A stretch of 64,000 nucleotides of DNA, from NCBI GenBank assembly GCA_030272585.1, contig BSYQ01000002.1, forward strand, positions 8,184,001 to 8,248,000, written 5' to 3'. A program made the translations under genes and the position numbers. Positions within the stretch are counted from its first letter, which is position 1; the number at the start of each line of letters is the position of its first letter. A model generated the notes under the pieces. It was given only the letters and a program-made list of their open reading frames with translations. It was not told the DNA's origin and made no database searches. Positions 1 to 64,000 of the stretch are shown here, one piece after another. Source of the stretch: Bryopsis sp. KO-2023. Its lineage: Eukaryota; Chlorophyta; Ulvophyceae; Bryopsidales; Bryopsidaceae.

Positions 1-977
1 TCGAGGTCACGCCCTACATCAAACTTCAGAAGGCATGAATCTTCATCGATAAGACCACAAACCATCACTTGTCTTGAGTCTTTCGAAAAGTATGCAAATT
101 TGCTTTCGTTTAGAGCCACAAGGGACCATTTGCTCTCAATCTGGACAGCTCGCACACACTCCAAGGTGTTCTGAGCCCACATCCGGACGGTACCATCCGA
201 AGAGCCACTAATGATCATGCTGTCATTGGCATCAATGTTCATGACAAATTCGGGGTGCCCCTTTACCGTTGCCACGCGGGCGTAGGACGCTAAGCTCCAC
301 ACTTCAAGATGTCCGTCATTCGATCCATATGTTAAGAAACCAGAATCCTCGGCGAAAACTGCACACCTGATAGTTTTTCTCGGAGCAGGATAAAATCCAT
401 CATGCAAAACTCTTTCTCGATTCCAATCGATCTTGCCCCACAACTCCAAATGACCAAATTCACCACCAATGACCACGTGATTTCCAGCATCCACGATCAC
501 AGTAACCTTGAAACCAACGTCCAGAGACGCGATTTTCTTGAAGTCAGGTATTTCTAAGACCACCACGGTTTGGTTGCTATGTTCGTACACAAAAATCATC
601 AAACCACCAGCATCGATCAAACCCAAACACGGATTCCAAATATCGCGGCCGTCTCTACTGAAGACCTCTCCGTTTTCAGCGTTTACTAAGATAATCTTTC
701 CAGCTTCCCAAATCGCAAGCATCTCGCCCTGTCTAACACATTGTTCGATCCGAGTCCACTGCTTCCTCGCAAACTCGATACATTTCGGTACAACGGTGCC
801 ACATCGCCAGGCTCTCTCTAGGCGGATTTTTCTGTCGAAAAGGTCTTCCTTGATGACATCGTTCCAAGCCTTGGCAACCAAGGAGCACCTGGCCAGTGTC
901 CTTGGGGAAAACCCTTCGAAAATTCTACCAAGAACTCCACTCGGGAGCTCCCACTCAACACTCACGTAATCGCTCAT
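1..977 (-). CDS. F-box/WD40 repeat protein, 3' end outside window
   Basis: The minus strand is open from an ATG at 977 to the window edge, about 325 codons without an intron. The first residues (MSDYVSVEWELPSGVLGRIF) match the F-box start shared with the genes at 7998 and 30385, followed by the usual LARCSLVAKAWNDVI core. WD40-type blades follow, with endings such as GHLEVWS and SGSSDGTVRMW. F-box/WD40 proteins normally act as substrate receptors of SCF ubiquitin ligases; that role is inferred from family. The C-terminal blades lie beyond position 1. Start chosen because it aligns with the ATG of two paralogues. The gene is intronless, like its paralogues and unlike other genes here. Confidence 0.85.
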   Translation of the reverse strand, partial: MSDYVSVEWELPSGVLGRIFEGFSPRTLARCSLVAKAWNDVIKEDLFDRKIRLERAWRCGTVVPKCIEFARKQWTRIEQCVRQGEMLAIWEAGKIILVNAENGEVFSRDGRDIWNPCLGLIDAGGLMIFVYEHSNQTVVVLEIPDFKKIASLDVGFKVTVIVDAGNHVVIGGEFGHLELWGKIDWNRERVLHDGFYPAPRKTIRCAVFAEDSGFLTYGSNDGHLEVWSLASYARVATVKGHPEFVMNIDANDSMIISGSSDGTVRMWAQNTLECVRAVQIESKWSLVALNESKFAYFSKDSRQVMVCGLIDEDSCLLKFDVGRDL

Positions 978-2224
978 TTTTGCAAACCAATCACCCTGAA
1001 AACAGAACCAGCCAGGTCGACCCGTTGTCCCCACACTTTTTTCCAACCAGGCTTCTTGATTGCGGGTTTTTCTGGCGGAAAAATCGGTTGGACACACCTT
1101 CTGCAAACGGTAGCACCAAAAACGCAGCCTTGAAGAACGTTCTTGGGAAGAAAAAGAAGCGGGTTCCCAGAGGAGGGCTTTCCAGGTTAAAGAAAGCGAA
1201 ACGACCGCCTAAGTGATGGCGATACCCCCCCAAAAAATACCTCTGGTTCTGCAAAAAGAGTGACATGTAGTACAAGATGTAACGGCGTGAAAAGATTTCT
1301 TCGAAAAAATAGCAATCTTGGCTGATATGCGGTTCTTTTTTTTACTTTATACCTGCATTTGAATCGCACATGCATGCATGCATCCATATGAAACTTTGGG
1401 GAAGAGATATTGAGAGTACTTGTTGTCATTCAGCCCGAATATCAAAGATTCTGAGGAAATGTTTAAGCCTTCCACAGTGGAGAGAGCTGAAACAAAAGCA
1501 CAACCAATTTTCAGGTCTAGTTTCAAGTATGATTGTTTTTGCTTTTGCCGGCAATATTGCCTGAGAATTCAAAAACCAAAGGTAGTGCAGAACCTGTTAT
1601 CAATCATCAGCGAAAAAAATAAGAAACAGGGATACAGGGAGAGACAAGCCCGGTAAAACAGCTAGGGCGATCACAACATTGCTATTTTCCCCAACTCCAA
1701 CAGGGTGACTATGGAAAAACGTCAGGGTAGGCTCGTATCAACCAAACAATGTAATCATTCAAAAACACTACTTTTGGTCGAGGCAACAAAAAAAAATATC
1801 TTGTTTTTATCATGACCCCAACAAAAAAGCTCCATCTTGGGGACCCTGTGGATCATCTGTGGACGGGTCCATGCAGAACAGGTACAAAAAAAGCTGGTAC
1901 AAAAATGGGATAGCTACCCTATGGGTTTTTTTTCTTTGTTCCAACGAACAAAGCTAAAATCTGCAACAAAACTCAAAGTGGTCCCCCTTCTAGAAGATCT
2001 CATGCGACCACGGGACGCCGCCTTCTTTCACGCAAAAGAAAGAGTAGAAATTGCAGTCAAAAGCCACGTAGCAATCGCGGCACCAATCCTCCCCTGCGAA
2101 AGTCGATGGTTTTTTCACGTTCAATGCTTTTCAGCCCTCACATTTGGAGGACAGCGACTCCATCTGGATTTGACCAGCGCCCTGTGGGGCATCTTTTTTA
2201 ACTTCTTGGAGCGCCAGCCTGTGG
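978..2224. other. No recognisable gene
   Basis: Upstream flank of the F-box/WD40 gene plus AT-rich sequence. Short open frames exist on both strands but show no domain, no codon bias and no splice pattern that I can support. A GCATGCATGCATGCAT run lies at about 1368-1385. Confidence 0.5.
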
Positions 2225-2329
2225 TTGATATCGTGCACTCACAGTCATCTCTGGACCGTTCCAAAACCTGCCAAACAAGTAGATTCTTCGCCTGGGATCC
2301 TGTTCTTATTGCCACCCAAATTCACCACC

Positions 2330-2800
2330 ACCAAGCTTGTCTTTTGTTCGTCGCAACTCAAAAAATTGAGCGGTCCCTCAGCTTGTCTGTCACAGCTGAA
2401 TCCTGTGCTCAGCTCTAGTGCATTGTCCCCCCACCAAGGCAGGCGGCCAGTGATCGCTGCTCGGTTTCCCGCCTGGCGCTTTGCTCAGCACTTCATCAAT
2501 CCCACCACCGACCCCTCAGAGAAGGCGCCAGAACAGACCCACCCCTTGAAAAGGATGCACCATCAACGCTTACACAAGACCAAGGACAAACAATTTCGAT
2601 CCACCCTCAACAATCCCCGCTTGGGTGATAAGCAGGCGCTACCCTGCTCGACACTCCGTAATATGGACTCAGGTTACGTCGTTTTCAGACATTGGGGCGG
2701 AGTTCAAGCACACGCAACAAAACCAAATGTCAGTTCTGTAAGACTCCAGCACACTCTGATTGGTGGAAGACGAAGTGCACAGAGTGGAGCGATGACACCA
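2330..2800 (+). repeat. Dispersed repeat family C, copy 1
   Basis: About 470 bp closely resembling stretches at 5735-6150, 27850-28380 (inverted), 33500-33680 and, in part, 52870-53055. Shared landmarks are GAGCGGTCCCTC, GGCCAGTGATCGCTGCT and CAGAACAGACCCACCC. Three other copies carry a tRNA-Leu-like head on one side; this copy has none. No coding capacity is conserved between copies, so this is probably a non-autonomous element; its class is unknown. Confidence 0.75.
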
Positions 2801-3692
2801 GCACCCCTATGGTCCCAAAACTTTCTATGTTCAACAGCTGGCTTCCTTATCATTCATGATGACTTTACGGAATTTTAACCCCCCTAAACCTGGTCAAGAC
2901 TCAATATGCTTGCTCCTGAGTTGGGGTGCATTCTTGTATGTCCCACTTGTGCAGCTTTGCTTGTGGTTGATTTCAGCTGCTTGGTTGGATTCTCTATTGG
3001 TTGTTTGCCTCTCTTTGCGTCAAATGTAGGATCCACCAGCTTGGTTTCTTTTCATACCCTCTGCCAGGGAGCAGATTTATTTATTAACTGGCAACAGACA
3101 GCCAAATATTTTTTCCAGTTCAATGATGGGTGGGTTTTGAATCTTCTGCAGGTTGAACAGTTTGTCTCTCTTCCTTCATGTGAATTGAATGTGAAATTTT
3201 AAATCCAACGTTCCTTTTCGGTGGAAGACGGTTAAAAAGAACCCCCAATAAAAAGGTAGAGGGGTTTCCCACCAGAACCCCTTGCAGCAAAATATATTGT
3301 TCTCCAAGAAATAGAGTGAAAATAACCAGGGGCTATAGCCAGCATGGCTCAGCTCAGATGGAGTTCCTAATAAAAAAAAACAGCACATGACTCGAGAATC
3401 TTCTTGAGAGATAGAAGCATCAAGAGATTTTTTCCACAGAGTTTTCTTACCAAGACAAACCCCAGCTCAAGCTGAACCACATTGGCTCTGGACTTTCTTG
3501 GGGATGGTCTGGAATTTTTTTTAAGTTATACAGTGAGGATTACCAATCAGTCGAAACAGGGCTCGTTTCTAGGTGGAAAAATTCAAAAAATGTTATATAT
3601 ATAGCCTGGAGCTCCTGAAGGAAGTATAGGGGGTATTGGTAATTGGGAGATTCAGGGAGCTTGAGGGATGGGTGGGTGAAAAAAACAGGAAA
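2801..3692. other. No recognisable gene
   Basis: Low-complexity intergenic DNA. The 98-residue frame at 2906-3202 has no recognisable motif. Nothing else supportable. Confidence 0.5.
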
Positions 3693-3890
3693 GGATAGAG
3701 AGTGATAGTACCATCTGGTGCAACTGGAGGAATGATTGCAAAAGATCTCTTTCGCCATGGATAGAGAGTGACAGTACCATCTGGTGCAACTGGAGGAATG
3801 ATTGCAAAAGATCTCTTTCGCCATGGATAGAGAGTGACAGTACCATCCGTTGCAACTGGAGGAATTATTGGAAAGGATCTCTTTTGCCTT
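3693..3890. repeat. Tandem repeat, 3 x 66 bp
   Basis: Three head-to-tail 66-bp units starting at 3693, 3759 and 3825. The first two differ at about one base; the third is more diverged. The unit begins GGATAGAGAGTGA and ends near TTTCGCCAT. The period is a multiple of three, so all minus frames stay open, but there is no sign of a real protein. Confidence 0.9.
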
Positions 3891-4551
3891 CTTTCAACTC
3901 TCTTCCATATTTGCAGTAGTGATGGAAAAGAGATTGGACTTCCTGTCGTCATGGAGTCGAGAGTAAACCATTTGTGCGCCAGGGCGGGGGGAATCAAATC
4001 CCCAGGACCCCTCGACGTAACCAACTCGACACTCAATCTCAATTTATCACCAAAAAAGGTACAAGACCTCCTTGCGACGCATCAGTCGGGAGCTGGAGTT
4101 GGCATGTCTAATGGCGGCGCAACGGTAACTTTTCGGAAAGTGAGAGGGGGAGGTTGTTGTGGATACAATCTGGCACTGTAATCAAAGAAGTTTCATCAAA
4201 AAAGACGTCTCTCACAGTTCGATAACGCAGATTGCATATCTGCACCTAACAGGGATAAAAGCCCCACAGTACTCAAAAATAAAATTAACAAAAATAGAAC
4301 TGCTCAAAATCGTCGGCCCGCTGTCTGAGCACTTCCAGAAACTATCGATTGACGCTTGGTGCAAAGGTCGAGCCCGTCGTTTTTTCAGGTTATACCTGCA
4401 TCATCCGTAATCGGGGAAGACGGTCAGCAATTCCTCGAATCGATCCAAGCCATACAGTCGGCGCACAACACAACACTGGAACTACAGCCTCGACAAGGAG
4501 GGTTCAGTTACGACCACCACTGAGTAAACTCACGTTTTCCTGTCGCTCATC
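3891..4551. other. No recognisable gene
   Basis: Stretch downstream of the Apple/PAN-type gene. Open frames are short and lack motifs. Confidence 0.45.
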
Positions 4552-4863
4552 TCACTGCCATGCCTCCACCTCCTCCTTGGAGTTGAACTTGTGCACCTTA
4601 CCGCACCACCAACCCCACTTGCCCTGGTGCTTCCAGTCCCGGATCTTGTTGATGTCCGCCAGCCAGCACTCGCGGGTCATGGGGTTGTACGACCAGCGGT
4701 TGCACACTGCAAAACAAAAAACCGTCAGCGTGCCTAGAAAAGAGAGCGCCTCAGGAACACGAGAAGAGGAAACGCTGAGATCGACTTACCCTGCCCACGG
4801 TCCGTCTCGCTGCTTCTGCACGCCTCGCAGCAGGCGCCGTAACTCCCGACGCCCGACACATCC
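4552..4863 (-). CDS. Apple/PAN-type protein, last two exons
   Basis: Two phase-compatible GC-rich exons: 4790-4863 (acceptor TCTTTTGCAG, donor GTAAGT) and 4552-4706 (acceptor GTTTTGCAG, stop TGA at 4554-4552). The joined reading contains SYGACCEACRSS and then RWSYNPMTRECWLADI, a Cys-rich arrangement with the x-YNPxTxxCWL pattern typical of Apple/PAN modules, which bind proteins or carbohydrates outside the cell. Codon use is much more GC-rich than the surroundings. Upstream exons, presumably with a signal peptide, should lie between 4870 and about 5300, but I could not place them. Splice sites and phase are seen; the domain name is inferred from pattern. Confidence 0.6.
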
Positions 4864-5508
4864 CTGCAAAAGACGGAGGTTTGACGGCTCCATGCGTGAG
4901 CGAACAGGGTACAGAACAGCGAAAAGCGTACGCCACCTCAAGAAATCAAAGGGGCATTTTGCAACATACGGGTTCTTGTCGAGAGCAAGAAAGTAGAAGA
5001 AGCCATAGTGACTTGTGTGAGGCAGTTCACGGGATCAAGGCCTCAAGCGCGGTACTTGTAGGAACACAAAGCCGCGAACACTACAGCCTGTGAGCTGAGT
5101 CAAGCCCCTCGTGTTGCACTCGATTTGCTGTGCGGCGGCGGTCTAGGTGAATGCAAGACAGGGGCCCAGCACTTTGCTTCACTGAAGCGGTTCTCGTTGC
5201 TTGGCTTGCTCACACTGAAATGAGTAGACGGAACATCAAGTCGATCCTCGCATTTGAGGCAAAGGGTGATTCGACGCCGCAAGCGTATGTGGAAGATTCA
5301 GACGCAAAAGAAAAAGATTCTGATCAAGTCATTGAATCCAAAATTTTCTTTGTGTTCAGGTCTTCAAACTACTGATCATATTTCAGCAGAGTTCACATCT
5401 TCTGCAAGGGTAGGAGAGGAAACAGAGGGGAAAACAAAAGACAGAGAAAAGATTGAATTTGTTTTGGGTTTTTTCCCCTCTTATCACCAATGGATGTGAA
5501 ATATCTCT
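4864..5508. other. Probable 5' exons or introns of the Apple/PAN-type gene, unresolved
   Basis: The minus strand should hold the first exons of the gene ending at 4552, but no single exon chain is supported. One candidate piece around 4930-5020 has an open minus frame without a convincing splice border. Confidence 0.3.
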
Positions 5509-5593
5509 TGCACAAGGTGGGATTCGAACCCACGCGGAGACCAGCTCCATCAGGTCTGAAGTCTGACGCCTTGGACCACTCGGCCACTTTTGC
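5509..5593 (-). tRNA. tRNA-Leu-like gene with TCA anticodon
   Basis: Read on the minus strand this is a class II (long variable arm) tRNA of 85 nt: acceptor GCAAAAG/CTTGTGC, D-arm GCCGAGTGGTCCAAGGC, variable arm GGAG/CTCC stem, and a perfect T-arm GTGGG-TTCGAAT-CCCAC. The body is tRNA-Leu and closely matches the locus at 28497, which has anticodon TAA. Here the loop reads CTTCAGA, giving TCA, which pairs with UGA. Defects: A4-G69 mismatch in the acceptor and A31-C39 at the base of the anticodon loop. It is therefore either an opal-suppressor-type tRNA or a decaying tRNA-Leu. It heads a copy of repeat family C, which favours a repeat-associated relic. Confidence 0.65.
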
Positions 5594-5734
5594 CCACGAA
5601 CATTGACAAACAATTTATGTTTTGATTGTGAGCATACATGGACTACAATGGAAAAGGAGGCGCAGCAAGATTTGTGGAAAAAGTGATAGAACAACAACAA
5701 CAAAAAACGAGCGGTCTCTATGTGGTATCTGTCG

Positions 5735-6150
5735 ATGGTGAACCCTGTACTCAGCTCCGGTGCATTGTCCTCCCACCGAGGCAGGCGGCTAGTGATCGCT
5801 GCTCGGTTTCCAGCTTGGCGCATTGCCTAGCAAAGCATCCATTCCACCACCGACTCCTCAGAGAAGGTGCCAGAGCAGACCCACCCCTTGGAAGGGATGC
5901 ACCATCAACGCTTTGCACAAGACCAAGGACAAACAGCTTCGATTCACGCTCAACAGTCCCCGCTTGGGTGAAAAACAGGCGCTACCCTGCTCGACACTCT
6001 ATTGCTGGGAATTAGGGCAGGCTTTGGGGCGGAGTTCAAGCGCACGCAACAAAACCAAATGTCAGTTCTGCTGTCCTCCAACACACTTGCGTGCTGGGGG
6101 ACGAGGTGCACAGAGTGGAAGGTTGTTCCAATATAAAAATCACCAGGATC
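5735..6150 (+). repeat. Dispersed repeat family C, copy 2
   Basis: Same family as 2330-2800, here following the tRNA-Leu-like locus at 5509-5593. The tRNA 5' end faces the repeat body, the same arrangement as the inverted copy at 27850-28602. Confidence 0.75.
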
Positions 6151-6382
6151 CCTGTGGTCAAGGGACTGGGGGCGCATCGTTGAGAGGGAAGCACATGCGC
6201 CATTGCAGCTCTGCATGAATTCCATTCCATAAAGAGAATAGGAGATGAAAACCTGAAAATGAGGTGTCGATCAGGGTAGGGCCTGCTCTGTAGCTGATCG
6301 AAGGTGTCTTTGCTCCTCTGGGACCCTTTTCAATGCTGGAGGATCCAAAATAAAGAGCTAAAAAACTATGGCATTTTTGAGT

Positions 6383-6455
6383 GTCCACGTGGCCCAATGG
6401 AGAAGGCGTTTGCCTTTGGAGCAAAAGATTGCAAGTTCGAGTCTTGCCGTGGATG
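6383..6455 (+). tRNA. tRNA-Gln (TTG)
   Basis: A 73-nt cloverleaf folds by eye with few defects: acceptor GTCCACG/CGTGGAT (one G-T pair), D-stem GCC/GGC, anticodon stem TTTGC/GCAAA perfect, loop CTTTGGA giving TTG, T-stem GCAAG/CTTGC perfect with loop TTCGAGT. No intron. Both internal promoter boxes are present. This is the most intact tRNA gene in the window. Confidence 0.85.
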
Positions 6456-6617
6456 GCACTTATGTCAACTTATCTTCAACGAAAAGAAGTTTTGGATTTC
6501 ACCTGACTGTGAAAAAGCTGGACAGGTGTGCATCGGCAAGTTATGGGACTCAGTAGCTAGCTTGTATTCTGCTCGATCAACTGTGATGTTCAGCTTGGGC
6601 TTTCATGGCGCCGCGAT

Positions 6618-7081
6618 CAAAGATAGGACTTGGGCCAAAATTCTGGTCCGGCTCCGGTCCGGTCTAGTTACGGTCGGGTTACGGTCACCGTACTACGGTC
6701 GTAACTCGGTACCGTTTACGGTTACGGTTATATGATGTTTTTACGGTACGGAACAGGTACGGTATAGCTACGGCAGCCCCTAAATCATTTTGAAGTAATG
6801 TGGTTCAGTGCTAAAGTATTAGGTTGTAGTTTGTAGGGTCGCGGGTTCGAATCCCATTGGATTTTGTTGGGTTTTGGGGACCCTGCGGGGGTGACTTTCT
6901 ACGATTTACGGCCGGTACGGTGCGGTACGGAGCTACGGTTACGGCCGTAAAAGTACGATTTTCAGACGAAAATTGTACTACGGTTACGGTTAGGTTACGG
7001 CGTTACGGTACGGTTTACGGTAACGTAACCGTGATAGGACTTTACCGTAAACCGTACCGTAACCGTAAAGTCCTATCACTG
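6618..7081. mobile_element. hAT-type MITE, 464 bp, intact ends
   Basis: An 8-bp direct repeat GCCGCGAT flanks the element exactly (6610-6617 and 7082-7089). Inside it, terminal inverted repeats CAAAGATAGGACTT and CAGTGATAGGACTT agree at 12 of 14 positions. An 8-bp duplication with CA-starting ends is diagnostic of hAT transposons. The interior has no transposase and is filled with GTTACGG/CGTAACC-type repeats in both orientations. The right end carries an extra inverted copy of the terminus (7031-7079), forming a long hairpin. A tRNA-like B-box lies at about 6841-6860. Movement would need a transposase from elsewhere. Confidence 0.88.
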
Positions 7082-7244
7082 GCCGCGATTGGCATGTAAT
7101 CAAGAAATCAGTACCTCCGGAAAGCCTGAATTGCCAGTGAACTCCCCCCCCAAACAGAACGAAACATTCGTGTCTTTAAAGAAACTTGTCTACGTTTTAG
7201 AACTGAAAATATGCAAGTCTGTGTGCTTGCGCCCTATTCTACAC

Positions 7245-9120
7245 TTGGAGTTTAGGTATAACCGTCTGACGCACAATGCCACAGATGGAACCAGCCGATT
7301 TCAACCAGCTATTTTTGTCCTAAACCTTTTCGAGGTTCTTACCAACTTACATAGTCACCCCCTGTCCACGATTGCCATTACTGCGACAGTTGAAGAGCAC
7401 ATCCACATTGATTTTCTTTTTATCTCGCTGAAGAAAACAGAGAGGGGTTGCCGCAGTCCCCACAGTTTGGTAAAAAGTAGATACAGGCTACACTGGAACA
7501 TTTCGAAGGCTGTTTTCGTGGGGAAAAGTTTCAAAAAAAAACTGGATCGCCAGGAACCTGTTTCACCATGACATGTAACTGCAGAGCGTTTCACCGAAAC
7601 GTGTAGTGATCGAATCGAAAATGTACTCCTGATTGTTCGAATGAAAATTTTATGACGTCATGTGACATCTTGTCTTAGTGAGGAAAAGATGTTCCCTTTT
7701 TTCTCATAGGTGAATTCGAAAGAGGTTTTCTATATTCGAGGGTCTTGTTTTTTCTGTATCCTTCCGGATCGTGGAAAAAAGAGAACGGTGAGGCCCACAA
7801 TTTTCTTTTTTTTCCGACTGTTTGTGTCTTCTCAAATCATAGAGACTTGAAATATATAAAAAAAATTAATTGCACACGCTATATCTGGTTGGTGGATAAG
7901 AAGCTAAGAGAAATTCAAAACAACGGTTCTCTTTAGAGTTGCACCTCACAATCAATGGATACATTTTAGAACAAAATTGTCTCCAACAAGATAATGCTCA
8001 TAACCCCTGAGAAAAATCCAACTCCCAAATCTCCCCATCACTACGAACGGCCACCAACTTTTCATCGTCGACCGATAACACAGTCACCCAATTGTTCCCC
8101 CAAATAAGATTCTGATATATATCCAGATTTTGTGAACAATCAAAACTCCTCACACACTCCCCCTTCGTTGTATCCCATATTTTTATCGTTTTATCGAATG
8201 ATCCCGTGAACATCCGACCTTGTGCAACAAAGACAGAGGTCACACCATCTGTATGACCTCGAAAGGCTTGTACATGATTACCGCTCTCAAGTTTCCACGA
8301 GCGAATATTACCATCCCACGCACCACAAAAAATGAGTCCATCGGACACATCCATGGATATTGCTCCTCTTTTCTGTCCACCAATCACTCTAAGACAGGCA
8401 TTATCAACCACGTTCCATACTCGAATAGTCTCATCATCCGACCCACTGATCAAGAGATTGCCTTGTTGGGGCAGAATGCATCTCACAGAATCTTCGTGAC
8501 CTCGAAGGGATTGAACCAGCTCCCACACCCCTTTTCTCCAAATTTGAAGAACACCATCGATACTCCCAACGGCCACGTTGTCCCCAAGATCCGCGACAGA
8601 TACGATACTGGAATCAAAAATTCTGATGCAAAAAAGCTTTTTCCACGTGGATATATCCCATCCATACAGATCACCAAACGTACCTCCGGTCAGAAGAATC
8701 CCATCCATGAAAGATAGAATGAACACCGATCGGATCTCCTCTCCTCGCGAGTCGCAATCATAAACAAATTCTTTTCGATGGAAGTCAAACACCTTGAACC
8801 TTTTGTCACCACCCAAGGCAATCAAATTTTCCATTCTGGCACAACAAAATGGACGAAAATCATTTTCGTCGTTGTGAATGATGGGCTCTAATGGTTCATG
8901 CAACCATGCACGCTCCAAGCCGATTTTTCTTTTTAGGGACGATTCCCCATTCGTCACTTCTCGCCAAGATGTGGCCACACCAGAGCATCTGGCAAGCGAT
9001 ACACCAGGAATCCTTCCAAGAATATCGACCAGGATATCTGTGGGCAAGTCCCACTCGACGGGAATACAGTCGCTCATGCTTGCTCCCCCCTTCAATTCGA
9101 AAAAACGAATCACCAATCAG
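7245..9120 (-). repeat. Segmental duplication, copy 1 (contains F-box/WD40 gene)
   Basis: The stretch downstream of the F-box/WD40 gene and the gene itself match 29368-31480 in the same orientation. Similarity runs through non-coding DNA, for example the CCTAAACCTTTTCGAGGTTC block at about 7321 and 29437, so this is a genomic duplication, not just a gene family. The other copy has about 270 bp extra near 29915-30210. Confidence 0.85.
7998..9077 (-). CDS. F-box/WD40 repeat protein
   Basis: A single uninterrupted frame of 359 residues from ATG at 9077. An upstream TTG codon at 9116 is rejected because the paralogues begin at MSD. The F-box lies at about residues 8-50 (VEWDLPTDILVDIL...LARCSGVATSWREV). 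WD40 blades occupy about residues 90-355, with clear GH...WD signatures, for example SGSDDETIRVWN and TGSFDKTIKIWD. The likely job is substrate recognition in an SCF ubiquitin ligase, inferred from architecture. Nearest relative is 30385-31440, its partner in a segmental duplication. No intron is present. Expression cannot be judged. Confidence 0.88.
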   Translation of the reverse strand: MSDCIPVEWDLPTDILVDILGRIPGVSLARCSGVATSWREVTNGESSLKRKIGLERAWLHEPLEPIIHNDENDFRPFCCARMENLIALGGDKRFKVFDFHRKEFVYDCDSRGEEIRSVFILSFMDGILLTGGTFGDLYGWDISTWKKLFCIRIFDSSIVSVADLGDNVAVGSIDGVLQIWRKGVWELVQSLRGHEDSVRCILPQQGNLLISGSDDETIRVWNVVDNACLRVIGGQKRGAISMDVSDGLIFCGAWDGNIRSWKLESGNHVQAFRGHTDGVTSVFVAQGRMFTGSFDKTIKIWDTTKGECVRSFDCSQNLDIYQNLIWGNNWVTVLSVDDEKLVAVRSDGEIWELDFSQGL

Positions 9121-9139
9121 CCAATCAATCTATAAGTAG

Positions 9140-10140
9140 ATGTTTCTGGAGAAGCCACTCTGCTTTCGTAGAAAACGACGCTCTCTAACGCCAGACTTTT
9201 GTCGCCTTGTCGAATGCGCAAACAAGTTTTTTCAAGCGAAAATAGAGCTGTGGGGACGCCCATCACCAGAAAACATACAAACAGCGAACCCCCCTCCCCC
9301 TTCCAGCCCTGCGTTGCAGAAAACTTACGAGTAACAAGTCCAGAGAGCAGGCGCAAAAGACAGGAAAAAAAAACTTCCCGTCGAACGTCTAAGCGAGTTT
9401 CCCGCAGTTGTGCGACTCGATTGTGTGTCCAGGCCAGTTTCCGCGTGCTGTGGTAATGCGCCAACGATTCTGGAAGCTGATAAGGTGGTGCGGTCACTTT
9501 TTTCTGGAGTCGGTCATAGTGGAAGAGTCGGTTTCTCTCTTTTTTTGGGGGGGTGAATTGACGCCCCAATTTTCGAAGTCTTAGCCTTTGGTGTTGGCTG
9601 AAGGGCGTCGAGACGAAGAACTGGTAGGTAATCGTCTCATTTTCTTCTGCGTTGTCGTGGAGGGACTTGCCAGCTGGCCGAAACTGTGTTGCACTTTGGG
9701 GGCGTGATTTTTGAACGAAAACCTGTTCTAAAGTGTTTGACCTGGCCTTGGGAATGTGAGTCCTCTAAGCATTTCTACTGTGGTGAAAATGCTGGCGGAG
9801 GCAGTTGCTGAGCCCCCATTCTGGAGATGAAGGGGTGCAATGGATTCATTCATGCATCAGGTGAGCAGTTGGCAATGCTGTCGCTTGTCCACATTCCGCA
9901 TTCAATTTCCCCCTTTTCTTTATTAAGACAAGAACCCCCACTTCCAAACTGACCATTGAGCCCTGCTCGAAAGCAGTCCAAGAAGACAAGAATAATAACC
10001 GATGCCTTTGCTGGGTAAGGGCAGTCCTGACCCATTCTGAATATAGCAGAGACCTGGATATGGTTTTCTGGTTAACATTTTTTTTTCTTTGGGGGGGGGG
10101 GCAAAATCCCCCAAGATTCTGAAAAGGCAAAATCAGGTGG
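9140..10140. other. No recognisable gene
   Basis: Upstream flank of the F-box/WD40 gene, weakly similar to 31500-31700 and partly to 15430-15600 and 31990-32200 (shared CGTCGAG and CAGTGAGGGG-type pieces). No domain or splice pattern found. Confidence 0.45.
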
Positions 10141-10144
10141 ACTC

Positions 10145-11090
10145 TCTGATGCTAAACGCAACAACATGATCCCCCATCTGAAAACAAATCAAAGAATAAC
10201 AGGAGGGCTTTCTGGACAGTGTAGTTTTCACCCACCCATCTGCTAAAGTCTAGGAAAGAAAAAAAGAGAAAAGGAAAAAAGGAGTGCTAGTGGATGAGCC
10301 AGATGTCAAGAGCTTAGGTTCATTCTTCTGGATTGGGCTGTGGACAGGGGCCGTCACATCTGATCGGTTTTGCCGTTCTGGATGCCATTATTCAAAACAA
10401 GGTGAGTGAAAAACAGAATTCTGAAAAGGAAAAAAAGAAGCTTCGTTTATACATTGGGAAAGAAAATTGGAGAAATTTCTTGTGAGGGTACCTTTTCTTT
10501 TTTCTTCATTCACAATCCAGTTTTCTGGATATGTGATCCTTGCAAGGGATTTCACTTTTGCATGTTTCAGTTGGCCCCTTGAAAAAAAATAGGGATGACT
10601 AAAAGGACCTTTCAAAACAGAAATGTGCTCAAAATGCACGGATTCCCTGGAGTGTTTTGTGCCTAATGCAGCAGTGGGTTTGAATTAAAAGACACAAATG
10701 GACAATGATATTTTCTTGAATCCCCCCACATGTGTAACTCTTTTCTTTCTTCCCTATGTAGGTTGACATCTAGAAGAATGATTCTGCCAGCTCTCCCCTC
10801 CCGGGGTAAAAAAAGGGAAACAAGAAATAAAAGGAAGTGGCGGTGGTTGAATTTGTGGAGTCCAGAAACACCCAAGAATGTTAAGAAAGGATGGACCACC
10901 ATGCCAGCCCAAATGAAGCTTCAGAAAAATTGAGTTTGGAAGACTCCTCCTGCTGGGCATAGGGTTCAAATGCCAATGGCTGCTTTCCCCTTGTCAGAAA
11001 AAAAATGAGTCGAAAGGAACCTCAGCAGTGGATCAAAAATTGGGTCAGCAGAAGCAGATTTGATTTCTAGAAGAAAAACTTGTGGTTGGC
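10145..11090 (+). repeat. Dispersed repeat family A, copy 1
   Basis: Matches 16130-17440 and, over its distal part, 22150-22510; an inverted end piece lies near 34690-34840. Landmarks: GGGCTGTGGACAGGGG, GGATGGACCACCATGC and CTCCTCCTGCTGGGCA. No conserved open frame; class unknown. Confidence 0.7.
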
Positions 11091-11911
11091 TGGCCCCATT
11101 TTCAAAAATATGTTTAACAAAGTGAAGGATTTTGGAAAAAAATACATCATGTGGCTTTCTCTCGTTCAGGTATGCGCACTTTGGTTCAACAAGGGACACA
11201 CTGTATGTGGACCTATAAGGCATGAAAGAGAGGGCACCCATAGAAAGAGCAAGGCTCAATCGAATGCTGTAGAAATCTCTGCATGGAATTTCGCTCGGAG
11301 AATGAGGGATCATTAGAAGAGGTGTTGGTGCAGCAGCTGCAGACCTTCCTTGATAAAAAAACCCAGAGACCCGAATATATCCACAGATGTTTTCTGATCA
11401 AACAACACTTGCCTTGGAAATTCTTGTGGCCACAATGCATATGTTCATTTTAAGATCAAAGATATAGGTTTGGCTGTGGGGTCATGGTCTAGATGTGAAT
11501 ACTCTTGGAAGAACAACAAAAAAGAGGAAGGAAAGAAAAATTAAAAGTTCTCGATCCTCTCAGACATCTAGATCTTTTAAAAGAATCTTGATATATCCGG
11601 AAACAAACGGGACGGCACCACGGAAAGAGATCGTACCTAGGTCTACAAATATCACCGTTCATCTGCTCCTCAGTAAGTAATTCGATCGAGTGAAAGCCCT
11701 GCCAAGCAACTTAAACCCTCAAACAAAAAGAAAAAGGTTTTCAACCCAGATCAAGCGCACCCTATACGATTTCGTGCATCGTCTTTCTCCTTAAAGAACT
11801 TTTTTTGAGTTTTACTAACATCAGCCCAATCGTTTCTGGACTGTTGACAGTCGAAGCTGTTTCCCAACAAACGAGACTCACAGAAACAAGGGCCGCCCTC
11901 ACCCAATTGAG
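11091..11911. other. No recognisable gene
   Basis: Intergenic DNA between repeat A and the 3' end of the bestrophin-like gene. No supportable feature. Confidence 0.45.
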
Positions 11912-13844
11912 TCAATTCCAAATGTTAGGTCTCCCGCTCTCGGACGGTCGTCGGATAACAAGAAAGGGCTTTTCATTGGAACGGCGCCTTCTAACACCAC
12001 CCGGTTTTGTTTCCCGGCGGATAGATATTTCAGAGGTGTTGACGCTTTCGTGTTGTCCCTGGTGGAATAAGTCTTGCACCTTAGCAGTGATTTTCCGGCA
12101 TATCGATTCCAGGGGCAAAACATCGAACGGCTTTTCCAGATGAATGGCGAATGCTTCAACACTCATTGCAACGAGGGAAAGGAAGAACATTCCCGGTATC
12201 GTCCAAGCTTTGCAGGAGTTTGCAACGAGCACTGGGAGAAGACTCAACCAGACTTCTAAGAAGCACGTTGCATGCCTGAAAACACGCACAAAATTCAATC
12301 GGAACTTTGTTTCTCTCCACGGCCACACAGGGGAGGCACAGGAACAACCAAAACGGCGAAAGACGAGAAGTTCATGTCGACTGTTTTGTTTCTTTACAAG
12401 AGGACAGTTGGGTGCGCTGGTACCTTGAGAGCTCGACTAGGGCAGGTCGTCGTTTGAGTCTTTCGCATCGGTCGACTATATCAGCGAAAAACGCGATGTT
12501 GCGGTCCATGCTCTTGGACGCTTTCAGCGGCATGTTTGACGAATTCACTGATTTCGAAGATGCCTGAAGGCAGAAGTTTGGTAGATTCTCGCAGCTCATC
12601 TGCAATCACAAGCATCCAAAGTATTGCGTAACAGAATCACAGCTTTTCACAAGGAAACGACACTTTCAAAAAACTGAAAACATAGATGAAGCTGGAACTC
12701 ATGTCTCACCAGGCTCGCGAGCTCCTTGTCGGTCAATATGATATCCAAAGGAAAAAAATTCTTGACTTTCCTCGCCTTATATTTCACTTCTTTTCCTTCG
12801 GCAAGGTGGATACGGAGGCTGTGAGCGAAGGCGATGATCCACTTACCGAACTGCTCTCTCTCTTTGCCATCCTCCATATACTTCTTTGCCTGAATATTCA
12901 TAAAACGATTATTGAACGGCGTGGAGTTTTTTTTCACACCACGATGCCTTGTGAGCAATCTCCACATAAAACAAAGTGTCTCAGGTCGATTTGCACGCAC
13001 GAGTTTTGTGACGTCTCTGGATCGGTAGAGCAATGCGGTCCAAGCGATGTGCGCCTCACGCCATCGAGTGTACATGGCTCTCACTCTCAACGCCAGCATC
13101 AGTGCCAGTGCGAAACAGCAGAGAGTGGCAACAGTCCCACCCGCTGGAACACTCAGGGCGGGCAAAAAGTGCGAGAGAATGCCGTTTTCTCCGCACACTC
13201 TAGAGGCCTCCACGACTGGAAAAAACAACATCATCATCAAATGGAAAGAAACACATTTTTGGCTTGCAGAGTAGACCTCATAATTGGACCCAAACTACCT
13301 GCTGCCATGGAGGTGAAGAATAAAGCTGGCGATAGTGTTTCTTTGGACGTCAGGTCCCTGCACACACACCACGTCTTCAGTGATATGGATCCCAGTTGGA
13401 AACAAACCACGGCACCTTAAGAATTTCCATCACTGGTTCAGTACCACAACTCACTGTGGAGGGCGTCGGAGATCGCACCATTTCCGAAGGACGTCGCCAA
13501 TCTGCTACACAAAACGATCGTCAGAAAACGCAGAATGAAACGAACACCACCAATCGTAGCGTGCACTCTATCCGCACCAGTCTTAACCTATCTCCATTTT
13601 CAAGTAGCGTGTCAGAGAACCATCGCCTGTCGTCGCACTCTTTGGGGACTTCTCCCCCATACGACACAATATCGTCGTAAGGAGTGGGCGCCGAATTGAT
13701 CCTCAGTCCACGAGCATTCCTAGGAGAGAATGTCCTTTTTGGGCGTCGAAATTCGGCCGTCGACAACATCTGTCGGCGTGAAAAAGGGGCTCTCGACACG
13801 GAACGAGAAGAGGGACACGATATAACTATGAGAGGGTGAGCCAT
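11912..13844 (-). CDS. Bestrophin-like chloride channel (multi-exon)
   Basis: Three exons join in phase: 12710-13215 (acceptor TTTTTTCCAG, donor GTGAGA), 12424-12599 (acceptor GATTGCAG, donor GTACCA) and 11912-12275 (acceptor GTTTTCAG, stop TGA). They encode the conserved bestrophin blocks in order: a helix with LALRVRAMYTRWREAHIAW, then KSMDRNIAFF and DRCERLKRRP, then SCKAWTIPGMFFLSLVAM and KPFDVLPLESICRKI. The family forms pentameric anion channels in plasma, organelle or thylakoid membranes. The 5' exon begins at ATG 13844 with a Ser/Arg-rich leader (CPSSRSVSRAPFSRR) that could be an organelle-targeting peptide. Splicing between about 13550 and 13215 is unresolved, and exon 12710-13215 may hide a 48-nt in-frame intron. 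Family call firm; N-terminus and location uncertain. Confidence 0.8.
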
Positions 13845-14253
13845 ATTCGAAAAAGTGCACCAATGCTCTCGGATTGGAAAAAGTCAAAACCAAAGATATG
13901 AGGGTAAACGCGCCGCCGAAACGGTTACAACCGTGCAATCAGTTACGAGGATGTTAAGAATTCATGAGGGAAGGCGACGTAACATGGCGGCGCATACTAA
14001 TCAGGGTCGATCCTTAATTTCCAGACAAAAAAGGCAACAAGTGGATCCGAATGCCATCAAGTATCTTGGCACGAGTTGGGCACTGGGGCTCCCATAGCAT
14101 CGATCGTGTAAAATAGTCGTCGTTGAAGCCACAGATGACGTCGATCGCGCCATTACAAGTCTAGACAGGTCGGGTGTCGAGTAAAATATGATGCACATAT
14201 CGCTTCTCTGTCACGTTCGTTCGACAATTAGAACGCCACGGGCAGTCGCAGAC
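13845..14253. other. No separate gene resolved
   Basis: 5' flank of the bestrophin-like gene, running into the Helitron fragment. Some plus-strand codons just before 14254 may be older Helitron sequence, but the homology to copy 2 stops at about 14254. Confidence 0.4.
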
Positions 14254-15370
14254 AACCATGTGGGCCGTGTGGAATTGGATGTGTGAGAGCTCACGGCTCC
14301 GTAGGGGGAAGTTCTCAATGTGATAAAAACTACCCTGAACCCTATTGCGATGAAACAACTTGGGATGAAGAGAATATATATCCCACGTATCGTCGCCGAT
14401 CTCCACAAAATGGTGGGCGTGTTCATAGACACAATGGAAGGAATATTGACAACCGATGGGTTGTGCCTTACAATGCATATCTTTGCCTCCGCTTCAATGC
14501 ACATATTAATGTGGAAGCGTGTGCTTCGACATTGTCTACAAAATATTTGTATAAATATATACACAAGGGGGAAGATAGAGCGATGGTGGAAGTGAGAAGG
14601 GATGAAAGAAATGGCCGTCCAATTGATGAGATTGAAGAATATCAAGACTTTCGATCAATTGGTGCAAGTGAAGCATGTTGGCGAATTTTCAGATTTGATA
14701 TTAGTGATCGATATCCAGCCGTCACAGCCCTGAGATTTCATCTTGAGGATCGACAAATGGTATATTTTGAAGAAGGCCAAGAGAGAGATATTGCGCAAAG
14801 AAGTAAAAATTATACGGCATTAGCGATGTCAATGAGGTAGTTAGCTACCCCATCGACAATCGAAATGCCAAAATTCCCATGGTGGGCGAATCCTCATCGG
14901 ATGACGAGACCCCCCGGGATCAACCGGGGGACGACCTTGGTTGCACCATCGTTGCCATCATGGGTGCCAAGTGTCGTGCCAGAGTGGGGGCCACCCACTC
15001 TGGCGGATCAACGTCATGATCGAAAATATGTTTTGACCCGATTAGTGCCGGGTTAGTTGATTTTTAATTTCTCTCTCCTGTACATTTCAGCAGTCGTCGA
15101 GCGCGTTTTTTTCCCTCATGATGTGACTTAGAAACTCATCCTTTTTTTTTGGTATGTACATACAGCGGTGCGCACGCCCTGGACGCACGGGAGTCGGCCT
15201 TGGCCAAGACGCGGAAACTGCCAAAGGTGTGGCCCAAATTCGCCTGAGCTCGAAATATTCCGAGCACCCAAAGGAAAAGAATGTGTCAGGGGGTTGATTT
15301 TGAAATGGAGGCCTCGAGCGCGACCCCTTTCAGCACACGAAGGTGCAGCGGATGGAACGCGTGTTTTTTC
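14254..15370 (+). mobile_element. Helitron-derived fragment, copy 1
   Basis: About 1.1 kb repeated in inverted orientation at 34951-36071. It contains a Helitron Rep/helicase N-terminal coding piece (14283-14840) followed by a conserved non-coding tail with two hairpins (CCCCCGG/CCGGGGG near 14911-14930 and CCAGAGTGGG/CCCACTCTGG near 14977-15001). No helicase domain and no certain Helitron 3' end are visible, so it is a partial or rearranged copy. Confidence 0.75.
14283..14840 (+). pseudogene. Helitron_like_N (Rep/helicase) coding fragment
   Basis: The frame reads CDKNYPEPYCDET, YPTYRRRSPQNGGR, NRWVVPYNAYLCLRFNAHIN and KYLYKYIHKGEDR, the hallmark blocks of the Hel N-terminal domain that precedes the Helitron helicase. 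Both ends are missing: it starts inside the Cys block and stops at TAG 14838-14840 just after the NYTALAM block, where full proteins continue into the helicase. The inverted copy at 35484-36182 encodes nearly the same protein. The frame stays open in both copies despite truncation, so the duplication is fairly recent. Confidence 0.8.
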
Positions 15371-16129
15371 TGGTAGACTTGGTGCTGTCGGATTGATCGA
15401 CGTTGATGATCCGACAAGTCGACAGAGGGTCGGGATCAAATTTCTCTGCAGTGGGTGGAAGAGTGACTGTGCAAATTTTCTTTCCTTTCAATTGACCCCC
15501 TGGTTTTGAGACTTTCCTTGGAGTGGGCCGAATGTGGTCGAGAAAAAACAAAGGTACATCGGCCTGGTGTCGGCTTATTTTTTTTCGAATGCGCATTGGG
15601 GGGTTCCGACTTCAGCCCCACATTTTTTTCTACTGACAGGACGTCGGTATTGCATTCGGCCACTCCATTGAGAGGCGATTGGGACGACGCCATCCAAGGG
15701 TTGCTGGATTCAGAGGGCGACTGTTTCCTGCAGACGTAGTCTGACAGCTCTGCGCCCCCTCAAGGCGCTCGTGGTGAAGCTTGTCAGCCTGTCGAAAATT
15801 TGATACACCTGGGGGGCGGAATTTTGCTTTCTTTCATGAAAAAGCAAGAACAAAACCTCTGTGAAATGGAAAAAAGTTGGTGTGGTCTGGATTTACCTGA
15901 CTAAATATCCCACCATAAATTATATTTCCCAAGAAATCAAGCATTGTGGAAGATCAACTTTTAAATTGAACATTTCAGTTTTCTCCTCATCTATTGTCTG
16001 AATCTGAATGTGCATGTGTATTTCCGATCAATGTCGATTTGATGGAGGTGGATTTGAATTTCGTTTTGAAAATGCTAAAAGCTAAGATGGTGAAAACCTG
16101 AAGGTGGTTTTCTGATTATTGACAAGGGG
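15371..16129. other. No recognisable gene
   Basis: Intergenic DNA. A piece around 15430-15600 is weakly shared with 31990-32200. No coding evidence. Confidence 0.45.
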
Positions 16130-17440
16130 GGTGGACTGCAGACAAACGAAAGCCGGAATCCACTGGACTCTCAAATTCAATGAGCAGCAACAAGAGCCCC
16201 GTATCAAAAGGACTGCAGGAATAACCGGAGGGCTTTATAGATCAGGTTAGTTTTCACCCACCCATCTGCTGGAAAAAAAAAAAAAGAAAACAAGAGGGAA
16301 GAAGGAAAAAGAGTGGCAGTGGATAATCCAGCCCTCTAAAGGGAGGGGTTCCTTTGATTTGGGGGAGAATAGGGACAAAGAAAAATTGGGGATAAGTATT
16401 GTCAATGACTCTTTTTTTTGGTGGGTCACTGACCCACAAAATATCAACAGCTGGTCCTGCATTAGAACTCTTTTGAAACACTCTTTTTCACTCAAAATTG
16501 ATTACGATTCTGCATTGGGCTGTGGACAGGGGTTGTCACATCGGATCGGGTTTTAGCTAATGTGGATACTTTCATTCAAAACAAGGTGAGGGGAAAAAGA
16601 GGTTTCAAAAGTGAAAAAAAAACTTTGTTTATATTTTGGGAAAGAAGCATGCATGGATTTCTTGTGGGGGTGCCTTTTTTTCACTTGAAATCCAGTTTTC
16701 TCTGAATTACTTTTCCCTGCAAGGGATTTCATTGTGCATGTTTCGGTTAGACCCTGAAACAAAAAAACAGGGATGACCAAAAGGAACCTTTCAAAACAAA
16801 AGGATAAGCCAAATCCATCAGAGTCGCTGGAGTGTTTTGTGCCTAGTTGCAGTCAGTTACACATTTGTCTTTTTCCAAATTTAATTAAAACACACACATG
16901 GACAATGATATTTTTTCTTGTCTCCCTCAAACCAAACCAAACCAAACCAAAATTACATGCGCAGAAGCCCGGGCCTCTATTGCAAGTATTGGCCTCTTTG
17001 AATGACAGTCATTGTTTGTAGAACCGGACTAGTGTAATAAAGCCTCTATTGCAAGTATCTCCCCCACATGTGTAACCCTTTCATTCATTCCCCATGTAGT
17101 CTGACATCCAGAAGGCTGATTCTGCCAGCTCCCCCCCCCCCCTGGTTAGAAAAAAGAAAAAGAAAAAACAAAGGAAGCGGCGGTGGGTGAATTGGTGGAC
17201 TCCGGAACACCTAAGAATGTTAAAAAAGGCTGGACCACCATGCACCTGCCAGCCCAAATGAAGCCGGAGAACAATGGAGTTGAAAAAACTTCTCCTGCTG
17301 GGCACGTGATAGGGGTAAAATGCCAATGGCTGGTTCCCCCTTCTTAGATAAGGGTTGAAAAGGGATCAGCAGGGGGTCAAAATTGGGACCTGCAAACTTG
17401 ATTTCTAGAAAAATATACTTTCGGTTTGCTGGCCCGATTT
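16130..17440 (+). repeat. Dispersed repeat family A, copy 2
   Basis: Longest copy of the family also present at 10145-11090 and 22150-22510. It runs directly into repeat B at about 17440. Small T-runs and a CAAAC microsatellite occur inside. No conserved frame. Confidence 0.7.
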
Positions 17441-18640
17441 TCAGGAGTCTGTTTAACATAGATCAACTAATATAGAAAAAAAGAATTCATCATGTGGCTT
17501 TCTCTCGTTCAGTTATGTGCACTTTGGTTCAGCCAGGGACCATGCTTTTCCAGCACCAATGATGCCTTTTTTTTCTTTTGACAGTTTGTGGTTGCTTTCC
17601 TTACAGGCAATTTCTTTGTGCATTTTTTTAAACTGCTAGATCATCTTTCACTAACACAGTGGTATGGAAAAAAGAGATACCGCATTTTTTGACGTATAGT
17701 TTGCATGTGTGTGGTGTTTTTTCTTCCTGGGAAGGGGGGAGGATCCTCCACTCAGTTTAATAATGATAATAATTCGATGAACTGTCTTGAACTGGGGGCA
17801 GATTTTCTCGGAAATGAGTGTTTTATCTTTAAAACAAGAATAGATGAGGTCCATAATGGACAAGGAAGCCTTGGATTTAAAAAAAAGGAGGAAAATTATA
17901 TTATCCTTGTCAGAAAAAAGGGGGTATTTTTCTGAAATAAAATAAAATCGTTCTGCTTATTTCAGTGGGTTCTTTTTTTTCGTTTTTGAATCTCTTTTTG
18001 TGGTGAACAGACTTTCTTCGGTTAACTTATTTTTAACAGAGCCCTCCAAAACCTTTTTGCATTTTTGGGGTTTGGTCTGTATTTTTTCGGGGATATTCTG
18101 ATGTTCTTAGTAAAGATTCTTATGATGGTGAGGGTCACCATGGTGGTTTTCCTAGATACTTCGTTACTTCCGTTAGGGGTGTGTTTGTGTGTGTCCAATG
18201 GTTTTTGTTTTTTGTTTTTTGTTTTTGTGTCCAATGTTGTTTTTTGTTTTTTTTACAGAAATTTCCATACAGACCCAAATTTTTTGTTTGTGTGTGTGTG
18301 CTGGGGGGGGGGAGAGTAAATCTGTGTCATCAGAAATCTATCGGCTGGGTTTTGTTGGGTAAACTTTTTCTGTTTGTGTTTGAACACAAAAAAAAAATTC
18401 TGGCAGCATGATGGGGTCTATTTGGGAGGCGTTTTTGAGAATGTTTTTCAGGTTCTGGTGAATGATAGGCAATTTTCAGACTGTAGTGTATTTTTCCTCT
18501 TACTCCCTTTCGAGATCTCAGCTGATTTTGTATTTCGAATCAGCTGCAAAATTTGGGTGAGGGAAAAAGAGTGAGATACTGATTGGTCAGTCAGAGGAAA
18601 GAGAAAACCTTGGTTGGTAGGAACTGAGGTGACCACCAAT
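17440..18640 (+). repeat. Dispersed repeat family B, copy 1
   Basis: Matches 33690-34700 in inverted orientation, and parts of 22510-22940 and 28690-29220. Landmarks: TGTTTAACATAGATCAACT, GTGAGGGTCACCATGGTGG and the GCAAAATTTGGG...GAGATACT end. Families A and B occur together in the same order in at least three places, so they may be one composite element. Confidence 0.7.
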
Positions 18641-19015
18641 AAAGATCTAACTGCTCCACGGTTTTTCTGAGACGATTCTTATCGCCAGCTTTCTGACGCC
18701 GAAAAATACTTCCTCCGTGGAATTTCGACTCTTTACTGTACGAAGGAGAGAAGAAGAATATGGTCGAGCTAAAGAAGGAAAGCACTTCAATCAGGCCATT
18801 GCAACCCCCAGCTGCAATTGAGCTAGCCCAATCAAATCATGAGTCAGTGAAAGAAGGTGTTTTTCTTTGATAAAAAAACACTCCACTTTCGGGACACAAA
18901 GCTAGCTTTCTACCCCACATGCACGCAAAATACCACATACGCTACAAGACCAGCGCTTTAACGCAAAAAAAACGAAAAGTAACGGGAGATATTGATCCAA
19001 AACAAAACGTAAAAA
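18641..19015. other. Shared tail of repeat B, otherwise empty
   Basis: The first 60-70 bases (AATAAAGATCTAA...GACGATTC) recur at 22900-22960. No gene. Confidence 0.45.
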
Positions 19016-19105
19016 ATGTGGGAGGTGGGATTTGAACCTCCGCCTACTGCTGTCCCGCGAAACGTACGCTCCTGTCCGGGCCACCGTACGGTGAGTAGGC
19101 ACGTT
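19016..19105 (-). tRNA. tRNA-like relic, type unassigned
   Basis: On the minus strand an A-box-like GGTGGCCCGGACAGGAG is followed by a perfect B-box GGTTCAAATCC and a 3' acceptor-like CTCCCACA before a T-run. The T-stem GGAGG/CCCAC is broken and no matching 5' acceptor exists, so this is a tRNA pseudogene or tRNA-derived repeat. Confidence 0.35.
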
Positions 19106-19149
19106 CAGAAAGGCTGCTTTCGACACATAATCCAATCTCCAACATCACC

Positions 19150-19935
19150 GGTGTGTCACCTGCTTGCACCGGCGATTGTGCCGGTTCGAACGATGACTCC
19201 TCATCGTTGAGGCTTCTCTTCTTGAAGTCGAAGCCAGTCGAGCGCCACCAAAGGGCCGACCAACCCCGGCGGCGACAACACATCGCTGATAACTCAGTTC
19301 GAAGAGATGTCTCTTTCGCTCGTTCCTGGTTCGCAAAAAGAAAGCTACCCGTTTCTTTCCAGAACACTGCACTTTGTATTGGTGAATAAAACGCTCCGTG
19401 CACAACTGATCATCCATCCCTGCACCTTCTTCACGCTCGCCATCTGTTCTGGTGAGAGCGAGTCGAGGCCGCGGCAGGATTCTTTTACAATAGAGTAGTT
19501 AAAACGTTCGCTCGATATGCGAGCGTCGTTATTTCGAAGCTATAGTTTCGTGTGAATACGGTGCCTTCCAGGTGCGGCTGACCTGCCGCCACACCTGCGA
19601 ACACACCTTTCGAGCCTTCTTTCGTCTTTTTCGAACCGTTGTTTTTTTCTCGTCGTCGACCCAAACTGCGAAACTGCCACAACAAACACCGCGAGAGGCA
19701 TGCCGAAAAAAATCCTGACGTACCGCACCAAGACATACAAGAAGAGCCTAACCGAGCGCGACTCCGCGACCGCCACCACCGCCGTCGACGGACTTGGCGG
19801 GACTTTTCACGGTTTGGTCGTCCACGCCCGCTTCGACTCCGGTGAAGACGGAAACGAACGTCAAAAAGAGAATCGAGGGAAAAAAAGAATCCCCTGGCAT
19901 GCACGTTACATATTGAAATGGTTTTGAAACGGATC
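19150..19935 (-). other. Possible gene, GC-rich, unresolved
   Basis: Markedly more GC-rich than its neighbours, with overlapping open minus frames (19044-19403, 19485-20072, 19540-19779). One frame near 19800-19900 encodes a hydrophobic stretch ending VFTGVEAG that could be a signal peptide, and another (19540-19779) encodes a hydrophobic segment FFGMPLAVFVVAVSQF followed by basic residues. They could be exons of one gene, but I found no consistent splice chain and no recognisable domain. Confidence 0.3.
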
Positions 19936-20027
19936 GTGGAGAACAGATTCTGACCGGGTCCGTAGAGTGGATGGATCGTCGCGACTAGAATTGCCAATCG
20001 GCGGGGGTTCGAATCCCCCTCTCCACA
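19936..20027 (+). tRNA. tRNA-like pol III locus, unassigned, with enlarged D region
   Basis: A 7-bp acceptor GTGGAGA/TCTCCAC encloses a perfect T-arm GGGGG-TTCGAAT-CCCCC and a T6 terminator at 20031-20036. A stem GGTCC/GGATC fits a D- or anticodon-type arm, but about 13 extra bases sit between it and the acceptor, and the rest does not fold as a normal anticodon arm. A locus at 33192-33270 (minus) shares TCTGACCGG, GATCGTCGC and the T-arm. Either an unusual tRNA or a tRNA-derived small RNA. Confidence 0.4.
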
Positions 20028-20030
20028 CTC

Positions 20031-20036
20031 TTTTTT
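20031..20036 (+). terminator. Pol III T6 terminator
   Basis: Run of six T residues four bases after the acceptor stem of the tRNA-like locus 19936-20027, as expected for RNA polymerase III. Confidence 0.45.
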
Positions 20037-20150
20037 CTTTGAAAATGAAATTTCACACAACAAAGCACCCAATTGTGGTTGGATATATATTTTCCGGGGA
20101 TTGACTAAGTGAGATGCATTCTTTTTAACGCCAGGTTTTGAGGATGAGCA

Positions 20151-21417
20151 ATGAAGTGCAAAGTGCGGCAGCAGCTGATCCAGGATTTGTTAGGCGAGCT
20201 CGATAGAAAGAACGCGAGAATTGCCGACCTGGAAGCTGCTGCAGGTGGGCAGCTACAGTTCCAGCAGGGCGATTGAAAAGGAAGCGCTTTTCATATTTAC
20301 TGGTTCCAGGGGATCTGAAAAAACCTGCATCTTGTTGACAAGAATAACGCCACGAGTGCGCTCTCCCAAGCTTTTTTATGAGCTGAACTGAATTGAGCTT
20401 AAGTATGGAACACTTATAAGTGTTCCATCCTTGACTACAATCCACCCTAGTTCGTTGTTGTTTGCGTCTGCAGGACAAAACTTTCCAAAAGATTTACTGT
20501 TTCCGAGGCCTGCTGAAGATGTAAGAAATTTCGTATCCATAACACAACGAAGGCGGCTCTGCAACTAAAGCTTTTTGTTTTTCCAGAAGGAAGAGATGGA
20601 AAATGAGCCTCTGGAAGCGTGCAAACGCGAGAGGCCTCCCGTTGGTGAGGTGAGGTTATGATCTGGCTATGGCGACCTGCTCAAGTGTAAATGGATTCCA
20701 GATTCTAGACCTGGCTATTCGGATTGGTGTGGGGATCTCACTCAGTTTCACCCAAATTAATGGTACCCTTTTTTCTTCCAGCTGTTTAAGCTTTTTGGAG
20801 ATACAGTGAAATTCTTCCAGGCTCATGGGGACGAACCGTTGGCCTGTGCAACACATGCCTCAGAGATTATCAAAGCACTCACCAGGAATGGTGAGTTAAT
20901 CAAATTTTTTGACCGACATTTTTTTGTTTTTTTTTATGGTACTAATAAGAGCAAGTAAGCAATTCCTTGCCTTCACAGAGACAAGAAAACATTCTGAATG
21001 CAGAGTAGTATATTTGGCATTGTTTTCTTTTTTGAACCTATCCACTTGTAATGTAACTTGCCCTACTACAAGGCCCCAGCGTTTTGTTTTGTTTCGACTG
21101 GAAGGATCCCCTGTGCATTGTTTTACGAAAAGGAGTGGGGATTAATTGCCTCCTTTTGATTGGGACAAATCAAAGAGGATTTGTCTTCAGGTCACTGTTT
21201 TGCCAATGGGATCAAAACTATTTGCAATTCTTTCCGTGCACCAATTTTTTTTCTAGGATTCAACAAAACGCGCACACAAAGGCACCGAAAACAACAGCAG
21301 TTTTTCCCCAACATGCATGAAAAGTCCCCCAGAAAAAGTGAAAGTAAAATCGAAAAAAAAACAAAACCCCGCCGGCGGTTTCAGCACCGGCGGCTACGAC
21401 CTCCCTGGCGCATCTGA
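20151..21417 (+). CDS. Five-exon gene, small basic coiled-coil protein, function unknown
   Basis: Exons 20151-20244, 20474-20520, 20587-20649, 20782-20890 and 21257-21417 join with every phase matching and canonical borders (donors GTGGGC, GTAAGA, GTGAGG, GTGAGT; acceptors TCTGCAG, TTCCAG, CTTCCAG, TTCTAG). The product is 157 residues: an amphipathic start (QLIQDLLGELDRKNARIADL), an acidic middle, a conserved-looking helix block (LFKLFGDTVKFFQAHGDEP) and a Lys/Arg-rich tail ending in PRRRFQHRRLRPPWRI. The tail could be nuclear or nucleic-acid binding; that is inference. I do not recognise the family. ATG 20151 is chosen because it opens the phase-consistent chain, although an upstream ATG at 20143 in another frame could act as a short upstream ORF. 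A TATATAT run lies at about 20084-20090. Confidence 0.72.
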
Positions 21418-22149
21418 TCATCCCTGTCAGTTCGAGAGTGAAGGTTCGAACCCGGGACCGGGTGGCCAGGGATCCTCTAGCAGATCCCCTTGACCAGCGG
21501 GCGAACGATGACATGCAGCGATGTCGCACTCAAGTACCCCCCCCTCCAAGGATGATTCACCCAACCGCCAGAAACTCGGTCGGCACTCCGACGTCTTCGA
21601 TGACGTCCCCGGTCCAAACCAGCTGTCAATCCGAATCGCTGTCCTCGCGATGCTCACGCGTGGTGGTGACCAAAGCCACCAAAGAGTCAGGTGAGTGAGA
21701 GTGCGGGTAGCTGTTGTGTGGGGGACGGAGGAACGCTTTCCTGTTCTGGAGAAGCTCGATCGAGTTCTCACGGTTTGGGTATGCAACCAAACGCACCAAC
21801 GGGTGCCATGGTTTTGGCGCGCCGCGTCTGAGCAGGTGTGGATTTCCCCTCGAAAGGGACGTCAGTCAGTCAGACTGTTGGGTGCAGCCAAAACCAGCTT
21901 TTCCAAGCTGGTTGGAAAAGTAGATGGGTGGTGATTGGGTGGTTTCTGGTTGGAGCTGGCTGGAACATATATACTGATTGGCTTACTCCAAGTATTTGCT
22001 TCTTCTTTCTTCGTTCAACTTCCCTCTAGACATTTTTTCTCTCAGCAGAGCTTCCCATTCTAAAAAAAGAAAAGAGCTTTTTTTCTCCTTTGAAACTCCC
22101 TCCCTCCCACTGACCACACTCATAACATCACCCAAGCTAGCCTAGCAAC
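21418..22149. other. No resolved gene; tRNA-like relic
   Basis: A minus-strand B-box (GGTTCGAACC at about 21445) with a D-like GCTGGTCAAGGGG suggests another tRNA relic around 21425-21500. The plus frame 21438-21698 ends at a good donor (AGTCAG|GTGAGT at about 21690), so it might be an exon, but no partner exon is convincing. Confidence 0.35.
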
Positions 22150-22940
22150 CCCTTTTCTTTTCTTTCTCCCCCATGTAGGATGACATCCAGAAGCCTGACC
22201 TCTCCCCCCCCCCTTGGAAATAAAAAAAGAAAAAAAACAATAAAAAAGGAAGGAAGCGGCGATGGTTGGATTGTTGGACTCCAGAAAACTCGAGGATGTT
22301 AAAAAGGATGGACCACCATGCACCTGCCAAGCCAAAAAAGACTGCAGAAACATAAAGTCAGGAAAACTCCTCCTGCTGGGCATAGGGTTAAAATGCCAAC
22401 AGCTCCCTTCCTAGATAAAGGTTGAAAAGGGATCAGCAGGGGATCAAAAATTGGGACCAGCAGCAGCAAACTTGATTTCTGGAAAAAATACTTGTGGTTG
22501 GCTGGCCCGATTTTCAGGAGTCTGTTTAACATAGATCAACTGATATAGAAAAAAAAAATACATCATGTGGCAATCTCTTGCGCAGGTATGTGCAATTTGG
22601 TTCAGCAAGGGAACAAGTTTTTCCAGCACCAATGACGCCCTTTTTCTTTAAACAATTTGTGGTCGCTTTCCTTACAGGAAATTTCTTTGCTGCAATTTTT
22701 TCAAATGCTAGACTATCTTTTACAAACACAGAGGTATGAAAAAAAGAGATACCGCATTTATTGCATTTCACTGTGGTGGTTTTCCTAGATACGGTACTTC
22801 ATTACATAGGGAAGTTAGGGTAGGGGGAGGGGAAAAGAGTGAGATACTTAGTGGGTCAGTCAGAGAAAAGAGAAAACCTTGAGCGGTAGGAACTGAGGTG
22901 ACCACGAATAAAGATCTAAGTGCTCTACGGTTTTCGTGGG
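22150..22940 (+). repeat. Dispersed repeats A and B, copy 3 (shortened)
   Basis: Joins the distal part of family A (22150-22510) to parts of family B (22510-22940), in the same order as at 16130-18640 but with most of B deleted. Confidence 0.7.
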
Positions 22941-23473
22941 ACGACTCCTATCGCCAGCCGGCGTTGTTTTTTCCTTCGAACAGTCAAGAGGGACTCGCGG
23001 CGTGAAATCTTCGTGAAGGTTTTCCCACTAGAGTTCCAGGGACGCCACTCCTTTGCGTTCCAAAAAAAAGGAAAGCCACATCTCGGATACGCCGCAGGAA
23101 CACAAGGGTCCCCTGCATTGGTTTTGCTTCTCGAAAGTGAGCGCGAGCGACTACGAGGTTCTTTTTTTTCTAGAATTTTGTCAGGGCAAGGGCAACTGAA
23201 AACGAAAAAGCGCTTTTTGAGTGGCGCCGCTTTTGTCTCTGACGTGTTGAGAGTGTATCGCACCCCAAGAATATCGATCGGTCGCCGCAACTCTTTCATA
23301 GGGCGGCCCTCCCTTTTCTGTGGCTTTTCTCTGCGTTTCCAGACAGGTGCTGTCCAGCAACCTGAAAGTGACGTAACGCACAGTTTTGAAAGGAAAAAAA
23401 TACCCTGTCCAGAACTTTTTCTCTTCCATTTTGGCGTGTGAAGCTCGTTTCGTTGGTTGGCTTGGCTCCAGGC

Positions 23474-24616
23474 ATGGGCAATTTGGTCAGCAGCTTCTTG
23501 GGCGACTTGGTCAGCAGCACCTTGGGCAAACTGGTCAGCAGCATCTTGACCTCTTTGCAAGGGCCCGCCCCTTCCACGATGGAATGGGATTTACCAGAAG
23601 GGGTTCTGTGTCAGATCTTTGACCTTCTTCCAATCAAGCACTTGGGGCGGTGCTGCCTGGTGGCAAAAAGTTGGAGAGATTTGATCAGTGAGAACCATGA
23701 TCTCAAGTTGGAGAGAGCGTGGAGAACGGGTAAAATCACACCAAAGCTTTCCTTCTTTGGTCATCTAATCTACCGATTAACCAAAAACGGTGACATGATT
23801 GCAGTTCAGACAACGTCAATCCCTGGAATAGCCATCATGGATCTTAGAAATGATGACGTTTATTTTAGAGCTGGTGTGTTTTGCCGAGATATTTTGCGTT
23901 TCGTGGATGGAGTGTTATTTTCCGATGATAAAGAGTTGGGCGTTGTTCGAGGATGGGATGTTCCTGAAATAACGGAAAAACTATCGTTCCAAATCCCCGA
24001 AGAAGTACTCGATGTGGCGGATGTTGATGAACATATTGCTGTTTGTGGTTGGCATGGGTATCTTGGCTTGTGGAAGAAAGAAGATTGGACACCATCTCAA
24101 GTCCTTCAAATTGGGGATCAGAGAATAACATGTTTCACCTATTTCAAAGGTTTGTTCTATTTTGGACTTGGTGAAGGTGGAATATCCGTTTGGAGCTTGG
24201 AAAATTGTTCTTGCATAGCAAAACTTGAGGCGCATAAAAATTTCGTCGAGACTTTGGTAGTCAACGAAAGAGTTATAGCCAGTTGCTCAATTAGCATCGA
24301 TATGCCCTATGACTGCATATCGAGGGGTAGAAACTTGAAAGTCGTGGGACGAGAATGTGGGGAAGTTTTGCAAGAGATTCACTACGAGGGTAATCTTTCA
24401 CAAAGTTTTGGGATCGGTCATTCTAAGTTCGCATGCCAATCGTCAATGGACAGGATAAAGTTGTGGGACATTGATGAAGACCGTTACTTCCGCACTATCT
24501 ATATCCAGAAGTGGTACAGGGGCTCTTCTCTGATGGGCATCTTTTTGACGGTTGACAAGCTTACTGTAGTCGACAACCGGGGGGGAGTGCTGCAACTCGA
24601 TTTTGCATCAATCTAA
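23474..24616 (+). CDS. F-box/WD40-like protein with N-terminal repeat leader
   Basis: An open frame running to the TAA at 24616. The first in-frame ATG is at 23474 (380 residues); a GTG upstream is ignored. The leader contains three 8-residue repeats (NLVSSFLG, DLVSSTLG, KLVSSILT) before MEWDLPEGVLCQIFDLLPI, which aligns with the F-box start of the paralogues, so 23579 is an alternative start. The rest holds a degenerate beta-propeller with WD-like ends (VRGWDVPE, LGLWKKEDW, ISVWSLEN, IKLWDIDE). Starting MGNLVSS, the longer form fits an N-myristoylation consensus, which would tether it to membranes; that is inference. Likely an SCF substrate receptor. Most diverged member of the local family and the only one on the plus strand. 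Confidence 0.82.
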   Translation: MGNLVSSFLGDLVSSTLGKLVSSILTSLQGPAPSTMEWDLPEGVLCQIFDLLPIKHLGRCCLVAKSWRDLISENHDLKLERAWRTGKITPKLSFFGHLIYRLTKNGDMIAVQTTSIPGIAIMDLRNDDVYFRAGVFCRDILRFVDGVLFSDDKELGVVRGWDVPEITEKLSFQIPEEVLDVADVDEHIAVCGWHGYLGLWKKEDWTPSQVLQIGDQRITCFTYFKGLFYFGLGEGGISVWSLENCSCIAKLEAHKNFVETLVVNERVIASCSISIDMPYDCISRGRNLKVVGRECGEVLQEIHYEGNLSQSFGIGHSKFACQSSMDRIKLWDIDEDRYFRTIYIQKWYRGSSLMGIFLTVDKLTVVDNRGGVLQLDFASI

Positions 24617-26326
24617 AATTGAAAATGTGTTGAAACCTTTTTCATATTTTTTGGCCCCAAATTTTGAGCGACGACGCCTTGTTTTGGTTCCAAGCTTTTT
24701 ACTTATGGTGAAAGGGGAGCATTTTTTGGGGGGGTGAGTCACACTTATTTGTTAGACCTGAATTTCAAGACGGCTGGTCTTGATGAGTCACAGTTGTGTG
24801 AGTTGGTTGAGCTCGTGGGACCTTGGGCTCAACAGGAGTGTACTGAATTGGACTGGTCAGGAGTTGGAGGTACTGCTGTTTTGGTTGGTACTGTAAGGGC
24901 TTTAAAAAAACACCCCCCCCCCCCTTTTTCGAAATTAAAAGGGAATGTGACCCATTATTTTTTTTTTGATAATAAGAGCTAATCATCCCTTTTTATGAAC
25001 CCAGATCATTCGTTTTCGTCATATATTGTATATTGTATTATATATGTCCAATATTGTGTAATACAAGGTTTCCCCTGGTGCACTTCGCGAGAAAACCAGG
25101 TCCAACCCAATTTTCTTCAGTTCGATCGCAGTATGCTTCCTCGTTTGTTGTTTTTTCTAATGGGGGTAATATCTGTCACTCCAGCTTATTTTGGATAACA
25201 TGCAGGGCGGAGCAAACGTGTCAGAGAGAAGAGAATCTCCAAGCAAATTTGCAATTTTTTTTTTTTTTAAATCAAATCCATTATATCCTCTGTTTTTTTC
25301 TTCTGCCCTTGGAGGAAGAGTACACTATGTTGAGATGGTATTAACCATCTGAAGAATTGAGTAGGAAAAGAAGATCATATTTTTTTTATATTTGATTAAA
25401 GTTTTCCTCGTCAAATCACTCTTCCCCAAACGCCTGGGGCGTCGAGTCACTCTTCGGAAAAAAGGGTGGCGTCATCATAGACGCAACCAGGTTCTTAGGG
25501 ACCAGGTCCCCTTGAAAAGGTTTCTCCTCCACCACCAAAAGAGTCAGTGAGAATTTAAGAAATATCCTCTGGAAATCTATAACACCATGCGACAACCAAA
25601 AGAAATGGCTCCGCTCTTCGTGAAATTCTGATTGCTCCCATGGGCAGCATTCCTGCTCAACATTCTCTACCTGGCTGAAGTAACACTGAATCAAGCAAGA
25701 CACCAACCCCCGCACTTCCCTCATCGAAGAAGACGTCCTCACTATAAGGACCCATCCCTCAAATCGTTTCACTCCCACATGGTCAGTGCACTCAAAAGCC
25801 CTAGGAATCCGTCGTTTTGTCACAATCGCATTTTCCTGTTGTCCGTTTTGGGGCTGGCAAGCTGTCAGACAAACACGTTCACTAAACAAAAGAATTACAA
25901 GACATGCCAGACCAGAGCCTTAAGCATGAGGGGAATACAAAGAAAAAACCTTGACCAAGCACGTTGACGAGTTGCCTTCGAGTGTGGAGGAGGACGGATT
26001 GGGAGTATATAACCAGCAGTAGACCTGTCCAGGTCTTCGTACAGACCTTCTCCAGAGGTTGCACATGTGCTCTGGATGTACCTACAATGGGCAGGATTGT
26101 TTTTGCTTGGACAATTTTCAAGAAAACACGAAGCGCTAATGAGAAATTCAGGTTCCCACGAACAAATTACCGACATGATGATCTAACAGTAGCCTCCACC
26201 AAGGAAAATAATATGGGAAATACATGCCAATCTACTGTTATTTTTGACTCAACGCCAACTTGAGCACACGCCGTCGAGAGTAGCTCCTGCACCAGCTCAA
26301 AAAAGTTCGTCTACACTCAAGTTACA
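24617..26326. other. No recognisable gene
   Basis: The longest minus frame, 25416-25889 (157 residues), has no motif I know and no splice context. The region is AT-rich with homopolymer runs (C10 at 24914, T10 at 25256). Could hold exons of the gene whose 3' exons may lie at 26327-26779 only if that gene were on the other strand, so I leave it empty. Confidence 0.4.
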
Positions 26327-26779
26327 CTACAATCTACCCTTCTTCTTTTTGTTGACTTCGACTTTCACTGATTCAGCCCCCAAAGCCGTGATATGAGTAC
26401 GGAACAGGGCGCCCACGTGCTTGAGGGAAAGAAAATAAAGAAAGCCTAGATGGATGGAGAAGGTTTTATCTTGCCATCTGGACTTTTTCCGAGAGAAAAG
26501 CCACAGGCCGACACCATTCACCTGGACTAAACTCACGACCGGCTCTGCTTTCAATGAGGTCTAGAGTTGTACAATACTGAACATATGCTGGATTAAAAAA
26601 CTAGCTGAAACTGGTTACAAGAGGAGAAAGGTGATAGACTGTGACTCACAGTTGCACCTCTAACTAATCGTTGTTGCTCTAGCTTTGAAAAATTGTTTCC
26701 TCAATTTTCAACCTAGAAGGCTATTTGTTCTCAAGAGAACTAAAATCTGCCTTTTGGCCATAATCGTCAATGGGTCGGT
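26327..26779 (-). CDS. Possible ABC1/ADCK-like kinase exon and a terminal exon
   Basis: The 67-nt piece 26713-26779 (acceptor TGTTTCCAG, donor GTTGAA) reads DPLTIMAKRQILVLLRTNSL, resembling the RQMLLLLKTNDLLR block near the C-terminus of ABC1/ADCK atypical kinases. Further along the same strand, 26327-26419 reads like a last exon after acceptor CCCTCAAG, ending in a Lys-rich tail (VEVNKKKKGRL). I could not connect the two pieces in phase or find the kinase core upstream, where U2 copy 1 begins. May be a gene remnant. Confidence 0.25.
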
Positions 26780-27366
26780 CTGGAAACACAATAATACAAT
26801 AAGGATCAATGAGACCTCAAATAGAATGGTATCAAAACATAAAAGATTGACAAGTCGCTTTGATTGTTTGTCGATGGTGGATCCGTGTCAGACTCTGGAA
26901 AATTTTCCTACACCAATTGGTAAATGAAAAGAGGAGACCATGACGTTCTTGTCGGGAAAACTGTACATTTCTAGTTTAACATTCAAAAGGAAGATCTAAC
27001 AGTAATATCTATTGAACGACCCGAATTAGGCAATTCACCAAAAATTCCAAAAAACATCCAGTAAGCTCCACTAGTAACTTACTTAGAATTTAACTGGCGG
27101 TCTGGCGACAACATGACCATGATTTTTAGGCCTTCTCCAAACATTGCAACATCAATTGTCAAACATCACCCTAATCTGATATGGATCACACCAACTGCCT
27201 TTGTTTTCATGTGCACCACAAGGTGTAGGTTAAAAATCTATCATAAAAATTGTAAGAGAAAGTCCTTTCTTAACTTGCAAAACATCCAAAAAATATCCCT
27301 TTCTGATACAAGACTCAGAATCCGAACATATCTATACAAAAAATGGGCCTTCCGAGCAAGCAGTTT

Positions 27367-27407
27367 CAGCGTCTCAGGAGTCGAACCCGCACAAAACCAT
27401 AACACTG
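27367..27407 (-). other. T-arm-like hairpin 3' of U2 copy 1
   Basis: On the minus strand, starting 12 bases after the U2 end, CAGTGT pairs with ACGCTG around an inner T-arm-like piece containing the B-box GGTTCGACTCC. The second U2 copy has the same hairpin with one stem pair changed from G-T to G-C, so pairing is kept. Confidence 0.5.
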
Positions 27408-27419
27408 CAAGTCTGTCAT

Positions 27420-27609
27420 GGGTGCACGATCACAGTGGCAGTGTAAGACCACGACCATGCCGTGCAGAGCAGATGCAAGCATCTGTTACCCCCGCATCCC
27501 ATGAAAAATCGGCTTAATCGTCAAAAGGGGTCGAATAGACCCCATACCAGCGATTAAACTGATAAGAACAGATACTACACTTGATCTTAGCCAAAAGGCC
27601 GAGAAAGGT
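27420..27609 (-). ncRNA. U2: U2 spliceosomal RNA, copy 1
   Basis: The minus strand starts ACCTTTCTCGGCC and contains the near-invariant U2 core: TTTTGGCTAAGATCAAGTG and the branch-point recognition element GTAGTA, then TTCTTATCAGTTTAA. An Sm-like GATTTTTCATGG follows a stem-loop, and 3' stem-loops end near GATCGTGCACCC. The length of 190 nt fits U2. U2 pairs with the intron branch site in the spliceosome, consistent with the GT-AG introns in this window. It is nearly identical to copy 2 (I found one difference, in the run after the Sm site). The conserved 5' flank may hold the snRNA promoter, but I could not pick a PSE with confidence. Confidence 0.95.
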
Positions 27610-27849
27610 ATGAAATTGAGGGGAAAGCCAACTGCATTGGTAGCAGGAAACTCCTGCCCTCCTCCGTTTTCGCTTTTTTTTTTAAAGCGCTTGAGAACGA
27701 TTGAGATGGGCCTTGCAAACGCCTGTTCCTATGCACGAGGTTCGGTGTTTCCAAGGACGTCTGGAGGGGGGTGTTCAGAACGCTGTTCAGTCTTAGGGCG
27801 TAATCATGATTTGATTTGTTCAGTCTTAGGGTGTGTTCTTTGGTAACGA

Positions 27850-28380
27850 TACATCAGTTTGACGAGGTGTCCCACCACGCCATCTGGAAGTCGACCCAAA
27901 CCGAGCATCGGCTTGGGTGATCCTGGAAATTTTCATGACTTTGACACAACGTTCCACTCTGTGCGTTTCCCTCTCACTTATCAGAATGTGCTGGAGCCTT
28001 ACAGAACTGACATTTGGTTTTGTTGTGTGTGCTTGAACTCCGCCCCAATATCTGGAAACGACTTGTTCTAATTCGAAATTGTAGAGTGTCGAGCAGGGTA
28101 GCGCCTGGTTACAACCCAAGCGGGGACTGTTGAGCGTGGATCAAAGATGTCTGTCCCTGGTTCTGTGCTGAGCGTTGATGGTGGATTCTTTCCAAGGTGT
28201 GGGTCTGTTCTGGCGCCTTCTGTGAGGAGTCGGTGGTGGGGTAGATGAGGTGCTGGCCAATGTGCCAGGCAGGGAACCGAGCAGCGATCACTGGCCGCCT
28301 GCCTTGGTGGGGGGACAATGCACCAGAGCTGAGCACAGGATTCACCAGCGACAGACAGCCAGAGGGACCGCTCAATTGGT
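27850..28380 (-). repeat. Dispersed repeat family C, copy 3 (inverted)
   Basis: Inverted copy of the family at 2330 and 5735, followed by a tRNA-Leu-like head at 28497-28602. Its distal part is shared with the U2 duplicated block. Confidence 0.75.
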
Positions 28381-28496
28381 TTTTTTTTTTTCCACCACTT
28401 TTGGAATCATTGTGCGCCTCGTTTGCTACTTGTTTTTCACCGATACTTCATTTATGTTCACAATCAAAAGACAAATTTGTTCGAGAATTTTTCGTG

Positions 28497-28602
28497 GTAC
28501 AAGTAGCCGAGTGATTGATTGAAGTAGCCGAGTGGTCCAAGGCGTCAGACTTAAGACTTGATGGAGCTAGTCTCCGCGTGGGCTCGAACCCCACCTTGTG
28601 CA
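28497..28602 (+). tRNA. tRNA-Leu (TAA) pseudogene with internal duplication
   Basis: The acceptor GTACAAG/CTTGTGC, anticodon loop CTTAAGA (TAA), variable arm and T-stem GTGGG/CCCAC are present. However, AAGTAGCCGAGTG occurs twice with ATTGATTG between, a short tandem duplication that doubles the start of the D-arm and makes the gene about 20 nt too long. The T-loop has CTCGAAC in place of TTCGAAC. Likely non-functional. Confidence 0.65.
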
Positions 28603-28689
28603 AGGATACTTTACATCCATCAGCCTTTTCCTCAATCAAATTGAAATATCTGACCGGTTACCTCCCTTTGTAGTAAACACATTTCTTTT

Positions 28690-29220
28690 TTTTTTTCAAC
28701 AGAAAGCCTCCAATATGTGTATAGGTTTCTTCACTTTAATCATTTTTGGTTTTTGTTTGCTTGTTTTGGGGGTGAAGTCTTGCTGTCCTTTAGATATAAC
28801 CTCACCATGGTGGTATTTTGCTACCCCAAGGAGTCTATTCACAGAGAGTTAGATTGGGGTGAATGTGTGATTTTTGGGTTTTCTTGGGGGGGGCGTGAGG
28901 TGGGAACTAAACCTGTCTTATCAGAAATCTGTGAGCCGGGCTCTGTCAAGGGGTATATATATATTTTTGGGTGTTTTTTGACAGCTGTGGTGGCCCACCA
29001 CTGGTGGGAGTTGTTTAAGAGGCTTTTTTGAGAACTGATTTGAGCTTCTGATGGTGGACGATGAGTGATTTTTAGAGTGTAGTGTATAGTTCCTCTTACT
29101 TCCTTTTGAGATTTCGACGGATGTTGTATTGTGAATGGGTTGCAAAATTTGGGAGGGGAAAAACGAGGGACCAATGGGTTAGTCACAGAAGGGAAAAAAT
29201 AAATCGAAGGTTTTTTTATT
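28690..29220 (+). repeat. Dispersed repeat family B, copy (diverged)
   Basis: Shares the CTCACCATGGTGG region and the GTGTAGTGTAT...GCAAAATTTGGG end with 18090-18640. The start (GGTTTTTGTTTGCTTGTTTT) recurs at 53141-53165 directly before the chromovirus. Confidence 0.6.
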
Positions 29221-29367
29221 TCTTACTTTTTTCCCTTCTGTGACGAGGAAAACAGTGGGGGGTGTGTTGGCTCAGAATATAGAACTGCGAAAAAGAAATG
29301 TGGAGAGTTCATTCCCTGAAACAGAAAATTGAAAATTTGAAAAAAAATAATCGTTATCATGGGAGAG

Positions 29368-31480
29368 TTTAGGTATAACTGTCTGAAGCAGAACGCCAAA
29401 CGTGGAAGCAACCGATTTCAACCAGCTTTTTTTGTCCTAAACCTTTTCGAGGTTCTTACCAACTTACACAGTTACCCCCCTGTCCACGACCGCATTTACT
29501 GCGACAGTTGAAGAGCACATAATTGATTTTTTTTATCTTGCTGAAGGAAACAGAGAGGGTGCCGCAGTCCGCCCACGGTTCAGTAAAAACAGGATGAATG
29601 CTACACTGGGACATTTCAAAGTCTCTTGTCGTGGGGCAAAGTTTCCAAAAAAACATGGATTGTCCAGAACCCGTTTGTGACATGTAACTGCAAAGCGTTT
29701 CACCAGAACGTGTAGTGATCGAATCGAGAATTTACTCCTATTTGCTTCAATGTAAAATATTGTGACATCATGTGACATCTTGTCTCAGTGGAAAAGATAT
29801 TCTCTTTTTTCTCGTAGGTGAATTCGAAAGAGGTTTTCTATTATCGAGGGTCTTGTTTTTTTCTGCGTCCTCCCGGATCGTGGAAAAAAACGAGCAGTGA
29901 GGCCCACAATTTCACGTCGTCGAGTTTCCTCCTTCTTTGCATTCTTTATTTAAGAGACAATATGCAAGGGCAAAATGCGCGGCATTCGTGAGAGTGATCG
30001 ACTCTAGGTGATGAGTCAATGGGTTGGCTGGTACTGTTAAGTGTGTTGGGTATCCGACTGATTAAGACGAAACTCAATCACTCTGGAGGCAGGGCATGAG
30101 TGACAAAACTGTTGCAAAGGTTTGAAACAACAATACATTTTCTTAAAAAACAATATTCATAAACTTATGACTTGCGCTGAATATTTAGGATGGAAATAGC
30201 CCAACTACTTGTGTCTTCTCAAATCATAAAGCCTTGAAATATATATAAAAGAAATTAATCACACGCTATAATTGGTCGATGGAGAAGAAGGTAAGAGAAA
30301 TTCAAAACAACGCTTCTCTTTAGAGTTGTACCTCACAATCAATTAACACATTATAGAAGAAAATTGGCTCCACCAAGATAATGCTCATAACCCCTTGGAA
30401 AAATCCCACTCCCTAATCTCCCAATTTCCACGAACGGCCACCAACTTTTCATCATCGACCCATAACACATGCATCCTTTGCCGGACATCATCCTGGTTTC
30501 GATTGTGCGAGCAATCAAAACTCCTCACACACTCACCCTTCGTTGCATCCCAAATTTTTATTGTTTTATCATAGGATCCCGTGAACATTCGACCTCCTTT
30601 AACAAAGACGGAGGTCACGTATCTTTTGTGACCTCGAAAGGTTTGCATGTGTTGACCGCTCTCAAATTCCCACGAGCGAATATTACCATCAAACGCTCCA
30701 CAAAAGATCAATCCATCGGAAACACTCAGGGAGCATACTCCCCATTTTTGCCCACAAATCACTCGGAGGCAAACATTGTCATCTAAGTTCCATATTCGGA
30801 TACTCCCATCCCCCGACCCACTGATCAAAAGATTGTCTGATTGGGGAAAGAGACAAGTCACATCACCCTCATGACCTTGAAGGGATCCTTTTAACCCCCA
30901 TACCCCTTTTTTCCAAATTCGAAGATCCCCACCTTTGCCCCCAATGGCCACGTTGTCGCCAAGGTCCGCAATCGATAAGATAGCGGAATCAAGAATTGGG
31001 GCACAAAAAAGCTTTTTCCATGTGAATATCTCCCATCCACACAAATTACCTAAGAGATCCCCGGTCACAAGTATCCCATCCATAAAAGAGAGACTGAACA
31101 CGGAGCCAATCTCCTCGCAATCAAAAACAAATTCTTTTCGCTGGAAGTCGAACACCGTGAACCTTTTATAACCACCCAAGGCAATGAGATCTTCCATCTT
31201 GGAACAACAAAATATGAAAAACTCTTTTTTTCCCTTGTGGATAAGAGGCTCTATTGGTTCATGCAACCACGCACGCTCCAAGTCGATTTTCCTTTTTAAG
31301 GACGATTCCCTTTTTATAGCTTCTTGCCAATGTGGCGCTACACAAGAGCATCTGGCAAGCGAGGTAACAGGAAGCCTTCGAAGAATCTCGATCAGGATCT
31401 CCCTGGGCAAGTCCCATTCGATCCGGATGTGGTCGCTCATGGTAGCGCCCTCCCTTCAATTCGAAGAAACGATCAACCAA
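29368..31480 (-). repeat. Segmental duplication, copy 2 (contains F-box/WD40 gene)
   Basis: Direct copy of 7245-9120, including the non-coding 3' flank. About 270 bp present here (29915-30210) is absent from copy 1. Confidence 0.85.
30385..31440 (-). CDS. F-box/WD40 repeat protein
   Basis: Intronless frame of 351 residues from ATG 31440. The F-box is at about residues 8-50 (IEWDLPREILIEILRRLP...LARCSCVAPHW) and WD40 blades run to the end (SGSGDGSIRIWN, TGSYDKTIKIWD). It aligns along its whole length with the protein at 7998-9077 and is its segmental-duplication partner; the main difference is a shorter acidic stretch in the first blade and a changed C-terminal loop. Predicted role: SCF ubiquitin-ligase substrate receptor, inferred from domains. 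Confidence 0.88.
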   Translation of the reverse strand: MSDHIRIEWDLPREILIEILRRLPVTSLARCSCVAPHWQEAIKRESSLKRKIDLERAWLHEPIEPLIHKGKKEFFIFCCSKMEDLIALGGYKRFTVFDFQRKEFVFDCEEIGSVFSLSFMDGILVTGDLLGNLCGWEIFTWKKLFCAPILDSAILSIADLGDNVAIGGKGGDLRIWKKGVWGLKGSLQGHEGDVTCLFPQSDNLLISGSGDGSIRIWNLDDNVCLRVICGQKWGVCSLSVSDGLIFCGAFDGNIRSWEFESGQHMQTFRGHKRYVTSVFVKGGRMFTGSYDKTIKIWDATKGECVRSFDCSHNRNQDDVRQRMHVLWVDDEKLVAVRGNWEIREWDFSKGL

Positions 31481-33191
31481 TCAGTCCTTGCAATGACACG
31501 GAGCTGTGCGCTCTCAAAAAAACCATGCTCTTCCTCGATTCACAGTATCACGTGATCAAACAGCCCCAAAGCGAGACTTTTATCAACTCGCCGAGCGCGC
31601 AGTTTTTTCATACGGAAAAGAGCGAAGATAGGGACGCCACCCCGACATCCCCTCATTGGGGGCCAAGAAAAACACTGTTCCGGAAACATAACGAGGAAAA
31701 CGAATAGACAGTGAGCAAAAAAAGCGAGAACAGGACTCTGCTCGAGCCTCCCCAAGATCACCCCCCCACCGCAGAGACAAAACCGACAGTCTCAGTCAGC
31801 CCCTTTTTAGTCGTTTTTTTTCTTGATATAGCTCAAAAAAGCGAAGCAAAAACTTGGCGCCGAGCGAACTCACCTCTGTGCGAGTGGCCGAAATCAAAAG
31901 CGTTTCAGGCAGAGGGACTTCGAGAGAAAAAATAACGGTCGTCCGACAAAGTTGTTCGTGAGGTGGGATCGCATCTCTTTTCAACTGCGATTGTGTCGGA
32001 GTTAATGATCTGGCGAGTTGACAGGATGTCCAGGTCAAACTTTTCTGCAGTGAGGGGTAGAGTGGAAGAGTGGAAGAGTGACGGCCATTTTTTCGGGGCG
32101 ACCCCCCCTTTCTTGGAAATTGCCTTTGGATTTGTGTGAAAGGCGTCGAGAGGAAGCACTATAGATCGGCCTGGTATCGTCTTATCTAATTCTGCCATTC
32201 TGGGTCTTCATGGAATGATGGCATTCCGAATTCAGAAGCCTTTCAATGGGGATTGTGAATTTGTTTTGTACAGGAGTCGACATGTTTCGTACATGGGGAG
32301 AAGCTGCACTTCACCAGATTCCAACTTCCCAGCAGCTGGAATTCCAGCTGCTGGAATCCTCAGGGTTTGGATTGTTGTTGTTATGTTTGGGCATACCTTT
32401 GCATTCATGGCGAACCGTGTGTGTGTTTTTTGTTTCGCATAGGTACTCTGGACCCCGATCATAGAGTCCTAAATTCTGCTTCTGCTTGTCGGTGTCAACT
32501 CGGCATGATGCTGCTTCAGAGAACAGTTCCAATTTCAAAAGGAAGGGAGAGGTTGCCTGGATTGCAAAAAATGGTAGGGAGATGTGTCCCCACCTGCGTT
32601 TAAGTTGAGATGCCTGAATCGGCTTCTATTTACTTTGTTGCCGCAGTCAATAGTTCACAATCCAGAGACGGGCATGGTAGGAAAAATCGGTTTTGGCAGA
32701 AAACGGCATCCCAAAACGAGGAGTCGTCTAAAGGGTGGGCTATCATTGGTGGTCTGCTTTCATATTGTTACAGCTCTTGGGTTTGTTTGCGCAAATGGGG
32801 GGCGAGAATGTCGAGTCGTTTTTGAGGTGTGGAAGAGGAACAAAGTCTACAGAATCTGGGGCAGTCAGCTTCGTGAATGACCCTTTGCTGTGAATTCGGT
32901 TAACTTCCATTGATTCACATACACATCTGGGGAAAAAAAACAGAAAGAAAGCTAAACTGAAAACACTAAGAAACAAATGTTACCTGGGCAGCACAAGGAA
33001 AGAATTCTGATTCTTTCTGTCACCCCCCCCCCCCCAAGTGGGGAATGTTACCTGAAAAGAAAGGGAAAGCCCTCCCCCTATGAGGTAGTCGAATCGAGGT
33101 GGGAAGTGACGATGGGATTACCTTGCGTAATCCGTCGTATTTTGCACCAGGGCTGTCCTGCGTTCGATTGTCGTGTGTTCAAAAATGAAAG
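31481..33191. other. No recognisable gene
   Basis: Flank of the duplicated F-box gene, then unique DNA. An 18-bp perfect palindrome CAGCTGGAATTCCAGCTG lies at about 32333-32350. Open frames are short and without motifs. Confidence 0.45.
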
Positions 33192-33270
33192 TGTGGAGAG
33201 GAGGAATCGAACCCCCACGGATACCCTAGGTCAGCGACGATCTAATACTAGATCCGGTCAGAGTTCGGAA
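33192..33270 (-). tRNA. tRNA-like relic related to 19936
   Basis: The minus strand has B-box GGTTCGATTCC, acceptor-like TCTCCAC and the shared TCTGACCGG and GATCGTCGC pieces; GATCTA/TAGATC forms a D-like hairpin. There is no matching 5' acceptor, so this is a truncated relative of the locus at 19936. Confidence 0.35.
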
Positions 33271-33389
33271 CCAAATCCATGTACTCAAGGTAGTATGGAA
33301 CCTCCACGTTCATTTTGACAACCAACTCCATATGTACCCTGCTTCACACATTTCTCTCAGCTAAAAAGCGAAAGAAGAAACCATGTGTC

Positions 33390-33680
33390 GAGTGTAACGC
33401 CTTGGGCCACTCGGCCACTTCTGCCCTCCCAAATTTGTCTTTTGGTCGTGATTCCAAATGGGTTGGTGGCGCAACGTTTAGTACCCCCGCAACCAAAACA
33501 ATCGAGCGGTCCCTCTGCCTGTCTGCCATTGGTGAATCCTGTGCTTCGCTCCGGTGCATTGTCCTGCCACCTAGGTAGGTGGCCAGTGATCGCTGCTTGG
33601 TTCCCCGCCTGGCGCTTTTCCTAGCACTTCATCTATCCCACCACCAACTCTTCAGGGCGCCAGAACAGACCCACCCATTT
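33390..33680 (+). repeat. Dispersed repeat family C, copy 4, with truncated tRNA-Leu head
   Basis: Begins with the 5' third of the tRNA-Leu-like head on the minus strand (GGCAGAAGTGGCCGAGTGG at about 33410-33428) and continues with a shortened repeat C body. Confidence 0.65.
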
Positions 33681-33689
33681 ACCGGCCGA

Positions 33690-34840
33690 GGTTTCCTCTT
33701 TCCTCTGACTGACCCATTAGTATCTCACTCTATTTCCCTCACCCAAATTTTGCAGCTGATTCGAAATACAAACTAAGCTGAAATCTCAAAAGGGAGTAAG
33801 AGGGAAAATACACTATCAACCTAAACTTGTCTATCATCCATCAGAACCTGAAATACATTCTCGAAAAGGCCTCCTAATAGACCCCACCATGCTGCCAAAA
33901 AAATTCTTTTTTGTGGTTCAACACAAATAAAAAATTCTACCCAACAGAACCCAGCCCACAGATTTCTGATAACACAGGTTCACTCCACCCCCCCAGCACA
34001 CACACACAAAATCACAAAAGACACAAAAACACACAATCACACCCATAACTTCCCAATGTATTGAAGTATCTAGGCAAATCACCATGGTGACCCTCACCAT
34101 CAGAAGGGTCTTTAGTAAGGACACCAGAGTGTCCCCAAAAAAATACAGACCAAACCCCGAAAATGCAAAAAGGTTTTGGAGGGTAGTATTAGAAATGAAC
34201 TCACCGGAAAAATGGTTTTTCACCAAAAAAAGAAAAAAAAAGAGCCCGCTGAAATGGGAAGAACTAATTTACTTTATTTCAGTAAAATACACCCTTTCTT
34301 CTGACAAGGATAAAGGAATTTACTTTGTTTTTTTTTCAATCCAAGGCTTCCTTGTTCATATCAGGCCTCATCTATTCTTGTTTAAAAGATAATAACACCC
34401 TCATTCTCGAGAAAATCTGCCCCCAATTCAAGACAGTTCATCGAATTACTATCACTATTAAATTGAGTGGAGGATCCCCCCCCCTAAAGGAAAAACACCA
34501 CACACATGCAAACTATACATCGAAATATGCGGTATCTCTTTTTTCCATACCACTGTGTTTGTAAAAGATAGTCTAGCAGTTGAAAAAAAAATTCCACCAA
34601 AGAAACTGCTTGTAAGAAAAGCGATCACAAACTGTTTAAAGAAAAAGGGCATCATTGGTGCTGGAAAAACATGGTCCCTTGCTGAACCAAAGTGAACATA
34701 CCTTTTTTTCTATATCAGTTGATCCTTGTTAAACAGACTCCTGAAAATCGCGCCAGCCAAACACAACTATTTTTTCTAGAAATCAAGTTTGCTGCTGCTG
34801 GTCCCAATTTTTAATCCTCTCCTGATCCCTTTCCAACCTT
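33690..34840 (-). repeat. Dispersed repeats B and A, inverted copy
   Basis: Inverted relative of 17300-18640, with family B (33690-34700) running into the end of family A (34700-34840). Confidence 0.7.
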
Positions 34841-34950
34841 TATAAGCTAGGAAGAGAGAAACAGTTGTTGACATTTTAACCCAATGTGGCGGCTTCCTTC
34901 CTCTACGTGTGCAATAACTCGAAACCACCCACTTATAGGGCCGAAATTTA

Positions 34951-36071
34951 ACAGAAAAAACGCGCGTTCGAGCCGCTGCACCTTCGTGTGTTGAAAGGGG
35001 TCGCGCTCGAGGCCTCCATTTCAGAATCAACCCCCTGACACATTCTTTTCCTTTGGGTGCTCGGAATATTTCGAACTCAGGCGAATTTGGGCCACACCTT
35101 TGGCAGTTTCCGCATCTTGGCCGTGGCTGACTCCCGTGCGTCTAGGGCGTGCGCAACGCTGTATGTACATACCAAAAAAAAAGGATGAGTTTCTAAGTCA
35201 CATCATGAGGGAAAAAAACGCGCTCGACGACAACTGAAATGTAAAGGAGAGAGAAATTAAAAATCAACTAACCGGGCACTAATCAGGTCAAAACATATTT
35301 TCGATCATGACGTTGATCCGCCAGAGTGGGTGGCCCCCACTCTGGCACGACACTTGGCACCCATGATGGCAACGATGGTGCAACCAAGGTCGTCCCCCGG
35401 TTGATCCCGGGGGGTCTCGTCAACCGATCAGGATTCGCCCACCTTTGGAATTTCGGCATTTCGATCGTCGATGGGGTAGCTAACTACCTCATTGACATCG
35501 CTAATGCCGTATAATTTTTACTTCTTTGCGTAATATCTCTCTCGTGGCCTTCTTCAAAATATACCATTTGTCGATCCTCAAGATGAACTCTCAGGGCTTT
35601 GACAGTTGGATATCGATCACTAATATCAAATCTGAAAATTCGCCAACATGCTTCACTTGCACCAATTGATCGAAAGTCTTGATATTCTTCAATCTCATCA
35701 ATTGGACGGCCATTTCTTTCATCCCTTCTCACTTCCACCATCGCTCTATCTTCCCCCTTGTGTATATATTTATACAAATATTTTGTAGACAATGTCGAAG
35801 CACACGCTTCCACATTAATATGTGCATTGAAGCGGAGGCAAAGATATGCATTGTAAGGCACAACCCATCGGTTGTCAATATTCCTTCCATTGTGTCTAAG
35901 AACACGCCCACCATTTTGTGGAGATCGGCGACGATACGTGGGATATATATTCTCTTCATCCCAAGTTGTTTCATCGCAATAGGGTTTAGGGTAGTTTTTA
36001 TCACATTGAGAACTTCCCCCTACGGACTCCGTAGTACGGAGCCGTGAGCTCTCACACATCCAATTCCACAC
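34951..36071 (-). mobile_element. Helitron-derived fragment, copy 2 (inverted)
   Basis: Inverted copy of 14254-15370, with the same tail hairpins and coding piece. It has a 15-base insertion at about 36027-36041 (GTACTACGGAGTC region) relative to copy 1. Confidence 0.75.
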
Positions 36072-36182
36072 GGCCCATGAGTCATACATCGTAACACTAT
36101 TACCCCCACAAAAATATCCACCCTTTCTGCAGATCCACCAACTGGAAAGCTTTGATTCCAGAGTATTTCCAAATAAGGGCAT
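35484..36182 (-). pseudogene. Helitron_like_N coding fragment, copy 2
   Basis: Open minus frame with the same blocks as copy 1: CDKNYPKPYCDET, YPTYRRRSPQNGG, FNAHINVEACAS and KYLYKYIHKGEDR. It reaches slightly further upstream (WNWMCESSRLRT), but this part is not supported as Helitron. The helicase is missing and the frame ends at the same stop as copy 1. Confidence 0.75.
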
Positions 36183-37100
36183 TTTACGCCCGCCTGAAGC
36201 ACATCAGTGATTCCAACTCAGCGTCCTTCTGATCAACCCAATTTCAATCAGCAACTGCCCTCAAGTGAGATCTTTTTCTCTTCCCTTTTCCAGCCAAAAT
36301 TTTATCTTTCTTTTTTTCTGTTTCTGTCTCTTTGCTGTGAAAAGTTTTTTTTCCAGCTCTCCCGCCACAGGTATCAGATGTATAAATAAGATGTGAAAAA
36401 AAACAAAATAAATGAAAGTCAGTCTACCGAAAACTCGGAACTCCTCATCCCCGTCAGAGGTAATCTGCAAAATCTGCCGTCCAACAGATCATTGTATCCA
36501 CTGGAAACTCCCAAAAAATATCCCAAAGAAAAAAAGATAAAATACCCCCACAAAAAAATCCAATCAACTATCCACCCTTCACTGCAAATCCACCAACTGG
36601 GTACCTTTGATTCCAGAGTGCTTTTTTGGTCTTTTTTTCACCTCTACACGTTAAAGTCTTCTTCGGGAAAGCTGCATTGATTTTGCCCAGGAGGTCAGCC
36701 TCTTCAGACATCATCTTTTCGGACCACCCGCTGAGTTGAGCGAGGAGTGGCTGCGCTTGCTCGACCATCACACTGCATTCAAGGAGATGATCGATGCCTT
36801 AAAAAAAAAACAATCAAAGGAAGCCAGTCCTGTGGCAAAACTCTCCATTTTTCTGCAATTTGTATTCTCTACTTTATTCTATTTATGGCTCCAACACTCC
36901 ACAGTTATTTGCATTTTTTTTTGGTGGACCTCGTTTAAACTTACACGCAAGTCTTCTGTCCCTCTTTTAGTCCATGCGGCCTACAGCGCCTGAGCTGAAT
37001 GCTCTATCCCATGTGGACGTACTTTAATTTTTCGAAATCAATGAGAAATACAACACCCCTGCAGACTTTCCCAAAAGAATCGCCTCACTGCATACTCTCG
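36183..37100. other. No resolved gene
   Basis: AT-rich DNA. A 60-bp piece near 36115-36165 is repeated near 36570-36625 (CACCAACTGG and TTTGATTCCAGAGT). A minus frame at about 36650-36770 (SEKMMSEEADLLGKINAAF) looks protein-like but has no partner exon. Confidence 0.35.
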
Positions 37101-37235
37101 TTAGGTGGCGGTCGCAAATTCGATAGCGATGGCAACCTTGCCCAAATGACCATCATCTGCAGCGGCTTGCGCCAGAGCTTCGGCGAATTCCAACTCGTGT
37201 ATGTCACCGCTTGCGACCAACTGTAGTGGCCCCAC
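37101..37235 (-). CDS. Terminal exon of an unidentified gene
   Basis: After an acceptor AAAAACAAG the minus strand reads 44 codons to TAA at 37101, including LVASGDIHELEFAEALAQAA and GHLGKVAIAIEFA. The balanced composition, unlike most frames here, suggests real coding sequence. Upstream open pieces at 37330-37420 (GFQIVEEHGQTVKFWCDL) and 37500-37660 may belong to the same gene, but phases could not be fixed. Family unknown. Confidence 0.4.
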   Translation of the reverse strand: MGPLQLVASGDIHELEFAEALAQAAADDGHLGKVAIAIEFATAT

Positions 37236-37704
37236 CTTGTTTTTAAGTCAATGAGAAAAACAACACCCCTTCTTGAACTTGCTCTGAGAGCCGCTAAAAG
37301 CCTGGCTTTTCTTTTGGCCGGTTTTGTTCTTATCCCCACTTCTCTTTCGATCTGGAGGTCACACCAAAACTTGACGGTTTGACCGTGTTCCTCGACGATT
37401 TGAAACCCGTCGACCAAAACGCAGTGGCGAGTCGAACCCCGTCATCCCAAAAGATGTCACACCTGCGTTTTTTGTTCGACTCCACTGGGTCAACACGTTC
37501 AAACCGTCCATAAAAAGATGGATCACCCCTACCTCCCAGTCCCCGACTTTGTGTTAGCGCGCTTGATGCCTTTCGTTCGGCGTCAGTCGCCAAGGTGCCA
37601 TCAAACTGGCCCTGGAAACTCAGACTGGCGCGTGTGTGTAATCGTGATTTGATTAATGGGTCGGATGTAATAGATGGTCCGCCAGCGACGAAAGCGCTTG
37701 CGCA

Positions 37705-37714
37705 TATATAAATA
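37705..37714 (+). promoter_or_regulatory. Possible TATA box
   Basis: TATATAAATA sits about 200 bp before the small plus-strand frame starting at 37913. Only the motif supports it. Confidence 0.25.
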
Positions 37715-37912
37715 AGATTCTATCGGAGCCTGCCTCCAACTTGAGTGTCCCTGTATTGTATTTTCTTTCTCCTCAAGAAAACAACACCCTCAATCGGAAA
37801 GGGATTTATACATCATCCCTGTTGGAACGCATGTTTGAAGCGAGAGCGATGTGCAGTCAAGGAGAAATCGATGGTTGGAAGCTGAGATTGAGTGCTTTTT
37901 TTTTCCATTGCA

Positions 37913-38284
37913 ATGGAAAAACCAATTGATTTTCAAATTGAACAGGGGTTAAAAGACCTGGTTTTTTCGGCTGCTCCTCCAATCATCTTACAGGACGATT
38001 TTTCCTCTCAAGAAATGGTTCAGCATTTGAAAAGAAAGCATCCACTACGAGAACAGCCTGGCTATACGATACGTTTTTTGTATCGTATACGGTACAATCT
38101 GTATCGCACTCGACGCAAAGTATATCGTACGATACAAAACGTACCGTATAAACTGGGTCAACCGCACGTTTTTATATCAAATCATCATTACACACGAAGA
38201 AGCCGCTCAGCTTCTATTGCGGAAAAATCGAGAAAACCCGTCCAAAAACAAATCAGAATCTCCAAAAAACAAACAAACAAATAA
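37913..38284 (+). CDS. Hypothetical protein running into a palindromic repeat
   Basis: From ATG 37913 the frame reads MEKPIDFQIEQGLKDLVFSA and then EMVQHLKRKHPLREQPG, protein-like and faintly like the end of a BED-type zinc finger (LKRKHP), but no Cys pair precedes it. At about 38057 it enters the CGTACG-rich repeat and becomes Tyr/Arg-rich up to TAA 38284. I read this as a gene fragment interrupted by a repeat. Low confidence that a 123-residue protein is made. Confidence 0.3.
   Translation: MEKPIDFQIEQGLKDLVFSAAPPIILQDDFSSQEMVQHLKRKHPLREQPGYTIRFLYRIRYNLYRTRRKVYRTIQNVPYKLGQPHVFISNHHYTRRSRSASIAEKSRKPVQKQIRISKKQTNK
38055..38160. repeat. Palindromic CGTACG-rich repeat, copy 1
   Basis: Packed with inverted motifs such as GTATCGTATAC, TATCGTACGATA and ACGATACG. 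Related tracts lie at 39370-39480, 44432-44500 and 46255-46385. The edge CTACGAGAACAGCCTG recurs inverted at 46378-46393, which suggests a MITE-like boundary. Confidence 0.55.
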
Positions 38285-38293
38285 ACCAATTGT

Positions 38294-38716
38294 TCAAATG
38301 ATATCAGAAGAACCAAAACCCTTATCATCCCTAGTACTCTGAGAGAGCGAATCAACCAGCACAACCTCCGGTGTAGAAATCTTCTCTAAAATGAGCTGAG
38401 CAATCCTATCCCCTTTGTTAATAAAACAATCCTCCTTTGAAAAATTAAGGACAACAATTTTCAAAGGTCCACGATAATCTTGATCAATAACCCCAGCACC
38501 AACATGCAAAGCATGACGAACACAAACCCCACTGCGAACCACCAATCTACCATAATGTCCTTCTGGAATCTGCACTGCAACCCCAGTGTCCACAATCATT
38601 TGCTCAAAAGAAGGAACACAATAATTGTGTAAGGAAGATAAATCATAGCCTGCAGACCCACCAGTTGCCCTAACTGGAACAATTGCATCTTTTGAAAGAA
38701 GTTTGACAAATAACAT
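38294..38716 (-). CDS. dUTPase encoded by a LINE
   Basis: 140 residues from ATG 38716 with the five trimeric dUTPase motifs in order: GSAGYDL, GRLVVRSG, GAGVIDQDYRGPLKIVVLN, GDRIAQLI and RDDKGFGSS. It hydrolyses dUTP to dUMP and pyrophosphate, keeping uracil out of new DNA. It begins 26 nt after the stop of the LINE C-terminal frame on the same strand and is followed by a (TTTG)n-like 3' tail, so it belongs to the retrotransposon transcript, not to a host gene. The usual Pro of motif 2 (PRSG) is Val here (VRSG). Confidence 0.85.
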   Translation of the reverse strand: MLFVKLLSKDAIVPVRATGGSAGYDLSSLHNYCVPSFEQMIVDTGVAVQIPEGHYGRLVVRSGVCVRHALHVGAGVIDQDYRGPLKIVVLNFSKEDCFINKGDRIAQLILEKISTPEVVLVDSLSQSTRDDKGFGSSDII

Positions 38717-38741
38717 CTACAAAAAAGCCAGAAGTAGCTAT

Positions 38742-39390
38742 TCAAGATAATAAAAACGATCTGTGTTGGAAAAAAACTTTTAACATCCTAGCCACTCTAT
38801 GCTGATCTGCGTTGTTAAACAAAAACCTCAACGAAGGGCAGGCAAAAAGATCAGGAAAACAAAGACGATAATGTTGATATGCAGGGCAGAAATATAAAAA
38901 ATGAATTTCATCCTCAACACCACTATTGCAGATCAGACACAGCCGATCAGATCGCGAAATATTTTCTAACCGTCCCGAGTCAATAGCCAACCCATGTGCT
39001 CCGCCACGAAATCGACAATACACACCTTTCAGGTCGTTCGAGAAGGTGTTTAGACAACGAAGATATTGTAACCGGGATTTGAACTTGCAAAAAAACTCTT
39101 TGACCACAGCCTTATCAGACTGGAAAAGGCACCTCGAAAAATTATCGCGGTACCGCCTGCTCCAGAGTCCAATATCAATGAGTCCTGTCCCGTCAAAAAC
39201 CGACAAATGTTCCCGTACCATTGATCGAACCCTAACAACCCAAGACCTATTACCATATCCGTCCCCCAAAAGTAACGTAAAAATGGTCTTAGCTGGGTTA
39301 TTATCCGACAAATCAAAAAATCTGTTCCAAAAACGGAACACCTGACGTCGAAAATAAAAATCTAACGGAAGCGTTTTATACGATACGTTT
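38742..39390 (-). CDS. LINE ORF2 C-terminus (5' truncated)
   Basis: The frame is open from about 39390 and ends at 38742. It has no proper start; the annotated GTG at 39341 is inside the frame, which begins LPLDFYFRRQVFRFWNRFF. Near the end lies C-x2-C-x8-H-x4-C (CLICNSGVEDEIHFLYFC), the zinc-knuckle typical of the tail of non-LTR reverse transcriptases. The endonuclease and reverse transcriptase are absent, as expected for 5' truncation by incomplete target-primed reverse transcription. The upstream edge abuts a palindromic repeat and then the Ngaro element at 39488. Confidence 0.75.
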
Positions 39391-39487
39391 TGTGTATGGT
39401 ATGAGAGCTGAAACGCAACGTACGATGTTTCTGAAGAAACAACGTACGTTGGTTGAAATGTATCGTACGATGTTTTGAGGGAAATAT

Positions 39488-39617
39488 TGACTCGTTATTT
39501 TATAATGAACGTTACTGGATATTGAGTGGGTGGGTGGGAGAATTTTCGTAGCAAGATCTCGCCGCCAAGAAAGGTTCTTATACCCGAGTGGCGGTTAGGA
39601 CAGTACTCTATTTTCTT
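39488..39617 (+). repeat. Ngaro split direct repeat A1
   Basis: 130 bp starting TGACTCGTTATTTTATAATG and ending in CTCTATTTTCTT; matches A2 at 43992-44121. A2 lies between B1 and B2. Confidence 0.93.
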
Positions 39618-39676
39618 TTCGCAGTCGTGGCTGCGTGGGTTGTTTCCCTCACAAGAGACTTGGTAGTGTCATCGTC

Positions 39677-40528
39677 ATGGCCGACGAATTACTGCGAGCC
39701 TTTAACCAGGCACAGCACCAGCAGCATGCATTGTTACAGGCGCTCGTGGAAAAGGAGACAGGCTTGGTGGAAACTGCGGAAACTGGGTTTCCAGATTTTC
39801 GTTTTTTGGGTGCTACAACCTTCTCACGCGGAACGGAGGAGCACCTTAAGGAGTATTTGGCGTGGTTGGACGGTGATTCCGAAGCGTTATTTGAACATGC
39901 GACGGAGAATCCTTTTCGTCGCGAGGCGACCCAGGGCCTGTTTCGAACTATTAGAAACTCTTCCAGAGTGCAACTGATCGACATTCAACGGATGCCGAGC
40001 TATGCTGCTTTTTGTCGCTATCGCAGAGAACCATCGAAGCCAAGTGCATTGGAAAAGGAACTCACGTTTGTGGCGTCGGCGGCGTCGTATGCCTTTGACC
40101 TAAGCTGTTTTTTGTACTCACACCATTCTGCGATCAAGGAGTTGTTTCAAGCCTCTCATATCAAAGGTTTTCGCTTAGCGACTCAAGTGGCGATGGGGCT
40201 TTATCGACTACTCGCAGATCGAGTTATACAGCTCACAGAATTGGCTGAACATGGACCAGCCACAGCAGATGCCTTGGCAGCGAATGTAAGTGGATTCAGC
40301 CTCGGCGGTCAATTGGCGGATGCAGCGAACCATGCCATTCTCGTGAAGCAACGTCTACAACAGGTAGCGGCAGATGGACGCGACTCACGTCGCCAGCTCG
40401 CCCCTCGAGGTCGTGGATCCGGCCGTTTTCGGGGTAGGGGGCGAGGGCGCGGATTTGGACAGCAGCAGCAGCAGCAAGGGACGAATTTTGGTGAACCCAC
40501 CCAGGAACAGCCTGGGGGGCGTAATTAA
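39677..40528 (+). CDS. Ngaro Gag-like protein
   Basis: 283 residues from ATG 39677 in a good context (GTCATGG); the upstream GTG is ignored. The N-terminal half is helical and the C-terminus is an RGG-type, Arg/Gly-rich nucleic-acid-binding tail (GRGSGRFRGRGRGRGFGQQ) with no zinc knuckle. It should coat element RNA. It ends in TAA at 40526, and the next frame continues in the same reading phase, so the RT could be made by stop-codon readthrough. Confidence 0.85.
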   Translation: MADELLRAFNQAQHQQHALLQALVEKETGLVETAETGFPDFRFLGATTFSRGTEEHLKEYLAWLDGDSEALFEHATENPFRREATQGLFRTIRNSSRVQLIDIQRMPSYAAFCRYRREPSKPSALEKELTFVASAASYAFDLSCFLYSHHSAIKELFQASHIKGFRLATQVAMGLYRLLADRVIQLTELAEHGPATADALAANVSGFSLGGQLADAANHAILVKQRLQQVAADGRDSRRQLAPRGRGSGRFRGRGRGRGFGQQQQQQGTNFGEPTQEQPGGRN

Positions 40529-42487
40529 AAGCTGTCGAACGATGTGGGAGTTCCTCTTTACCATAAAGTCTATGATGCTCGCGAATGGTGGCGGAAAATA
40601 GGGGTTTCCGACCAGATTATGAATTGGATTTCTGAAGGTGTTTCAGTGTCTTTACCAGATGATATTAGTTATCGAGCCAAACCTATTCCTCTGCGGGGGC
40701 ATGAATGGGAGTGTTGGCAAAAAGAGAAAAAACGGTTATTAAGTTTAGGTGCAATAGAGAAAGTGGGTCCAAATTCTTCAACATTTATTTCTGCTGGGTT
40801 TATGGTTACAAAACCTCATTCAGACAAACTGAGGTTATGTATTGATCTTCGTCCTCTGAATAAATATTTTCAACCGCCCTCCACTCGTTTTGACTGTTTA
40901 AAAGATTTGAGAACTGTGGGGGCACAGTCTGAATGGTTAATGGATTTCGATCTACAAGATGGGTATCATGCGGTCGCTATTCGTCCAAGGGATCGCCAGT
41001 GGTTTACATTTGAAATTGGCGGGGAATTTTTTCGTGCGGCAGCTTTACCCTTCGGGTGGTCGTGTTCACCTTATATTTTTAATACTATGATGAAGGCGGT
41101 CGTAAAATTTTTGAGAAATCCGTTTATTCCACAGGGAGTTTTACCTGGAAAAGGCCGTTTTATTCGTTTGTTTCGTCGATTACGTCGTTTTAGAGTTCTA
41201 CAATATCTGGATGATTTTTTACTAATATCTCGTTCTTATGCAGGTGCCTTACGCACCCAGCAATTTTTGCAGTACTTTTTATCTTTACTTGGTTTGACCT
41301 GGAACGTTAAAAAGAGTCATTGGGATCCAACACAATCTTTAGTTTGGTTGGGATTAGAGGTAGATACAAAGGAACATGTTTTTCGAGTTCCGAGAGAGAA
41401 GATGTATCGGTTGACTAATCAGGCTCGGGCACTTTTGATCCAGATTAAAAAGAATCGGCGTTGGGTAGCAAAATCGACTTTATTAAGGTTTACGGGTTTT
41501 GCGAATTCATTGGCGTTAGCAATGCCATATATTCGTTTTCATTTGAGGACAATTTATAATTGTTTGGGGGGTCGGAATTGGAATCAAGCTAGAGTTCGAT
41601 TAGATAGGGCAGCTTTGAGAGATTTACAGGCCCTCGTCGATTTGCCTTTGCAAGAGTTTGTTTCCCCAATAGTATGGCCTGCTCCATCTGTTTTAGTGTG
41701 GAGTGATGCGTCGTCCTCAGGGTGGGGGGCGCGCTGGGGCTCTCGAACAGCACAAGGGTTTTGGTCGAATTTCGAGAGCCGACAAAATATTTCGGTTTTA
41801 GAGATGAGAGCAGTGTATCATGCTTTATTAGTTTGGGGTTCACAGTGGAAAAACCAAACGATTAAATTAGCAGAGGACAATACTAATGTTTGTTTTTCTT
41901 TGTTATCGGTCACAGCTAAGAGTCGCCAACTCTTTTTAGAATTACGACGGGTTGTTCAATTATGTAGGCAGTGGAATATTCGAATCGCCCCAACATATGT
42001 TCGTTCAGCAGAGAACTGGGCGGACGCTCCATCAAGATGGACTCCACGGTATGAAGTCTTCATCGATCGAGGATGGTTAAAACTGATTGAACGTTGGGCT
42101 GGAAAGCGAATTACATGTGACTGGTTCGCATCAGCCCAAGGCGCTGTGCATACGAGGTTTTGTTCCAGGTTCGAAGGGCATGGGGCGTTTGCTATAAACG
42201 CCTTTACTCAGACTTGGACATCGCAATTTGGCTGGTGGTTTCCGCCATGGACAAAGGGAGTTATAGAAGCCGTCGTCAAAAAACTTCGCGACGATCGAGC
42301 CCAGGGGTTATTTTTGCTCCCTTATTGGCCGACAGTTCCGCCAATTTCCGACTTATTGGGACTCGCGTGGCCGCGAATGATTTTACCAGCTTACAGCAAC
42401 GTGGTGTGGGGATCGGACAATCTTCCCTTTCGACCAGCAGGAACTTGGGTGGTGTTTTTTATTCGACACGACGACGCTCCTGTCTGA
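40529..42487 (+). CDS. Ngaro reverse transcriptase-RNase H
   Basis: Continues in phase after the Gag stop. The first in-frame ATG is at 40619; the GTG at 40544 is not a likely start. RT blocks: RLCIDLRPLNKYFQPPSTRF, DFDLQDGYHAVAI, LPFGWSCSPYIFNTMM and the catalytic YLDD (QYLDDFLLI at about 41210). RNase H follows with VWSDASSSGWGA, LEMRAVYHALL and the acidic LAEDNTN site. It copies element RNA into DNA. The last 241 nt overlap the tyrosine recombinase frame. Confidence 0.9.
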   Translation, partial: KLSNDVGVPLYHKVYDAREWWRKIGVSDQIMNWISEGVSVSLPDDISYRAKPIPLRGHEWECWQKEKKRLLSLGAIEKVGPNSSTFISAGFMVTKPHSDKLRLCIDLRPLNKYFQPPSTRFDCLKDLRTVGAQSEWLMDFDLQDGYHAVAIRPRDRQWFTFEIGGEFFRAAALPFGWSCSPYIFNTMMKAVVKFLRNPFIPQGVLPGKGRFIRLFRRLRRFRVLQYLDDFLLISRSYAGALRTQQFLQYFLSLLGLTWNVKKSHWDPTQSLVWLGLEVDTKEHVFRVPREKMYRLTNQARALLIQIKKNRRWVAKSTLLRFTGFANSLALAMPYIRFHLRTIYNCLGGRNWNQARVRLDRAALRDLQALVDLPLQEFVSPIVWPAPSVLVWSDASSSGWGARWGSRTAQGFWSNFESRQNISVLEMRAVYHALLVWGSQWKNQTIKLAEDNTNVCFSLLSVTAKSRQLFLELRRVVQLCRQWNIRIAPTYVRSAENWADAPSRWTPRYEVFIDRGWLKLIERWAGKRITCDWFASAQGAVHTRFCSRFEGHGAFAINAFTQTWTSQFGWWFPPWTKGVIEAVVKKLRDDRAQGLFLLPYWPTVPPISDLLGLAWPRMILPAYSNVVWGSDNLPFRPAGTWVVFFIRHDDAPV

Positions 42488-43932
42488 GACGTCGGCGGCA
42501 GCAGTCTCCAGGCGTGGTGTTTTTACCAAAGAGCTTAGGTGCTGCGAGTTCAACAGAAACGAGCATGGTCATGGATACCGAAGAAGCCGTTTCAGGATTG
42601 TTGGTGGAGGCGAGCGCTAGTCCATCGACACATGACAGGGAAAATCGAGTGCTTGTTACAGCACCTGAAAAATCTACAGAGGTTTTGTCGTTACCACCAC
42701 CGACACATGACAGGGAAAATCGAGTGCTTGTTACAGCACCTGAAAAATCTACAGCGGTTTTGTCGTTACCATCACCGACACAGCTGTTGCGGTTACCTGC
42801 CCCAACACCGACGCTGCTATCGCCACCAACCAAAACAGTGGAGGGAGTCGGACCTTCGGCTAAATACGGTTTGCAGCAGGCTCCTGAGGTGGCGAAAGAA
42901 CTTCTTACTGGTTTGAATGCATCTCCAGTGGTACAACGATTGGCTGCCCTCTCTTTGAAGGATTCTTCGTGGAAAAGCTATGCACATAAGTGGCGACGTT
43001 TTGAATTGTTTTGTGGGGAGTCTGGCTACCCATCTGAACCACCATCTAAGGAAGCTGTTGTGGAATATGTGGCCTTTCTTGCTTTGGAAGGCAAGGTTCA
43101 AGCAGGGACAGCTCGTCCATATTTTTCGGCACTTGGTACGATTTGCACCTTGATGTCTTGGGAGAATCCATTACAAGACAATCCATTGTTAACACGGGCC
43201 CGAGAAGGGTGGCAACGAGGACAAACAGCGGAAGCAGTGGCGAGAGTTATTCGAGCACCACTAAGCGCAAAATGGGTGCACATGGTGTATATGCGCTTGC
43301 AGGATTTTGACCGAGCTGATCGACTCTGGGGTGCGCTATTGATATTTTCCTTTTTGACATTGTTGAGGCCCAGTTCAATTTTATCCCTCACACCAAACGA
43401 TGTGGCATTGGGCGACGCTTGGATTTGTTATTCCCCGCCGCTTTTGAAACAAGCCCCACTGCAAGCTCAACAACGTCGAACGTGGGTTTTAGATTGCTCG
43501 ACTCTCCCAGCCTTGTTATATTCGTTTCGGCTTTTTAGGGCAGCGACTCGCCCGTCGTCGAGTTCTTTTTGGCAAGGAGGGTTGGGGAATATTTCTCACG
43601 CGGGAGTTACTGATAATTTTCGACGCATTTTACAAGTGGTGGGTTGGAAAGGGGATCCCCCATTTACATGGTATTCGTGTCGCAGTGGGGGTGCGTCGAC
43701 TTCTTTGGCTATTGGAGTGCCAGTGTTTCGAATCGAATTATTAGGGGGCTGGGTCGTCAACAGTAAGGCCTTACGAGAAACTTATTTTGATTTGTCTATA
43801 GTCTCGTCAAAGGAAGGTCTCTTTTTATTTCGACATTTACTGCAATCCTCCTTTCCTTTAGTAGGATCATGGGTTCCAATTCAGGCTAGCTTGAAGGAGG
43901 CTTGGTCTATTATAGTGGGCAATTCTTTGTAA
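42247..43932 (+). CDS. Ngaro tyrosine recombinase
   Basis: 561 residues from ATG 42247, in a strong context (CCGCCATGG), overlapping the RT frame by 241 nt. The first third is low-complexity and contains a direct 75-bp tandem duplication (42628-42778, unit starting THDRENRVLV). An N-terminal SAM-like domain follows (SYAHKWRRFELFC), then the catalytic region: Arg in TLLRPSSILSL, a box WYSCRSGGAS where Tyr occupies the usual His of HxxR, LGGWVV, and the nucleophile in ALRETYFD. It joins circular element DNA to the target. Confidence 0.88.
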   Translation: MDKGSYRSRRQKTSRRSSPGVIFAPLLADSSANFRLIGTRVAANDFTSLQQRGVGIGQSSLSTSRNLGGVFYSTRRRSCLRRRRQQSPGVVFLPKSLGAASSTETSMVMDTEEAVSGLLVEASASPSTHDRENRVLVTAPEKSTEVLSLPPPTHDRENRVLVTAPEKSTAVLSLPSPTQLLRLPAPTPTLLSPPTKTVEGVGPSAKYGLQQAPEVAKELLTGLNASPVVQRLAALSLKDSSWKSYAHKWRRFELFCGESGYPSEPPSKEAVVEYVAFLALEGKVQAGTARPYFSALGTICTLMSWENPLQDNPLLTRAREGWQRGQTAEAVARVIRAPLSAKWVHMVYMRLQDFDRADRLWGALLIFSFLTLLRPSSILSLTPNDVALGDAWICYSPPLLKQAPLQAQQRRTWVLDCSTLPALLYSFRLFRAATRPSSSSFWQGGLGNISHAGVTDNFRRILQVVGWKGDPPFTWYSCRSGGASTSLAIGVPVFRIELLGGWVVNSKALRETYFDLSIVSSKEGLFLFRHLLQSSFPLVGSWVPIQASLKEAWSIIVGNSL

Positions 43933-44432
43933 ACAGACAGAAAGAAAAGGATATTGGTGAAAATTTGGGAAAACGAAATATTAAACAGTAATGACTCGTT
44001 ATTTTATAATGAACGTTACTGGATATTGAGTGGGTGGGTGGGAGAATTTTCGTAGCAAGATCTCGCCGCCAAGAAAGGTTCTTATACCCGAGTGGCGGTT
44101 AGGACAGTACTCTATTTTCTTCCCGCCTCACCCGCCCTTGGGAATGTTTTCTATCTGATGTTTTTTTAGTGAAAATCTTTTGGTTTCTGTCGAATTTTTT
44201 TTTTTTTTTATAAAAGTATTTTGGAATTATTTGCAGCTTTCTGGAGGGTCAAGCTGATTGGAGGGATTTTCACATAGTTTGTTAGGAGGTTTTTCGATAT
44301 TAAGGTTTTTATTAAGCGAGCAGATTGGTTTTGTATTGAAGAGGGACAAACCCAAACTGGCAATTCTTTGTAAACAGACAGAAAGAAAAGGATATTGGTG
44401 AAAATTTGGGAAAACGAAATATTAAACAGTAA
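43918..44432 (+). repeat. Ngaro terminal block B1-A2-B2
   Basis: B1 43918-43991 overlaps the end of the recombinase frame, A2 43992-44121 follows with no gap, and B2 is 44359-44432. The 237 bp between A2 and B2 are unique. Confidence 0.93.
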
Positions 44433-44551
44433 CGCACATTGGCTGGAATGTAGCGTACGCTGTTTTGAGGGAAACGTCGATATCGCGATATTGCTGTGCG
44501 ATATCGCAGTGGGTGGAGTCGTGTGGTACACTATTCACATCGAAACATTCA

Positions 44552-44630
44552 ACGGCATCCAGGACTCGAACCTGGTGTTGGACTGCCACCTGGCATACCA
44601 TTTGTAGAGTTCGCACTTTCAAATACTCTG
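44552..44630 (-). tRNA. tRNA-like relic
   Basis: The minus strand has a perfect T-arm CCAGG-TTCGAGT-CCTGG and a short TGCC/GGCA hairpin in the anticodon position, but no matching acceptor or D-stem. Probably a tRNA-derived remnant. Confidence 0.3.
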
Positions 44631-44632
44631 TG

Positions 44633-46391
44633 CAACTCGCACAATGAAAGATGCACTGGCCCCTGATCAGAATCATGATTCACACTTTGAAAGGGAACAG
44701 GGCAGGGTTTGGCAAAGGTCGATACCATCAAATAGATTCGGGTTGTCCACACAACCAGGACCCAAATTCAGGGAAGCTCTAATAGAGGAGATACAAGGTC
44801 ATTTGGATATAAAATCTCTGGATCGACAGAACGTCGATAAGATCCCAGCACCACCACCTACTGCACCCCTTTCAGTCCCATAGGGGGAACAGAAAATCTC
44901 CACATTCAGCATGAGACCCCCCCTCAACTGCCACCCACAAATGTATGATTAACTCTTGCAACAGCCTTGCCACACCACCCAGCAAAAACAGCGTCTTCAC
45001 CATGGTGAGGATCCTGATGTCTTTGAGTGCCAAATACTGGAAACAAAGACAGGAAAATACAGTTAAGGCACATTGCAAGCACACCTTTTTTTTCTCCCTT
45101 GTTTTTTGCAGAAGTCTGTGATTCCCTTGTTTTCCCTTTAAACACCCAACACCTTCACTTATACACACAAAAAAAAGAGTGCTCCTCATTCCTTGTGTCA
45201 GGGGGCTTGGGCAACGTAGGCACTGGCATATAAGGCTTAAGGAATTTCTGGATCAACAAAGGACCCGACTTCACTTGTGCCAAATGAATGAAAACAATAC
45301 AAGAAAAGTGCTCAAGCACACCTGCTGCAAGCACTGCAACATTATCATCCTTCCTGGGAGGACCACCACCACCAATTTCACAAAATGCAACACTTTCTCT
45401 TACTTACGCCAGTTACTTGTTTTCTCTTCAACCCCTCTGTAGCACCTGTCTGGATTCTCCCTCGCCTCAGCTGACATCTGTCTCAGAGACCACACTTGGC
45501 TTCTCACACCATAATTTCTCAGGTACTCCCTCAATTTCTGATATCTTGTACCGATTGTCAATGTCCTCAGACAGTTCGAAACGGTGGTTCTCAATGAAAC
45601 AAAGGGCAAAGTTTGATCCCAGAGAGAGGCTCTATCCATGATTTCGAAACACAATTTTTTTTGAAACAAAAACGTGGTGGATATCCTGTTGACTGAGGAT
45701 TTCTTCCAGTTGGTATTGCTAGTTGGGGTATTGCTTCTTCCATTTTACTCACCAACTTGTGACATATATGGCGCTTCGGCCATTGTCATTCCAACAACAT
45801 GCGAAAACATCCTCCAACGACCCCCCCCCCTGCACTTGGGGCACTCCTACGTGCAGTGCCCCAGCTCCATAATCCCATCCCTCCTCTCGACGTAGTGCTT
45901 CAGAGGTCGTATCTATGCGTCACAGCCAGTTCGTGCTGGTTCCTCCTTTTCGCGTTCTCCCCTTGAATGATCTTGTCCGCGATATTTGTTCCACCAGACT
46001 TGTTCGGGGGTCTACGTTTGAACCGTGCCAACTTTCATCGTCCTCGTCGTCCGTTTTGTTTGTTTTAGAACTCTCAACAACTTATCCGAAACCACCTTGC
46101 AAGTTTGCCGGTTGCGCAAAAAGCCCCCCAACCGTGGCGACGTCTTGAGAGACTTGCGTTGGCGGAAGTCGGCGGGCTCGTGAAAAATGGTGGTTAGGGT
46201 TGGGCGAAGGAAGAGATTACGCCAAGTGTTTTGTACTGCATCAGCGGTTGGTTCCTGCAGTTTGTATCGTACCATATAATTGAGCGAGGTTGTTTTTATC
46301 GTACGATACAAAACCAACAAAAATCTGAAATTTGTATCGTACGATATAATATTTTATATCGTATAGGCTATTAGGCAGGCTGTTCTCGTAG
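44633..46391. other. No resolved gene
   Basis: An ATG frame at 44644-44883 (79 residues) has no motif. A minus piece 45412-45669 ends at a good donor (GTAAGT) and reads YQKLREYLRNYGVRSQV, so it may be an exon, but no partner was found. A palindromic TATCGTACGATA repeat tract lies at 46255-46385. Confidence 0.35.
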
Positions 46392-47429
46392 TATACTTTT
46401 GCCCCTTCACCTCCAGGTACTATTGTCATTACCCCTCGTCGCCTGCCAGGTTCATCTCATGCAGTTTCCGCTGCGCCCACATGTCAGGCGCAACCTTTCC
46501 CTCCTCGAGCCTTAGCTCATTCTGTTGCCCCTGCGCCGAATTGTGAGACTCGCACCTTCCCTCCTGCTCGTGCTCCTCGTCACCCGCTAGCCTTACCTCG
46601 TGCAGTAGCCCCTGTACTGGCGTCTCAGGCGCGAGCCTTTCCTCCTTCTCGTCCTCCTGGTCGGTCCCCAATCCTGCCTCATCCTGGAGCCCCTCCTCCA
46701 CTGACGTGTTGGACACGAACCTTTCCTTTTGCTCCAACTCTTGGTCAGTCCACAGCCTTCCACACGCCGACATGTCTAACACGAGCTATTCCTCTTCCCC
46801 ATATTCTTCGTCGCTCTCCAGCCTCCCTGCTCGCTGCAAAACCCTCGACTCGTCTGGTTCGAGCCTTCTCTTCTTTTCATTCTCCTCGACAGTGCACAGC
46901 TTTCCCCGCGACGACTTGTTTGACACAAGCATTCCCTCTTGCCCTTTTTCTTCGTCGGTCCCTAACCCCCGCTGCGACCCTTTCGCCGACTTGTATGGTA
47001 CGAGTTTTTTCTTCATTCCTGACTCCTCGTTTGGGAAAATTTCATCAAGCCGCTGCCTCTGCGCCAATATCGCCTCCGATCACATTGGCCATACCTCATA
47101 CCTTGGCGACTGCGACATCAGAAGCCCGTACAGGTCTGGTTGTTTTTGTGGCGCTCTCGCTTTTCACTCATGATCGTTGTTTTATGGACATCAAGCAACA
47201 TCCTATCGTGTTCGATACAGGCAAACTGAGTTCGAGCTCCGAGTGTGGAGTTAGAGTCCAGGAAAACTCGACTGAGATCAATACCTCCGCTACAAGAGGC
47301 AATCAGGCGCACACGACAATTGGCGATACAACCACTGAGTTTGACTCATCCAAAACGAAGACTGGCGCCCATTTCCCAGTTTGCACCGCACTGGAAGAGA
47401 ACTCGTGCTGCTGGTATGCTCCAGGGTAA
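46392..47429 (+). CDS. Proline-rich degenerate tandem-repeat frame, coding status unclear
   Basis: After a stop at 46391 the plus frame stays open for 345 codons to TAA at 47427-47429, but has no ATG near the start. It holds about eight repeats of 20-28 residues, each with a core like TxTFPP, RAFPP, LTRAIPL or LTQAFPL. Spacing between cores is always a multiple of three (60, 81, 84, 66, 78, 66, 75 nt), as expected if protein reading is kept. The minus strand is also open from 47067 to 46429 apart from one TAG at 46785-46783 and would encode acidic Glu-rich repeats. Which strand codes is undecided. No known family. Confidence 0.35.
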   Translation, partial: YTFAPSPPGTIVITPRRLPGSSHAVSAAPTCQAQPFPPRALAHSVAPAPNCETRTFPPARAPRHPLALPRAVAPVLASQARAFPPSRPPGRSPILPHPGAPPPLTCWTRTFPFAPTLGQSTAFHTPTCLTRAIPLPHILRRSPASLLAAKPSTRLVRAFSSFHSPRQCTAFPATTCLTQAFPLALFLRRSLTPAATLSPTCMVRVFSSFLTPRLGKFHQAAASAPISPPITLAIPHTLATATSEARTGLVVFVALSLFTHDRCFMDIKQHPIVFDTGKLSSSSECGVRVQENSTEINTSATRGNQAHTTIGDTTTEFDSSKTKTGAHFPVCTALEENSCCWYAPG

Positions 47430-47696
47430 GAAAAGTTGGATTTAGGTTTCTGTGTTTTCATCCTACCAGAAACACAATAATTGTGAAGAACTTTTTGTAT
47501 TGATGACCAAAAAAAACAAACTAAAAAAATATATGAGGAAATAACCGAAAGTGCATGTTTTTTGTGTTACGCCCAGTTGCGCAAGGAATGAACTTCAAAT
47601 CGGCGCTTTCTTCGACCCTGATCACAAGCATTTGATATCTCCCTTGCGGTTTTTGTTACCAAAATGCTTCTAGTACGAGCACGTTTTTGTACAGTG
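47430..47696. other. Spacer before the CACTA element
   Basis: AT-rich DNA with no feature. Confidence 0.5.
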
Positions 47697-47942
47697 CACT
47701 ATGGGAAATTCACCCCTGTGCGACCAAACTTGTAATGTCGCAGTGAAGTGTACAGAGTCGCGCACGCGACGCAAACGGTCGCACCCCTGTGCGTCCAGAG
47801 TGCCACCCATATACGACCTAATTTTTAAAGTCGCACAGACGTGACGTCTTTGATACAGTCCCCAGTCGCAGAGACAAAACACAGTCGCACCTGTGTGCGA
47901 CCTTAGTGTGTGCGACCGAAATATTAAGGTCGCAGAAGCTTT

Positions 47943-48198
47943 AGGTCGCAGGGGGGTGCGACCAGAGTGCCACCCATATGCGACCGAGACAAGAATCGTG
48001 AAAATAAGGTCGCAGGGGGGTGCGACCAGAGTGCCACCCATATGCGACCGAGACAAGAATCGTGAAAATAAGGTCGCAGGGGGGTGCGACCAGGGTGCCA
48101 CCCATATGCGACCGTTACAAGAATCGTGAAAATAAGGTCGCAGGGGGGTGCGACCAGGGTGCCGCCCATATGCGACCGTTGGTTGTGTTGTGCGACTC
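47943..48198. repeat. Subterminal tandem array, 4 x 64 bp
   Basis: Units start at 47943, 48007, 48071 and 48135; each contains AGGTCGCAGGGGGGTGCGACC and CCCATATGCGACC. They belong to the CACTA subterminal region and are probably transposase-binding sites. Confidence 0.88.
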
Positions 48199-48400
48199 GA
48201 ATAGAGTCGTGGGAATTGAGTCGCACGCAGCTACGACCAGAAAACCGCCCTTGTGCGACTTACAACATTGACAACATCATATTACATATTATTCCTTCTC
48301 CCACCCCCAATAAACAACAATTCCCACCCAGAACAAGGTAAAACATTCGTTCAAATATATTCCAATTCCCATACAACTTCACCATTCCAATCTTTCTCGA

Positions 48401-49398
48401 TCAAAACATCCACCTCTCTTCCAGTCTGAGTTTCTCTAGAAATTCCCTGGTTCCAGCCAGTCTAAACTTCCTGAAACTTTCTGTTGGGAACAGTTGAAGG
48501 CGTTTTGATACGCAAGTACGGAATTGGTACTCCGTCCCACAAACTTCAATCGCAGAGTGGAAACCTCCAGCAAGCCCACGTGCCGAGAGTATACCTACAG
48601 AAAAAGTCCAATCGAATTTCCTGGATTCATCGATGCAACTGGAAATATCCCCGTCCTTGCATTGGGGGGGGGGACAATTGGCTCAGTTTGTTTTCGTGGT
48701 TTCTCCAGATATGGTTCAAGGTCCAAAAAAAAAGCAACTCAGATTGATTCCTTTTTTTCCTCAGGGATGTTTATTGATTGTCAGGGTAGACCAGGGCAGA
48801 GCACTCATGGAGAATTCAACTCACCATTGACCCACTTTGACTGGAGGAGGTAAATATTCAGGTACACCTTAGACGCCCTTAGCAACCGGTGATTATGAAC
48901 AAAGCTAATTTCGCTCGGTCCTCCAAGTCGCACATGCTGAAGCTGACTGTACCTGTCCAAGAATATTTCTGCAGTAAGAGCCCTCATCCAAATCAAAATC
49001 AAAATCCCTTGATGCCCCCATCATACAAAAAAAAAAACAGAGCACAGACATACCCCCTTCAAGAACAGGGAAGCGGGGCAAACAGAGCACATCGGAATTC
49101 GTTTCGTTATTTGCTCCCCACAACCGTGATTGCCGGCCACCTCTTCGGATCGTTGATCGACTGCCGCCTAAGCCTTTCCCGAAAAGCCCAGATTTAAAAA
49201 AAAACTACCCACCTGTCGGCTCCAGCGCACCGATCCTGAAAAAAGCCGCACACTCAGAACGACAAGGGCAATATTCAAACGGAAAACTCTTGACGACCAG
49301 CCAAAACAATGAAAAATTAAGCTACCTGAGTCTTTTGCGAGAACGGCCGTTGTTGCAGCCAGCAAGGCAAACGCCGCTCGAAGAACAACAGCGGTCAT
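48401..49398 (-). CDS. PPPDE (DeSI-like) protease exons carried in a CACTA element
   Basis: Exon 48825-48968 ends at a canonical donor after VYLNIYLLQSKWVN and joins in phase to exon 48401-48594 (acceptor CTGTAG), which reads GLAGGFHSAIEVCGTEYQFR. This matches the start of the PPPDE fold: strand VYLNVYDL, then GxFHSGVEVxGxEYxFG with the catalytic His. PPPDE proteins remove SUMO or ubiquitin. A small first exon (49326-49398) encodes a signal-peptide-like MTAVVLRAAFALLAATTAVL, followed by a 23-nt exon (49213-49235); their link to the PPPDE exons is not phase-proven. The frame stops at 48401 before the expected Cys motif (NCNHF), so the catalytic dyad is incomplete and the gene is probably a captured fragment. 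Confidence 0.5.
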
Positions 49399-49998
49399 CT
49401 TGATCTGAACCGTGCAAAAACTTCGCGAATTCGTTTTGCGAAGGTGTCAACACCTGCGTACCCTGATGAACAGAGCCGTGTCTTCACGCAGCTTTCTCGT
49501 GGGGGCGCTGCGACACTAGGCGCTGGGCTGGAAGCAGGGTGCGGAAGAGAATGAAACCAAATCGTCGTATAGGATTTGTTGTTGCAGTGATTAGTCATAT
49601 CGACTGTTGTCTTGGTGTGGGTTTTTCGTTTTTTGTTTTTGTGTTTTTTGAGACTGAAACACAAGTCGCACACGCTGTGCGACTTAAGTGAACGTCGCAC
49701 AACGTGCGCGACCTGCTTGTTACCCGGTGCGACTTTATCAGTCCGGTCGCACACCGTGTGCGACCTGCTTGTTCCCCGCTCCCCGACCCAGCCTGACGAC
49801 TGAGTCGTCGAACATAATAAAATGCTCCACTTTTCATTGGAGCTTTCAGAAGGGACTTCTGTGAGTCGAGACCATATACGCCGAACGTCCCCGAAGCGTT
49901 AACCACCTGTAACTTCGTGGAAAGCGGCTTTGGCTTTCCAACCCTGTGCGACCGTATTTTCGCACGGTCGCACAGGGGTGGATTTCCCATAGTGGTGG

Positions 49999-50760
49999 TG
50001 TGGAGCGGAGCAAATGAAATATCAACCAAGGAATCATGTATAGTTTCGGTCATACACGAGTATCGATCACGCTGTTTTCTCTCCTGTGGAGAAATGATCG
50101 CTGAGGCAGAATCCACTGAAAATATAGTGGAATTCTTTTTATATATATTTTGAGCCGCGTCTGTGAGTGGCACGAAAGCACGTGCCGTTTTACAGTGGCG
50201 AGCGCATTTTTTTTTAGTTGAGTTGGATTGTTTTGTTGTGAAAGAGCTTCGACTGCATCGGATGCTTTGTTGGGACTTGAATGTGTTTCTGTTGACTTTA
50301 ATCATTGGTGTTTTGCACACACTTTATCAACTGAGTATCCTATTGTATCAAACTGTGTAGGGATGTACATTCCCCACTTCCACAACTGTTGCTCACTCTT
50401 AGTCAGGGGAAACATTGTGACACCTGGATTTCAGAATAACGCACCTAAGTATTCCACAGTTGTACGTCATCACCATAGGCGTAACCAGGGGGTCCTTGGG
50501 GGTCCTGGCCCCCCTTTCACTTTTTCTGCCCCCCCCCCAAAAACAAAGTCACCGCGCGCAAAAAACAAAATCCCCTAGAGATATCTGTAACCAACCGAGT
50601 TGTTCTTCCCACCAAAACAAAATTGGGCCCCCCCCCCGAAAATATTTTGGCCCTCCCTTTCCTGAAATGCTGGTTGCGCCAATGGCCGCCACATCCCCGT
50701 TCCAGAAGAGAATGACTTTTTGATGCAATTTTTTAGGGTATATACACGTTGGCTAAGAGA
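49999..50760. other. No recognisable gene
   Basis: Right flank of the CACTA element and low-complexity C-rich DNA (50500-50650). No supported feature. Confidence 0.5.
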
Positions 50761-50770
50761 AAGTATGTGA

Positions 50771-50843
50771 GCAGTTGTGTCCGAGTGGTTAATTCTGAAA
50801 TCAGATGGGCTAGCCCGCGCAGGTTCGAATCCTGCCAACTGCG
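50771..50843 (+). tRNA. tRNA-Ser-like pseudogene lacking the anticodon loop
   Basis: The acceptor GCAGTTG/CAACTGC (7 perfect pairs), start of the D-arm GTCCGAGTGGTTAA, variable arm GGGC/GCCC and T-arm GCAGG-TTCGAAT-CCTGC are intact and typical of tRNA-Ser. The centre reads TTCTGAAATCAGATG: the two sides of the anticodon stem are present, but the loop is reduced to two bases, so no anticodon exists. The gene is about 12 nt too short. The intact surroundings suggest a precise internal deletion. Confidence 0.7.
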
Positions 50844-51894
50844 ATCTATTGTAAATGTCAGGGTCTGTTTTCTGTGGTGTGTGGGGCTTCTGTTTTGCAC
50901 ATGCTTGATTTTAAGCCCATTCCAAAATATTTGGACTATCTGCCATTTATCTATCTATCTCCAGTTCTATGAGTTATGATTTCAATCTGGCCACTGCAGA
51001 TCGTGACAAAATTCTCGACAAACACGATATTGTTTTACAGGTTTGGGACTTTACAAATTCTTGCCTCAGCGAAATATCTGTTGTCTACTACGCTTTGCGG
51101 TATGCAATCCTTGATTCCAAGCCTTTTTCCTGAAATATTTCTGAACTATTCGCATCTTTCATGACTTGTCCATGAGCATTAGTTGCTGTTCTTATTGGGG
51201 AATTGAGATTCTAGACCATGCCAATGGCTGAGTCATAAATAGAAAAAAAATAAAATATCACCAGGAGATGAATTGGCTCAGAATAGATGCGAAAAAGAAA
51301 TGTGGAGAGTTCATTCCATGGAACTGGAAAATTAAAATTTGAAGAAAAAATCGTTGTCAGGGGAGAGATTGTGCAAAACAAGGAGTGTGACTTGAATGCT
51401 GTGGAATTGCATCAGGGTTTCTCGACTGTGAAAACTGGACTCTGCCATCCGCCCCTTTGTAGTTTTTTTCCCCTTTTTTGGCTGGTGATGTTTACTTCAG
51501 TTGCTGTACGTGCATCGTTGTCTCCTGGCAGTGATTAGGGTTCAATAACTACATTGTTGGCTAAGACAGCGTTTTTTTCTCAACGATCAAAACTCGCAGA
51601 AATCTCTTTTCTCCCTGTCAAGACCGACGTCAGTGGGGAACAAATAAGGAAAGATTGACCAGCGCAAGAAGAGGGTGGACAACTCAGAGGTGGTCACCAT
51701 CAAGCCAGTAGGGGTTTTTATACTCTTCTACTGGTGTGAACATCATTGTGAGTTATCCTGGTGCTGTGTCAAGACATACCTTGACAACACAATCCCTTCT
51801 GTTTTTTTTAGCTTTGAAGGGCGGAGAAACCTGTTGATGGGTTGACTCTCTTTTACAATATATATGTGGAGCATGCATGCATTGTTTTTTTTTT
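50844..51894. other. No recognisable gene
   Basis: A piece at 51270-51365 is shared with 29268-29370 (GAAATGTGGAGAGTTCATTCC). Otherwise unique, no coding evidence. Confidence 0.45.
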
Positions 51895-51974
51895 CACACA
51901 TTCACATCCACAGAAAAACACCCCCTCCTTCTTTTCACACATTCACATCCACAGAAAAACACCCCCTCCTTCCA
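51895..51974. repeat. Tandem repeat, 2 x 41 bp
   Basis: CACACATTCACATCCACAG followed by AAAAACACCCCCTCCTTC occurs twice, at 51895 and 51936. Confidence 0.9.
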
Positions 51975-52373
51975 ACAAGTCACCAAAACACGACATTCTT
52001 TTCAACTGCTAAGGTATAAAACAGATTCAACATGTTTTTATTCATTGATCGATCCGAAATCAAATTGAAGCACACTTCTCCTAGTGACTACCGTAAGCTT
52101 GTCAACGGTCAAGTACATTCCTCTCGTAAAACAATTGTTCAAGTGAATGGTGCGAAAGCAATAATCTCAACACTATTATAATTGTGTGCACAGTTACATT
52201 TTTCGTCGCCACGGGTCTATTGGAGGTCAAAAATCTATCATCAAAATCATGACAAAAGCCCTTACTTTGCAAAACATCCAGAAAATATCCCTTTCTGATA
52301 CAACTCAGAACCCGAACATGTCCATATACAAAGTGGGCTTGTGATTTCACTACCCCTTCCGAGAAAGCAATTT

Positions 52374-52414
52374 CAGCGTTTCAGGAGTCGAACCCGAATA
52401 AAACCTCAACGCTG
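52374..52414 (-). other. T-arm-like hairpin 3' of U2 copy 2
   Basis: CAGCGT pairs with ACGCTG around TTCGGG-TTCGACT-CCTGAA on the minus strand. One stem pair is G-C where copy 1 has G-T. Confidence 0.5.
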
Positions 52415-52426
52415 GTAGTCTGTCAT

Positions 52427-52616
52427 GGGTGCACGATCACAGTGGCAGTGTAAGACCACGACCATGCCGTGCAGAGCAGATGCAAGCATCTGTTACCCCC
52501 GCACCCCATGAAAAATCGGCTTAATCGTCAAAAGGGGTCGAATAGACCCCATACCAGCGATTAAACTGATAAGAACAGATACTACACTTGATCTTAGCCA
52601 AAAGGCCGAGAAAGGT
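52427..52616 (-). ncRNA. U2: U2 spliceosomal RNA, copy 2
   Basis: 190 nt, almost identical to copy 1 at 27420, with the same branch-point recognition element GTAGTA, Sm-like site and 3' stem-loops. The single difference I see is C for T in the stretch following the Sm site (GGGGTGCGGG against GGGATGCGGG). Both copies look functional; the 5' flank is conserved for about 100 bp, as expected for a shared snRNA promoter. Confidence 0.95.
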
Positions 52617-53180
52617 ATAAAATTGAGAGGAAAGCCACCTGCATTGGTAGCAAGAAACTCCTGCCCTCCTCTGTTTTCGCTTTTTTGAAAAAAGCGCTTG
52701 AGAACGATTGAGTTGGGCCTTGCAAACGCCTGTTCCTTTGCACGAGGTTCGGTGTTTCCAAGGACGTCTGGGAGGGGGGTGTTCAGAACGCTGTTCAGTC
52801 TTAGGGTGTAATCATGATTTGATTTGTTCTGTCTTAGGGTGTGTTTCTTGGTAACGATACATCAGTTTGACGAGGTGTCCCACCACGCCATCTGGAAGCC
52901 GACCCAAACCGAGCATCGGATTGGGTGATCCTGGCAATTTTCATGACTTTGACACAACGTTCCACTCTGTGCACCTCGTCCTCCACCAAAAAGAATGTGC
53001 TGGAGTCTTACAGAACTGACATTTGGTTTTGTCGCGTGTGCATGAACTCCGACTCAACCTCTCTTAGTACTGAACACGTTTGTTTTTATTTCAACAGAAA
53101 CCCTCCAATAAGCGTATAGTTTTCCTCACTTTAATCATTTTTGGTTTTTGTTTGCTTGTTTTGGGGGCGCAGTCTTGCTG

Positions 53181-53485
53181 TTGATACCAGCTGCTGACGT
53201 CCAGGGACGTCAGACGTCAAAGGCGTCATGCATCTGACGTCTGTGAAGCGTCAGATGCATCCCCGGTAGATGACAGCATTCCCCTGAGGAGATACTACTG
53301 AACTACAGCGAGGAAACCACCGCAAGAGCACCTGGTCAAGACAGTGGTTCGATCAACTAAAGTGAGACTCGCGAGGTGGAGGTCTCGGGTTTGAATCTGA
53401 GTGGGAACGTGCTTTAGTCTGGGCTTGTGTGTGAGTGTGTGAGTGAGTCAGGAGTAGAACTGGCGGCTGTGAGTCAGGGTAGTGG
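53181..53485 (+). repeat. Chromovirus 5' LTR
   Basis: Starts TTGATACCAGCTGCTGACG and ends GGGTAGTGG. Contains three TGACGTC/GACGTCA (CRE-like) motifs and a 12-bp inverted repeat ATGCATCTGACG/CGTCAGATGCAT, plus a tRNA-like pair ACTAAAG/CTTTAGT. These are likely promoter elements (inference). Confidence 0.92.
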
Positions 53486-54117
53486 GAGTGTTACGGGTGG
53501 TTAGTCACCCTCGGGAAAGTCGAACGGGAGTTAAAAGAATGGGACGCTTGATGTAACCTTGCTTGTCAGTAATTCTGTGAGTGCAACTGTGGACCCCGTG
53601 TGCGACTCGATTCGATTTTGTGTGACCCTGTGGAACTCAGCCGCCACCCTCTCTCACTCTTTACACGGAAGTGCGTCGGCGTACGGAGCGCCTCGCGTAA
53701 CATTTTTTGGTTTCGGAGCTCGGACTCGAACTCTGGCGGCGAAAGTCAACTCAGGAAGCGTTAGTGCACTAAGCCACTGACGTGCAAGGTATATCGGCGG
53801 ACGGTTATACGCCTGGTCGCTAGTTATACACTGAGGGGACTTTTACTAGTTCTGTCGGAAAAACAAACACACCCGCGAAAAGGTTCGCACGAAAAAGAGG
53901 GTGTCCGACAGCAGTTTGTGTGGTACCCAGAAACAGACGACAGGAAAAAGGTTATCCTGTAACTGTCGTTGTGTGGCGGGGAGGCCACAAAACTGGTAGC
54001 TTAGTCGCTGGGAGTTTGTCGTTAAACGTTTGGACGTAAAGGCAGTGAGGGAAAAGTCAACAGTCTACTGTTGACAGTAACTGTCGGAAAGTCAACTGAA
54101 AGTCAGAGGCACACAGT
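53486..54117 (+). other. Chromovirus leader (5' untranslated region)
   Basis: 632 bp between the LTR and the Gag ATG, CpG-rich, no conserved frame. The primer-binding site should be at its start (GAGTGTTACGGG), but I could not match it to a tRNA. Confidence 0.7.
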
Positions 54118-56391
54118 ATGGCGTTAATACCAAGTGGATCAGGAAGCCAGATGGTGGCTTTTGAAGACTCCACTATGGACGAGTCTGCTATGCAGGTTGT
54201 TCACAACACGCAGAACATTCAGATAAACCGGACGGAGTCTGGTTCTGAAGGAGGAGGTCAGCTGCAAGCTCAGCTTGCAGTCTGGCGCGAAACAGTAGCA
54301 ACGGACTTGAAAAGTTCCTTCCAAACTGTTCATACAGACATGGAAAAAGCCATAGTGGCTGTCGACCAAAAGACGGAGCAAAATATTCAAGGTCTCCGTG
54401 AGTTCGTTCATCGAACTCAAGAAAGTCAGCAAAGGGTCGAAACTGAAGTCAACGACCTCCAGGTCGTTCTGCGACAGAATGTCGAGTCGACGACAGAAAA
54501 GCTAGCACAGCTTACAGACCATCTACAGTCAATGAAGCAGTCATTTGTGACTGATGTGCAAGAGCAACTGAGTACACATTATGCACAGTTGAGAGAAGAA
54601 ATCCTGGAAACAGGAAAATCTCATGCACAGAGTATTGCATATCTGAAAGATCAGATGCAACAGGAACAGGGGCTGTTCCAGCAATCTCATCAGACTGTAC
54701 AGAATAAGCAGATGCAAGACTTGTTTTCCGAACTGCAGACAATTAAGGGACAAGTGCAGAAGGAAGAACAAATGCATCAGGAACAAGGAATGTTCCAGCA
54801 AACTTATCAGAAACAAATGCAAGATTTGTATTCTGAATTGCAAGCAGTGAAAGGACAAGTCCAAAAAGAGGAACAAACAGCCCTTGTACTAGTGGAAAGA
54901 GAAAGAGAAGCTAGACAGAAAGAAGAGCTATCTCTTAAGCACACAATGGATAGAATGCTGAAGGAGTATGTACAGGCATCAGTTGTGCCTACACAACCAC
55001 TGGAAGTCCCAGTGTATATGATGCAAACAGTCACAGAAGGACTGAGTACAGAGGGACAAGAAGAACAGGAAATTCAACCTACTTCAGCAGCAGAGCTGGT
55101 GCTACCACCAGTTACTAATGGAGCACCTGCAACTGTGGGGTTACTACCACCCACTCCAGCAGTTCCATTACCCCCAGGACCTTCTTCTTTGGGTCTTATA
55201 GACCTAACCACAGGACAATCACTTCCAATGGGATCACCAATCCCCACATTGTCCATGTCACCAGCCACTGTAGTTCCACCAGCTACATTTACAGTGGGCA
55301 CTACCCCAGCACCATCAGGCATGGGAATCAGACCACCAAACCCCTTTGAGCAATTAACAAGTCAAAGAGCACCTAGTGGTGGTGCACCTGGAGGAAATCC
55401 AGGGGATCCAAATGGATCAAATGGCCCAAATGGACCAGACAGGCCAAACATGCCTAGAGCATCTGGATCTGGATTTCCAGGGCCAGGAAATGGTGGAGGT
55501 GGTGGTGGAGGTGGTGATGGAGGACCCCCAGGAGGAGGACCACCTGATAGAGATCCTAGTGGCACATCAGGAGGTTCAGGACAAGGTCCTGATAGACCTT
55601 ACAGCAAACAGATTAAGCTCACTCCCCCAGAGAAATTTACAGGAGATGAAAGGATATCTGCAACAGAATGGATACTAGGAATGAAGAGATGGTTGCAGAA
55701 TCAACACATCTTAGAGAGAGACTGGTTATCCTGTTTTCAGTCACATCTCCAGGGAGATGCACTTAGCTGGTTAAACCTGATGGATATACAGATCATGAAT
55801 CAGGAAAAAGCAGAGTATGCTAGCTGGCAAGAGTTCACTCAAGAACTAAGGAATGTTTTTGAGCCAGTCTCCCTAATAGAGACTGCCAGAAAACAGTTAA
55901 GAACTCTAAGGCAGACTGGAACTGCCTTAGGCTACATCAGGCTCTTCAGAAAGCTGATGTTTAGACTCCCCAACCTACCTCAAGAAGAAAGATATGCAGC
56001 TTTTGTGGATGGGCTCTCAGATAGAAATATGCAAGCACAGGTTATGACCCTGTGTGATGGGGATCTGGATAAGGCCATCCTCACAGTTCAAAGACTCTCT
56101 GCAACTATAGGCAGTAGAGGTGGCACTACTAGCAGCTTTAGAGGCAGAGGTAGAGGGAGGGGAAGATTTGGACAAAGGAATATACAGATGTCAGCAGTGA
56201 TAGCTGCTGCAACACCACAACTACCTCTTGCAGCAAACTCAGTTAAAGCTGTGCAACAGAGAGGTCAGATGGGATCTAGACCCTCAAGGGGAGGATCCTT
56301 TAAGTGTTTTCTATGTGGAAGCACAGAGCATGGGGTGAGACAGTGTCCCAAACTGTCCCAAGCTCAGAAAGCCCTGAAGAAGGGAAACTAA
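54118..56391 (+). CDS. gag: Chromovirus Gag
   Basis: 757 residues from ATG 54118 to TAA 56389-56391. The N-terminal third is coiled coil with a tandem internal duplication (MQDLFSELQTIKGQVQKEEQ and MQDLYSELQAVKGQVQKEEQ). A Pro/Gly-rich linker follows, then the capsid region (PPEKFTGDERISATEWIL and LYSWLN-like turns), an Arg/Gly-rich patch and a single zinc knuckle CFLCGSTEHGVRQC that packages RNA. The frame ends four bases after a slippery GGGAAAC. The first about 375 nt contain CpG, the rest almost none. Forms the particle in which reverse transcription occurs. Confidence 0.93.
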   Translation: MALIPSGSGSQMVAFEDSTMDESAMQVVHNTQNIQINRTESGSEGGGQLQAQLAVWRETVATDLKSSFQTVHTDMEKAIVAVDQKTEQNIQGLREFVHRTQESQQRVETEVNDLQVVLRQNVESTTEKLAQLTDHLQSMKQSFVTDVQEQLSTHYAQLREEILETGKSHAQSIAYLKDQMQQEQGLFQQSHQTVQNKQMQDLFSELQTIKGQVQKEEQMHQEQGMFQQTYQKQMQDLYSELQAVKGQVQKEEQTALVLVEREREARQKEELSLKHTMDRMLKEYVQASVVPTQPLEVPVYMMQTVTEGLSTEGQEEQEIQPTSAAELVLPPVTNGAPATVGLLPPTPAVPLPPGPSSLGLIDLTTGQSLPMGSPIPTLSMSPATVVPPATFTVGTTPAPSGMGIRPPNPFEQLTSQRAPSGGAPGGNPGDPNGSNGPNGPDRPNMPRASGSGFPGPGNGGGGGGGGDGGPPGGGPPDRDPSGTSGGSGQGPDRPYSKQIKLTPPEKFTGDERISATEWILGMKRWLQNQHILERDWLSCFQSHLQGDALSWLNLMDIQIMNQEKAEYASWQEFTQELRNVFEPVSLIETARKQLRTLRQTGTALGYIRLFRKLMFRLPNLPQEERYAAFVDGLSDRNMQAQVMTLCDGDLDKAILTVQRLSATIGSRGGTTSSFRGRGRGRGRFGQRNIQMSAVIAAATPQLPLAANSVKAVQQRGQMGSRPSRGGSFKCFLCGSTEHGVRQCPKLSQAQKALKKGN

Positions 56392-56426
56392 AAGAGGAGG
56401 CTAGTGTTGGGTCAGCTAAGCCTCCT
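56382..56426 (+). promoter_or_regulatory. -1 ribosomal frameshift signal between Gag and Pol
   Basis: Slippery heptamer G GGA AAC (56382-56388) sits in the Gag frame directly before the TAA stop. After a 6-nt spacer, AGGAGGCT (56395-56402) pairs perfectly with AGCCTCCT (56419-56426) around a 16-nt loop. Slipping one base back continues as CTA AAA GAG into Pol. This is the standard three-part architecture. Confidence 0.9.
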
Positions 56427-59400
56427 GATGATATTGAAATTAAAGAACCCACTACAAAAACACCAGCCTCACTAAATAATGGTGTTCAAGAGACACCTGT
56501 GGTTGCAGCCCCTATTGCAACAGAACAGGAAGCAAACACACTGGATGGGGTCACTCCAGAAGTGTTAATTCAAAAGAAAAAGCAGTCTCAAAAGAGAGTG
56601 GATAAACAAACAGAGGCCACTGTGAGTTTACCCACTAGAGTGGAAGGAAATGTTGAGGGAAAGGAACCAGTTCAAACTGCAGTAGCTCAGGCTACAGCAG
56701 CATATAGAGGATATGAACTGGCAGGATTTATTGGTGCAAAGAAAGCTACAGCATACATTGATACAGGATCCACTGCTAATTATATTAGCATGGATGCAGT
56801 CAAGGAACTGGGACTGCAATACAAACCACAAGAAACTCCTGTTAAGTTTCTAGATGGTACAGAAAGGAAATCAGTGGGGAGATGTTTTGGCATCCCATTT
56901 GTCTGTGGAAAGATTCAGCTTTCATTTGATGCTGATGTCTTTCCAGACAGTAATCACCCAATCCTGCTGGGATTGCCCTGGCTCATACACTACAATCCCA
57001 AAGTGGATTTTAAGTCAGGAATAATCACAGTAAACAAGGGCAGAAAGAGTGTAAAATTACCACTCTCAGTGATGCCTGAATATCAACTCAAGCCCACTGG
57101 AGCTACAGAACTTTCCTTTTGTTCTAGTGGCAGAATCAAAAGACAGATAGAAAAAGGGGAAATCAAACACATCATCATGGTGGTGATTAGGCCAGAGGAT
57201 GAATCAAAGACTGGAGTAGAAACAATCCCAGAACAAAGGGAAGGGGATGATCTACAGAAAATCCTGCAGGAGGATATGGATCCCAAGATTAAGGAAGTAC
57301 TGACTCAGTACAGAAAAGTATTTGCAAAAGATTTGCCTAAAGGTGTACCTCCTACCAGGCTGGGTCATGAATTCAGGATTGATCTGGAGGAGGGTACTGA
57401 ACCCATGTACAGGCCACTGTATAAACTGTCTCCTCTTGAGTTAGATGAGGTTAAAAGACAGTTAGATTACCTTTTGGAGATGGATTTCATTGAACCATCA
57501 CAATCACCATTTGGGGCACCTATTCTGTTTGTCCCTAAGAAAGATGGAGGGCTCAGAATGTGCTTAGATTACAGATGGCTGAATAAAAAAACAATTAAAA
57601 ACAGATACCCTCTGCCCTTACCAGAGGAGATGATTGACAGGGTGCATGGGGCAAAATACTTCACAAAGATAGACTTGAGATCAGGCTACTGGCAGATGCC
57701 TCTAAGGGAAGAGGACAGGCCTAAGACTGCCTTCAGGAGCAGATTTGGACACTACCAGTTCAAAGTACTCTCCTTTGGACTTACTAATGCTCCAGCACAA
57801 TACATGAACATGGTTAATGATATCTTCAAGGATATGCTGGATATCTTTGTGCTGATCTTCATTGATGATCTCTTAATCTATTCTAAGAGCATCTCTGAGC
57901 ATGTAGAGCATCTAGCAGCAGTCTTAGCCAGGCTACAGAAGTATAGTCTATTTGCAAAGGCCACTAAAAGTGAAATCTGTGTGAGGGAAACAGATTTCTG
58001 TGGATTTTGGTTGAGTGAAAAAGGGATCTCAGCAATGGATGTGAAGGTTAAGGCAATCAGGGATTGGAAGCCCTTAAAAACAGTTACTGATGTCAGGAGT
58101 TTTCTGGGGATGGTATCCTTCTATAGAAGATTTATTCCTGATTTTGCAAAGATAGCAGGCCCCCTGCATGACTTAACTAAGAAGGATGTCATGTGGGAGT
58201 GGGGATCTGCTCAGGAAATAGCCTTCCAAACACTGAAAACTGCATTGATGGGGAAACCAGTGCTGATCCATCCTAATCCAGTAAAGGATTACACTGTGAT
58301 TAGTGATGCATCTGGGAAAGCAACTGGAGGAGTTCTCTGTCAGGATCATGGCTCTGGATTACAGCCCATAGCCTTTTGCAGTAGAAGATTATCAAAATCA
58401 GAACAAAATTACTCAGTGTATGAAAGGGAACTCCTGGGAATAGCCTACTGCTTGATGCAGTGGAGGCACTACTTAGAAGGCTGCCCAGGAGAAGTCACAG
58501 TCTTTACAGACCACCAGCCACTAACAAATTTTATGGATCAAAAGATGATGTCAAGACCCCAAGCCAGGTGGCTCAGGGCAGGACATTTCCTCAGCATCAA
58601 ACCAAAAATTCAGTACATCCAAGGGAAACTGAATCTGGTTGCTGATGCACTATCAAGAAGCTTACCAGCAGAGAATCAAGTGAATGTAGTGAGCTCCTTA
58701 CAACCTAGTGTGGAGGAGATTACACTCTGGGAGCAAGCAACACTGGCAGATGTTGAAATCAAAGACATCTACAATCAAATACTGGATGGGGAAAGAATTC
58801 CAGGATATGGAATCAATGAATCAGGGTTGTTGATTTATCAAACTCAGGATGGACTTATGAAATTATGGGTTCCTCAGGAACTGAGAATGAAAGTCCTTAC
58901 TGAAGGACATGATAATCAGATCTCTGGACATCTGGGGATAGAGAGAACTCTGGAGCTGATGTCCAGGAAATACTACTGGAATAATATGAAAAAGGATGTC
59001 CAGGAATATGTTAGGACATGTGAGGTTTGCCAGCAAATGAAACCTGAGTTGAGGGCTCAGAAGGGATTGCTGCAACCTATTCCAGTAGCTGATAAGAAAT
59101 GGAGTCAGATCACTACTGATTTAGTGACTGATTTACCCCCTGTTGATGGATTTGATTCCATTGCAGTATTTGTTGATAGATTGACTAAGATGGTGAAGTT
59201 CATACCCTGCAGCAAAACAATAGATGCACCAGGGTATGCAAGAATATTCTTTGATCACATCTTTAGGAATCATGGGATTCCCAGTGTGATAATCAGTGAT
59301 AGGGACACTAGATTTACAAGCAAATTTTGGCAGGAGTTAATGAAGTGTGTGGGCACTAAAGTGAGGATGTCCACAGCCTTCCATCCTCAAACTGATGGAC

Positions 59401-60173
59401 AGAGTGAAGTCAGTATCAGAACCTTAGAGAATTTCCTCAGACCCTATGTTGAGGATCATCCAGAGACATGGATGCAAGGCTTGGGGATGGCTGAATTTGC
59501 ATCCAACAATGCTGTACACACTGCTACAGGGTACAGTCCCTTTTACTTGATGTATGGAGTGCATCCCCAGTTACCAGGGGATCTACTGGCTGGAAAAGCT
59601 CAAGCAGAAGCAGAGTCAGTACAAGAGATGATATCTCATATGCAGGAAGTCATCAATGATGCCAAAGACAGATATAAAACAGCCCAAGAGAAGATGAGGC
59701 AGCAAGCAAATAAAAGGAGAAGAGATGTACAGTTTCAAGTGGGAGAAAAGGTGTTGCTCTCCACAAAGACATTGAATTTATCAGTCTTGAAACATATTCC
59801 AGTGAAAATCAGAAGAAGGTATATAGGGCCTTTTGTTATTGCTGCTGCAGTGGGATCTGTGGCATATAGATTGGTGTTACCAGATGGATGGAAATTACAT
59901 CCTGTATTTCATGTATCAAAGTTAAGAAAACTTCAAGAAAGTGCTAAGTTTCCTAGGGAGGTAATGGCACCTCCAGCAGAATTAGATTCTGAGGGAGAAG
60001 AGGAATTTGAAGTTGAGGCTGTAGTAAGACATAAATTTTCAGGAAGGAAAAGAAGATTTTTAGTAGTCTGGAAGGGGTATCCACTTAGTGAAGCAACATG
60101 GGAACCCCAAGACAATTTATTGAATGCATCAGAGATCCTGGCTGATTATAAGAGGAGAGCTGGGATCAGGTAG
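56388..60173 (+). CDS. pol: Chromovirus Pol (protease, RT, RNase H, integrase, chromodomain)
   Basis: Expressed after the -1 shift; an ATG upstream at 56313 is in frame but inside Gag. Order: aspartic protease (AYIDTGSTANYI at about 56750), reverse transcriptase (RMCLDYRWLNKKTIKNRYPL, LSFGLTNAPAQY, FIDDLLIYSK at about 57860), RNase H (VISDASGKATGGVL, VYERELLGIAYCL, FTDHQPL), integrase zinc finger (HDNQISGHLG...CEVCQ), DDE core (TTDLVTDLPP, VIISDRDTRFTSKFW, FHPQTDGQSEVS) and a C-terminal chromodomain (RRFLVVWKGYPLSEATWEPQ). The chromodomain probably steers insertion to marked chromatin. The frame is intact. All arginine codons I checked are AGA/AGG, in line with the missing CpG. Confidence 0.95.
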   Translation, partial: LKEEASVGSAKPPDDIEIKEPTTKTPASLNNGVQETPVVAAPIATEQEANTLDGVTPEVLIQKKKQSQKRVDKQTEATVSLPTRVEGNVEGKEPVQTAVAQATAAYRGYELAGFIGAKKATAYIDTGSTANYISMDAVKELGLQYKPQETPVKFLDGTERKSVGRCFGIPFVCGKIQLSFDADVFPDSNHPILLGLPWLIHYNPKVDFKSGIITVNKGRKSVKLPLSVMPEYQLKPTGATELSFCSSGRIKRQIEKGEIKHIIMVVIRPEDESKTGVETIPEQREGDDLQKILQEDMDPKIKEVLTQYRKVFAKDLPKGVPPTRLGHEFRIDLEEGTEPMYRPLYKLSPLELDEVKRQLDYLLEMDFIEPSQSPFGAPILFVPKKDGGLRMCLDYRWLNKKTIKNRYPLPLPEEMIDRVHGAKYFTKIDLRSGYWQMPLREEDRPKTAFRSRFGHYQFKVLSFGLTNAPAQYMNMVNDIFKDMLDIFVLIFIDDLLIYSKSISEHVEHLAAVLARLQKYSLFAKATKSEICVRETDFCGFWLSEKGISAMDVKVKAIRDWKPLKTVTDVRSFLGMVSFYRRFIPDFAKIAGPLHDLTKKDVMWEWGSAQEIAFQTLKTALMGKPVLIHPNPVKDYTVISDASGKATGGVLCQDHGSGLQPIAFCSRRLSKSEQNYSVYERELLGIAYCLMQWRHYLEGCPGEVTVFTDHQPLTNFMDQKMMSRPQARWLRAGHFLSIKPKIQYIQGKLNLVADALSRSLPAENQVNVVSSLQPSVEEITLWEQATLADVEIKDIYNQILDGERIPGYGINESGLLIYQTQDGLMKLWVPQELRMKVLTEGHDNQISGHLGIERTLELMSRKYYWNNMKKDVQEYVRTCEVCQQMKPELRAQKGLLQPIPVADKKWSQITTDLVTDLPPVDGFDSIAVFVDRLTKMVKFIPCSKTIDAPGYARIFFDHIFRNHGIPSVIISDRDTRFTSKFWQELMKCVGTKVRMSTAFHPQTDGQSEVSIRTLENFLRPYVEDHPETWMQGLGMAEFASNNAVHTATGYSPFYLMYGVHPQLPGDLLAGKAQAEAESVQEMISHMQEVINDAKDRYKTAQEKMRQQANKRRRDVQFQVGEKVLLSTKTLNLSVLKHIPVKIRRRYIGPFVIAAAVGSVAYRLVLPDGWKLHPVFHVSKLRKLQESAKFPREVMAPPAELDSEGEEEFEVEAVVRHKFSGRKRRFLVVWKGYPLSEATWEPQDNLLNASEILADYKRRAGIR

Positions 60174-60415
60174 AAGTTAGATGCACTTTTGATTCTGTGG
60201 CTGAAGGATCAGGAATCCCAGTGACTAGGGGATGGGTTGCATAAGGGCAGTGAAGTGTTTTCTGAACTTCTGTGGGTTAAGGATTTTATGGGGATCTAAT
60301 TATCCTTTCAGAAGTGCAGGGAGCTTGGGATTTGCATCACCCTAGTTCAGAGTTACTTTTACAGAATCAGAAGGATGCATTTGATGGATACTTGGTGAGG
60401 GCACCAACTGCCCCC

Positions 60416-60425
60416 AGGGGGGAGG
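60416..60425 (+). promoter_or_regulatory. Polypurine tract
   Basis: AGGGGGGAGG three bases before the 3' LTR: the primer for plus-strand DNA synthesis. Confidence 0.75.
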
Positions 60426-60428
60426 CAA

Positions 60429-60733
60429 TTGATACCAGCTGCTGACGTCCAGGGACGTCAGACGTCAAAGGCGTCATGCATCTGACGTCTGTGAAGCGTC
60501 AGATGCATCCCCGGTAGATGACAGCATTCCCCTGAGGAGATACTACTGAACTACAGCGAGGAAACCACCGCAAGAGCACCTGGTCAAGACAGTGGTTCGA
60601 TCAACTAAAGTGAGACTCGCGAGGTGGAGGTCTCGGGTTTGAATCTGAGTGGGAACGTGCTTTAGTCTGGGCTTGTGTGTGAGTGTGTGAGTGAGTCAGG
60701 AGTAGAACTGGCGGCTGTGAGTCAGGGTAGTGG
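60429..60733 (+). repeat. Chromovirus 3' LTR
   Basis: Same length as the 5' LTR, with no difference seen. The next base starts TGTCATCGCTCCA, which recurs at 60890-60902. Confidence 0.92.
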
Positions 60734-60946
60734 TGTCATCGCTCCATATTTTGACGTTACATGAACGCATAACAAACAACCGTACAAACTGCCAAGAATA
60801 GAGAATTGTTTAATACCGCTGTTGATCTATCTCTCCGTCCGAGAACTTCCTAATCATTCTTGGACACCAAAGGATTTGTCGACCACAATTGTCATCGCTC
60901 CACTTCGCTTCCACTAGCAAATCTCCGAAAATAAAAAAACTTCCCG
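60734..60946. other. Tail of the integrase module
   Basis: Contains the 13-bp direct repeat TGTCATCGCTCCA at 60734 and 60890. Read on the minus strand the module would end in TGGAGCGATGACA, i.e. a TG...CA-type terminus. Confidence 0.4.
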
Positions 60947-62233
60947 CTATTCCGATATTTTTTGTAAATCCTCCAAACCCATGCGTCGTTTTTCTCTTCC
61001 CAACACAATCGTTGCTAATCTCCATTCACTATCTATTTCATGAATTTTCCATACCGTTTTCGAGGCTAATGGATCTAAACTCTTCCTTCTCAACAAACGA
61101 AATCGAACAAAATCCCCCACTACAAAATCAAAATTGCTCGAGCGAGAATGTTTTTTTTCAAAAGCCCTTTGTCTTTTTGCCTGGACTAATGATATTTGCC
61201 TCTTTGCTTCACTCCAAAGATCCTCTAAAGGTAATTCACTTCTTTGTAAGTAAAACTCCCCACTTACTGCAATCATAGCCTTCATTCCATAAGCCAATTC
61301 ATAGGGGGAAAGTCCTGTGGTAGTGTGAGGAGCACAATTATGACTCACCACAATTCTCCCTAAAACTTTTGGCCATTGCTTGCTGATATGATTCCTCTCA
61401 AGAAGAACACATCTAATCCTTTTCTTAACATCCCCAATTGTAGCTTCAACATTACCATTGCTTTGCGGATGCAATGGTCTACTGTGGACATGCCTAATGC
61501 CTTGTTCCACCAACAATATTGAAAATCCACCATCGAATTCCCCACCATTGTCGGATCTAATATATTGAGGTTTTGGATATTTCCCCAAAATCTCCTGTTG
61601 AAACCATGTTCTAACCGTCTCTGAAGTTTTATCTGGTATTATAGTAACCACAAGAAACTTTGAAAAAAGATCCAATGCCACAGCAATATATTTATACCCA
61701 CATTCACTAATTGGTAATTGGGCTAAATCCACAGCCCACCCAACAAAAGGTTGGTCTGGACCCTTGTCCTGAATAAGGCTTTTTGGGGTATTCCATTTAG
61801 ACCTATTGCAACTGCAAGCTTCGCATTCGTTCAAAACCTCTTTCACTGACCCAGTCAAATCTGACCAATAATATCTCTGCCTAAGAAACCGAAGGCATTT
61901 GTCCCTGAGGTGCCCCAGACCAAGGTGCACATTTTTAACGAGTGACACTCTTGTTTCTGGCCTTGGCACAATTCTTGAAAGAAAGCCTTTATCTTTTTTC
62001 CACAAAATCGGACCTCGAAATTCGTAAGTCTTTTTCTTAGCAAGGATTCTATTCCTTTCCGCATGCGAACCACTTAACCTTTCACCATATTGCAAGTATC
62101 TAAGACTTGCCGCGTCTTTCCATATATCGTACACCATTTTTTTATCCAAACAAAAGAACCACTCTTGTTCCAACACGATAGAAGGTAGAGAATAAAACCC
62201 CGCAATATAAGCATATGAGACCCTCGAATCAAA
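60947..62233 (-). CDS. Retroviral-type integrase (Ty3/Ginger-like), stand-alone
   Basis: The minus frame is open from 62233 to TAA near 60947; the GTG at 62176 is arbitrary and the first ATG is at about 62137. By the numbering from 62176: zinc finger H84-x4-H89-x28-C118-x2-C121 (HLGLGH and CEAC), then the catalytic triad D150 (GWAVDLAQLP), D209 (IRSDNGGEF) and E244 (NGNVEATIG), spaced D-x34-E, and a basic C-terminal domain with VGDFVRF. This enzyme would cut and join DNA ends. Neither protease, reverse transcriptase nor RNase H precedes it; the upstream gene is instead the SH3 protein, 10-70 nt away in the +1 frame. That fits a Ginger-type DNA transposon or a retroelement with RT deleted. Confidence 0.8.
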   Translation of the reverse strand, partial: FDSRVSYAYIAGFYSLPSIVLEQEWFFCLDKKMVYDIWKDAASLRYLQYGERLSGSHAERNRILAKKKTYEFRGPILWKKDKGFLSRIVPRPETRVSLVKNVHLGLGHLRDKCLRFLRQRYYWSDLTGSVKEVLNECEACSCNRSKWNTPKSLIQDKGPDQPFVGWAVDLAQLPISECGYKYIAVALDLFSKFLVVTIIPDKTSETVRTWFQQEILGKYPKPQYIRSDNGGEFDGGFSILLVEQGIRHVHSRPLHPQSNGNVEATIGDVKKRIRCVLLERNHISKQWPKVLGRIVVSHNCAPHTTTGLSPYELAYGMKAMIAVSGEFYLQRSELPLEDLWSEAKRQISLVQAKRQRAFEKKHSRSSNFDFVVGDFVRFRLLRRKSLDPLASKTVWKIHEIDSEWRLATIVLGREKRRMGLEDLQKISE

Positions 62234-62243
62234 TCACTTTTCA

Positions 62244-63620
62244 TTAAGATCTAAAAGGAAATCTTGTGCGAAAAAAAGAATCGTGCAAATTCCAATTAAA
62301 ATGCCGGTAATAGGGCCACCAGTAAAATTCTGGCCAAGGAGATTGCATCCAAGAAATCAATGGCAATCTACCCTGTACGTGTCCTGGAATTTGCCAGTCA
62401 GGAAATTTCTGACCATCTCTAAAATGTGTAGGAGAACAGCTTACATTTCTTTGTCGATTTCTTTGTCGTCTCCTGTTTCTCCTCCTCACTCTTGATTCAA
62501 ATTGATCAGTTCGCATCATTTGCTCGTTCTCCTTTTTCTTGCAATCAGATTCCATCCCGCTTTTTGATCCTTGGCTTGGTAATTTCTCCTTTTGTACAAA
62601 TGCATCTCTTGGATGTTCTTCTTTGGGTTTCAGATGCTCTTCAATAACATCTGAAGACAACTTGAAAGGTCTTCTGCTTCTTTTCCAGCCACCATCCGAA
62701 TGTGCGTCCCGTGCTCGCTTCAATTCCATATCCAAGTTTTTTAAAGAATCAGCCCTCAATCTGAGAAGCTCTTTCTCTAAAGCTTGAATTTTTTCCACAT
62801 CTTTTTCCCACAATCTGAAAATCTTCTCAAGGTTTTCGCCCCTATTTTCCACAATCTTCATGCTTTGTTGTACATCTGAGAAAAAAAACCTTTTCTTTTC
62901 CTGATCGGCCTTTATTTGACAATGCCATTGTACAGGAGAAAAATTCACCATTACCGGTTGCCTATCATATCTCCCTTTCCTACTTTCACACTGAAAATTC
63001 ATTGGATGATGTCTTTGGATGATTTTAGGGATTTCAAGAATCGAAGAGCACAACAAATTGCAATCCCTAATCTCATATTTTTGATCTCTCATTTCTCCTT
63101 CCGTTTGACATCCAATAGAAAACTGGACATCATTCAAAAAAGAATCATCCACTGATTCCATGTAAGAAAAAGGTATCAAACCTTCTACACCACTTTGTAA
63201 TTTCACCAAAACTTGCCCATTATTTTTCTCCTCCACAACTCGTACAATCTCTCCTTTTCCCACAGAAATCTCCCCGGAAAAGCCACCAGAAAACTCAGTT
63301 AAAATTCTGCCATATTCAATTTTGTGTGAGAAAACAACTGGATCAGAACTACAAAGATTCTGATGCAATTTTTCAGGTTTAGAAAAGCTTCCTTGAAAAA
63401 CCTGAGGTGGGGATGCCATAACCTTTTTTTTCTCCTCAATTTTCTGAAGATAGGACGAAGGAATCAAACCAATTTTATCATCCCTTTTGGATTGTACTGA
63501 AGTCCAACCCTGATCACACTCTTCCAAGATGATAACAATCTCATTTTTCTGAACTGAAAGCTCCTCTGCAAATTCTGCCCCAAAGTCGTGCAAAACTCTT
63601 CCGTGTTCTTTTTTCTCCAT
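62244..63620 (-). CDS. Double-SH3 protein of the integrase module
   Basis: 458 residues from ATG 63620 to TAA 62246-62244. Two SH3 domains: residues about 6-60 (GRVLHDFGAEFAEELSV, QGWTSVQSKRD, GLIPSSYLQKI) and about 103-160 (GRILTEFSGGFSGEISVGKG, GLIPFSYMESV). Each has the ALYDF-like, ELSF-like, W/Q and PSNY-like blocks, though the ALYDF and Trp positions are partly changed. A helical stretch follows (about 250-310, EKIFRLWEKDVEKIQALEKE) and then a strongly basic Arg-rich segment (RRRNRRRQRNRQRN). SH3 domains bind Pro-rich peptides; with the basic tail it could bridge nucleic acid and a host protein. Same strand and immediately upstream of the integrase, so probably co-expressed. Function unknown. 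Confidence 0.75.
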   Translation of the reverse strand: MEKKEHGRVLHDFGAEFAEELSVQKNEIVIILEECDQGWTSVQSKRDDKIGLIPSSYLQKIEEKKKVMASPPQVFQGSFSKPEKLHQNLCSSDPVVFSHKIEYGRILTEFSGGFSGEISVGKGEIVRVVEEKNNGQVLVKLQSGVEGLIPFSYMESVDDSFLNDVQFSIGCQTEGEMRDQKYEIRDCNLLCSSILEIPKIIQRHHPMNFQCESRKGRYDRQPVMVNFSPVQWHCQIKADQEKKRFFFSDVQQSMKIVENRGENLEKIFRLWEKDVEKIQALEKELLRLRADSLKNLDMELKRARDAHSDGGWKRSRRPFKLSSDVIEEHLKPKEEHPRDAFVQKEKLPSQGSKSGMESDCKKKENEQMMRTDQFESRVRRRNRRRQRNRQRNVSCSPTHFRDGQKFPDWQIPGHVQGRLPLISWMQSPWPEFYWWPYYRHFNWNLHDSFFRTRFPFRS

Positions 63621-64000
63621 TGTTTTATATTCCCAGAATTTTGTTTAACTTTGTTTTTTATATATAAAATTTTGTCCACAGACCCGTTTTCCTAAAACTA
63701 TCAATTTTTAGAAAAGAAAGGGAAACACCTGAAGATTTCTTTTAGAACCCAGAAGTTCTCCAATATCTTTCACTGTGTTTTTTTTTTTAAACTTCCGCAC
63801 AACCTAAAATAGAAAGACTCAACCTTTCGAAGAAAAGGGAGTTCACACAAGGAAAAAAACCAACCCAAACCAGAAACTTAGAGCTCAAGAAAATTTTGCA
63901 GCTCTACAAAATAAAAACACCACCCAGAAAAAACAAAATCAAGAAAAAATCTCAATTCTGCCAAGGGAAAATAAAGACCTATACAAAAATTTCCAGAAGT
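63621..64000. other. AT-rich 5' flank of the SH3 gene
   Basis: Very A/T-rich, no gene. If the module has a second terminus it lies here or beyond the window; I see no inverted copy of TGTCATCGCTCC. Confidence 0.5.

Follow-up and report, generated by a model that had tools for sequence, protein, structure and literature searches.

A Bryopsis chromovirus with a nearly CpG-free body and a CpG-normal promoter end

Transposons are usually viewed as passive targets of CpG methylation that shed their CpG in dying: copies of methylated transposable elements die while decaying, and TG and CA accumulate in them. Fungal RIP acts on repeats generally, can erase a dinucleotide, and breaks codons. To our knowledge, no chromovirus with a CpG-free body plus a CpG-normal promoter end is known. 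For CpG-suppressed lentiviruses, HIV-1 included, observed/expected CpG ratios (O/E) of 0.2–0.4 are given in the accessible part of PMC7158733, according to which the position of a CpG also matters. Among the matches listed in the literature searched (open titles and abstract openings), no retrotransposon with a CpG-free body was reported. Here, an LTR retrotransposon in a 64,000-nucleotide stretch (the window) of the genome of Bryopsis sp. KO-2023, a siphonous green alga, was analysed, following an earlier note made from the sequence alone, and was compared with its genomic copies, with other LTR families and with host loci. An HSP70 exon of the genome agrees at 100% with that strain.

Structure and CpG content of the element

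The element is an LTR chromovirus (Ty3/Gypsy), ordinary in its parts and assigned by domains and layout; the features given below lie on the plus strand, except for the target-site duplication, for which no strand was given. This duplication, GCTGT, was identified from the window and L068 sequence, with its left copy at 53177..53181 and, by sequence, its right copy directly after the displaced 3' LTR end (G000:C2:8248794). The 5' LTR (53182..53702; TGATACC...TAACA) was defined as a repeat with the 3' LTR, and its 217-bp remainder recurs alone elsewhere. An LTR length of 305 bp, as put forward earlier, had to be corrected to 521 bp, the 3' LTR being cut at 60734 by a nested insertion: its first 304 bp (60430..60733) are identical to the 5' LTR, and the missing 217 bp were found at G000:C2:8248578–8248794, beyond the window edge. 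By motif count, U3 of the 5' LTR carries GACGTC/ACGTCA motifs, which we take to be bZIP/CRE-like, with four GACGTC and two GCGTCA within 60 bp. Within the leader (53703..54117) lies the primer-binding site (53708..53731), the reverse complement of which, GTTCGAGTCCGAGCTCCGAAACCA, appears to read like a tRNA 3' end with CCA.

The gag frame (54118..56391, 757 aa) contains Retrotrans_gag at aa 540–634 and a zinc knuckle recognised by eye. It shares 88 nt with pol (56304..60173, 1,289 aa), which is read in a different frame and encodes protease, RT, RNase H, integrase and chromodomain. Pfam matches in pol were RVT_1 (410–569), RNase H (633–757), Integrase_H2C2 (856–914) and Chromo (1235–1285), along with an rve match (936–1028) at 25.4 bits, under its cut-off of 32.6. 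The domain order is that of a chromovirus (RT, RNase H, integrase, then a C-terminal chromodomain), and the LTR length, the tRNA-like primer site and the 5-bp GCTGT duplication are Ty3/Gypsy LTR hallmarks. The 3' untranslated tail (60174..60429) holds no CpG in 255 bp and, close to its end, a purine-rich run that is likely the polypurine tract.

Several further observations were made in and around the window. The nested insertion (3,844 bp, window 60734–64000 and on to G000:C2:8248577) carries identical direct repeats of 142 bp close to each of its ends. An integrase ORF lies on its minus strand, and an ORF upstream contains two SH3 domains; neither of its two long ORFs has a reverse transcriptase. 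Speculatively, an LTR-type element may here have captured an SH3 gene. The U2 snRNA is duplicated at window 27417–27611 and 52424–52618, within 90% identical segments; SRP-RNA matches lie at window 2363, 5704 and 28088, and a selenocysteine tRNA gene at 5509–5593. At G000:C2:5.6–8.6 Mb, many HSP70 pieces form a cluster, several of them with stops.

The earlier note had described an internal region nearly free of CpG, with a single CG at about 54729, between CpG-rich ends, and counting bore this out on both points. The CpG-free body (54493..60429, 5,937 bp) has one CpG, at 54729, against 279.3 expected from base composition (O/E 0.004); at 54730–60445 there is none against 269.7 expected. The 5' LTR has 33 CpG (O/E 0.90), the leader 26 (1.07), gag codons 1–125 have 20 (0.90) and the 3' LTR part 15 (0.72), and the window upstream of 54493 stands at 0.81. 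The 3' edge of the CpG-free body is the LTR start at 60430. The frames are intact, as had been noted, and past the border Arg is encoded by AGA/AGG in 106 of 106 codons (35 in gag from codon 126, 71 in pol), while none of 481 Ser/Pro/Thr/Ala codons is of the NCG type. At codon junctions, one C|G was observed against about 81 by synonymous permutation (means 23.1 and 58.4, minima 12 and 40, 1,000 permutations each). CpG is therefore near zero in the coding and non-coding body, by every route of making CpG. CAG (222) and CTG (130) are frequent in the body, where the excesses of TG and CA are similar (23 and 25); the 3' tail tilts to CA (17, O/E 1.65, vs TG 23, O/E 1.04).

Family copies, variation and other LTR families

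With a 1-kb RT query, 40 scored matches among 354 candidates were obtained, and a 35-base body segment gave 75 exact genome matches. Thirty RT-region copies were taken, of which 21 full-length ones were analysed and nine truncated or interrupted ones set aside. The examination of other genomic copies, which had been proposed as a check, agreed with the window's copy: the 21 copies carry 0–4 CpG each in 4 kb at pairwise divergences of up to 5.5%, with 14 CpG in the whole alignment and none in 11 copies; one extra CpG, in L032, was produced by a 1-base deletion. In the nine set-aside copies, the 28,054 bases that match the body contain 2 CpG, and the remaining CpG of these copies lie in inserted or flanking DNA. 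All copies examined thus had a body with no CpG or almost none. No DNA relatives outside the Bryopsis genome were found in genome_contigs or viral_contigs. Two pol proteins that are 52–55% identical to that of the element (P0003 and P0018) are filed under bacterial MAGs (Parasphingorhabdus, Marinobacter nauticus) and may come from algal contigs misbinned from the Bryopsis culture, of which one study reportedly describes MAGs.

The full-length copies form subfamily A (11 copies including the window's, at most 1.8% apart) and group B (10 copies, about 94–97% identical to A). The group B copy L076 follows the same pattern: its LTR part and leader are related to the window's and CpG-normal (59 CpG in 851 bp), but its CpG end at gag nt 51, vs 374 in the window's copy, with two strays later; subfamily A has one stray CpG at gag nt 612. 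The 5' segment of another group B copy, L075, gave no match upstream to the window element. The border, which had been called abrupt, was indeed abrupt rather than graded, but it has no fixed place: in the window's copy it falls at gag codon 126, in L076 at about codon 17.

Variation among the copies was then counted at positions with an invariant neighbour. T/C variation occurred in 0 of 255 columns before G vs 128 of 1,211 before other bases, and A/G variation in 5 of 275 columns after C vs 184 of 1,682 after other bases. On the tree, with all sites included, T>C changes numbered 1 in 315 before G and 93 in 634 elsewhere, and A>G changes 10 in 344 after C and 166 in 963 elsewhere; five of the 11 changes before G or after C were double changes creating no CpG. 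Synonymous CpG-creating transitions in pol were absent from the tree, against about 110 expected from the rates at other synonymous sites (26.7 + 24.2 + 27.5 + 31.3; 54 on inner and 56 on terminal branches). An ancestor-free count on a real copy agreed with this, with variable sites at 1/133 and 0/113 vs 46/217 and 59/237. Thus, synonymous CpG-creating transitions do not persist, whereas other synonymous changes do. In the 35-base pattern, allowing CpG at five synonymous sites added 0 matches and five matched non-CpG changes added 5, a comparison that is weak alone.

The ratio of synonymous to non-synonymous changes in pol was 286:60 on inner branches, where neutrality predicts 163:421, so that these branches reflect active life. 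This strong purifying selection, together with the missing synonymous transitions, supports the earlier proposal that the absence of CpG was upheld while the lineage was active. A relic of a one-time purge was rejected as an explanation, since CpG hardly return (none in the 255 T/C columns before G, none of the expected synonymous transitions). On the tree, 11 CpG gains and no CpG losses were counted. Eight gains lie in pol, four of them non-synonymous and four synonymous transversions, so that gains by transversion look less suppressed than those by transition, in small numbers. L024, a decayed copy with two stops, has 4 CpG and carries 4 of the 11 gains, which points, again in small numbers, to gains that arise after insertion and then stay, rather than to fast decay. 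Two CpG-bearing variants recur among the copies (L013/L020 and L036–L038); a single CpG is therefore not fatal, and its cost at most modest. Double changes between TG and CA were considered as a test of mutation against selection and discarded as useless, since they need a non-synonymous step.

Ten RT loci of the Bryopsis genome were used for comparison between families. Five of them (L001, L077, L080, L082 and L083) had a CpG O/E of 0.57–0.83 and represent four families, L080 and L082 being one. A chromodomain, called as a match in an equal-length frame downstream of RT, was present in three of the four (L077, L080/L082 and L083, O/E 0.73–0.83); for L001 there was none among the matches listed (150 of 1,097 candidates). 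With three chromodomain families CpG-normal, neither the host nor the chromodomain explains the CpG-free body, and targeting of chromodomain elements to methylated heterochromatin was rejected as its cause. The remaining loci, L078, L079, L081 and L084 (44–49% pol identity) and L003 (40%), make up three families by DNA identity, with an O/E of 0.20–0.31. Within this ten-locus sample, depletion is confined to one clade, of which the focal family is the extreme; the end formed by LTR, leader and early gag is exempt, and the sampled other LTR families are less affected or unaffected. In the sister chromoviruses (L078, L079, L081, L084 and L003) CpG are clustered at an RT block (pol aa ~400–520), many of them at shared positions, with few on either side; in the gag of the element at L081, 13 CpG within 165 bp come after a stretch that has none.

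The earlier note had also asked for a comparison with host genes and Ngaro, and these are not depleted to the same degree: an HSP70 exon has an O/E of 0.83, two DNA-methyltransferase loci 0.54–0.76 and Ngaro-like ORFs 1.01. Old repeats that are 77–81% alike (window 10001–11000, 16001–18000 and 22001–23000) have an O/E of 0.18–0.45, and their CpG vary 3.7–6.1 times as much as other C/G; some host repeats seem to undergo CpG decay of the ordinary kind.

Selection, mutation and other accounts

We give about even probability to the reading that selection at the level of the element continues to act against CpG in the transcribed body of the chromovirus; that host CG methylation is the agent is a weaker proposition. 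It is likely that variants gaining body CpG were out-competed, rather than that CpG mutated away. As regards the agent, a DNMT1-like gene lies at C1:4.266–4.268 Mb and a DNMT2-like gene at C10:4.248 Mb (PF00145 and motif reading), and SRA domains were found at about seven places in the genome by profile search. Since DNMT1-like and SRA-domain genes are present, the earlier suggestion that the host methylates and that the promoter end is protected fits, and the likeliest agent would be body CpG serving as a foothold for putative host CG methylation, through a DNMT1-like enzyme and SRA readers, possibly coupled to H3K9 methylation. A CpG-free body would offer no substrate for CG methylation, so that silencing would be neither laid down nor spread there. 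The promoter end could stay CpG-normal if it is kept unmethylated around the start site, and its U3 would need ACGTCA-type sites; with many competing copies, a small cost per CpG might be enough.

Put at its strongest, this would make the element a methylation-stealth retrotransposon, in which selection among copies removed, and keeps removing, the substrate of CG methylation from the body while a CpG-normal promoter module is exempt; we hold this tentatively, judging it to be somewhat short of an even chance. Methylation normally acts on CpG density, so that it would be surprising for single CpG to weigh heavily enough to leave almost none; nor is the partial, blockwise depletion in the sister clade predicted by the selection model. 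If the methylation-stealth reading is true, the element offers natural evidence, in a green alga, of a base-by-base fitness cost from intragenic CG methylation or from another CpG sensor. Beside CpG-normal families, a multiplying family keeps CpG at about zero through some force against single synonymous changes. Whether transposons are limited by methylation of body CpG or by another CpG sensor can thus be tested on a natural system with built-in controls (leader vs body, focal clade vs others).

The main question is whether mutation could do the same. Body- and family-targeted CpG hypermutation, through methylation guided by small RNAs or through a RIP-like process, fast enough to erase every new CpG while purifying selection preserves the frames, is in our judgement a serious yet unlikely account. 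Modelling of the terminal branches, in which k is the CpG decay rate relative to normal, left 4.9 CpG at k = 200 and 2.3 at k = 500 with decay on both strands, and 9.0 and 4.0 with silent reversion only, where 0 were seen; mutation alone would thus need a k of at least 200–500, in line with the earlier view that this is not simple decay of methylated CpG. In the leader of 18 copies, by contrast, 4 of 126 CpG positions were variable vs 10 of 375 non-CpG positions (column list by eye), a k of about 1.2 and no elevated CpG transition rate. A modest CpG excess does exist in the window's 13 duplicate pairs, some of them overlapping (94/468 CpG vs 321/2,695 other C/G, ratio 1.7, pairs 0.75–6.1), and speaks for hypermutation; pairs of the L001 family (99.3–100% identity) had 0 or 1 variable CpG position of 29–190, with no clear excess. 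Likewise, the TG+CA excess corresponds to 38–66% of the lost CpG in the sister loci, as hypermutation would have it, and to just 18% in the focal element, against a background that scatters widely. The rarity of changes between TG and CA (five on the tree) does not count against hypermutation, given the non-synonymous step. Deamination scars were not in excess in pol: one Arg was lost to Gln, His, Cys or Trp, a number matched or exceeded in 30 of 70 relatives (out of 106 of suitable length). Conserved Arg were kept at 23 of 32 positions, where others average 25.5 of 30.6. Speaking against the selection reading, Arg is somewhat low in pol, at 5.5% vs 7.0 ± 0.9% in relatives, and Lys high, at 7.8 vs 6.4 ± 1.2%. 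As to hypermutation, new CpG persist in the decayed L024, and the tree has no CpG loss. A RIP-like process would be expected to hit all long repeats, and the other multi-copy LTR families keep an O/E of 0.57–0.83. Ordinary methylated-CpG decay of a chromodomain element in methylated heterochromatin, which could reach the O/E of 0.20–0.31 of the relatives at 44–49% pol identity with a several-fold CpG rate, is already largely refuted for the focal family and is left with very little probability: the three other chromodomain families are CpG-normal, and a near-zero O/E with 0 of ~110 gains needs rates far above the published range, which the accessible part of PMC12994199 gives as 5- to 20-fold in vertebrates and 1.5–4.5 in plants. 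A deaminase coupled to reverse transcription, with a gradient of single-strand exposure, was rejected on the abrupt border and the like excesses of TG and CA in the body; an APOBEC_N profile search gave 0 matches, but its control gave none either.

Selection could also act on the RNA, through a ZAP-like host CpG sensor or an RNA-processing constraint, from which the 5' leader would escape through its position or its structure. The suppressed CpG of lentiviruses and the position-dependent effects described for them (PMC7158733, accessible part) lend this some plausibility, and TpA, too, is mildly low in the window element (0.68); yet leader and early gag, expected in the same RNA, have an O/E of 0.90–1.07, other LTR families and a host gene are CpG-normal, and we consider it improbable. 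We know of no ZAP-like CpG RNA sensor in algae. Recombination with a CpG-free donor, the CpG-rich 5' module being an unpurged newcomer, was suggested by the similarity of subfamily A to L076, which is about 95% in the body, 16–60% (per 25 aa) over gag aa 1–350 and 72–97% in LTR and leader. The gag divergence (window 54118–55166) may reflect fast diversification or exchange of an N-terminal module. A recombination junction was, however, rejected as the CpG border, which lies at codon 126 or 17, away from the similarity border at about codon 350; both divergent gag modules are almost CpG-free past their own border, and the LTR and leader of A and L076 have 28 CpG in common in place, so that recombination seems to us a very remote explanation. 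Lastly, methylated CpG might have been misread in repeats beyond the reach of short-read polishing, the element being a high-copy repeat in what is presumably a long-read assembly. Misreading would have left broken CGN codons rather than AGA/AGG throughout and would hardly have spared the conserved Arg, and CpG were called normally in the LTR and leader of the family copies; an artefact of assembly or base-calling is thus barely credible.

Comparison with known systems

The element stands apart from each of the described systems in a different respect. Fungal RIP differs in that other Bryopsis repeat families retain CpG. With the decay of methylated transposable elements, the element has the CpG target in common, and Bryopsis has CG-methylation genes; unlike decaying copies, it keeps its frames and most of its Arg, and its state is stationary. 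The lentiviruses resemble it as CpG-poor retroelement genomes maintained in active replication (PMC7158733, accessible part). They differ in their O/E, which at 0.2–0.4 is at least 50 times the 0.004 of the Bryopsis element, and in their agent, which is partly an RNA-binding protein; the Bryopsis element is without known infection. The closest likeness in build is to the Ty3/Gypsy chromoviruses, with which it shares the LTR, the tRNA-type primer site, gag, a pol with protease, RT, RNase H, integrase and chromodomain, and the 5-bp duplication, and from which it differs in having a CpG-free body together with a CpG-normal promoter end.
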